Assembly: GCA_903830915.1 (NCBI GenBank)
Contig: CAIKVR010000279.1
Span: 1-38,102, forward strand
From: an uncultured Bacteroidales bacterium
GTDB lineage: Bacteria; Bacteroidota; Bacteroidia; Bacteroidales; Paludibacteraceae
Direction: 5' to 3'
Length of the DNA: 38,102 bases
The notes beneath the pieces were generated by a model that did no database searches, was not told where the DNA came from, and was given only the letters and a program-made list of their open reading frames with translations. Both the position numbers and the translations under genes were made by a program. This document shows positions 1 to 38,102 of the stretch, piece after piece (the first letter of the stretch is position 1; every line of letters starts with the position of its first letter).

Positions 1-26
1 ACATTTATTAATAGGAGGAAAGAAGA

Positions 27-581
27 ATGTCAAGAATAGGAAAACAACCCATTAGCGTACCGGCAGGTGTTTCAATCACCGTGCAGGATACTTTGGTTAC
101 TGTAAAGGGACCAAAAGGAACATTGACTCAGGAAATTAATCCAAATATCACAGTAACAGTGGAAGAAGGTGTTTGTACAGTTTCTCGTCCAAATGATGAG
201 AAACAAAATCGTGCATTTCACGGTCTTTATCGTTCACTGATTTCAAATATGGTAGTTGGAGTTTCAGAAGGTTACAAAAAAACTATGGAACTTGTAGGTG
301 TTGGTTACCGTGTATCCAATCAGGGTCAGATATTGGAATTTGCTTTAGGTTATACTCACAATATTTTTATGGGTTTACCAGCAGAAATCAAGATTGAAAC
401 CAAAAGTGAACGTAACCAGAATCCAATTGTAATTTTGGAAAGTTGCGACAAACAATTGATTGGTCAGGTTTGTGCCAAAATACGCTCGTTCCGGAAACCG
501 GAACCTTACAAAGGGAAAGGTGTTAAATTTCAGGGTGAAGTACTTCGCCGTAAAGCAGGTAAGTCTGCGGCTAAAAAATAA
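27..581 (+). CDS. rplF: 50S ribosomal protein L6 (uL6)
   Basis: Large-subunit protein of the 50S particle, near the factor-binding region. The 184-residue product opens with the family start MSRIGKQPI and VTVKGPKG, and carries the C-terminal signature region around PEPYKGKGVKF and a basic tail ending KSAAKK. Length is normal for the family. The start is supported by a strong Shine-Dalgarno, AGGAGG at 14-19, which is uncommon among genes in this window. It is the first gene seen of the distal spc operon; its upstream neighbours (rpsH and others) would lie outside the window. rplR starts 21 bases downstream, so co-transcription is expected. Confidence 0.98.
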   Translation: MSRIGKQPISVPAGVSITVQDTLVTVKGPKGTLTQEINPNITVTVEEGVCTVSRPNDEKQNRAFHGLYRSLISNMVVGVSEGYKKTMELVGVGYRVSNQGQILEFALGYTHNIFMGLPAEIKIETKSERNQNPIVILESCDKQLIGQVCAKIRSFRKPEPYKGKGVKFQGEVLRRKAGKSAAKK

Positions 582-602
582 TTTACGTAAACTTGTGAAA
601 TT

Positions 603-947
603 ATGTCAACAAATTTAGAAAGAAGAACAAGAATAAAAGCACATATCCGCCACAAAGTGAGCGGAACTGCCCAAAAACCACGCATGACCGTGTTCAGAAG
701 TAATACTCAGATTTACGCTCAATTAATTGACGACGTAAACGGTGTAACTCTTGCAGCAGCTTCTTCAGCGGGTTTGAAAGAAAAAGTAACTAAAATTGAA
801 CAAGCTGCTAAAGTAGGCGTATTGGTGGCTAAAGTTGCTAAAGAAGCCGGAATTACAGAAGTGGTATTCGACCGTAACGGTTATTTGTATCATGGTAGAG
901 TTAAACAATTAGCTGACGCTGCACGCGAAGCTGGTCTTAAATTTTAA
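603..947 (+). CDS. rplR: 50S ribosomal protein L18 (uL18)
   Basis: 5S rRNA-binding protein of the central protuberance. The 114-residue product has the basic N-terminus ([15 protein letters not shown]), the core [14 protein letters not shown], and the conserved end [26 protein letters not shown], which identify L18 clearly. Length is typical. It lies 21 bases after rplF and only 6 bases before rpsE, consistent with tight translational coupling in the spc operon. Confidence 0.98.
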
Positions 948-953
948 TCAAGT

Positions 954-1472
954 ATGGCAACAAATATGAATAAAGTAAAATCGACCAACGATCTGGAATT
1001 GAAAGACAGATTAGTAGCCGTTAACCGTGTAACTAAAGTTACAAAAGGGGGACGTACTTTCAGCTTTTCAGCAATAGTAGTGGTTGGAAATGAAGATGGA
1101 ATTGTAGGTTGGGGACTTGGAAAAGCCGGTGAGGTAACTGCAGCTATTGCTAAAGGAACTGAAGCTGCTAAGAAAAACTTGATTAAAGTGCCATTGTTGA
1201 AAGGAACAATTCCTCACGAACAAATTGCGAAATTTGGTGGTGCACAGGTGTTTATTAGTCCTGCTTCACACGGTACAGGTGTAAAAGCGGGTGGTGCAAT
1301 GCGTGCAGTACTCGAAAGTGTTGGAATTACCGACGTTTTGGCTAAGTCGAAAGGTTCGTCAAACCCACACAACCTTGTAAAAGCAACTATTGTAGCATTA
1401 GGTGAATTACGCGATGCTCAAATGGTAGCTCAAAACAGAGGAGTTTCTCTTGATACAGTGTTTAACGGATAA
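954..1472 (+). CDS. rpsE: 30S ribosomal protein S5 (uS5)
   Basis: Small-subunit protein involved in decoding accuracy and mRNA entry. The 172-residue product contains the double-stranded-RNA-binding-like N-terminal half ([30 protein letters not shown]) and the C-terminal half with [19 protein letters not shown] and [11 protein letters not shown], all conserved in S5. The start 6 bases after rplR fits the family N-terminus. The next gene, rpmD, begins 12 bases downstream. Confidence 0.98.
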
Positions 1473-1484
1473 AACGATAAAATT

Positions 1485-1661
1485 ATGGCAACAATAAAAA
1501 TTAAACAAGTTCGAAGTAAAATCAAATCTCCAAAAACTCAAAAACTGACTTTGGAGGCATTGGGTTTGAAAAAAATGCAAGCCGTAGTTGAACATGAAGC
1601 AACTCCTCAGATTTTGGGAATGGTGGCTAAAGTGAAACACTTGGTTGAAGTGATCAAATAA
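1485..1661 (+). CDS. rpmD: 50S ribosomal protein L30 (uL30)
   Basis: A 58-residue protein beginning MATIKIKQVRSKI and ending VKHLVEVIK. This is the compact bacterial L30 form, with the KSPKTQKLTLEALGL segment characteristic of the family. It occupies the expected slot between rpsE and rplO. Start ATG lies 12 bases after the rpsE stop. The 95-base spacer that follows is unusually long for this operon and holds two inverted repeats (annotated separately). Confidence 0.96.
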   Translation: MATIKIKQVRSKIKSPKTQKLTLEALGLKKMQAVVEHEATPQILGMVAKVKHLVEVIK

Positions 1662-1700
1662 TATTATTCTAAGACTCTTTAAAAAAAGATATGAAATGAG

Positions 1701-1759
1701 GCTCGCTAAAGCGAGACGAGTTCCATACGACATTTTAAAAAATAAAAATTAATCGTATG
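1701..1759 (+). promoter_or_regulatory. Inverted repeats in rpmD-rplO spacer, one covering the rplO start codon
   Basis: Two inverted repeats are visible. The first is CTCGC-TAAA-GCGAG at 1702-1715. The second pairs CATACGA (1724-1730) with TCGTATG (1753-1759), which contains the rplO ATG at 1757-1759. If the 7-bp stem forms in the mRNA, the start codon is sequestered. Regulation is inference; the repeats themselves are read directly. No poly-U follows, so neither looks like an intrinsic terminator. Confidence 0.4.
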
Positions 1760-2203
1760 AATTTAAGTAATTTAACCCCAGCAGCAGGTTCAACTTTTAC
1801 TAGAAAAAGAATCGGTCGTGGTACAGGATCAGGATTAGGTGGAACTTCTACTCAAGGGCACAAAGGACAAAAATCGCGTTCAGGATATTCTAAAAAAATC
1901 GGTTTTGAAGGAGGTCAGATGCCTATTCAACGCCGTTTGCCTAAATTCGGTTTCAAAAATGTAAACCGTGTTGAATTTAAAGCAATTAATCTGGAAACAT
2001 TGCAAATTATTGCTGAATCAAAAAAACTGACTAAAATCGGTTTGGTTGAATTCAGAGAAGCTGGTTTCCTTTCTAAAACTGCTTTGGTGAAAATTTTAGG
2101 AAAAGGTGTTTTGACTGTGAAAATTGATGTTGAGGCTAATGCGTTCTCAAAATCAGCAGAAGAGGCTATTGTAGCCGCAGGTGGAACTGTAGTAAAACTG
2201 TAA
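1757..2203 (+). CDS. rplO: 50S ribosomal protein L15 (uL15)
   Basis: Late-assembling large-subunit protein. The 148-residue product starts MNLSNLTPAAGS and has the glycine-rich, basic N-terminal extension (KRIGRGTGSGLGGTSTQGHKG, GYSKKIGFEGGQMPIQRRLPK) followed by a globular C-terminal half ending GGTVVKL. Both are typical. The gene precedes secY by 6 bases, the usual arrangement. Its start codon lies inside a potential stem (see the spacer feature), making it a candidate for translational control. Confidence 0.98.
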   Translation: MNLSNLTPAAGSTFTRKRIGRGTGSGLGGTSTQGHKGQKSRSGYSKKIGFEGGQMPIQRRLPKFGFKNVNRVEFKAINLETLQIIAESKKLTKIGLVEFREAGFLSKTALVKILGKGVLTVKIDVEANAFSKSAEEAIVAAGGTVVKL

Positions 2204-2209
2204 CAGAAC

Positions 2210-3550
2210 ATGAAGAAACTCATAGAAACAATTCAAAATATCTGGAAGATTGAAGATCTCCGTAGCAGATTACTTACAACTATTTTGCTTGTAATGATTT
2301 ATCGTTTCGGTTCTTTCATTGTACTTCCCGGTATTGATCCGAGCGCATTGACCGCTTTGAAATCACAAACACAGGGTGGTTTGCTGGCATTGCTGGATAT
2401 GTTTTCGGGTGGTGCTTTTCACAATGCATCGGTATTTGCGCTGGGAATCATGCCGTACATTTCGGCTTCAATTGTTATTCAGTTACTTACCATAGCTGTA
2501 CCTTATTTTCAGAAAATGCAGCGTGAAGGCGAAAGTGGTCGTCGTAAAATGAATCAGTATACACGTTACCTGACTGTAGGTATCTTGTTAATGCAAGGTC
2601 CGTCATATTTGGTAAACCTGAGCGTACAAATGGCTCAAGCAGGAGCTCAAATGCCTGGTGGTTGGTGGTTCACTATATCTTCAACAGCTATTTTATGCGG
2701 TGGAAGTATGTTTGTAATGTGGCTTGGCGAGCGCATCACTGATAAGGGAATTGGAAACGGTATTTCATTTATCATTTTAGTGGGTATCATTGCCCGTTTC
2801 CCGGGAGCTATCGTTCAGGAATTTGCTTTGCGTAAAGATGGTGCAGGTGGTTTGGTTATGTTTCTTGGTGAACTTATAATTCTTTTACTGGTTATCGCTG
2901 CTTCTATTTTGTTGGTACAAGGTACACGCAAAATTCCGGTACAATATGCAAAACGTGTGGTTGGTAACAAGCAATACGGTGGTGTACGTCAGTACATTCC
3001 TTTGAAAATAAATGCAGCAGGTGTTATGCCTATCATTTTTGCTCAGGCAATTATGTTTATTCCTATCACCTTGGTTGGTTTTTCTAAATCAGAATCAATG
3101 CGTGGGTTTGTAGGTGCATTTATGGACAATACAGGCTTTTGGTATAATCTGGTATTCGGATTACTGATTGTAGTGTTTACTTATTTTTACACTGCTATCA
3201 CTATCAATCCGACTCAGATGGCTGAGGAAATGAAACGTAACAATGGATTTATTCCGGGCATTAAACCGGGTAAACGCACATCTGAATATTTAGATTTAAT
3301 CATGTCGCGTATTACTCTGCCGGGTTCAATCTTCTTAGCTATTGTAGCCATAATGCCTGCTTTTGCACGCATTATCGGAATCAATCAGGGATTTGCTGCT
3401 TTTTTTGGAGGAACTTCACTGCTCATTTTGGTAGGGGTTGTACTTGACACATTGCAGCAAATTGAAAGTCACCTGTTGATGCGTCATTATGATGGATTGC
3501 TCAAATCGGGACGTATAAAAGGACGTACCGGTGGTGCTTCAGCCTATTAA
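2210..3550 (+). CDS. secY: Protein translocase subunit SecY
   Basis: Channel-forming subunit of the SecYEG inner-membrane translocase. The 446-residue protein has ten predicted membrane segments. SecY hallmarks include YRFGSFIVLPGID in the first segment, the plug-region GGAFHNASVFALGIMPYISA, GERITDKGIGNGISF, and the cytosolic loop NPTQMAEEMKRNNGFIPGIKPGKRT. The C-terminus ends KGRTGGASAY. Length is normal. It lies 6 bases after rplO and 11 bases before the preferred map start, so SecY and methionine aminopeptidase are co-expressed. Confidence 0.98.
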   Translation: MKKLIETIQNIWKIEDLRSRLLTTILLVMIYRFGSFIVLPGIDPSALTALKSQTQGGLLALLDMFSGGAFHNASVFALGIMPYISASIVIQLLTIAVPYFQKMQREGESGRRKMNQYTRYLTVGILLMQGPSYLVNLSVQMAQAGAQMPGGWWFTISSTAILCGGSMFVMWLGERITDKGIGNGISFIILVGIIARFPGAIVQEFALRKDGAGGLVMFLGELIILLLVIAASILLVQGTRKIPVQYAKRVVGNKQYGGVRQYIPLKINAAGVMPIIFAQAIMFIPITLVGFSKSESMRGFVGAFMDNTGFWYNLVFGLLIVVFTYFYTAITINPTQMAEEMKRNNGFIPGIKPGKRTSEYLDLIMSRITLPGSIFLAIVAIMPAFARIIGINQGFAAFFGGTSLLILVGVVLDTLQQIESHLLMRHYDGLLKSGRIKGRTGGASAY

Positions 3551-3561
3551 TCTTGAAAGGA

Positions 3562-4347
3562 ATGATTTTTTTGAAATCTGACGAAGAAATTGAATTACTT
3601 CGTATCAGTAATCAAATAGTAGCTAAAACGTTAGCTGAACTTGCAAAACTTATTCAACCGGGTGTAAGCACTGAAAAGCTTGATAAAGTGGCTTATGAAT
3701 TTATAAGGGATAATGGAGCTGTACCGGGTTTTCTTGGCTACAGCGGCTATCCTAAGTCAATTTGTACTTCGGTAAACGAGCAGGTTGTACATGGAATTCC
3801 TTCTGAAAAAGTGTTTCTGGAAGACGGAGATATAATTTCGGTGGATTGCGGGGTTTACAAAAATGGTTTTCATGGTGATTCTGCTTACACTTTTTGTGTG
3901 GGTGATGTGAAACCTGAAATTGTAGATTTACTGCGCACAACGAAGGAATCGCTTTACAAAGGTATTGAGCAAAGTCAGGAAGGTCGCCGACTCGGTGATG
4001 TGGCTAATGCCATTCAAAGTCATTGTGAGGCTCGTGGTTATTCGGTAGTTCGTGAAATGATTGGACATGGTGTGGGACGAAACCTTCACGAAGCTCCTGA
4101 AGTTCCTAATTATGGTCGCAAGGGAAACGGTATAATGCTGAAATCGGGAATGACCATTGCTATTGAGCCTATGATAAACATGGGCAGCCGCAATCTGGTA
4201 TTCGAGAAAGATGGATGGACAACCCGAACGATAGACCGTAAACCTTCGGCACATTTTGAACATTCAATTGCGATAAGGCGCGGTAAAGCGGACATACTGT
4301 CGAGTTTTGAATATATAGAACAGGTTTTAGGTAATAAAGCAATATAA
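3562..4347 (+). CDS. map: Type I methionine aminopeptidase
   Basis: Cytosolic metalloenzyme removing the initiator methionine from nascent proteins. With the ATG at 3562 it has 261 residues and starts MIFLKSDEEIELLR, as in other type I enzymes. A TTG nine bases upstream is in frame but less likely; AAAGGA stands just before the ATG. The dinuclear metal ligands are visible as D95 and D106 (in SVDCGVYKNGFHGDSAY), H169 (GHGVGRNLHE), E202 (IAIEPMI) and E233 (FEHSIAI), and H77 lies in VVHGIP. No N-terminal zinc-finger extension is present. The secY-map-infA order is normal. Confidence 0.97.
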   Translation: MIFLKSDEEIELLRISNQIVAKTLAELAKLIQPGVSTEKLDKVAYEFIRDNGAVPGFLGYSGYPKSICTSVNEQVVHGIPSEKVFLEDGDIISVDCGVYKNGFHGDSAYTFCVGDVKPEIVDLLRTTKESLYKGIEQSQEGRRLGDVANAIQSHCEARGYSVVREMIGHGVGRNLHEAPEVPNYGRKGNGIMLKSGMTIAIEPMINMGSRNLVFEKDGWTTRTIDRKPSAHFEHSIAIRRGKADILSSFEYIEQVLGNKAI

Positions 4348-4453
4348 ATTAAGTTACAAGTTGGTAGTTTTTAGTGGGCAGTAAAAAAAAAGATTCAGTC
4401 AATTGGAAATTATGAAATTGTAAATTATGAAATTGTAAATTGTAAATTTAAAA
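4348..4453 (+). repeat. AT-rich microrepeat spacer before infA
   Basis: This 106-base gap contains a tandem duplication: TTATGAAATTGTAAA occurs twice in succession, followed by a shorter TTGTAAATTT copy running up to the infA start. Similar TTGTAAA-type runs stand before the oxidase subunit II gene (about 25977-26015), and a comparable AATTCA/TAATTAATAATT run follows the 4Fe-4S gene. No hairpin terminator or convincing promoter was seen here. It may simply be an unstructured AT-rich leader that aids initiation. Confidence 0.5.
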
Positions 4454-4672
4454 ATGGCCAAGCAAACAGCAATTGAACAAGATGGTAAGATAATCGAAGC
4501 ATTATCGAATGCCATGTTTCGTGTAGAGTTGGAAAACGGTCACGTAATCACAGCTCATATTTCCGGTAAAATGCGTATGCATTATATTAAAATTTTACCC
4601 GGCGATAAAGTAAAGGTTGAAATGTCGCCTTACGATTTGTCAAAAGGCAGAATATCATTTAGATACAAATAA
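4454..4672 (+). CDS. infA: Translation initiation factor IF-1
   Basis: A 72-residue OB-fold protein that binds the ribosomal A site during initiation. The sequence [39 protein letters not shown] and the conserved end [12 protein letters not shown] make the assignment secure. Length is exactly typical. It lies between map and rpmJ, as in other Bacteroidota. The spacer upstream is AT-rich and repetitive, and no Shine-Dalgarno is apparent. Confidence 0.98.
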
Positions 4673-4694
4673 AACACAATAAATATTTTCTATT

Positions 4695-4811
4695 ATGAAA
4701 GTAAGAGCATCTGTAAAAAAGCGCACGGACGATTGCAAAATTGTTCGCAGAAAGGGTCGCTTGTATGTTATCAACAAAAAGAATCCTAAGTTTAAACAAC
4801 GTCAAGGTTAA
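4695..4811 (+). CDS. rpmJ: 50S ribosomal protein L36 (bL36), zinc-free type
   Basis: A 38-residue protein, [20 protein letters not shown] through NPKFKQRQG, the smallest protein of the large subunit. It is placed between infA and rpmJ's usual partner rpsM. The zinc-binding form has a CxxC plus later Cys and His ligands. Here only one of those cysteines remains; the other positions are T, N and K, so this copy should not bind zinc. Such zinc-independent forms are known for L36. Confidence 0.96.
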
Positions 4812-4835
4812 TTTAATTTTAAGAAAAAATAGTTT

Positions 4836-5216
4836 ATGGCTATAAGAATTGTCGGAGTAGATTTACCCCAGAACAAACGTGGGGAAGTTGGATTGACTTA
4901 TATCTACGGAATAGGTCGCAGTAATGCAAAAAAGATTTTAGAATCCGCCGGTGTCGATGTTGACATTAAGGTTAAGGATTGGACTGACGACCAAGCAGCT
5001 AAAATCCGCGAAATCATTGGTGCCGGTTTTAAGGTAGAAGGCGATCTTCGTTCGGAAGTGCAATTGAACATCAAACGTTTGATGGATATCGGTTGCTACC
5101 GAGGAGTACGTCACCGTATCGGTCTCCCATTGAGAGGACAAAGTACGAAGAATAACGCTCGTACACGTAAAGGTAAAAAGAAAACAGTTGCTAACAAGAA
5201 AAAAGCAACTAAATAA
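4836..5216 (+). CDS. rpsM: 30S ribosomal protein S13 (uS13)
   Basis: Head protein of the 30S subunit that forms bridges with the 50S subunit. The 126-residue product has [33 protein letters not shown] (helix-two-turn-helix region), [20 protein letters not shown] and [17 protein letters not shown], followed by a lysine-rich tail. All are standard. It begins the rpsM-rpsK-rpsD-rpoA-rplQ alpha operon block and is separated from rpsK by 51 bases. Confidence 0.98.
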
Positions 5217-5267
5217 GGTTTAACTGTTAGCGAATTTTAGAAAAGCTAAATAATTTATCAAAATAAT

Positions 5268-5657
5268 ATGGCAAAGAAAACAGTTGCAGCCAAGAAAAGA
5301 GTCGTTAAAGTAGACGGTGTAGGTCAATTGCACGTACATTCTTCCTTTAATAACATTATTGTTACACTCACCAACGGTGACGGACAGGTTATTTCCTGGT
5401 CATCAGCAGGTAAGATGGGATTCCGCGGCTCAAAGAAAAACACTCCGTATGCAGCACAAATGGCTGCTCAGGATTGCTCCAAAGTGGCAGCAGATTTAGG
5501 TTTGAAAAAAGTAAAAGCCTACGTAAAAGGTCCGGGTAACGGACGTGAATCAGCTATACGTACCGTTCACGGTGCTGGAATTGAAGTAACAGAAATTGTT
5601 GACGTTACACCACTTCCACACAACGGTTGTCGTCCTCCCAAACGTCGTAGAGTTTAA
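5268..5657 (+). CDS. rpsK: 30S ribosomal protein S11 (uS11)
   Basis: Platform protein of the 30S subunit that contacts mRNA near the E site. The 129-residue product has [54 protein letters not shown] and the strictly conserved end [15 protein letters not shown]. Length is typical. It is followed by an unusually long 139-base gap before rpsD that contains inverted repeats. Confidence 0.98.
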
Positions 5658-5796
5658 TTCATCTCCAACGCAAAGGGACTTTTCGGAAATAAGAATTTGA
5701 TTGCATTTAAACCTCTCAGCAATCGCGGCTGTGAAATTTTTCGTTGGGTAAGAGCGTGTGGAATACATAACAATTAAAAAAATTAAAAATTAAAAT
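5658..5796 (+). promoter_or_regulatory. Candidate structured leader upstream of rpsD (possible S4 autoregulatory leader)
   Basis: This 139-base spacer is far longer than most of its neighbours. It contains a nested pair of inverted repeats: outer CCAACG (5665-5670) with CGTTGG (5742-5747), and inner CAGC (5717-5720) with GCTG (about 5728-5731). It ends in an AT-rich run before the rpsD start. S4 is a known autogenous regulator of alpha operons, and S4-binding leaders have been proposed in Bacteroidia. The assignment to that class is inference from position and repeats only; no covariance model could be run. Confidence 0.45.
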
Positions 5797-6402
5797 ATGG
5801 CAAGATATATTGGACCAAAGTCAAGAATAGCCCGTAAATTCGGCGAAGCTATTTTCGGACCAGACAAAGTGTTGGCTAAAAAGAATTATCCTCCCGGACA
5901 ACACGGACAGGGTCGTCGCAAAAAAACATCGGAATACGGTATTCAGTTGCGCGAAAAACAAAAAGCAAAATATACTTACGGCGTATTGGAAAAACAATTC
6001 CGCAACCTGTACGAAAAAGCTCAGCGTACCAAAGGTGTAACCGGTGAAGTATTGTTACAATTACTTGAATCACGTTTGGATAACATCGTTTTTCGTTTAG
6101 GATTTGCTCCTACACGTTCAGGTGCACGTCAGTTGGTAAGCCACAAACACATTACTATTGATGGTAAAGTGGTGAATATTGCTTCATATCACGTGCGTCC
6201 GGGTCAGGTTATTGCTGTTCGTGAAAAAGACAAATCAATGGAAGTTATTGCAGCTTCGTTGAATGGTTTCAATCACAGCAAATATCCATGGATTGAATAT
6301 AATGCAAGCAGTTTGTCAGGTACATACCTGCACATTCCTGAACGCGAAGATATTCCTGAAAATATCAAAGAACAATTAATTGTTGAGTTGTACTCTAAAT
6401 AA
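5797..6402 (+). CDS. rpsD: 30S ribosomal protein S4 (uS4)
   Basis: Primary 16S rRNA-binding assembly protein. The 201-residue product starts [17 protein letters not shown], as in Bacteroidota. It has the [20 protein letters not shown] region and the S4 RNA-binding domain at about 92-155 ([39 protein letters not shown]). It lacks the N-terminal CxxC-type zinc motif. It is followed by rpoA after 11 bases. S4 frequently represses its own operon, which makes the long structured spacer just upstream notable. Confidence 0.98.
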
Positions 6403-6413
6403 TAAGTGAAACC

Positions 6414-7406
6414 ATGGCTATATTAGCATTTCAAAAACCTGAAAAGGTAATCATGTTGGAAGCTGACGCATTTCAAGGTAAATTTGAATTCCGTCCGTTG
6501 GAACCCGGTTACGGTATTACAATCGGTAATGCTTTGCGCCGTATTCTACTGTCTTCGCTTGAAGGTTTCGCTATCACTTCAATCAAAATTGAAGGAATAG
6601 ATCATGAGTACTCAACTATTCCGGGTGTGATTGACGACGTTACCAACATTATTCTGAATTTGAAACAAGTACGTTTCAAACAGATTGTTGAAGACATTGA
6701 AAATGAAAAAGTAACAATCAACGTTAACGGTTCAACATCATTCAAAGCAAGTGATATTGGTAAGTATTTTACCGGATTTGAGGTATTGAACCCTAAATTG
6801 GTTATATGCGAACTTGACCCATCTGCTAACTTCAGTATTGACATTACAGTGAACAAAGGTCGCGGTTATGTACCGGCTGAAGATAATAGAATATCTAACT
6901 CTGAGCTTGGTGTTATTCCGATTGATGCAATTTTCACACCAATTCGTAATGTAAAATACAGTATTGAAAACTACCGTGTTGAACAGATTACCGATTACGA
7001 AAAGTTAGTAATCGAAATCAGTACCGATGGTTCAATTCATCCAAAAGAAGCATTGAAAGAAGCTGCAAAAATTTTGATTCACCACTTCATGTTATTCTCC
7101 GACGAAAAAATTTCGATGGAAATTTCAGAAACCGAAAGTGGCGACGAATTTGATGAAGAAATTTTACACATGCGTCAATTGTTGAAAACTAAATTGACCG
7201 ACCTAGAACTATCTGTTCGTGCATTGAACTGCCTTAAAGCAGCCGATGTAGAAACACTTGGTCAGCTTGCAGGTTTCCACAAACACGATTTGTTGAAATT
7301 CCGCAACTTTGGTAAGAAATCGCTTACTGAATTAGACGAAAAATTAGAAAGCCTGAATCTGTCCTTCGGAATGGATATCGCTAAATATAAATTAGATAAA
7401 GAGTAA
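6414..7406 (+). CDS. rpoA: DNA-directed RNA polymerase subunit alpha
   Basis: Alpha subunit, which dimerises to nucleate RNA polymerase assembly. The 330-residue protein has the N-terminal domain with [21 protein letters not shown] and the [16 protein letters not shown] segment. A short acidic linker follows, then a C-terminal helix-hairpin-helix domain at about 250-320 ([36 protein letters not shown]) that contacts DNA and activators. Length and domain order are normal. rplQ follows after only 4 bases. Confidence 0.98.
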
Positions 7407-7410
7407 AGAG

Positions 7411-7995
7411 ATGAGACATAATAAAAAATTTAACCACTTAGGCCGCAAAACGGCTCACAGAAAGGCGATGTTGTCCAATATGGCTTCTTCTCTTATTCAA
7501 CATAAGAGAATTGCTACTACACTTGCTAAGGCAAAAGCTTTACAGGTTTATGTAGAACCACTTTTGACTAAATCGAAAGAGGATACCACGCACTCACGTC
7601 GTACAGTATTCAGCCACTTACAGAACAAAGAAGTTGTAACCGAATTGTTCCAGAATGTATCACAAAAAATAGCGAATCGCCCCGGAGGTTATACCCGTAT
7701 TTTACGTACAGGTTTCCGATTGGGTGATAATGCCGAAATGTGTATTATAGAGTTGGTTGATTATAACGAAAACATGTTGAAAGAAAAAGCAGCCAAGAAA
7801 GCTTCCCGCACACGTCGTGCAGGTACAGCCAAAAAGGCTGAACTTACTCCAGTTGCACCAATTGCTGTTCCAGTAGTGGAAGAAGCTGAAGTTGTAGAAG
7901 AAGTTGTTGCAGTAGAAGAAGCTGTAGTTGAGACTCCTGCTGAAGAAACTCCGGAAGTTGCTGCTGAAGCTGAAGAGGCTCCAAAGGCAGAATAA
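7411..7995 (+). CDS. rplQ: 50S ribosomal protein L17 (bL17) with acidic C-terminal extension
   Basis: Large-subunit protein near the exit tunnel. Residues 1-120 are canonical L17 ([59 protein letters not shown]). A basic linker ([14 protein letters not shown]) and then about 55 residues rich in Glu, Val, Ala and Pro follow. E. coli L17 has 127 residues, so this tail adds about 65. Ala/Glu-rich L17 tails occur in Bacteroidota; their function is unknown. It is the last gene of the operon and a strong terminator lies 30 bases downstream. Confidence 0.97.
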
Positions 7996-8024
7996 AAAAT
8001 ACATTTTTAATTCTTAAAGTTAAG

Positions 8025-8057
8025 GGAGCAAGTCGTGAGATTTGTTCCTTTTTTTTT
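8025..8057 (+). terminator. Rho-independent terminator of the ribosomal/rpoA operon
   Basis: GGAGCAAGTC (8025-8034), loop GTGA, GATTTGTTCC (8039-8048), then nine T residues (8049-8057). The 10-bp stem includes two G-U pairs. It sits 30 bases after the rplQ stop in the correct orientation and ends the long + strand block. Confidence 0.9.
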
Positions 8058-8094
8058 AAAAATTGACACTCTCCTTTTCCTATTTCTTTATATG

Positions 8095-8330
8095 TTAAAA
8101 ACAAGTTAAATAGGCATTGTCATCTTCTTCTACTTGTCTTTCCCAAAACCCATAAATTATTCTGTCAAGAAATTCTGAAATAACTGTATACCTATAAATA
8201 TCATCTTTTATCGTTTATGGGTTCGCATCCTTCAAACGGGAAAGTGACAAACTAAGAATAAATTGAATATCTGATTTGGAAAGTGAAAAATGAGCAATAC
8301 AATCCTTGATAAATTTTCATTGGAATCCTA
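8095..8330 (-). pseudogene. Possible decayed coding remnant, family unknown
   Basis: Between the rplQ terminator and the next gene (a 369-base gap), the minus strand reads as about 70 coding-like residues in a single frame, interrupted by two stop codons. The last segment, DIYRYTVISEFLDRIIYGFW then ERQVEEDDNAYL, ends at a stop at 8095-8097. No family was recognised. It could be chance, but the length and amino-acid composition look protein-like. Nothing else was seen in this gap. Confidence 0.25.
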
Positions 8331-8364
8331 AGTAGAAAATAAATTCAGAAATTTGTTCTTTTTC

Positions 8365-9078
8365 TCAAAAAACAATACTCAACGAAACACCGCCCGGGTA
8401 GGTGCAAAGGTAGTATTCAGGTTTAATTTGACTGGTTGGAGCTGAGCCGGATTTATATTTGCGGCAATAATTCTGATAATCTTTCAGCGTGCGAGTTGGT
8501 TGAGTCCATATTTGTGCTTCGGTAATCGCAGTGTTGAGTAAAAAATTAGAAACTCCATCCCAAACCGTTTGTTTATAACCTAGCCAAGTTATGAATCCAC
8601 TGCTTAAATTTACCGCCTCGTTAAGTGCATGAATCTGCCATGACCGTCCGACTTGTTCTTTCAATGCGTTCGATTTCAAGAATTCTTCAGCTACTGCTAA
8701 TTTTCGGAGTTGCTCGTCAACCGTTAGTTCTGGAAGTTTGGAAAGAGTTTCAGCATCTTTGCCGGTATTTATTGGTGTAAGTATCTGCATTGCAGCTCCC
8801 AAAAACGTTGTTGCAGCACCAAGTGCCATATCTTGCCGGGTATTTGTATCGGTACTTGTCAATGCCACAGTTCCCTGCACGAGAGTTGCAACTGTATATC
8901 CGCCCAACCAACCATACCACCAGCCAGCCACCGTTGGTTTGGATTGATTCAGCACGGTTTGAATATATTGAATCTTTTTTTGAATCAATGAATCTGATGT
9001 TGTTGTTTGTGCATTGAGCTTTGCTGAATGTAGAATCATCAAAACAAGCATTGAAAATATAAGTAATGATTTTATCAT
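8365..9078 (-). CDS. Secreted hypothetical protein
   Basis: A 237-residue protein of unknown function. Residues 1-23 form a signal peptide (hydrophobic LLIFSMLVLMILHS, cleavage probably after LNAQ). The mature part has a Gly/Trp/Tyr-rich segment (about 50-100: GWWYGWLGGYTVATLVQGTV, then MALGAATTFLGAAMQIL) that could form two membrane-associated helices, a charged helical stretch, and a C-terminal part with two cysteines (YCRKYK, YYLCTYPGG). It starts 36 bases downstream of the MFS gene on the same strand, so the two may be co-transcribed. No catalytic motif was recognised. Confidence 0.75.
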   Translation of the reverse strand: MIKSLLIFSMLVLMILHSAKLNAQTTTSDSLIQKKIQYIQTVLNQSKPTVAGWWYGWLGGYTVATLVQGTVALTSTDTNTRQDMALGAATTFLGAAMQILTPINTGKDAETLSKLPELTVDEQLRKLAVAEEFLKSNALKEQVGRSWQIHALNEAVNLSSGFITWLGYKQTVWDGVSNFLLNTAITEAQIWTQPTRTLKDYQNYCRKYKSGSAPTSQIKPEYYLCTYPGGVSLSIVF

Positions 9079-9114
9079 TTTATCTTTTCCCTCTTTAGGG
9101 GTTAGGGGCTTCTT
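9079..9114. repeat. G/C-run spacer element between the MFS and secreted-protein genes
   Basis: On the plus strand the spacer reads TTCCCTCTTTAGGGGTTAGG and onwards. It contains a short hairpin CCCT-CTTT-AGGG (9089-9100) and a tandem AGGGGTTAGGGG. Such G-run intergenic elements stand out in this AT-rich genome and may be a dispersed repeat. Only one copy was found in this window. Confidence 0.35.
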
Positions 9115-10338
9115 TTATTCTTTCTTATCCGTCATAAAAGGCGATTCTTTAAGCTGAGTAGCAAGCAATAAACACAGGACTGTAAATACAATCATTACAA
9201 TCAGCGGATTTGTCATCGAACCGTTTTCGGGTGATTTGAAACTGTCCATACCAAATATAAATGCAATACCCGAAATTTGTCCGGCAAGTATCAACAATCC
9301 GTTTGACGTTCCTTCTGAGGTTGGATAGGTTATTTCAGCACCATATTGAAAGCCAATAGGTCCGGCGCTGAGTAAAAAGAAGCCCAGCAACATACCCGAA
9401 GCAAGTAACACTGTATAATTCTCGGTAAAAGTAACACCTGTCAATCCTACAACAGCTCCTGCAAGTGCAATGAGAATAAATAGTTTGCGTTTTCGGTAGT
9501 GATCCGACATCATGGGCATAACCAATGCACCGATAATACCGCCCACAATCATTAAACCGCCTGTGATTCCGGCTTGCTCGGCATTAAAACCTCTTGGACG
9601 GAGAATATCTTCAATCCAGGTTGTTACGCTGTTGAAAATTCCAAGTCCGACAAAAAAGATAAGCAACAGCCAGTAAAAGTTTTTATTTTTCAGCGTGTTT
9701 CTCAGACCATCAAAAACCAGTGAACGCTCTTCCTGATGTGCATGACAAGGTGCTGTGCGTGGACGTTCTCTTGAAAACAGAATGAAAATCAGCGCAGAAA
9801 TGATAGAAATAACACCATAAATGTAAAGCATTCCGTTTATGCCATGACTTTTGGCGAGAATTGGCGTCAGAATCATTCCCACCAACACACCGATATACAT
9901 GGCCAGCGTACCGAGTCCGGCAGCGGTGGCACGTTCTTCAATGCGAAACCAGCGACCGGCCAATTTGGTGATGGCATTAATGATAAATGGTTGTCCAACT
10001 GCAATTCCAATTTGTGACCACAGCAACAAATCATAACCCGTAGCCATTCCGCGCAACATACCGAATACTCCGGTAAGCACAGCTCCAATTCCTACTCCAA
10101 TCCGAATGCCATACGTATCAATAACCCACGAAGCCGGTATGGAAACTATGATAAATACTATCATAAAGCACATCGATAGCATACCTATTTGTATATCGGT
10201 AACGTGGTAAAATTTCGTTGCATCCATAGTTATTGGAGCAAAAGTTATCCACAACAATTGATTTACGGCTACGATAAACATGTATATACTCAGCATTATC
10301 CATCGGTATTTGTATACTTTAAAGACGGTTGGTTCCAT
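9115..10338 (-). CDS. Major facilitator superfamily transporter
   Basis: A 407-residue inner-membrane protein with about twelve hydrophobic segments in two halves joined by a charged loop near residues 190-215 (FSRERPRTAPCHAHQEERS). The MFS loop 2-3 region appears as SWVIDTYGIRIGVGIGAV, and MMSDHYRKRK forms the equivalent loop in the second half. The N-terminal part (YRWIMLSIYMF, LLWITFAPIT, FYHVTDIQIGMLSM) recalls the FLVCR/DIRC2-like branch, some members of which export haem or transport choline. This resemblance is from memory and weak; the substrate cannot be told from sequence. It is followed by the secreted hypothetical gene. Confidence 0.9.
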   Translation of the reverse strand: MEPTVFKVYKYRWIMLSIYMFIVAVNQLLWITFAPITMDATKFYHVTDIQIGMLSMCFMIVFIIVSIPASWVIDTYGIRIGVGIGAVLTGVFGMLRGMATGYDLLLWSQIGIAVGQPFIINAITKLAGRWFRIEERATAAGLGTLAMYIGVLVGMILTPILAKSHGINGMLYIYGVISIISALIFILFSRERPRTAPCHAHQEERSLVFDGLRNTLKNKNFYWLLLIFFVGLGIFNSVTTWIEDILRPRGFNAEQAGITGGLMIVGGIIGALVMPMMSDHYRKRKLFILIALAGAVVGLTGVTFTENYTVLLASGMLLGFFLLSAGPIGFQYGAEITYPTSEGTSNGLLILAGQISGIAFIFGMDSFKSPENGSMTNPLIVMIVFTVLCLLLATQLKESPFMTDKKE

Positions 10339-10373
10339 TTTTTTTTTGATTAAATTTTGAAATTCTTATTCGG

Positions 10374-10381
10374 CAAAAATA
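10374..10381 (-). promoter_or_regulatory. Possible -7 box for the MFS gene
   Basis: The minus strand reads TATTTTTG here, matching the Bacteroidota -7 consensus TAnnTTTG, 36 bases upstream of the MFS ATG. No TTTG stands at the expected -33 distance, so only half of the signal is present. The terminator of the upstream gene lies just beyond, so a promoter here would make sense. Confidence 0.3.
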
Positions 10382-10400
10382 CATTAATTATTCAAATAAA

Positions 10401-10435
10401 AAAGAAAAACGCAAAACGTGTAACATTTTGCGTTT
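10401..10435 (-). terminator. Rho-independent terminator after the DUF4337-like gene
   Basis: Read on the minus strand: AAACGCAAAA (10435-10426), a 9-base loop, TTTTGCGTTT (10416-10407), then a T-rich tract. The 10-bp stem is perfect. It lies about 20 bases after the stop of the gene at 10455-10988 and separates it from the MFS gene. Confidence 0.85.
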
Positions 10436-10454
10436 CATTTTGAGACTGGTTTTT

Positions 10455-10988
10455 TTAGAAAAACAAGAAGAATCCGTTAGCGAAATACAGCAACCCAACA
10501 GCTCCAGTTACCGTGGCAATGTACCATATATATTTCCTCTTAATCAATGCAGCAATAGACGAAAGCAGAATGGAAATTTGCAGAAAAATAACTGCCATTC
10601 CGAATTCATTGGAATGTTTTTTGGCTTCGTCACGTTGAACTTCCAGTTTTTCTGCATCTTTCTTGATCTCAGCTTTCTCCTTTTCGTAACGTTCAATGGA
10701 TTTCTCGTAATCAACCATCTTATTTTGAAAGGCTTCCTTCACACCACTTTCATTTTTACCAACACGCAAGGTAGTAAGTTCTAGCATATCTTTCTGTGTT
10801 TCATATATATATGATTTCAGACTTTTGCTTTGGTAATATGCCCATTTATTGGAAGCTTGCTCCTGACTTAACACGGAACGGGTTGAATATCCACCACCTT
10901 TAAAGGTCGATAGGGTTGCTGCAACTGCAAAAATGATAGTGGTTAGGGCTAAATAATTAAGCCATGGTTCTTTTTTATCGTCTGACAT
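10455..10988 (-). CDS. DUF4337-like membrane protein
   Basis: A 177-residue protein with one N-terminal membrane segment (about 12-30), a long charged coiled-coil region (about 80-130: VDYEKSIERYEKEKAEIKKD and onwards) and two C-terminal membrane segments (about 135-175, ending ANGFFLFF). The layout and the motif SQEQASNKWAYYQSKSLK match the uncharacterised DUF4337 family. The function is unknown. The gene is a single transcription unit with its own downstream terminator. Confidence 0.8.
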   Translation of the reverse strand: MSDDKKEPWLNYLALTTIIFAVAATLSTFKGGGYSTRSVLSQEQASNKWAYYQSKSLKSYIYETQKDMLELTTLRVGKNESGVKEAFQNKMVDYEKSIERYEKEKAEIKKDAEKLEVQRDEAKKHSNEFGMAVIFLQISILLSSIAALIKRKYIWYIATVTGAVGLLYFANGFFLFF

Positions 10989-11027
10989 AGTTCAACTAAG
11001 TAATTTATAATTCTTTATAATCGGTTT

Positions 11028-11570
11028 TTAAAGTATAATTTTAAATGTCTGTGTACTCGTTTTTAAAAGATAAATTTTATTTTGTTCAGCCGGAATATTG
11101 ATTTTAGTACCGTCAGACTTTATTTGATTAATTTTTTCGCCCGATAAAGTATATAACGTAACTATTTCATCCTTTTTTGTTCCAATCACTACAATCTCTG
11201 ATGGAGTGCTGTAAATCTTTACTCCTTCATTCCCCGGTGTAGGTGGATTGTTGTTTGTTGCCAACGAAAATACGGCATTCAGGGTGCAGTTGGAGGTAAC
11301 GTTCTTAATACTAAGAACACCGGTTACAAGCGAACCGGTTACATCTGTACCATTGAGTGTAATAGTGTTTATTTTCCAGTTTGAAATTGGCGAGAAATCG
11401 AACGAGAGTGTATCGCCCTGATGGCAGATATAATTTACCGAGCCACCTCCCGCATCGGCTGATTTGATATAGATTCTGTACGTTGTAGCATTGGTATTTG
11501 CATACATTGTGCCTGCCATAAATGCAAATAAAGCTGTCAGGCAAACAAATTTCAATAATGATTTTTTCAT
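11028..11570 (-). CDS. Small secreted protein with InlB-like repeat and divergent sorting-type C-terminus
   Basis: A 180-residue protein. A signal peptide occupies residues 1-24 (LLKFVCLTALFAFMAGTMYA). Residues about 30-105 (GGGSVNYICHQGDTLSFDFS, WKINTITLNGTDVTGSLVTG, IKNVTSNCTLNAVF) form a domain like the divergent InlB-type repeats of Bacteroidota surface proteins. A Pro/Asn linker follows. The last about 65 residues (VKIYSTPSEIVVIG, VTLYTLSGEKINQI, KIYLLKTSTQTFKIIL) resemble a type IX secretion C-terminal sorting domain in its short, divergent form. It is probably exported and possibly anchored at the surface. The sorting assignment is by pattern only. Confidence 0.75.
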   Translation of the reverse strand: MKKSLLKFVCLTALFAFMAGTMYANTNATTYRIYIKSADAGGGSVNYICHQGDTLSFDFSPISNWKINTITLNGTDVTGSLVTGVLSIKNVTSNCTLNAVFSLATNNNPPTPGNEGVKIYSTPSEIVVIGTKKDEIVTLYTLSGEKINQIKSDGTKINIPAEQNKIYLLKTSTQTFKIIL

Positions 11571-11767
11571 GATATCTGTAGTTTAAATAGTTGCTTTTGA
11601 GTGTTTATAAAATCAAACTCAATCGATTATTCAGGAATTCAATCTAATTTCAGGGCAAAAATAAGCTTTTATCCACTAATACCGGTTCAAACAGCTATTA
11701 AAAAAACTTATTAAACAGATAATAACAACGGAATTCAAATCTGCAATTAACAACACCAAATTCTCAA

Positions 11768-12376
11768 CTATTTTTTCTCTAATAGCTGTCGGATAGTATT
11801 GATTGATTTGATTGGAGAGTCAATCAAAACAAGATTTAATAACCAGTTTGGGAGATTTTCGACCGGATTCACATAGAATTCAAGCTCTATATGAGTAGTT
11901 CGGTTGTTAATTGGTTTGACTGTCCATACTTGCCGGTAATCTTTTATACGAACTAAATCTTTTTCTTCCGGAAAAACTCCGCTAAGCGGTAAGGCTGTAA
12001 TTTTATACTCGCTGGTTGCCTGATTAATACTTGTAGTCATATCCACAGATAAATCTCTGTTTTTGAATGGCCACGGCATTGTATATACCAGATAGTATTG
12101 AGATCGTTTATTCTTTTCGTAAAAATGAACCTTTACATGGCTGACTTTTGAATCCCACCATGCCGTATGATTCACATCCTCAATCAGAGCAAAAACCTTT
12201 TCTGCAGATTCTTTAATCTCGGCTACTCCTTTAAAAAAAGTCAGCCCTTTTCCGGTCTCTTCTCTGCTATAAAGTTGCACACCATCTTTTTCTTTTACAA
12301 ACTTCCAGTTTTGCCCAACCAAAGAATATGGGAGCGTTAGGTACAGAAAGAAAAATACATAGACGTATTTAAGCAT
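11768..12376 (-). CDS. Exported START-domain protein
   Basis: A 202-residue protein with a signal peptide (about 1-21, FFFLYLTLPYSLVGQ) followed by one START/SRPBCC-like domain. Landmarks are WKFVKEKDGVQLYSRE, VFALIEDVNHTAWWDSKV, YYLVYTMPWPFKNRDLSVDM and the amphipathic C-terminal helix ending NTIRQLLEKK. START domains bind lipids or other hydrophobic ligands in a helix-grip pocket, so a periplasmic lipid-binding role is plausible but unproven. No enzymatic motif is seen. It stands alone, with spacers of 197 and 99 bases on its two sides. Confidence 0.85.
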   Translation of the reverse strand: MLKYVYVFFFLYLTLPYSLVGQNWKFVKEKDGVQLYSREETGKGLTFFKGVAEIKESAEKVFALIEDVNHTAWWDSKVSHVKVHFYEKNKRSQYYLVYTMPWPFKNRDLSVDMTTSINQATSEYKITALPLSGVFPEEKDLVRIKDYRQVWTVKPINNRTTHIELEFYVNPVENLPNWLLNLVLIDSPIKSINTIRQLLEKK

Positions 12377-12417
12377 GGTTTACAGTAGGTTACAGCAAAT
12401 TTGAACTAATTATTTTT

Positions 12418-12472
12418 TTTCATAATCAATTTTCCGCTATGTATTTTCCTGAAAAATTGGTTGATTATGAAA
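12418..12472. repeat. Long imperfect inverted repeat between START and membrane-protein genes
   Basis: TTTCATAATCAA (12418-12429) is perfectly complementary to TTGATTATGAAA (12461-12472). CAATTTT (12427-12433) and AAAATTG (12453-12459) extend the pairing around a bulge. It lies just after the stop of the minus-strand gene at 12476-13609. On that strand the stem is followed by A rather than T residues, so it is not a classical intrinsic terminator. Confidence 0.6.
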
Positions 12473-12475
12473 TAG

Positions 12476-13609
12476 TTATTTCCGAAATCTTTTCGCTAGA
12501 TTGAACCAGAACGCTGCTCCAAATGAAATGGCAATGGCGGTAATTAACCAGCCAACAAACATAAAAAGTAATTTTCCAATCATTCCGAAAGCATCACCTA
12601 TCCACTCCAGCGATTCTTTCGGTTTCTTACCAACAAAACTCTCGTCAGCAGGTTTTTGTTCGGTTAATTTCACCTCGCTCCAACCCAGCCCCAAAATGCC
12701 GTTTGATTTAGCTATAGCTGCGTTAATTAGCGAATCGGCTTTGTGTGTAAGTTCCTTTTCACGGTTGATTAATGAGTCACTTTGGGCACGAACAATCGAA
12801 TCGGCTAGTGCTTTACGGCTAGTTCTGTACAGTTTGCCATAAGTAGCCGAATTGGCATTTCCCAGGTCATTTAATCTGTCCTGCTGCAGTGAGGGATGCG
12901 CCTCAAGATAATTGGTTGCTCTCATTACTACTTCTTCGCGCAATTTCCTGTCATTCTGAAGTTTTCCGACAATGGCAATAGAATCGATATTAAACAGAAT
13001 GGCCATAAAAAGCCCTATTGCGAGCAGGATATATTGAGTATCCTTTCTGTACCACCCCGAGCAGCGTACCATTGTATCATCGAACCATTGTTCCAATAGT
13101 TTCCTGAAAGCATCTGTATCACCACGGGCATCTACCCACATTAACCTGAAATTCCGTAAAGTATCTTTGGCAATGGGCGTATTGTTCCATGCAAGTTTTC
13201 CTTCTTCGATTGATTTTTCAATCAGCGGTGATATTTCTTCAGCTTGTTGCAGTTCCTCGCCCCGAAGTAAATCAACTATAACTTTCGAAAATGTTTCTTT
13301 TGTTATATGAGAAGGCTTACTGCTGTAGGCGTCTTCTCCCAACCCTTTAATCAGTGGATGACTGTAAAACGACTTTAGCACATTTTTGCCTTTTTCATCA
13401 TTCACTGTCGATTTACTGAATAAATCCTTTATGCTGCTAAACCTACGTTTAAACATATTTCCGTCTTCGAGCATACGAAACAAAGCACGTTCCAGTAACT
13501 TTTGACGAAAACCAAACCGGGTAGCCAACAGCTCCTGAATGGCTGTGGCTAATAAGCTGTACAACAAGAAAATACTCACTAATCCAATAACCACATTTAA
13601 TCCAATCAT
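12476..13609 (-). CDS. Uncharacterised membrane protein
   Basis: A 377-residue protein. The N-terminal membrane segment (about 2-24: IGLNVVIGLVSIFLLYSLLA) is followed by TAIQELLATRFGFRQKLLER, which looks like a conserved family signature. A soluble helical region spans about 40-190. A second membrane segment (about 190-215) is followed by a charged helical region rich in Asp, Ser and Lys (about 225-310). Two final hydrophobic stretches (about 335-372) end the protein. No enzymatic motif was recognised. Its neighbours do not indicate a function. A half-promoter TATCTTTG lies on the minus strand at 13677-13684, about 70 bases upstream. Confidence 0.75.
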   Translation of the reverse strand: MIGLNVVIGLVSIFLLYSLLATAIQELLATRFGFRQKLLERALFRMLEDGNMFKRRFSSIKDLFSKSTVNDEKGKNVLKSFYSHPLIKGLGEDAYSSKPSHITKETFSKVIVDLLRGEELQQAEEISPLIEKSIEEGKLAWNNTPIAKDTLRNFRLMWVDARGDTDAFRKLLEQWFDDTMVRCSGWYRKDTQYILLAIGLFMAILFNIDSIAIVGKLQNDRKLREEVVMRATNYLEAHPSLQQDRLNDLGNANSATYGKLYRTSRKALADSIVRAQSDSLINREKELTHKADSLINAAIAKSNGILGLGWSEVKLTEQKPADESFVGKKPKESLEWIGDAFGMIGKLLFMFVGWLITAIAISFGAAFWFNLAKRFRK

Positions 13610-13789
13610 GTTTATAATATTTGGGATTTTTAAAATTTTATTTCTGCAGGAGCTAGAATTCCTGTTTATTCAGCCCCAAAGATAAAAAGGATTTTCTAAT
13701 TAACCTAAGCAAACCGATCTATTTTGTAATAAATGAATAACTTCTTTCTGAAATCGATAAATTCATATTTTAAATAAGATAAATTTCAG

Positions 13790-13828
13790 AAAAATAAAAT
13801 CCCCGATGGAATTTTCCTTCGGGGATTT
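13790..13828 (-). terminator. Rho-independent terminator of the FIST-kinase operon
   Basis: On the minus strand: AATCCCCGA (13827-13819), an 11-12-base loop, TCGGGGATT (13806-13798), then a T-rich tract. The stem is 9 bp and GC-rich for this genome. It lies about 60 bases beyond the kinase stop codon. The rest of the 13610-13797 spacer holds only AT-rich sequence and the possible promoter of the next minus-strand gene. Confidence 0.88.
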
Positions 13829-13889
13829 AGATTCTAAATTTTCAGCAAACAATTTATATACTGAGGTTAGAGACATTAAGGGTTTTGTT

Positions 13890-16800
13890 TTATTCTTTGC
13901 GCAATCGTCCGATAATAACCTTCAACAGTTTTTCAGGTTCAATGGGCTTTGTAAGGAAATCGTCCATCCCTGCGTTCAGACATTTTTCTTTTTCTTCTTT
14001 TAAAGCGCCAGCAGTTAAAGCAATAATCGGTGTATGTTGATTGTCCTGTTCCTGTTCACGTATTTTTATGGTAGCTTCAATTCCACTCATTTCGGGCATC
14101 TGCATATCCATCAGAATAAGGTCTGGTTGTTTAATTGACCACAACATCAGTGCTTCTTTACCATTCTTTGCTTCAATAATTTTGGCTGTAGGAATAGTTT
14201 TCGAAACTATTGCCTTGATAAGCAACATATTGAATTCATTATCTTCGGCAATTAGAATGGATGCAGCTCCTGTGAATTCTGGTTTTTCTTCCTGTTTCGT
14301 AAGAATTGCAGTTTCCAATTTTATTTCGGCAGGTGTATTCACATTACACAAATATGAATAAAGCTCATCGGACTTCACTGGTTTTGTCAGCCTGAAGCGT
14401 ACTCCCAACTCATCGCATTTGCGGTGAAGTTCTGCGCTATCCGACGATGAATGTAACAAAATTATAGGTTGCCTTACAGGTGTCAGATTCAATTTTTGGC
14501 GAATCATTCGGATTGTTTCCAGACCATCTATGTTAGGCATGTGATAATCGCAAATAATTACATCGAAAGGCTTGGAAGACTCAATAATGTCAACTGCCCT
14601 TAATCCATCATCACAGCTCACGCACTCAATTCCCCAGTTTGCCATAATGTGTTCCAGAATCATTCGATTGTCAGCATTATCATCAATCACAAAACAACGT
14701 TTGATTGCTTTCAGCACGCTAGTATCTAATTTTTGACCCTCTTCTGTTTTTGTAACAATTTCGAAATAGAAAGTTGTTCCTTTGTCCGGCGTACTTTCAA
14801 TTTCAATTTTACTGCCCATCTTTTTGGCAATCATTTCCGAAATAATCAACCCAAGACCTGTGCCTCCAAATCTTCGAGTTGTTGAACTGTCAGCCTGACT
14901 GAACGGTTTAAACAGCCGGGCTTGTTGTTCCATACTAATTCCAATTCCGGTATCACGAACAGAAAATCTGATTTTGCCATTATTCCTGTCAATTTTTTCA
15001 TATACTGCTTTCAGCTCAACTGCACCTTTAGGAGTAAATTTTACAGCATTGGACAGGAGATTAGATAGTATTTGTTTAAGTCGGATTTTGTCAATATAGG
15101 CAAATCGGGGCATATCTAAATCAATATCCAGCAACACTTCGAGGTCTTTTTCGCTGGCAGCAAATTTTATAATATCAATGCTATTGCCCAGAAGATCAAT
15201 TATATCCGTTTTGATAATGTCCAAATCGAGCATTCCTGCTTCAATTTTGGAGAAATCAAGGATATCGTTGATAATTCCTAGAAGTGTGTGTCCTGATGCG
15301 TTGGCATTTTTGACGTACTGCTCCTGAACTTTGGAGAGAGGCGTACTTCTAAGCAAATCGGTGAAACCAATAACCCCGTTAAGTGGTGTGCGAATTTCAT
15401 GACTCATATTGGCAACAAACTCCGACTTGGCTTTGCTGGCAGATTCGGCAGCGGTTACTGCTTTCCGCAATTCTTCTTCAACCTTTTTCTTTTCTGTTAT
15501 ATCCCAACTTGTGCCTGTCATACTTAAAGCCAAACCTAATTCATCGCGCTGAACTGTTGCAAGTGCTTTCAAATTATGGATTGAACTATCGGGGTAAACA
15601 ACCCTGAATTCGGTATCAAATTCTTTTTGTCCTTTGACGGCCAGTTCAATTTCAATGTTTCTCATTTCAGCATCATCGGGGTGAATACCATCCATCCAAA
15701 TATCATAAGCTTTGGTACTTTCATTCTGTTCAACTCCATAAAGTTTAAACATTTGATCATCCCAAATTAAGGTATTCATTTCCAGCTCATATTCCCAAAT
15801 ACCAACACCACCAGCTCGGGTAGCCATTGCCAAACGTGTAGATACTTTTTTTACATCTTCTTCGGCCTTCTTGCGTTCTGTAATATCTGTTAACGAAGTC
15901 ACCCTCACATTTTTTCCTTTATAATGCATCATACGTCCTCGTAAAATACAGGGGAATATAGTTCCGTCTTTTCGTAATGCCATAGCTTCGTAGGGCTCTT
16001 CAGTGCCGGAAATCATATTATTCATCACCATTTCTCTGTCTTCAGGAACAATCCATTCGGTACCGTATCTCGTTAAGGCTTCAGCAGTTGTAAAACCAAA
16101 CATTTTTTCGGCTGCAGAATTTTGCTCTATACAAAGTCCTTTCTCCGAAATAAAAATAGCTTCGAAAGAAGCTTCAGATAATCCTCTGTATTTTTCCCTG
16201 CTTTCTTCAATTTCGGCTTCTGCTTGCTTGCGATTAGTTATATCGTGTGCCATACCTATAAGACCAATGATATTTCCCTGACCATCATAACGTGGTACTT
16301 TGGTTGTGAGAAATACATGCATAGTACCATCGGCACCTAAAACGTCTTCTTCAAATGTTTCGGAATGACCCAACTCAATGATACGCATATCATCAGCCAT
16401 AAATTTTGCAATTTCATCTTCGTTGGTCAGAAAATCAGCTTTTGAATATCCTATAAGTTTTTCAGCTGGTTTACCATTTAGTACACAACCGGCCGGATTG
16501 ATATAAACGAAACGACATTCACGGTCTTTTACGAATATCACATCGGTAGTTGTATCCATAATAGAACGTAACAGAGTCTCGCTGTGTTGCAATGCCTGTT
16601 CAGTCTTTTTTCGTTCGGTGATATCACGTTCAATAAACAAAATGCTTTCAGGTTTACCATCCACATCGCGTAGTACGGTAGAATTTACATCAACATAGAA
16701 ACGGCTTTTGTCTTTCCTTACTGCCAGATATTCTGTAATTCGCAAATCGTTTTCTCCTGTGAGAGTTTTTTGGATGTTATCTAAAAGTAACTGATGATTT

Positions 16801-17720
16801 GAAGCATCAATAAATTCAAAAATAGATCTGCCAATATATTCATCTTTCTGTTCTACAGAATAACCGAACATTAATGCCAGCTTATCGGACATGAGCTGCA
16901 ATTTACCATCGAGCGATAACATTCCAATTCCATCAGGCGATGCGGATATGATAGCTCCCCATTTTTGATTGCTTTGCTGCAAAGCTTCTTCAGCTTCTTT
17001 TTGTACCGAAATATCAACAAAACTTTCTAATAATTTTTCTTTCCCTCCTATTTGAATTTTTTTGACTGTTTTCAGGATGGCTAAATCACTCTTTCCTTGT
17101 CGAAGAAGTACTCTTTCAGTATTGTCTACTTCCTGATTTTTATCGCATACCGGACAACAATACTCCTCGGCTGCACACATAAATTTATGGCAACGACGTC
17201 CTATAATCAAATCCGGCTCTATTTCCATTAATATGGAAGCATAGGTATTTACTTTTTCAATAAGTCGCGTTTCAGGGTCAATAATTACAATACCTACCGA
17301 TACATTTTCGAGTAATGAACGTTGAAATTCTTCGCTTGTACGTATAGCTTCTTCCGCTTTTTTATTTTCTTCAATCAACTGTATCAACGAATCAAACAAA
17401 TAACTACTGTCGGATGTATTTATAGAATTTTCTCCTCCAATGGGTTTTTCCGATGGTTTCAATACAGATATAGCTTCCTTGATTTTTCGGATTGTTTCCT
17501 TTTGAGCAGCTGCATCTTCTTTTTGTTTTTGAAAAGCTTCACGTAGTTCCTGTGAACTTATTTCAATTGAATTCTGGATTAATTTTGTGTCTTCATCGAA
17601 ATTATTGTATGTCTCGTTGATATCCATAAAAAAACCCAAAAGTTCATCTGGCAGATTATTAATCTCCCCGAAGTGCTTTTTAATCTGACGTTTAAGCAGT
17701 TTATTTAAATTCGATTCCAT
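13890..17720 (-). CDS. Multi-PAS hybrid sensor histidine kinase with two receiver domains
   Basis: A 1276-residue cytoplasmic-looking hybrid kinase (no clear membrane segments). A helical/coiled-coil N-terminus (1-125) is followed by five PAS domains at about 127-245, 246-370, 376-497, 505-620 and 625-750, most ending in the typical DIT..K.AE linker. HisKA follows with H774 in MSHEIRTPLNG, then a HATPase with NLLSNAVKFTP, DTGIGI and GTGLGL. REC1 has D1058 in VIICDYHMP and REC2 has D1205 in LILMDMQMP. The first PAS contains a dense Cys cluster (C177, C182, C188, C189, C192, with H178), suggesting metal or redox sensing. It starts 10 bases after the FIST gene, so it probably processes that protein's signal. 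Confidence 0.95.
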   Translation of the reverse strand: MESNLNKLLKRQIKKHFGEINNLPDELLGFFMDINETYNNFDEDTKLIQNSIEISSQELREAFQKQKEDAAAQKETIRKIKEAISVLKPSEKPIGGENSINTSDSSYLFDSLIQLIEENKKAEEAIRTSEEFQRSLLENVSVGIVIIDPETRLIEKVNTYASILMEIEPDLIIGRRCHKFMCAAEEYCCPVCDKNQEVDNTERVLLRQGKSDLAILKTVKKIQIGGKEKLLESFVDISVQKEAEEALQQSNQKWGAIISASPDGIGMLSLDGKLQLMSDKLALMFGYSVEQKDEYIGRSIFEFIDASNHQLLLDNIQKTLTGENDLRITEYLAVRKDKSRFYVDVNSTVLRDVDGKPESILFIERDITERKKTEQALQHSETLLRSIMDTTTDVIFVKDRECRFVYINPAGCVLNGKPAEKLIGYSKADFLTNEDEIAKFMADDMRIIELGHSETFEEDVLGADGTMHVFLTTKVPRYDGQGNIIGLIGMAHDITNRKQAEAEIEESREKYRGLSEASFEAIFISEKGLCIEQNSAAEKMFGFTTAEALTRYGTEWIVPEDREMVMNNMISGTEEPYEAMALRKDGTIFPCILRGRMMHYKGKNVRVTSLTDITERKKAEEDVKKVSTRLAMATRAGGVGIWEYELEMNTLIWDDQMFKLYGVEQNESTKAYDIWMDGIHPDDAEMRNIEIELAVKGQKEFDTEFRVVYPDSSIHNLKALATVQRDELGLALSMTGTSWDITEKKKVEEELRKAVTAAESASKAKSEFVANMSHEIRTPLNGVIGFTDLLRSTPLSKVQEQYVKNANASGHTLLGIINDILDFSKIEAGMLDLDIIKTDIIDLLGNSIDIIKFAASEKDLEVLLDIDLDMPRFAYIDKIRLKQILSNLLSNAVKFTPKGAVELKAVYEKIDRNNGKIRFSVRDTGIGISMEQQARLFKPFSQADSSTTRRFGGTGLGLIISEMIAKKMGSKIEIESTPDKGTTFYFEIVTKTEEGQKLDTSVLKAIKRCFVIDDNADNRMILEHIMANWGIECVSCDDGLRAVDIIESSKPFDVIICDYHMPNIDGLETIRMIRQKLNLTPVRQPIILLHSSSDSAELHRKCDELGVRFRLTKPVKSDELYSYLCNVNTPAEIKLETAILTKQEEKPEFTGAASILIAEDNEFNMLLIKAIVSKTIPTAKIIEAKNGKEALMLWSIKQPDLILMDMQMPEMSGIEATIKIREQEQDNQHTPIIALTAGALKEEKEKCLNAGMDDFLTKPIEPEKLLKVIIGRLRKE

Positions 17721-17730
17721 AGTATAAAGT

Positions 17731-18873
17731 TTATACTTCCTTGAAAAGAGTAATGGTCATGGTTTGATTATGAAGTTCACAGTGTTGTTCAAATGGTTTG
17801 GTAGGACAAATTTCTCCATAGGAGTAAAATCCCGTGATTGTCGCGTTATTGCCGATTACTTCCCGTACGCTGTCGAGTTCCTCTTCAACCCGTTGTTTCA
17901 ATACTAACTTACGACCTACACAACTAATAAGGATTGCGAGATCCGGATCCGAATTTTTAATGCTCATTTTCGACATTTCGGCTGCGCCGGTAGCACCATC
18001 TATCAGTCGGTCATTATTAGCTTTCATTAGTCGTACATATTCGCCCTGAGGGATATCGCCAGCAAAAATCATACTTCCATCAGTTTCATTTACAGACAGA
18101 ATAGTTCTAACCAATGATGTTTCAGTATCTTTAATTATCAAACTTAATGGAAATAAAAGCGCAGATGCAGGAAGATTGGCAGCATGATCGCCAAGAAATT
18201 TTTTGTAAAGTTCAAGTGCTGGTTGTCCATCAAGTTCATACAGCGTATTTCCTATAGATTTGGTAACTTCCCGATCTACTCCAAACGAATCCCAACCTCC
18301 CATGGAGCCATATCCAATCTGAAGAATTTCGCTGTAAAACCCAATAGCAAGAACCAGATTTTTTTCACCGGCTTTATTATGTACTATTACTGTTTCGCTA
18401 AAATTATCCTGATCACCCGCCAAACCTCCTGTAATTGATATCCGTTTGTTGAAACGACTGTTTAGCCCTTTTGTAAGCTCACTACCATTGATATTTAACC
18501 CTTCGGAAATTATCACAACATGAATAAGTTGTTCTTTATCAAGCTTGGCTGCCAGTCTTTCACCAACCTTAAAGCTATCTTCCATCGTATTGATATGTTC
18601 TTCGGCAATCTCTACTTTTGACTTCTCAAACCAAATTGCTGTAGATATAATATTTTGGTTGAATACCTCTTGCTGGCATATTTCTCCGGATGTGGAACAG
18701 CCCACAATATTTGCAACAGGGTATTCTGTTTTCAAATAATCAATGTGTTTCTGTTCTTTGAGTAGTTCTTTATTTCCAAAAACAAAAACTAACTGAGAAT
18801 TGTTATTCAGAGAATTCACATTTTTTTTCTCCCATCCTGTGGTTGTGGAATAAATACATTGTTCAGTTTTCAT
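17731..18873 (-). CDS. FIST-domain sensory protein
   Basis: A 380-residue soluble protein matching the FIST N and FIST C domain pair, proposed to sense small ligands (possibly amino acids) in signal transduction. Landmarks are NIVGCSTSGEICQQEVF (N domain, about 55-75), ITGGLAGDQDNFSETVIVHN (about 147-167), GYGSMGGWDSFGVDREVTKS, and the C-terminal VIGNNATITGFYSYGEICPT. The paired GCSTSGEI and GFYSYGEI motifs are typical of the family. It is the first gene of a two-gene operon, 10 bases before the hybrid kinase, a frequent association for FIST proteins. The ligand is unknown. Confidence 0.9.
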   Translation of the reverse strand: MKTEQCIYSTTTGWEKKNVNSLNNNSQLVFVFGNKELLKEQKHIDYLKTEYPVANIVGCSTSGEICQQEVFNQNIISTAIWFEKSKVEIAEEHINTMEDSFKVGERLAAKLDKEQLIHVVIISEGLNINGSELTKGLNSRFNKRISITGGLAGDQDNFSETVIVHNKAGEKNLVLAIGFYSEILQIGYGSMGGWDSFGVDREVTKSIGNTLYELDGQPALELYKKFLGDHAANLPASALLFPLSLIIKDTETSLVRTILSVNETDGSMIFAGDIPQGEYVRLMKANNDRLIDGATGAAEMSKMSIKNSDPDLAILISCVGRKLVLKQRVEEELDSVREVIGNNATITGFYSYGEICPTKPFEQHCELHNQTMTITLFKEV

Positions 18874-19295
18874 AATTTTTTCAAAATAAAAGGGTAAATA
18901 AGATTAATGGAAATTGAAAATTAAAGGAATTATTTTTTGTAAAACAATTTTTGCTACAGAAAATGTAAGTTATACTATGCAAATGTAGGTAATTTTTTTT
19001 AATCAGCTTGTTTGTTAAGGAAAAATAATTAAATAGACTAATTGTTTGATTTGGTTAGTACATAATAAATAAGGATAAAAGCGAAAAATTCAACTTTAAT
19101 TGCTAAAACAGTTTTTTTATAAAAACTTTCATTTATATTTGCGCTATTCATATTTCAGAAAATTGTGTTTTAAGCACAAAAAGATAAAAATCAAACGTAA
19201 ATTCAAATAATTTGTAATAACTCCAATTATACAATTAATTTATTTTTTATCTTTGTGACCGAATTCAAAAAATTAATTTTTATATTCTCCAGCAG
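18874..19295. other. Divergent intergenic region between sensory and respiratory operons
   Basis: A 422-base, strongly AT-rich gap with no coding potential noticed. Half-promoter signals exist in both directions. The minus strand has CAAATGTA at 18980-18987 (TACATTTG when read on the minus strand), about 107 bases before the FIST gene. The plus strand has TATATTTG at 19134-19141 and TATCTTTG at 19248-19255, before the respiratory operon. No riboswitch or operator palindrome was recognised. Confidence 0.5.
19248..19255 (+). promoter_or_regulatory. Candidate -7 box of the respiratory operon
   Basis: TATCTTTG matches TAnnTTTG, the -7 consensus of Bacteroidota, and would start transcription about 35 bases before the ATG at 19296. 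No TTTG lies 19-21 bases upstream; the nearest is 33 bases away (19211-19214), so the call rests on the -7 box and position only. TATATTTG at 19134-19141 is an alternative. Confidence 0.4.
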
Positions 19296-20261
19296 ATGAG
19301 TGAGAACCAAGAAAAACCCAAAAAAAGAACACGTAGAGAGTTCATACAGGATTTAGGAATTGTAGGAATTGGCACCCTGATTGGCGGTTCAGCCATATTT
19401 GCAGGGGTTAATTATGATAAAAGAAAGAAAGCTGCCGAGCGCGTAAAAGTGCTTACTGCCGAAAATGAAGTGATGGAAGTTGAGAAAAGCGAACTGGCAA
19501 AGTCTGCCAAACCTGCTCTCGAAAATCTTACTTATTTGCAACAACAGGGGCGAGAAGGAATGGCTGGTAAACGATTTGTGATGATTATAGACCTGTCGAA
19601 ATGCCGCAACGCCCGCAAATGTATGGCTGCTTGCAACGAAGCTCACCACCTTCGCCCCGAACAACACCACATCAACGTACTGAAAATGCAGGATTCTGCC
19701 AATACGCCTGCCTATTATATGCCAAAACCTTGTCAGCATTGTGACAATCCGCCCTGTACGGCTGTTTGTCCGGTGGATGCCACCTTCAAACGTCAGGATG
19801 GCATTGTACTGATTGACAACGAACGCTGTATCGGTTGCCGTTTTTGTATTGCAGCTTGTCCGTACAGTGCCCGCGTGTTCAATTGGGCAGAACCAATTCA
19901 CTCGCTCGAAGACGAAGGCAAAGTTTATAATGTGGAATTAAATGTTCCGCAGAAAAAAGGTACTATCAGCAAATGTCTTTTCAGTGCCGACCGTGTACGT
20001 GAAGGTAAATTGCCATATTGTGTTTCGGCTTGTCCGAACGGTGTGTATTATTTTGGCGACGAAAACGAAGATGCCGTGACTAATGGAACTACCAAAGAAA
20101 CAGTTCGTTTCCGTAAATTACTGGAAGACAACGGCGGTTACACCCTGATGCCCGAACTGGGAACACATCCGCGTGTGTACTATCTGCCTCCGAAAGGGAA
20201 AGAATATCCGTTTCAGGAAAAAGATAAGGAAGAAGCAAGAGAAAGACTACACAATTCATAA
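19296..20261 (+). CDS. Tat-exported 4Fe-4S cluster protein (NrfC/HybA/PsrB-like)
   Basis: Periplasmic electron-transfer subunit of 321 residues. The N-terminus has a twin-arginine signal (KKRTRREFIQDLGIVGIGTL, hydrophobic to about 40). Four cysteine groups appear in the order known for dicluster ferredoxin subunits: CRNARKCMAAC (with wider spacing than the usual CxxCxxC), CQHCDNPPCTAVCP, CIGCRFCIAACPYSARVF, and CLFSADRVREGKLPYCVSAC. It can thus hold up to four 4Fe-4S clusters. It heads the operon, 95 bases before an NrfD-like quinol-site protein. In related complexes this type of subunit passes electrons between NrfD and a partner. No molybdopterin subunit is encoded nearby. Confidence 0.92.
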   Translation: MSENQEKPKKRTRREFIQDLGIVGIGTLIGGSAIFAGVNYDKRKKAAERVKVLTAENEVMEVEKSELAKSAKPALENLTYLQQQGREGMAGKRFVMIIDLSKCRNARKCMAACNEAHHLRPEQHHINVLKMQDSANTPAYYMPKPCQHCDNPPCTAVCPVDATFKRQDGIVLIDNERCIGCRFCIAACPYSARVFNWAEPIHSLEDEGKVYNVELNVPQKKGTISKCLFSADRVREGKLPYCVSACPNGVYYFGDENEDAVTNGTTKETVRFRKLLEDNGGYTLMPELGTHPRVYYLPPKGKEYPFQEKDKEEARERLHNS

Positions 20262-20297
20262 TTAATAATTCACAATTAATAATTAAGATTGGAAATT

Positions 20298-20322
20298 CTT
20301 GACAAGTCAAGCGGCAAAGCCG
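20298..20322 (+). promoter_or_regulatory. Two adjacent small hairpins in the FeS-nrfD spacer
   Basis: CTTGA-CAAG-TCAAG (20298-20311) is directly followed by CGGC-AAA-GCCG (20312-20322). The rest of the 95-base spacer is AT-rich (repeated AATTCAT/TAATTAATAATT). No T-tract follows, so termination is unlikely. An mRNA processing or stabilising role between the first and second genes is possible. Confidence 0.35.
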
Positions 20323-20356
20323 AGCAGAAAATTATATTATTGGAAATTGAAATATT

Positions 20357-21685
20357 ATGACAAAACAATCAAAAACAGATAAAATTACGTCCGATTTGCT
20401 GCGGCCAATCCGGTTGAACTGGAGTTTTAAAATTTGGTTTGGATTTCTGGGATTAGCGCTTCTGGTATGTTTGGGAGCGTATGGATTGCAGTTGAAAAAC
20501 GGTTTATCGGTAACCGGACTGGGAGATTATGTGTCGTGGGGTATGTATTTATCCAACTTCGTATTTTTTGTGGCTACCTCTTTAATCGGTATGCTTATCA
20601 GTGCAGTACTTGGACTTAGCGGTCAGAAATGGGCTGCACCACTGGCACGCATTGCCGAAATTATTGCGCTCGCATTTGCAGCAGTGGCAGGTTTGGTTAT
20701 TGTGATGGACATGGGGCGTCCCGAACGGTTGCTCAATGTATTTATTCACGGACGTGTACAGTCGCCCATTCTATGGGATGTGACAGTGATTACTATCTAC
20801 ATGGTAATCAGTGCCTTGTTTCTGTATATCCCGTTGATTCCCGATTTGAAAATTTGCTCTGAAAAATTGGATGTACCGCCTTTTCTAAAGAAAATCTACA
20901 AAATCCTTTCGTTGAATTGGGAAGGTACCATTGAACAGAAAAAAATGATTCAACAATCGACCCGTGTTATTGCCATTTTCATTATACCAGTGGCTTTAGC
21001 TATTCACACAGTTACGTCATGGCTTTTTGCAAACACAATGCGAGTAGGTTGGGATTCCACCATTTTCGGGCCTTACTTTGTAACAGGTGCTTTTGTTTCG
21101 GGAACTGCTGCGGTAATTATTGCCATGTATGTTTTCCGCAAAAATTATAAACTCGAGGAATATATTACCGAGAAACTTTTCGATATGATTGGTAAGTTGA
21201 TGGTGTTGGTTTCGCTGATATATCTGTATTTCAACCTGAATGAATACATGGTTCCGGGCTTCAAAATGAAGGAGATGGAAGCAATTTTGATTCGTGATTT
21301 ATTTTCCGGCAATCATGCTATATTGTTCTGGTCAGTTCAGTTACTCGGTCTTGTAGTGCCAATTATCCTGTTGTTATTCAAAAAAATGAGAAAACCGCTT
21401 CCAATGCTTGTGATTGGATTTATGGTATTGCTTGGCGCATGGTTTAAACGTTATATCATTGTAGTTCCAACTATGGAACACCCGTTTCTGCCCATTCAGA
21501 ATGTGCCACAAAGTTGGAAAATTTATACTCCTACACTTATAGAAATACTGGTAACACTTGCTCCGATGATTATGGTGTTGATGATTATCACCATTCTGGC
21601 AAAGGTAATTCCGATTGTTTCGGTGAGTGAAACCCTCGAACATCTGGAAAGCGTTGAACAGGCTGAAGGAGAATTGAAAAAATAA
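20357..21685 (+). CDS. NrfD/ActC-like membrane quinol-site protein
   Basis: A 442-residue integral membrane protein with about ten hydrophobic segments, matching the ten-helix NrfD/HybB/ActC type rather than the eight-helix PsrC type. Visible landmarks are SWGMYLSNFVFFVATS, MDMGRPERLLNVFIHGRVQS (typical of the superfamily), HTVTSWLFA and AWFKRYIIVVPTM. These proteins bind menaquinol/ubiquinol at the periplasmic side and hand electrons to an FeS subunit. Its place between the 4Fe-4S protein and a membrane cytochrome c suggests quinol oxidation feeding the oxidase encoded downstream. That direction of flow is inference from the operon. Confidence 0.9.
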   Translation: MTKQSKTDKITSDLLRPIRLNWSFKIWFGFLGLALLVCLGAYGLQLKNGLSVTGLGDYVSWGMYLSNFVFFVATSLIGMLISAVLGLSGQKWAAPLARIAEIIALAFAAVAGLVIVMDMGRPERLLNVFIHGRVQSPILWDVTVITIYMVISALFLYIPLIPDLKICSEKLDVPPFLKKIYKILSLNWEGTIEQKKMIQQSTRVIAIFIIPVALAIHTVTSWLFANTMRVGWDSTIFGPYFVTGAFVSGTAAVIIAMYVFRKNYKLEEYITEKLFDMIGKLMVLVSLIYLYFNLNEYMVPGFKMKEMEAILIRDLFSGNHAILFWSVQLLGLVVPIILLLFKKMRKPLPMLVIGFMVLLGAWFKRYIIVVPTMEHPFLPIQNVPQSWKIYTPTLIEILVTLAPMIMVLMIITILAKVIPIVSVSETLEHLESVEQAEGELKK

Positions 21686-21716
21686 ATATTTAGGTCCTAT
21701 ATCAATCTGACTACTT

Positions 21717-22625
21717 ATGTACAATAGAAATTTTAAAATAGTTGCCCTTGCTGTTGTTTCAGTATTTTTCCTGCAAACCTTTGCTCAGAATAACTGGAAT
21801 GTACCTGCCGATAAAAAAGCCAAAAATAGTTATATCAAATTCGATGCTGCATCAGCAGGTCAGGGTGAAGCCATTTACAATAAAAACTGTGCTTCATGTC
21901 ACGGAAATCCGGGCAAAGGCAATGTTCAGAAAACACTAAATCCTATTCCTCCTGATTTATCTTCAATTGGAACGCAATCACTTACTGATGGTGAATTATT
22001 CTACATCTTGTCATCAGGACGTGGTTTGATGCCTAATTTTAAAAGCATGCTTTCGGATGAAGAACGCTGGAAAGTGATTTCGTATATCCGCAGTTTCAAT
22101 AAGGGTTATGTGCAGACACTTTCCAAATTTGACCCCAACAAAGCCAAACTAATAAAGGTTAGCACCAATTATGACCGGAAAACCGCACAGGTGAAAGTAG
22201 ATGTAAAAGTGAATGAGAAATCGGGAATTGTTGCTTTGAAAAATGCGGAAATTGGATTGTTTGTAACCCGCTATTTCGGCAAACTGCAGATTCAGAAAAA
22301 TCAGCTTACCAATGCCGATGGTCAGACAGTTTTTGATTTCCCGAAAGATATTCCAGGCGACAAAACCGGAACTGTCGAACTGGTAGTGAAACTGAATGAC
22401 GAAAACTACGGTGAAATAGAATCTTCGACCAAACTGCAACTGGGCGTGCCAACCGATAAACCTGCACTAACCGACAAACGGGCTATCTGGGGAACTTTGG
22501 CAAAAGCTCCTTTCTGGATTATTTTACTTTATTTGGCTGGTGTGTTTGCATTTGGTGCTGTGTTATTGTATCTGATTTTTGCGCTCAATAAAATTCGCAA
22601 ATCGGGTAGCAATAAACCACAATAA
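21717..22625 (+). CDS. Membrane-anchored monohaem cytochrome c
   Basis: A 302-residue protein. A signal peptide (about 1-23, VALAVVSVFFLQTFAQ) is followed by a class I cytochrome c domain (about 40-130) with the haem motif C58-A-S-C61-H62 and a likely Met ligand in GLMPNFKSM. A beta-rich domain of about 130 residues (about 140-255) looks Ig-like. One C-terminal membrane helix (about 265-290: FWIILLYLAGVFAFGAVLLY) anchors it on the periplasmic side. It lies 31 bases after the NrfD-like gene and is the probable electron carrier from the FeS/NrfD unit to cytochrome oxidase. Confidence 0.9.
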   Translation: MYNRNFKIVALAVVSVFFLQTFAQNNWNVPADKKAKNSYIKFDAASAGQGEAIYNKNCASCHGNPGKGNVQKTLNPIPPDLSSIGTQSLTDGELFYILSSGRGLMPNFKSMLSDEERWKVISYIRSFNKGYVQTLSKFDPNKAKLIKVSTNYDRKTAQVKVDVKVNEKSGIVALKNAEIGLFVTRYFGKLQIQKNQLTNADGQTVFDFPKDIPGDKTGTVELVVKLNDENYGEIESSTKLQLGVPTDKPALTDKRAIWGTLAKAPFWIILLYLAGVFAFGAVLLYLIFALNKIRKSGSNKPQ

Positions 22626-22635
22626 AACTAAAAAT

Positions 22636-23412
22636 ATGAAGAGTAACTTTCTTTCTATTGCAGCAGTTTGTTTGCTTTTAAGCTTACAAACAGCATTTTC
22701 ACAGGTTGATCAGTCGGGTGAGGTAGGCGTGTACGAGCATTTGGGAACTACGTTGCCACTCGATCTGAAATTTGCCACTGATAAAGCTGATTCGGTTACA
22801 CTCCGTCAACTCATTACTAAGCCAACAATTTTGTCGTTTGTATATTTCGATTGTCCGGGGCTTTGCAGTCCGCTACTCGAAGGAGTAGGGGATGTTATCC
22901 GCAAAACGCCGACAGAGGTATTAGGCAAAGATTATCAGGTAATTACGATTAGTTTCAACTACCGTGATACGCCGCAGAAAGCAAAAGACAAGAAAAATAA
23001 ATTTGTAGAACGTTACTCGAAGAATCATGCCGATGGCTGGATTTTTCTAACAACTGACAGTTCAACAATTTTCAAGATAACAAATGCAACCGGTTTCAAA
23101 GTAAAAGCTGTGGGATTGGACTTCGTTCATCCGTCGGCAATTATTGCTGTAAGTCCTACCGGGAAAATTACACGTTATCTGTATGGAATCACATTCCTGA
23201 CTTCTGATTTTAAACTGGCAATTATCGAAGCCGGCAAAGAACAAGCCAGACCAACGATTCAAAAGTTGTTGTTGATGTGTTATACTTATGATCCTGAGAA
23301 CAAACGATTCGCATTGGATGTTACTAAAATTGCAGGAACAATGATCGTATTTTTCATTGCAGTATTTTTCATTGTTTATATTTTAAGACCAAAAAAGAAA
23401 AATCAAAACTAA
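22636..23412 (+). CDS. SCO1/SenC-type copper chaperone
   Basis: Thioredoxin-fold protein that delivers copper to, or maintains, the CuA site of cytochrome oxidase. The preferred start at 22636 gives 258 residues and a clean signal peptide (MKSNFLSIAAVCLLLSLQTA, cleavage near FSQ). An in-frame ATG at 22579 would overlap the preceding gene and is less likely. Copper ligands are visible as C73 and C77 (CPGLC) and H165 (DFVHPSA). A C-terminal membrane helix (about 228-250) is followed by a basic tail. It lies 10 bases after the cytochrome c gene and 6 bases before oxidase subunit I. Confidence 0.93.
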   Translation: MKSNFLSIAAVCLLLSLQTAFSQVDQSGEVGVYEHLGTTLPLDLKFATDKADSVTLRQLITKPTILSFVYFDCPGLCSPLLEGVGDVIRKTPTEVLGKDYQVITISFNYRDTPQKAKDKKNKFVERYSKNHADGWIFLTTDSSTIFKITNATGFKVKAVGLDFVHPSAIIAVSPTGKITRYLYGITFLTSDFKLAIIEAGKEQARPTIQKLLLMCYTYDPENKRFALDVTKIAGTMIVFFIAVFFIVYILRPKKKNQN

Positions 23413-23418
23413 ATTTAT

Positions 23419-25029
23419 ATGAGTAAAGAAGTCGGAAAAACCGAGTATGTAAGTTATCTCGACCATCAGGGCCAATATAAAGGCATTTTTGCCTGGATTT
23501 TTGCCACGGATCACAAACGCATTGGCTTGCTTTATATGTATGCCATTGCTGCATTTTTTGTTATCGGAGCCTTTCTGGGTTTAGCCATGCGAATTGAATT
23601 GATTGCGCCGGGCGAAACCATTATGAAACCACAAACCTACAATGGCATTTTTACTGTTCACGGTATTATCATGATTTTCATGGTGGTAATTCCGGGCTTG
23701 TCGGCAGTTTTTGGTAATTTCTTTTTACCTATAATGATTGGTGCAAAAGACGTTGCTTTCCCTAAACTGAACCGTTTCTCATGGTGGATATTCATGATTG
23801 GTAGCGTGATGGCTGTACTTTCACAATTGTTGAAAAGCGGCCCTCCGGATACCGGTTGGACATTTTATGCACCTTACAGCACCACTACCGGAACCAATGT
23901 AATTATGGCAACTTCAGCGGCTTTTGTGCTTGGTTTCTCATCCATTCTTACAGGGCTAAACTTTATTGTAACCATTCACCAAATGCGTGCTCCGGGCATG
24001 AAATTTTTCAACATGCCACTATTCCCCTGGGCAATTTATGCTACTGCATGGATTCAGTTGTTGGCAACACCAATAGTAGGTATCACATTAGTTATGCTTA
24101 TTGCAGAAAGACTATTCGGAATAGGGTTCTTCGATCCGGCATTGGGAGGTGACCCGCTGCTGTATCAGCACCTTTTCTGGATTTATTCACATCCGGCCGT
24201 TTATGTTATGATCCTGCCTGCCATGGGAGTTATTTCGGAAGTAATTCCTACTTTCTGTCAACGTAAAATCTATGGTTATAAAGCCATTGCACTTTCAAGT
24301 TTGGCAATTGCTGGTGTGGGATTCCTCGTTTGGGGACACCACATGTACACCTCGGGTATGAGCGAACAGGCTCGTTGGTTCTTCTCATTGCTGACATTTA
24401 TTGTTGCAGTTCCGAGTGCTATTAAGGTATTCAATTGGTTGTCAACCATGTACAAAGGCTCTATTGATATGCAACCGCCATTTCTGTATGCAGTTTCGTT
24501 TATCTTTCTGTTTATTATTGGTGGTACTACCGGTTTGATTTTGGGCTCGGTGGCAACTGATGTTCAGGTTCACGATACTTCCTTTGTTGTAGCGCACTTC
24601 CATTACATTATTTTTGGTGGTATGGGCTTTGCATTTTTCTCGGCCATTCATTATTGGCTACCCAAAATGTATGGCAGAATGTATAATATCAAACGTGCTA
24701 AGTGGGCTTGGGGATTCCTGTTTTTTGGATTCAACTTGTTGTATTTCCCGCAGTTTATAATTGGAATTCAGGGAATGCCACGGCGTTATTACGATTATTT
24801 GCCTCAATTCCAGTGGGCTCAGGTTATTTCAACAGTTGGAGGTTTCATAGTTGTTAGTGGTATTTTGATGATGATCTCCAATCTGATTGCCGGTGTGAGT
24901 AAAGGTGAAATTGCTACTGCCAATCCATGGCATGGCTCAACCCTCGAATGGCAAATTCCATCACCTCCATCCCTGGAAAATTTTGACGAAGATATTATTG
25001 TAAAAGAAAATCCGTACGATTACGAATAA
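23419..25029 (+). CDS. Haem-copper cytochrome c oxidase subunit I, A2 type
   Basis: Catalytic oxygen-reducing, proton-pumping subunit with about twelve membrane helices (536 residues). Ligands are visible: H81 (FTVHGII) and H395 for the low-spin haem, H393 for the high-spin haem (VVAHFHYIIF), and CuB ligands H258 (YSHPAVY), H307 and H308 (WGHHMY). Y262 is the cross-linked tyrosine. The YSHP motif in place of a glutamate marks the A2 subfamily, as in Thermus caa3. Subunit III begins 12 bases downstream. In this operon the usual II-I order is reversed: subunit II is encoded last. Confidence 0.97.
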   Translation: MSKEVGKTEYVSYLDHQGQYKGIFAWIFATDHKRIGLLYMYAIAAFFVIGAFLGLAMRIELIAPGETIMKPQTYNGIFTVHGIIMIFMVVIPGLSAVFGNFFLPIMIGAKDVAFPKLNRFSWWIFMIGSVMAVLSQLLKSGPPDTGWTFYAPYSTTTGTNVIMATSAAFVLGFSSILTGLNFIVTIHQMRAPGMKFFNMPLFPWAIYATAWIQLLATPIVGITLVMLIAERLFGIGFFDPALGGDPLLYQHLFWIYSHPAVYVMILPAMGVISEVIPTFCQRKIYGYKAIALSSLAIAGVGFLVWGHHMYTSGMSEQARWFFSLLTFIVAVPSAIKVFNWLSTMYKGSIDMQPPFLYAVSFIFLFIIGGTTGLILGSVATDVQVHDTSFVVAHFHYIIFGGMGFAFFSAIHYWLPKMYGRMYNIKRAKWAWGFLFFGFNLLYFPQFIIGIQGMPRRYYDYLPQFQWAQVISTVGGFIVVSGILMMISNLIAGVSKGEIATANPWHGSTLEWQIPSPPSLENFDEDIIVKENPYDYE

Positions 25030-25041
25030 AATAAACTTGTT

Positions 25042-25656
25042 ATGAGTGAAAAACATCATGTAGAAGAACACCGGGACGACGAAGCCAAAAAATTAGGCAT
25101 GTGGTTGTTTATTTTCACCGAGCTTTTGTTGTTTGGTGGATTGTTTATAGTGTATTCCATATTCAGATTTGAGTATCCCAAATGCTTCCGCGAAGGTAGT
25201 CTGGAATTGAGTGTAACCATTGGAGCTGTTAATACCATTGCACTGCTCATTAGTAGTATGACTGTGGCCATGGCACTTACTGCCGTTCAGAAAGGAAATA
25301 AAAAACTGGCTTTACAGCTAATTGCTGTTACCTTGCTTTTGGCTCTGTTATTTTTGGTAAACAAATACTTCGAATGGGGACATAAGTTTGAAATGGGATT
25401 ATATCCCGGATCGGAGACAATGAAACATCTCGACCGTGGTCATTTGTTGTATTTCAGTCTCTATTTCTTTATGACCGGATTACATGCTTTACACATAATA
25501 ATCGGTATGGTGCTGCTTTTTATTTGTATTTTTAAAGTAAAGAGTGGGAATGTGCACACAAAGAATTATTCATTTATGGAAAACGGCGCACTTTACTGGC
25601 ACCTTGTGGATTTAATTTGGATTTTCCTGTTCCCGTTGATGTATCTGATTTCATAA
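25042..25656 (+). CDS. Cytochrome c oxidase subunit III
   Basis: A 204-residue membrane protein with five hydrophobic segments, the short bacterial form of subunit III. Typical features are KKLGMWLFIFTELLLFGGLF near the N-terminus, a central segment (LLFLVNKYFEWGHKFEMGLY), and FMTGLHALHIIIGMV followed by YWHLVDLIWIFLFPLMYL at the end. Subunit III stabilises the catalytic core and the oxygen path. It lies between subunits I and IV. The soluble N-terminus is rich in His, Glu and Asp (EKHHVEEHRDDEAKK). Confidence 0.95.
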   Translation: MSEKHHVEEHRDDEAKKLGMWLFIFTELLLFGGLFIVYSIFRFEYPKCFREGSLELSVTIGAVNTIALLISSMTVAMALTAVQKGNKKLALQLIAVTLLLALLFLVNKYFEWGHKFEMGLYPGSETMKHLDRGHLLYFSLYFFMTGLHALHIIIGMVLLFICIFKVKSGNVHTKNYSFMENGALYWHLVDLIWIFLFPLMYLIS

Positions 25657-25673
25657 CTTTAAACACTCCAATT

Positions 25674-25958
25674 ATGGCAAATAACACATCACATACAACC
25701 GAATATAAAGTATTGGTACGTGTACTACTAATACTAATGACCATGACTTTGCTAACCATTAGTGTTACTACATTAAATTTGGGTGCATTCAGCGTAACAG
25801 TGGCATTGCTCATAGCCTGTTTTAAAGGGTACATGGTTCTATCTTATTTCATGCACTTAAAATACGAAAGTCTTTTGCTGCGAATATTGGTGGGAATGGT
25901 ATTCGTGCTTTTTGCACTGCTGGTTCTTATCACCTTTATTGATTATGCATACCGGTAA
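25674..25958 (+). CDS. Cytochrome c oxidase subunit IV (prokaryotic type)
   Basis: A 94-residue membrane protein with three hydrophobic segments. The start at 25674 (MANNTSHTTEYKVLVRV) is chosen because it lies 17 bases after the subunit III stop; an in-frame start at 25617 would overlap that gene. KGYMVLSYFMHLKYE between helices two and three matches the prokaryotic COX4 family. The role is accessory: assembly or stability of the oxidase. Confidence 0.9.
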   Translation: MANNTSHTTEYKVLVRVLLILMTMTLLTISVTTLNLGAFSVTVALLIACFKGYMVLSYFMHLKYESLLLRILVGMVFVLFALLVLITFIDYAYR

Positions 25959-26015
25959 TCAAATTAATTTCAGAGAATTGTAAACTGTAAATTATAAATT
26001 GAAAATTAAATAAAA

Positions 26016-26930
26016 ATGTTCAGTAACGCATCAAATTTTGTTCATGGAGTTGATAATGCCTTTGCGCTGATATTTGGAATATCATTATTCTTTTTGGTTA
26101 CCCTTACAGGAACGATGATTTATTTTATCATCAAATATAACCGTAAACGTCACCCGAAAGCCGAACAGGTGAAAGATAATATGTGGCTAGAAGTAACATG
26201 GACCGGTATACCGCTGATATTGGTTTTTATCATGTTTTATGCCGGTTGGGAGGGCTTTTTGCCCATGCGTATAGTTCCAAAAAACACTATGCATGTGAAG
26301 GCTGTTGCCAAAATGTGGAAATATACATTTGAATATGAAGGGAATAAAGAATCTGACACACTTGTATTAGCTGTAAACGTACCCGTGAAAGTTGATTTGT
26401 TTTCCAAAGATGTGCTTCATGGATTTTCCATTCCTGCATTTCGAATCAAAGAAGATATAGTGCCATTTAAGAATAATTATTCATGGTTTACTCCAGGCGA
26501 AATAGGCGATTTCGAATTGTATTGCACCGTGTATTGTGGTGTAAGTCATTCGTATATGTACACAACTGTACGCGTTATCGATCAGCAATCCTTCAAAAAA
26601 TGGCTTGCAAATTTACCCGAAAAGAAAGCAGATAATAATCTGGGACGTATGGCAATAGAGAAAAATGGCTGTACAGCTTGTCATTCGTTAGATGGAGCCA
26701 AAATTGTAGGTCCTACATTTAAAGGATTGTATGGTTCAACCCGCTCGGTAACTACAAACGGTCAAAAAAGAACCTTAATTGCTAATGAAGATTATATCAA
26801 AACGTCTATAACTGAACCCGATAAAGATGTTGTTACTGATTTTCCTCAGGGAGTAATGAAATCATACAAAGGAACAATCAATGACAAAGAAATTCAACTA
26901 ATTACGGATTATCTGAAAACCCTGAAATGA
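26016..26930 (+). CDS. Cytochrome c oxidase subunit II fused to cytochrome c (caa3 type)
   Basis: A 304-residue protein. Two N-terminal membrane helices (about 15-42 and 60-82) are followed by a periplasmic cupredoxin domain with the CuA ligands C170, C174, H178 and M181 (YCTVYCGVSHSYM). A C-terminal cytochrome c domain has the haem motif C219-T-A-C222-H223, with a likely Met ligand in QGVMKSY. The fused haem makes it a caa3-type oxidase able to accept electrons from the membrane cytochrome c. It lies 57 bases after subunit IV and overlaps ctaB by 4 bases (ATGA). Confidence 0.96.
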   Translation: MFSNASNFVHGVDNAFALIFGISLFFLVTLTGTMIYFIIKYNRKRHPKAEQVKDNMWLEVTWTGIPLILVFIMFYAGWEGFLPMRIVPKNTMHVKAVAKMWKYTFEYEGNKESDTLVLAVNVPVKVDLFSKDVLHGFSIPAFRIKEDIVPFKNNYSWFTPGEIGDFELYCTVYCGVSHSYMYTTVRVIDQQSFKKWLANLPEKKADNNLGRMAIEKNGCTACHSLDGAKIVGPTFKGLYGSTRSVTTNGQKRTLIANEDYIKTSITEPDKDVVTDFPQGVMKSYKGTINDKEIQLITDYLKTLK

Positions 26931-27820
26931 AATTAAATATACTATCAATCCTAAAATCAATCACTTTAAAATCAGTACTTTCACTAATTAAATACCGTGT
27001 TTCTATAGCTGTTTCATTTACAGCAGTTACGGGATATGTAGTTTACACAGGTCATGTGGATTTCAGGGTGCTTTTGGTTGCATTAGGTGTTTTCTTTTTT
27101 GCATCAGGTGCAAGTGGACTCAATGAAGTTCAGGAGCATAAATATGATGAAGTGATGAATCGAACCAAAAACCGTCCGATTCCTTCGGGTCAGCTTTCTC
27201 CACAGATTGGATTTATCATCTCATTCTGGTTCATTAAAGCCGGATTCACTATCCTGTTTCTTGCTTTTGGAATTATTCCTGCCTTGCTTGGTCTGCTGAA
27301 TATATTCTGGTACAATGGAGTTTACACCTATCTCAAAAGGGTTTCTTCATTCGCTGTAGTTCCGGGTTCGGTAGTGGGTGCAATTCCGGCTTTTATTGGC
27401 TGGACGGCAGCAGGCGGCAAAATGTTTGATCCAACCATAGTTTCCATTGCTTTCTTTCTGTTTATCTGGCAAATACCTCACTTTTGGTTGTTGATGATGA
27501 AATACGGTGATGAATATGAACTGGCAGGATTTCGTACTATAAATCAGGCCATACATACAGCCAATCTGAAGAAAGTAATTTTCACCTGGGTGGTAGCCAC
27601 TTCGTTGATTTCCATTGCTATACCATTATATCTGACACATCTTTCATGGACTTTTTTTGCAATAGTTTTTGTCCTTAATATTCTTTTTATCGGACTTTTT
27701 ACCTTATTGGCTTTCGGGAAACAAACAGAAATGAATCTAAAGAAGTCATTTATTGGCATCAATATTTACATGATGGTTTTTATGCTTATGCTGATTATTT
27801 TTCATGTGTATATTGCCTGA
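26927..27820 (+). CDS. ctaB: Protohaem IX farnesyltransferase (haem O synthase)
   Basis: A UbiA-family membrane prenyltransferase that converts haem B to haem O, the first step toward haem A. The 297-residue protein has about nine hydrophobic segments, and its active-site region is visible as GLNEVQEHKYDEVMNRTKNR followed by PIPSG. WYNGVYTYLKR and PGSVVGAIPAFIGWTAAGG are further family motifs. Its start overlaps the subunit II stop, implying coupled translation. No haem A synthase (CtaA) is encoded in this window, so the cofactor could be haem O, or CtaA may be encoded elsewhere. Confidence 0.94.
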   Translation: MKLNILSILKSITLKSVLSLIKYRVSIAVSFTAVTGYVVYTGHVDFRVLLVALGVFFFASGASGLNEVQEHKYDEVMNRTKNRPIPSGQLSPQIGFIISFWFIKAGFTILFLAFGIIPALLGLLNIFWYNGVYTYLKRVSSFAVVPGSVVGAIPAFIGWTAAGGKMFDPTIVSIAFFLFIWQIPHFWLLMMKYGDEYELAGFRTINQAIHTANLKKVIFTWVVATSLISIAIPLYLTHLSWTFFAIVFVLNILFIGLFTLLAFGKQTEMNLKKSFIGINIYMMVFMLMLIIFHVYIA

Positions 27821-27842
27821 AATAAATACAATCATAATATAT

Positions 27843-27887
27843 AAAAAAAAACCGCAATTGTCAGTAAATATGATAATTGAGGTTTTT
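27843..27887. terminator. Bidirectional intrinsic terminator after ctaB
   Basis: AAAAACCGCAATTGTC (27846-27861) pairs with GATAATTGAGGTTTTT (27872-27887), with one mismatch and one G-U pair, across a short loop. A run of A residues to the left and T residues to the right allow it to stop transcription from either side: the respiratory operon on + and the degenerate genes on -. Confidence 0.8.
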
Positions 27888-28039
27888 CATTGTGACTTGT
27901 ATTGAAAATAACTTATACAAACAATAGACCTTTAAACGCAATTTATATTGCTTTATTGGTATTAATGTATTTAATAGAACTATTTTGTCATAACAATTCA
28001 AACATACAAATTACGATTAATTTGTTTGGTATTTTCAGA

Positions 28040-28560
28040 TTAACGTTACAACTTCCTGAAACAGTTTTCTGATTTTCAATCTTTCATCTCGAAACCTTCT
28101 TTCGGATAGCCTAATGGAGTAAGAGCAACAACAACCTCAATATCTTCGAGTTACATCATCCTTCGAAGTGCCTCATAATCGAAATTACCAACCCCAGCAC
28201 GTTCCCACACCATGACTTTCGGCTGCCAGAATGAGATAATCCATTGCTATAGTCAAATCGGTTTCAATACAGTTATATCCATCGCCGCGTTTTCCATGTT
28301 TTATCTTTATTGCCAGTGATTATAAGTATATGTGGCGCATCGGCAAACCAAGCCAGGGGATAAGCTACGCATACTTCGACTAGTTTTTCGTGCGACGAAA
28401 CAACTACAAACTGCCACGGCTGCAAATTTGCGGCTGAAGGCGCAAGCCTTCCTGCATGGAGAATCTTTATCAACACTTCCTGCGGAACAGTTTTGACCGG
28501 ATTATAACTTCGAATGTTTTCACGGTTGGTGATTAATTGGAGGCGGGATATTAGTGATAT
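28040..28560 (-). pseudogene. Decayed nitroreductase-family gene
   Basis: Reading the minus strand, successive frames recover a nitroreductase: LITNRENIRSYNP, then LHAGRLAPSAANLQPWQFVV, then DGYNCIETDLTIAMDYLILA with AAESHGVGTCW, then VGNFDYEALRRMM, then LEDIEVVVALTPLGYPKEGF. Family members are flavin-dependent NAD(P)H oxidoreductases. The gene is broken by frameshifts near 28290 and 28193 (both at short homopolymers), an in-frame stop at 28151-28153, and another frameshift near 28080. No start codon remains; the N-terminus abuts the stop of the Mrr remnant at once. Confidence 0.85.
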
Positions 28561-28563
28561 ATT

Positions 28564-28885
28564 TTATTTTTTCCCTATAAATAGTTCAATGAATGGCAAG
28601 TCAACTTCGCAAACTAATTTTGACTTAGCACCCAATTCTACTCTTTTAAACATTTCTACTAACTTTTCACCATCTATAAGCTCTACTTGAGGTGCACCTT
28701 TCCCTATTAGCTTCTTTAATTGCATCTGAATAAAAAGTACCTGTTGTCATAATTATACCTTTTTCAGTTCTTCCTATCACAGCATTTCTAAAATCACTTA
28801 CTTGTGCTCTTTAAACTGTTCCTTTATAACGTTTACTTGAAACAATATAGAGTTGTCCTGAAATTTCATTTTTTTATCTTAACGA
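28564..28885 (-). pseudogene. Remnant of an Mrr-type restriction endonuclease gene
   Basis: The minus strand yields, across two frames, IVSSKRYKGTV (stop) RAQVSDFRNAVIGRTEKGII, MTTGTFYSDAIKEANRE, then (after a frameshift near 28700) GAPQVELIDGEKLVEMFKRV and an end at 28564. This matches the C-terminal catalytic half of Mrr-like 'restriction system' proteins, which cleave modified DNA. The usual QxK of the active site reads SSK here, an in-frame stop lies at 28811-28813, and the N-terminal half is missing. It is not functional. Confidence 0.75.
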
Positions 28886-29382
28886 CATTGCATGTTGTAT
28901 TTCTAAGGACAATAATTTTAATCGCTACTGTACGAATTAATTTAATTATTTTCGTTTTTTAAATCAAATAATATCTCAAACAATTTTAATAAAACACTAG
29001 ATTAAATAAAATATTTGAACTAAATTTATAGCGAATTTTAGCTTTTAAAAATAAGTCATTTTAAAGGCGTATTTTATAATAAACTGTTAACTCTTCGATT
29101 TCAATATTATGTTATTTGAAAACGAAGGTCTGGACTGAATAAGAAATATTTAATATGTTGATTATACGTGTTTTGTGTTCGATGGTACAGTTGTTGATAT
29201 ATCTTTATTAAATATGAATTAATAAAATTATTGAAACAGATATATTTGTTATAACTAAGTATTAATGCCTGATTTGCAGTTAAAAACCTGCAAATATCCG
29301 TTAAGTGTCGAACAATAATCTTTATAAGCTGTTTTCAAAATACATTTATGTAGTATTAATTACATATTTACAGTGGTAATAA
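28886..29382. other. AT-rich intergenic stretch upstream of the giant gene
   Basis: About 500 bases with very low GC and no coding frame that I can defend. It separates the decayed minus-strand genes from the promoter of the giant surface-protein gene. It may contain further decayed sequence of the endonuclease gene's 5' half, but nothing recognisable remained. Confidence 0.5.
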
Positions 29383-29413
29383 TTTGATATTTCGAGATGT
29401 TTCACTACTTTTG
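29383..29413 (+). promoter_or_regulatory. Bacteroidota-type promoter of the giant surface-protein gene
   Basis: TTTG (29383-29386), a spacer of exactly 19 bases, then TACTTTTG (29406-29413), matching the consensus TTTG-N19-TAnnTTTG used by the primary sigma factor of this phylum. The predicted start near 29420 leaves a 5' leader of about 115-165 bases, depending on the start codon used. It is the best promoter match in the window. Confidence 0.65.
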
Positions 29414-29583
29414 CAGAGTTTTCCATAATAGCCTCATGAAAATAGAAAATTCTAAGAGTAATCTTTTTCAAGATGATAAAACTCTCACCACGAGCCTGAT
29501 TATAGAAAATTAATGAATTTGAATTAGCGGTTATGGTTTTTATGTCGATAAATAGAATTACAAAACATATAGAGAATACAACG

Positions 29584-32500
29584 ATGAAGAAAAAAAATTC
29601 TGAAGCTGTATCTGCAAGGATTCCGGGTATTCTCGGTGTTCTTATCTTGCTATTATATTTCAGCATTAATACATTAAGTGCAACAACATATTATTCAAGA
29701 GCAACAGGTAACTGGAATACAAATACCACATGGTCATTAACATCGGGTGGTTCGGCAGTTAGTGCTGGCATATATCCAATTGCTGGTGATATTGTATACA
29801 TTCAAAATAACCGAACAGTAACTGTAAATGCAACTGCAGCTTGTGCGGATGTGAATATTGCTACTGGTTCTGCTCTGACTATAAACGGATTCAATTTCAC
29901 CTCCTCAGGAACAACAACTGTAAGTGGTACTTTAACCCACACAAGTACTACCGCCACTAAAACTTTTAATAATGTTGTTATTTCAGGGGGTACTTGGACA
30001 AACAATGCTTCTGAAAGCTACACCATAGCAAACTTAACACTTTCTGGCTCAACAATTAACGGTACAGGTACAGGAGTGTTCAACGTAACAGGTGCATTGA
30101 ATGTAGCTTCAGGAACAAATACCATGAATGCGATGACCATCACCGTTGGTGGCACAACGACTGTTCAGGGAACGCTTGTTTTTGCCAGTACAACAGGGAA
30201 TAAAACATTTGGCAACGTAGTTTTATCGGGTGGCACCTGGACCAGTAATGCCGCTGAAACCTACCCTTGCACCAATTTAACGCTTTCCGGTGGTACAATA
30301 ACAGGTTCGACAACCGGCACATTTACTGTCAGTGGAAATTTGGCTGTAACTGCTGGGTCTGTCAATAATTTATACGCTTTTAACTTAACTGTTAACGGTG
30401 TAACGACAGTTGATGGTTCTGCTGTTTTCCTAAGTGCAACGGGAACAAAAACTTTTGTTGGGCTAACTACTGTTAGTTCGACCGGAACATGGGACAATGA
30501 CAATGTAGTTGAACCAATAAACTTTCGGGGCGGTTTAACGAATAACGGTGTGTTTTTTGCAGGGACTTCCGTTTACACCTTCAGTACCAATACTCAAACC
30601 ATTAACGGAACACTATCAATACCAAATATTACAGTAACTGGTGTGACGGTTACTAATAATGGAAACCTTACTATACCTACAGCACTCTCAGGAACTGGAG
30701 CATTGACTAATTCAGCAACCGGAACATTAAACATAGGTGGCACTTCCGGAATAACGACGCTTACAGCCACTGCGGTTGGTAATATAGTTAATTATAATGG
30801 TGCGGCTCAGACTGTAAAAGCTACCACGTACAATAATCTAACTCTTTCAGGATCCGGCACAAAAACAAACACAGGTACTACAGTAACTGGTGTTCTTTCG
30901 ATTGAAGGTACAGCAGCTCCTTCAACTGCCCCCACATGGTCGGGGACAGCCTATACACTACAATACAAAACAACGGATGCTCATACTGCGGGAACAGAAT
31001 GGATAAGCCCCTTTGCAGGCTCAGGCGGGGTTATTATTGCAAATACTGCCGGTTCAGTAACAATGAACTCGGTTGAAGTTATGGGAACATCTGTTCCGTT
31101 AACTATTAATTCCGGTGCTACTTTGGCAACCGGAAATTTTCAGCTTACACTAGGAGGAAATTTCATTAATAATGGTGGAACATTTACTGCCGGAAGTTCG
31201 CCAATTGTTATTACCGGTACAGCAACTCAAAGTATTGCCGGATTTAGTAGTACCGGAGCAGTTTCATCAACCAAAACAGGCGGGATTGCTACTTTTGTCG
31301 GTAATGTAAATGCAGGATCACTTACAATGAATGGTTTGGGAGGCACGATGAACTTAGGGTCTGGATTAACACATACTATAAGTGGAATATGGACGAGAAC
31401 AAACGGTACATTAGATGGTGGTTCAAGTGTAATAAAATTTGGAAGTAGTGTTAGTGGTAATGGTGGTGCTTTTACAGCCAATACAAGTACAGTTGAATGG
31501 AATGCTACAGGAGCTCAAACTATTCCTGCTTTAGCATATTATAATTTAACTCTTTCGGGAAGTGGTGCTAAAACTTTATCGACCGGAACAACAATTCAGA
31601 ATAATTTTGCGACTGCTGGTACTACAACGACTACGGCAGTTGAAGCTATGACTGTAGGAGGTAATTTTACTATTGGTACTGGAACTTCATTCTCGGCAAG
31701 TACATTCACCCATAATATTGCAGGTAACTGGTCAAACACGGGAACGTTTAATGCAAATACAAGTACAATTAACCTAAATGGAACAACACAATCCATAACA
31801 GGAGCTACCTCATTCAATAATTTAACTTTGAGTGGAAGTGCTACAAAATTTTTTACTAATGCAATAACTACAACTGGAAGTTTTACAATAAACAGTGGAG
31901 TAATAGCCAATCTGGGAACCGGATTAACCCATTCAGCAAATACACTTTCTATTGCAGGAAGTGGACAACCAGCCGGTTCGTGGGGTGGTGTGGGTTCAGC
32001 AGCTACATTTATCAATTCTACTTATTTTGCTCCTGCATCAGGAACTTTAAATATTACATCAGCCACATGTGTTGCCGGTTCATGGACAGGTTTGGTAAGT
32101 ACCGACTGGAATACTGCAACCAACTGGTGCGATGGAGTTGTACCAACTTCTTCGACCAATGTAATAATCAATTCCGGTGGAAATCAACCGGTTATTAATG
32201 CTGCATCGTTTTGTAATAATATCACTGTAAATGCTGGTGCTTCATTGACAATAGCAGGAACAAATTCACTAACAATTAACGGGTCTTGGACAAATAGTGG
32301 AACTTTTACAGCCAATAGCGGAACTGTAATTTATAATGGAACTTCACAAACAGTTGTACCAGTAAATTACTATCACCTTACTCTTTCAGGCAGTGGTACA
32401 AAAACCTTACAATCAGCAACAACAACGATTGGTGGCGATTTAACCTTGAGCGGAACTGTATCATCGACTGCTGTGGTTGGTTTGACAATAAATGGGAATA

Positions 32501-35500
32501 TGACCATTGGAACTGGTACAACATTTATTGCCGGAGCATTTACACATAACGTAAAAGGAAACTGGTCAAATGGTGGTATATTTACTGCTACCGGATCAAC
32601 AATTAATCTTAACGGTGATGTTGCAACAACTATTAGTGCAAGCAATTTTAACAATATTTCAATAAGTGGTTTAGGTACAAAAACTGCAACCGGTACGCTG
32701 TCAATAGCGGGTAATTTTAATTTGAGTTCGGGAGGTTTAGCATTTAACAATGCTACTTCAAATGCCATATCAATTGCTGGAAATTACACACAGTCGGGTG
32801 GTGTTTTTGATTTTAATTCAAATGCTACAGGTAGTAGTTCAATGACTTTGAATGGGAATTTTAGTCAGACATCGGCTGTAGGAAGCATGACTACTACTGG
32901 TGCAGGTGCTCCTAATGGAATTATAACTTTTAATGGTTCAGGTACACAAACTATTAGCACTTCAACTCCCGGAAGTTGTATTTGGGTAAAATACATAATT
33001 CCTGTTGGAAAAACAGTTCAATTACTTTCAAATTTCACAATAAGTAGTGCCGATCTTGCAACACAACCAACATACCAAGGTGAGATAAATGTCAGCGGAA
33101 CTTTTGATTTTGGTACTTATGTGGTTTCTCAAGTAGATGGAGTACCAGGTACGGCCATGTTCACATTAAATTCAGGTGCAAATTTGATTACTTCAAATGC
33201 CACAGGATTGACCGGGTCAATTTTTGCTACTAACATGACCACAAATTTAAGCAGCGCTGCAAATTATGAATTTAAAGGTGCTTCAACCGGTACATTTACA
33301 ACAACTCCTACAGCAAATACCGTAAATAATCTAACATTTAGCGGTATAGGAACAACAAGTTTAGGTTCTGATTTTACAACAAATGGAGCGTTAACCGTTA
33401 ATAGTGCTGTGAATTTATCAATGTCAACCTATTTATTGACCTTAAATGGCAATTTTATTAACAATGGAACTGCAAGTGGAACAACCGGTGGAGTTACAAT
33501 TGGAGGAATAGGAACACAAAGTATAGCCGGATTTACAACCACCGGTGGAGTTACCTGCAGCAAATCAGCAGGGGTTGCTACATTGACAGGGAATATAAAT
33601 GCTGCTTCGCTGACCAATTCAACTGCTGGTGGTACACTTAATTTAGGTAGTGGACTTACCCATACTATCTCAGGTGCATGGACACGTATTGCCGGAACAC
33701 TTGACGGTGGTTCAAGCACATTGAATATCGGAGGTACGGTAACCAATACAGCAGGAACATTTACCCCTTCAACCGGTACAGTGAATTATACTGGTGCAGC
33801 TCAAACCATTGCTGATGTAAATTATTACAACCTGACCTTCTCGGGAAGTGCAGCTAAAACAATGGGAGCTAATTCAACAACCATTGGTGGTAATCTTACA
33901 CTGAGTGGAACGGCATCAGTTACTCCTGCTGTTGCACTTACCATTTCAGGAAATTTGACAATTGGTTCAGGAACAACCTTTACAGCAGGCAGCTTTACAC
34001 ATAACATTGGAGGTAACTTTACTAACAGTGGAACATTTACTCCCACAACAAGTACAATCAACCTGAATGGTACAACACAATCGCTTAGCGGCGCAACCAC
34101 CTTTAACAACCTGACATTGGCTGGAAGTGGCACTAAAACTTTTGCAAATAATACAACAACAAACGGCAATTTCTCTATAGCAAGTGGTGCGGTAGCTAAT
34201 CTTGGAACAGGTCTTACACATACTGCTTCAAATCTTTATCTGGGCGGAACGCAACAAAGTTCATCCACCTGGGGTGGTACTGGCTCAGTGGCAGATAATA
34301 TTAATACAACCTATTTTGCTGCGTCTACTGGTATTATTAGTAATCTAAAGAACTGGACCGGTAATACAAGCACTGACTGGAATTTGGCAACTAACTGGTC
34401 GGATGGTAGAATTCCAACATCAACAGATAATGTAATTATACCTAACGTAACTAACAAACCGATTATCGGAGCATCTGCCAGCTGTAAAAATATCACTATC
34501 AATACCGGTTCATCCCTTACAATTACTGGAACCAATACACTGACAGTTTCGGGTAACTGGACAAACAACGGTACATTTACTGCTAACAGCAGTACCGTAT
34601 TGTTTACAGGTGGAACACAAACTATCGTTGGAACAAACACTTTCAATAACCTCACTGCTGGTGGCACAGGACTTAAAACATTCTCTACCAATCCAACAGT
34701 AAATGGTATTCTTTCGATGGAAGGAACCGGAACAGTTTCTGCTGCTCCTACTTATGGAACTGCTGCAACTTTACGGTATAATACAACCACTGCCCGAACA
34801 GCAGGAAGTGAATGGATTACACCTTTTGTGGCAACCGGTGGAGTGATTATTGGCAGTACGGGTGTTATTTCACTCAACAGTGCCGAAGTAATCAATGCTC
34901 CTCTTACCATTAATTCAGGATCAACATTAAATACTACCTCTGCCAATAATTACGCACTTACTTTTGGCGGAAACTTTACTAATAATGGTACGCTTACTGC
35001 AAATGCCTCTCCTATTACTATTACAGGAACGGCAACTCAAAGCATTGCAGGATTTACTACTACAGGAACTGTTTCATCTACTAAAACTGGTGGTATTGCA
35101 ACTTTATCAGGAAATGTTTCAGCAGGGAGTTTGACAATTAATGGTGCCGGGGGAACATTAAATCTTGGAACAAGTTTATCCCATACAATTACAGGTGATA
35201 TATTAATTACAACAGGAATACTTGACGCTGGTTCAAGTATTATTACTACTTCTGGTAATTGGACTAATAATACATGGTCTTCATTTACGCCTGGATCAAG
35301 TACCGTATATATGACTGGTACTGCTAAAGCTATTGGAGGTATCGCCCCAACTACATTTAATAATTTGACTGTTTCCAGCGGCTCAACTACATTAAATGGA
35401 AATGGAAATATCGCAGGAAATCTAACCATAAACAGTAATGCTACATTAACGAATAGTTCAACATATACACTTTCTGTTACAGGTACTACAACAATTTCGG

Positions 35501-38102
35501 GTACATATACAGATGGGAGTACAGGTGCTAAATCATTTACTGGTGATATTTCAATTAGTAGTGGTGGAGTTTGGAATGAAACCAATTCAGCCGCTTATAA
35601 TATTGCAGGTAGTTTGACTAATAATGGAACTTCCTTTACTGCCAATACAGGTAATCATACCTTTTCGGGAAGCTCAAATTTTTTTAATGGAAGTACAATT
35701 TCTTCTATTCCATATTTAACTCTTAGTGGATCATACACTAATAATGGAACTTTAACTGTAGGGACAACTTTTGGTGGAACTGGTAATCTTATTAATAATG
35801 GTACATTAAATATTGGTGGTACAGCATGGACTGTTAATATCACAGCTTCTGCTATTGGAAATACAATAAATTATACGGGGTCAACAGCTCAAACAATTAG
35901 AGGTATTACATATTACAACCTCGGACTTTCAGGTGTTGGAACGAAAACATTTCCATCTGCAATTTCAATAAATAATAACATTTCTCTGGCTAGTGGAACT
36001 ACTGCTGATTTAGGATCTAATTTAGTTCACACAGCAAATGTGCTTAATTTGAATGGTGCAGCTCAGTCATCATCTTCTTATGGTGGTACTGGTTCATTAG
36101 CTTCAACTATAAATCCAACTTATTTCGTTGCAAATACTGGGGTTTTAAGTACTGCCAATAACTGGACAGGGGCTACAAGTGCTGATTGGAATACAGCAAC
36201 TAACTGGTCGAAAGGAACAGTGCCAACTGCTTCGGATGCTGCATTTGTTCCAAATGTTACAAATAAACCTATAATTAATTCCAGTGCAGTTTGTTCGAGC
36301 CTTACAGTATTTACAGGTTCTGCAGTTACAATCAATGGATCAAATACATTGACAGTATCAGGAAATATTGTCAATGCAGGAACGATAACTAGTAATTCCG
36401 GAACGATATCATTAACTGGGACATTTACAAATACTGGAACTTTCAATTCCAATACAGGAACTGTAAATTACAATGGAGCTGCACAAACAGTTGCTGGTGT
36501 AAATTATTATCACCTTGCATTATCAGGTTCCGGTGCTAAAACATTGCAGTCGGGAACAACAACAATTGGAGGAAATCTAACATTAAGTGGAACTACATCA
36601 ACAACAACTGTTGCCGGCTTATCCATTAACGGAAATTTAATTATTGGCGATGGAACAACTTTTAATGCTGCAGCTTACAATTTAACTGTGACTGGAACAA
36701 CAACAGTTGGTGGTGGAACTAGTGGAATACTCAATATAACTGGAATAAACACAAAAACTTTTACCGGAGATGTTATTTTAAGCAGTGGTAGTACCTGGAA
36801 TGAATCTGCAGCTTCGGATGTTAGCTTTGGTGGTAATTTAAGCAATAATGCTTCTACATTTACACTTAGTACAGGTAATCATACCTTTTCGGGCAGTTCA
36901 AATTTATTTAGTGGTAGTACAATTACTTCAATTCCATATTTAACTCTTAGCGGTTCATACACTAATAACGGAACTTTAACGGTAGGAACTACATTTGGTG
37001 GAACCGGAAATATAATAAATAATGGTACTTTAAATATTGGCGGTACAGCATGGAGTATCAATCTTACTGCATCTTCAATTGGAAATACTGTAAATTATAC
37101 GGGGTCATCTGCTCAAACAATTAGAGGTACTACCTATTATAATCTAGGTCTTTCCGGTGGTGGCACGAAAACATTTCCATCAGGAATTACAATAAATAAT
37201 AACATTTCATTGGCAAGTGGAACGGCAGCTGATTTAGGTTCCAGTTTAGTACATACAGCAAATGTACTTAATTTAAATGGAATCGCTCAGTCATCATCTA
37301 CTTACGGTGGTACAGGTTCTATAGCAACAACTATAAATGCAACTTATTTTGTTGCGAATACCGGTATTCTGAGTACTGCTAATAATTGGACAGGTGCAAC
37401 AAATACAGACTGGGCTACTGCAACCAATTGGTCTGATGGAGTTGTTCCAACGTCAACCGATGATGTATTCATACCAAACGTCACCAACAAACCTGTTATC
37501 GGAGCAGCAGCCAACTGTAATAATATCACTATCAATGCAAGCTCATCGGTTACCATTACCGGAACAAATACATTGACAATTGCAGGTAACTGGACAAACA
37601 ACGGTACATTTACAGCTAACAGCAGTACAGTATTGTTTACCGGAGCGACACAGACTATCAGTGGAACAAATACCTTCAATAACCTCACTGTGGGTGGAAC
37701 AGGATTAAAAACCTTCTCAACTACTCCTACAGTAAATGGTATTCTTTCCATGGAAGGAACAGGAACAGTTTCTGTTGCTCCTACCTATGGTGCTGCTGCA
37801 ACTTTACAATATAATACAACCGCTGCCCGTACCGCAGGTTCGGAATGGATTTCTCCATTTACAGCTACGGGTGGGGTGATTATTGGTAGTACTGGAGCTA
37901 TTTCACTCAACAGTGCGGAAGTTATCAATGCTCCTCTTACCATTAATTCAGGATCAACATTAAATACTACTTCTGCTAATAATTACGCGCTGACCTTTGG
38001 TGGAAACTTTACCAACAGTGGAACCCTAACCGCTAATGCTTCTGCCATTACTATCACCGGAACAGGAACACAAAGTATTGCCGGATTTACAACTACCGGT
38101 GG
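29584..38102 (+). CDS. Giant modular repeat surface protein (adhesin-like), 3' end beyond window
   Basis: The frame is open from 29506 to the window edge; from ATG 29584 it gives at least 2839 residues. A signal peptide (VSARIPGILGVLILLLYFSI, cleavage near TLSA) leads into a Thr/Asn/Gly/Ser-rich protein made of short beta-strand rungs such as GNFTNNGTFTANTSTVNLNG and NLTLSGSGTKT. This suggests a beta-helix fibre at the cell surface. Larger modules recur: a Trp module (DWNTATNWSDG..PT..D) at 29713, 32083, 34354, 36163 and 37387, each with one Cys in a C..(I/L/V)T(I/V)-like strand, plus others given as repeats. ATGs at 29533 and 29542 are alternative in-frame starts. The C-terminus, where a type IX sorting domain would be, is not in view. 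Adhesion is inference. Confidence 0.9.
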   Translation, partial: MKKKNSEAVSARIPGILGVLILLLYFSINTLSATTYYSRATGNWNTNTTWSLTSGGSAVSAGIYPIAGDIVYIQNNRTVTVNATAACADVNIATGSALTINGFNFTSSGTTTVSGTLTHTSTTATKTFNNVVISGGTWTNNASESYTIANLTLSGSTINGTGTGVFNVTGALNVASGTNTMNAMTITVGGTTTVQGTLVFASTTGNKTFGNVVLSGGTWTSNAAETYPCTNLTLSGGTITGSTTGTFTVSGNLAVTAGSVNNLYAFNLTVNGVTTVDGSAVFLSATGTKTFVGLTTVSSTGTWDNDNVVEPINFRGGLTNNGVFFAGTSVYTFSTNTQTINGTLSIPNITVTGVTVTNNGNLTIPTALSGTGALTNSATGTLNIGGTSGITTLTATAVGNIVNYNGAAQTVKATTYNNLTLSGSGTKTNTGTTVTGVLSIEGTAAPSTAPTWSGTAYTLQYKTTDAHTAGTEWISPFAGSGGVIIANTAGSVTMNSVEVMGTSVPLTINSGATLATGNFQLTLGGNFINNGGTFTAGSSPIVITGTATQSIAGFSSTGAVSSTKTGGIATFVGNVNAGSLTMNGLGGTMNLGSGLTHTISGIWTRTNGTLDGGSSVIKFGSSVSGNGGAFTANTSTVEWNATGAQTIPALAYYNLTLSGSGAKTLSTGTTIQNNFATAGTTTTTAVEAMTVGGNFTIGTGTSFSASTFTHNIAGNWSNTGTFNANTSTINLNGTTQSITGATSFNNLTLSGSATKFFTNAITTTGSFTINSGVIANLGTGLTHSANTLSIAGSGQPAGSWGGVGSAATFINSTYFAPASGTLNITSATCVAGSWTGLVSTDWNTATNWCDGVVPTSSTNVIINSGGNQPVINAASFCNNITVNAGASLTIAGTNSLTINGSWTNSGTFTANSGTVIYNGTSQTVVPVNYYHLTLSGSGTKTLQSATTTIGGDLTLSGTVSSTAVVGLTINGNMTIGTGTTFIAGAFTHNVKGNWSNGGIFTATGSTINLNGDVATTISASNFNNISISGLGTKTATGTLSIAGNFNLSSGGLAFNNATSNAISIAGNYTQSGGVFDFNSNATGSSSMTLNGNFSQTSAVGSMTTTGAGAPNGIITFNGSGTQTISTSTPGSCIWVKYIIPVGKTVQLLSNFTISSADLATQPTYQGEINVSGTFDFGTYVVSQVDGVPGTAMFTLNSGANLITSNATGLTGSIFATNMTTNLSSAANYEFKGASTGTFTTTPTANTVNNLTFSGIGTTSLGSDFTTNGALTVNSAVNLSMSTYLLTLNGNFINNGTASGTTGGVTIGGIGTQSIAGFTTTGGVTCSKSAGVATLTGNINAASLTNSTAGGTLNLGSGLTHTISGAWTRIAGTLDGGSSTLNIGGTVTNTAGTFTPSTGTVNYTGAAQTIADVNYYNLTFSGSAAKTMGANSTTIGGNLTLSGTASVTPAVALTISGNLTIGSGTTFTAGSFTHNIGGNFTNSGTFTPTTSTINLNGTTQSLSGATTFNNLTLAGSGTKTFANNTTTNGNFSIASGAVANLGTGLTHTASNLYLGGTQQSSSTWGGTGSVADNINTTYFAASTGIISNLKNWTGNTSTDWNLATNWSDGRIPTSTDNVIIPNVTNKPIIGASASCKNITINTGSSLTITGTNTLTVSGNWTNNGTFTANSSTVLFTGGTQTIVGTNTFNNLTAGGTGLKTFSTNPTVNGILSMEGTGTVSAAPTYGTAATLRYNTTTARTAGSEWITPFVATGGVIIGSTGVISLNSAEVINAPLTINSGSTLNTTSANNYALTFGGNFTNNGTLTANASPITITGTATQSIAGFTTTGTVSSTKTGGIATLSGNVSAGSLTINGAGGTLNLGTSLSHTITGDILITTGILDAGSSIITTSGNWTNNTWSSFTPGSSTVYMTGTAKAIGGIAPTTFNNLTVSSGSTTLNGNGNIAGNLTINSNATLTNSSTYTLSVTGTTTISGTYTDGSTGAKSFTGDISISSGGVWNETNSAAYNIAGSLTNNGTSFTANTGNHTFSGSSNFFNGSTISSIPYLTLSGSYTNNGTLTVGTTFGGTGNLINNGTLNIGGTAWTVNITASAIGNTINYTGSTAQTIRGITYYNLGLSGVGTKTFPSAISINNNISLASGTTADLGSNLVHTANVLNLNGAAQSSSSYGGTGSLASTINPTYFVANTGVLSTANNWTGATSADWNTATNWSKGTVPTASDAAFVPNVTNKPIINSSAVCSSLTVFTGSAVTINGSNTLTVSGNIVNAGTITSNSGTISLTGTFTNTGTFNSNTGTVNYNGAAQTVAGVNYYHLALSGSGAKTLQSGTTTIGGNLTLSGTTSTTTVAGLSINGNLIIGDGTTFNAAAYNLTVTGTTTVGGGTSGILNITGINTKTFTGDVILSSGSTWNESAASDVSFGGNLSNNASTFTLSTGNHTFSGSSNLFSGSTITSIPYLTLSGSYTNNGTLTVGTTFGGTGNIINNGTLNIGGTAWSINLTASSIGNTVNYTGSSAQTIRGTTYYNLGLSGGGTKTFPSGITINNNISLASGTAADLGSSLVHTANVLNLNGIAQSSSTYGGTGSIATTINATYFVANTGILSTANNWTGATNTDWATATNWSDGVVPTSTDDVFIPNVTNKPVIGAAANCNNITINASSSVTITGTNTLTIAGNWTNNGTFTANSSTVLFTGATQTISGTNTFNNLTVGGTGLKTFSTTPTVNGILSMEGTGTVSVAPTYGAAATLQYNTTAARTAGSEWISPFTATGGVIIGSTGAISLNSAEVINAPLTINSGSTLNTTSANNYALTFGGNFTNSGTLTANASAITITGTGTQSIAGFTTTG
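31231..34312 (+). repeat. Internal repeat pair, 2289-base spacing
   Basis: 31231-32023 and 33520-34312 encode homologous blocks running from QSIAGF through LDGGSS, YYNLT.SGS and STINLNGTTQS to TYFA. The offset is 2289 bases at both ends and at LDGGSS and STINLNG, with a compensated 3-base indel at YYNL. A third and a fourth QSIAGF stand at 35041 and 38074. Confidence 0.85.
34354..38102 (+). repeat. Internal repeat pair, 3033-base spacing
   Basis: 34354-35069 and 37387-38102 align gap-free at an offset of 3033 bases, from the Trp module through TGILSMEGTGTV-type and TAGSEWI.PF segments to QSIAGFTTTG. A stretch of 47 bases is identical (34891-34937 and 37924-37970). The second copy runs off the window end. 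A more diverged relative of its middle part is at about 30895-31250. Confidence 0.9.
35653..37387 (+). repeat. Internal repeat pair, 1224-base spacing
   Basis: 35653-36163 and 36877-37387 are near-copies at a constant offset of 1224 bases (NHTFSGSSN, IPYLTLSGSYTNNGTLTVG, LNIGGTAW, YYNLGLSG, SSYGGTGS, TYFVANTG). Similarity extends leftwards at a slightly different offset (1212 at TGTTT), which shows a 12-base indel between the copies. Confidence 0.88.

Follow-up and report, generated by a model that had tools for sequence, protein, structure and literature searches.

A compact Fe-S/NrfD/cytochrome c module preceding a caa3 oxidase in Bacteroidales: a candidate quinol:cytochrome c oxidoreductase

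In models of aerobic respiration, two kinds of quinol:cytochrome c oxidoreductase are considered, cytochrome bc1/b6f and alternative complex III (ACIII, ActABCDEF). Pairs of an iron-sulfur protein and an NrfD membrane protein without a molybdenum subunit (NrfCD, SirCD and MccCD) supply multihaem cytochromes and anaerobic reductases. SirCD is described as able to substitute for CymA as a quinol dehydrogenase (PMC11434368); in Qrc, the redox dimer that reacts with quinone is QrcCD (PMC13059093). Similar FeS-NrfD modules lacking a molybdopterin subunit, NrfCD of Melioribacter and those of MBNT15, have been proposed as quinol:acceptor reductases, with multihaem cytochromes and iron as the proposed electron targets (sections of PMC3534657 and PMC9386147); the oxidases of Melioribacter are stated to work with ACIII (section of PMC5492636). 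Geobacter Cbc4 (CbcSTU), named a menaquinol:ferricytochrome c oxidoreductase, likewise joins an iron-sulfur protein, a membrane protein and a cytochrome c, and CbcT is described as a DsrO homologue.

We analysed a stretch of 38,102 nucleotides (the window) from an uncultured Bacteroidales bacterium, in which nine consecutive genes on the same strand form an operon (Table 1). An earlier note had assigned their position and identities, and both were borne out by Pfam and NCBIfam profiles. The COX1 profile scored 510 bits, and the translation contains YSHPxV, which we take to be the mark of an A2-type oxidase. The CuA motif CXXXCXXXHXXM was read in the translation of COX2, which also has a haem c domain. 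Hence, the assignment as a caa3 (A2) oxidase holds. CtaB reached 190.5 bits with TIGR01473, slightly below the cut-off of 210.3. For SCO1/SenC the score of 24.3 bits barely passed the cut-off of 22.8 and there was no NCBIfam match, so that the SCO identity is weak when taken alone, though the gene is syntenic. The most likely starts of SCO and COX4 are the ATG codons at 22636 and 25674; in both cases the mechanical frame begins upstream at a TTG.

Table 1. Genes of the operon, with positions in the window
Feature	Coordinates	Strand	Evidence
Tat-exported 4Fe-4S protein, 321 aa	19296..20261	+	Fer4_11; twin-arginine motif
NrfD/PsrC-family membrane subunit, predicted quinol-binding, 442 aa	20357..21685	+	PF03916; NrfD tree
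Monohaem cytochrome c, membrane-anchored, 302 aa	21717..22625	+	CXXCH; model and sequence matches
SCO1/SenC copper chaperone	22636..23412	+	Pfam; synteny
Oxidase subunit I, A2 type (YSHPAV)	23419..25029	+	COX1 profile
Oxidase subunit III	25042..25656	+	COX3 profile
caa3 oxidase subunit IV	25674..25958	+	COX4_pro; TIGR02229 above cut-off
Oxidase subunit II, CuA motif and C-terminal haem c domain	26016..26930	+	COX2 and cytochrome c profiles
Haem O synthase (CtaB)	26927..27820	+	UbiA profile; TIGR01473

The first three genes (the trio) are, in our judgement, best explained with good probability as a compact membrane (mena)quinol:cytochrome c oxidoreductase that replaces complex III and passes electrons on to caa3. 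Quinol would bind NrfD on the periplasmic side and give up its electrons to the clusters of the Tat Fe-S protein; the anchored cytochrome, with its one haem, would relay them to subunit II of the oxidase, whose haem c/CuA domain would take them up for transfer to oxygen. Contact with the oxidase would be direct, energy might be conserved in the process, and SCO and CtaB would serve the maturation of the oxidase. On the best reading of the sequences, the trio would work like ACIII yet not be one, and would elaborate the known NrfCD/SirCD plan. Like the NrfCD, SirCD and MccCD pairs, it has a Tat Fe-S protein with four cysteine groups (two cysteines being replaced) and NrfD, and lacks a molybdenum subunit; unlike them, it has a monohaem anchored cytochrome and mostly accompanies an oxygen reductase. 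In Cbc4, by contrast, the CbcS-like protein belongs to the cytochrome c3 family, and the excerpted text on Cbc4 mentions no link to an oxidase.

Gene order was compared in 80 loci of named relatives, 77 of them with enough flank. The Fe-S gene preceded NrfD in 73 of the 77 and the cytochrome gene followed NrfD in 73; since each neighbour is kept so often, the arrangement goes beyond chance. Downstream partners among the 80 loci were caa3 genes (55), cbb3 (8) and nap (2), and the trio also headed cbb3, nap and nar clusters. In the two loci with nap, the latter carried its own NapGH. Five NrfD loci adjoined nar, and in three of these NrfD stood alone beside NarI, which is itself capable of quinol oxidation; such neighbours count against the main reading. 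The earlier note had envisaged a minimal oxidoreductase paired with its oxidase. The first part is supported, as no act, bc1 or molybdopterin oxidoreductase genes were found in the 87%-complete genome (with two ActB candidates scored) and NrfD is set well apart from DsrP, but the tie to a single oxidase is not, the trio being present also beside cbb3, Nap and Nar.

The variety of partners lends some weight to an alternative that we hold to be possible though rather less probable, namely that the trio is a general quinol dehydrogenase feeding a periplasmic cytochrome pool, its adjacency to caa3 reflecting co-regulation, with no dedicated complex. This agrees with the main reading save for the final step. 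Also in its favour, relatives outside the order have a third subunit without haem, and small monohaem cytochromes are encoded there by separate genes. However, NrfD copies with different partners tend towards their own subgroups in the rebuilt tree (support of 100/99 for nap, and 100/99 and 100/100 for nar); the cbb3-linked subgroup is weaker (88/87) and includes one solitary copy. Moreover, with a cytochrome anchored in the membrane and a haem c on subunit II of the oxidase itself, a soluble carrier is not needed.

A second alternative, that the trio is a degenerate ACIII that has lost ActA, ActB1, ActD and ActF, appears improbable. The presumed job is the same, and ACIII genes in other bacteria likewise often adjoin oxidase genes (section of PMC3534657). 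NrfD scored 125 bits with PF03916 (cut-off 25.8), its top four PDB sequence matches were ActC chains, and it aligned with ActC end to end, which, together with 9–11 hydrophobic stretches in homologues, is consistent with the ten helices that had been predicted. For the modelled cytochrome, the top Foldseek match was ActE (6lod_E). The PDB and Foldseek matches speak for the main reading as well. On the other hand, the trio has no ActA, molybdopterin-like domain or ActD, and one NrfD against the two of ACIII (ActC and ActF). In the rebuilt tree, the NrfD family formed its own clade, parted from ActC by a branch with 100/100 support, and ActC clustered with multihaem-linked type II and act-like NrfDs. 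Descent from ACIII was rejected: as NrfD forms a clade apart from ActC, the trio is not a stripped-down ACIII in origin.

At the level of individual residues the picture is mixed. The ActC quinone-site residues His139, Ser164, Asp169 and Asp253 aligned with Asp118, Ser136, Asp141 and Leu223 of NrfD. The agreement at Ser136 and Asp141 speaks for the main reading, as does Asp118, since that position is Asp in several other quinone-binding NrfDs; the Asp in place of His139 argues against a degenerate ACIII. In the Fe-S protein, which resembles DsrO, PsrB, NrfC and the C-terminal part of ActB, 14 of the 16 cysteines usual for its clusters are kept. The other two are replaced by Ala106 and Ser230, both Cys in ActB, whereas its Cys181 is Thr in ActB. 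The two missing cysteines, and Leu223 where ActC has Asp253, are also points against the main reading.

The cytochrome consists of a haem domain (CASCH, invariant Met105), a beta-sandwich and a C-terminal membrane helix, an overall architecture unlike that of ActE. The match to ActE was confined to the haem domain, over 95 columns in the model and residues 49–129 by sequence. By sequence the top PDB match was cytochrome c552 of Thioalkalivibrio, ActE coming fourth, and this too counts against the main reading.

Likeness to DsrMKJOP fell below both NCBIfam cut-offs: the Fe-S protein gave 184.3 bits with the DsrO model (cut-off 200), and NrfD 119.8 bits with the DsrP model (cut-off 350). The operon has no DsrMKJ, and long branches set NrfD apart from DsrP in the rebuilt tree, for which the DsrP rows were corrected and the E. 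coli HybB/NrfD, ActF and ActF-like rows left out. In an earlier tree, E. coli HybB, E. coli NrfD and the ActF-like row had very long branches; HybB, E. coli NrfD and two wrongly picked DsrP frames joined each other, falling with type I rather than across the split with ActC, a placement flagged as unsure. HybB, a hydrogenase subunit, was placed in that tree only.

The source genome is a MAG, 87.26% complete and in 436 contigs. The operon's own NrfD was its single PF03916 match (a divergent ActF may escape this model), and the operon's oxidase its single haem-copper oxidase. In this 87%-complete genome there were no matches to cytochrome b (PF00033), the mark of cytochrome bc1, whose job the trio is presumed to share, or to molybdopterin oxidoreductase (PF00384), the catalytic subunit in CISM molybdoenzymes (Psr, Dms, Ttr). 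Positive controls numbered 4, 8, 8 and 11 of 14 in the NrfD, oxidase, cytochrome b and molybdopterin searches. The sole ActB match was the operon's Fe-S protein (query residues 745–986 of 994; two of four candidates scored). The multihaem ActA was absent from the operon, and no Act protein was the best label in the 80 named loci. The lack of bc1 and of a molybdopterin subunit noted from the operon thus extends to the assembled genome, in which neither an act or bc1 operon nor a molybdopterin partner was found elsewhere.

Among 295 genomes of Bacteroidales (order by named relatives), the NrfD family was present in 65. A cytochrome-type oxidase occurred in 59 of these 65 as against 37 of the 230 others (Fisher 2e-29, uncorrected for descent). 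The NrfD family occurred without ActB or bc-sized cytochrome b in 44 of the 96 oxidase genomes; 33 had ActB without the NrfD family, 11 had both, 4 had the NrfD family with cytochrome b, and 4 had none. At completeness of at least 90% and contamination of at most 5%, the NrfD family alone was found in 40 of 84 and ActB without it in 29. Mutual exclusivity persisted when each family was represented by a single genome (over 500 draws, the median p was 3e-8 and the worst 2e-5). The distribution is therefore largely complementary with that of ACIII. Counting against the main reading are the 11 of the 65 genomes that also have ActB, the 4 more with bc-sized cytochrome b and the 6 with no oxidase seen, as do the incompleteness of the MAG and the 35 of 69 NrfD loci that have no oxidase gene within 7 kb or lie at a contig end.

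The same counts bear on a reversed or other redox role (e.g., quinone reduction from a periplasmic donor, as in Qrc), with caa3 fed otherwise. The related FeS-NrfD dimer in Qrc does reduce menaquinone (excerpt of PMC13059093), but the trio shares an operon with a terminal oxidase, and 44 of the 96 oxidase genomes would be left with no visible quinol-linked feeder; we regard such a role as unlikely. That a complex III lies hidden in the unassembled 13% of the 436-contig genome is very improbable, since ActB and cytochrome b were equally absent from 15 of the 30 oxidase genomes at least 98% complete and from a single-contig genome (G214), and an ActB search matched only Fe-S proteins in the records of Marinilabilia rubra and Geofilum rubicundum, both of which have the trio next to caa3.

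Returning to the compact oxidoreductase, we lean, with moderate confidence, to viewing the trio as a third class of complex III (FeS, NrfD and an anchored monohaem cytochrome), the commonest in oxidase-bearing Bacteroidales and a module placed beside at least four reductases (caa3, cbb3, Nap and Nar). No description of the trio with an oxidase was found in one library of open-access papers (PMC), judged mostly by titles and abstract openings. If true, the complex III step would have a third route, much smaller than the two known kinds, with three subunits and neither haem b nor a Mo-like domain. It would explain electron flow from quinol to oxygen in the Bacteroidales that have an oxidase but neither known complex, and annotation would no longer label such respiratory chains incomplete. 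It would also offer a very small system for asking whether NrfD subunits pump protons, which for ACIII has been proposed but lacks experimental confirmation (excerpt of PMC13059093).

Among plasmids, a search gave 35 records, none of which reached 60% identity; the eight listed were at 28–30%. A scan of the window revealed no tRNA. The promoter scan gave 36 sites against 39.0 in shuffles, and the terminator scan 13 sites against 7.8 (sd 3.1).

The earlier note had read nine co-directional genes as a Tat Fe-S protein, an NrfD protein and an anchored cytochrome c (here, the trio) followed by SCO, an A2-type caa3 oxidase and haem O synthase (ctaB). Pfam and NCBIfam matched these identities and the single direction. 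The COX1 translation contains YSHPxV, which we take to be the A2 oxidase signature, and that of COX2 contains both a CXXCH domain and what is presumably the CuA motif; the A2-type caa3 assignment was thereby upheld. The window spans an entire contig of 38,102 bases; ribosomal-protein, secY and rpoA genes lie on it too, and hence the operon is chromosomal.

Positions of the features discussed
Feature	Record	Position	Strand
Operon	window	19296-27820	+
Tat Fe-S protein	window	19296..20261	+
NrfD	window	20357..21685	+
Cytochrome c	window	21717..22625	+
COX1	window	23419..25029	+
ctaB	window	26927..27820	+
TATCTTTG	window	19248-19255	
S4-Bacteroidia leader RNA	window	5699-5731	
Repeat-rich open frame	window	29533-38100	
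Small membrane protein	L033	12317-12703	
Trio with act cluster	L117	5402-17180	
Orphan type I NrfD	L077	9989-11314	
Orphan type I NrfD	L083	10001-11314	
Orphan type I NrfD	L183	from 9402	

The MAG holding the window measures 4.74 Mb (87.26% complete, 4.88% contaminated). Profile searches gave one match each for NrfD (PF03916; 4 of 14 control genomes positive) and PF00115 (8 of 14), both inside the window. In the assembled part of this 87.26% complete genome, cytochrome b (PF00033; 8 of 14 controls positive) and molybdopterin (PF00384; 11 of 14) profiles had no match, and an ActB query (two of four candidates scored) matched the window's Fe-S protein alone. The claim that bc1 and a molybdopterin subunit are missing thus held for the assembled part, where, no other NrfD, cytochrome b, ActB or PF00384 being matched, the trio is the sole visible route from quinol to oxidase.

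Across 295 genomes of the order, the window's own counted in, NrfD identity to the window's protein fell into roughly three bands: type I (48-75%), type II (34-42%) and ActC (27-33%), the last named from its act neighbours. The type I limit was set at 48%, which excluded G022 (42%); the count includes the partial matches in G014 and G243, and a 49% fragment in G263 did not qualify as a further locus. Type I NrfD was found at 69 loci in 65 genomes. At the first 29 relatives' loci, tblastn detected each of the two partner genes, for the Fe-S protein and for the cytochrome, 27 times. At least 491 NrfD relatives were recovered from named genomes, and the best 80 were examined; they include Marinilabilia, Geofilum, Marinifilum, Ancylomarina and Paludibacter entries, the named relatives being Bacteroidales. 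Among these 80, 77 loci had enough flank, and the Fe-S gene lay 5' and the cytochrome 3' of NrfD in 73 each; of the four loci at which the cytochrome was missed, two (L078, L099) were tblastn-positive for it. The neighbours at the 80 loci were caa3 genes at 55, cbb3 at 8, nap at 2, nar at 1 and caa3 with nar at 1, with none at 3 and a contig cut at 10. An Act protein was the best label at none of them. A conserved Fe-S-NrfD-cytochrome c cluster near an oxidase, for which the earlier note had proposed a search, was recovered among these best 80. The locus labelled caa3 with nar (L083) was counted as nar, its oxidase-like match being only 22% identical. A small membrane protein (that of L033 and its relatives), absent from the window and taken for DoxX-like though without an NCBIfam match, directly follows the cytochrome at 31 of 71 loci, a place taken by SCO at 24.

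ActB, PF00115 and PF00033 were searched in the same 295 genomes and cross-tabulated. Cytochrome-type oxidases were defined by PF00115 matches of at least 300 bits, which drops fragments in G164 and G228 and matches of ~215 bits in ~750-aa frames, presumably nitric oxide reductases. Two ActB candidates were scored per genome, a real ActB being expected to rank first. The ActB list was made up of matches extending into the N-terminal part, a number of them partial or divergent (G014, G037, G215, G228, G243, G263); it named the same 48 genomes as the by-eye list of ActC-band NrfD, in which a 38% fragment from G228 is counted. Cytochrome b frames of ~900 aa were set aside as not bc1, among them those of three type I genomes without ActB (G020, G217, G231).

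Oxidases so defined were present in 96 of the 295 genomes. As to the absence of actB and petBC, a check that the earlier note had proposed, 44 of the 96 had type I NrfD without ActB or bc-sized cytochrome b, 11 had type I and ActB (5 of them with bc-sized cytochrome b) and 4 had type I and cytochrome b without ActB. ActB without type I occurred in 33 (7 with bc-sized cytochrome b), and 4 had none of the three. Two of the latter (G184, G219) have subunit I frames whose length (679 and 697 aa) suggests quinol oxidases, which would need no complex III. With descent ignored, type I NrfD was associated with oxidase (both 59, type I alone 6, oxidase alone 37, neither 193; Fisher 2e-29) and, within the 96, it alternated with ActB (both 11, type I 48, ActB 33, neither 4; Fisher 5e-12). 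When one random genome was drawn per family (55 families, 500 draws), the latter test gave a median p of 3e-8 and a worst of 2e-5. Type I stood alone in 15 of 30 oxidase genomes with at least 98% completeness and at most 5% contamination.

The alternation is not absolute. ActB accompanies type I in 11 of 65 genomes, and in one genome (L117) a cluster of act genes (ActA, B, C, D, E and F-like) comes immediately after the trio. L080, L081, L088 and L111 (Marinifilum, Ancylomarina) come from records that contain a full ActB as well; for Marinilabilia rubra and Geofilum rubicundum the matches were confined to Fe-S domains. At L132 (G176) a cbb3 operon led by the trio diverges from a caa3-act cluster, and G268, judged by position, is laid out similarly. 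Of the 26 loci for which a caa3 gene was counted within 7 kb, two may thus be no true pairs. No oxidase gene lay within 7 kb at 35 of 69 type I loci, some owing to contig ends, and no oxidase was found in 6 of 65 type I genomes.

The NrfD tree (65 rows) had DsrP as the far group, with QrcD, PsrC, SirD and CbcU left out. The 39 type I rows, out-of-order relatives included, split from ActC (10), type II (9) and act-like (2) rows at 100/100, with L127 as one row on the latter side. DsrP, one row of which was a long branch, attached on the type I side, so that type I forms a single clade only under a suitable placement of the root. Within type I, nap-linked copies grouped at 100/99, two nar-linked pairs at 100/99 and 100/100, and cbb3-linked copies, with one solitary copy among them, at 88/87.

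Among the matches listed from 395 phylum genomes, NrfD at least 48% identical occurred in 9 others, most of the other matches being of the ActC band. All eight of these nine that were examined (L174-L181) have a third gene without haem and, no more than four genes away, a small monohaem cytochrome, an arrangement shared inside the order by L128. The cytochrome of the window may represent a fusion of these two proteins. In type II Fe-S-NrfD modules (L118, L120, L122, L124, L126) the third subunit lacks haem and a cytochrome with seven haems is encoded nearby, possibly a metal or extracellular electron route. Act-like clusters elsewhere in the phylum (L143; L182, the same place as L142) encode NrfD 39-40% identical to the window's, L182 with an 11-haem cytochrome too.

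The trio also stands beside other terminal reductases. It heads a cbb3 operon in Marinifilum flexuosum (L080; CcoNO 1245 bits) and precedes napA, napG and napH at L107 (1405, 321 and 342 bits) and at L111, whose nap genes were identified by similarity to those of L107. A dihaem cytochrome and narG lie downstream of it at L130 and L131, and orphan type I NrfD genes, without Fe-S gene or cytochrome, follow nar and transporter genes at three loci. Since oxidases and NapA need electrons originating in quinol, these placements fit a quinol dehydrogenase module. Against a simple role there, nap comes with its own NapGH and nar with its own NarI. Such re-use makes it less likely that the trio serves oxygen respiration alone.

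The Fe-S protein has a twin-arginine motif and 14 cysteines invariant across 23 sequences; its best PDB match is Thermus NrfC/PsrB and its best NCBIfam model DsrO. Aligned with NrfC, HybA, DsrO and the ActB C-terminus, it has Ala106 and Ser230 at the second cysteines of groups I and IV, the group IV cysteine being kept in the single type II and the single out-of-order row aligned; at the group III site it has Cys181 where ActB has Thr. In NarH, loss of the second group IV cysteine gives a membrane-proximal 3Fe-4S cluster, and by analogy we would guess at 3Fe-4S clusters here. In NrfD, Ser136 and Asp141 correspond to ActC Ser164 and Asp169, whereas Leu223 replaces Asp253; Asp118 occupies the ActC His139 position, as does Asp in QrcD, DsrP, HybB and Wolinella PsrC. 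The invariant Arg365 aligns with ActC Arg394 (our count), presumably the gatekeeper numbered 395 in papers. The cytochrome has a single CXXCH and Met105, invariant across 37 sequences. Its model (pLDDT 90.5, pTM 0.68) predicts a haem domain together with a beta-sandwich (~146-240) and, at the end of the chain, a helix (266-298). With this model Foldseek ranked ActE of Roseiflexus ACIII first (E 8e-6, 95 columns) and cytochrome c552 second (4e-5); by sequence against the PDB, c552 came first and ActE fourth.

Most likely, NrfD would oxidise quinol on the periplasmic side, and electrons would pass through the Fe-S clusters and the anchored haem to the haem c/CuA of subunit II. Bifurcation is not expected, because haem b is lacking. 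NrfD might also move protons; Qrc, which contains a related dimer, is reported to draw protons from the cytoplasmic side but not to pump them (PMC13059093). The Fe-S-NrfD plan without a molybdenum subunit is already known: SirCD of Shewanella is described as such a quinol dehydrogenase (PMC11434368). The entries in the accessible part of an NrfD census include no complex of Fe-S protein, NrfD and monohaem cytochrome (PMC8076601). Three elements appear to be new: the monohaem outlet, the connection with haem-copper oxidases and, across much of an order, the substitution for ACIII.

Downstream of ctaB, a very long repeat-rich frame (at least 2856 aa) runs off the contig end and probably encodes a secreted surface protein. 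Of the Rfam families, only the S4-Bacteroidia ribosomal leader reached its gathering score within the window. TATCTTTG, ~40 bases upstream of the Fe-S start codon, resembles what we take to be the Bacteroidota minus-7 promoter element.
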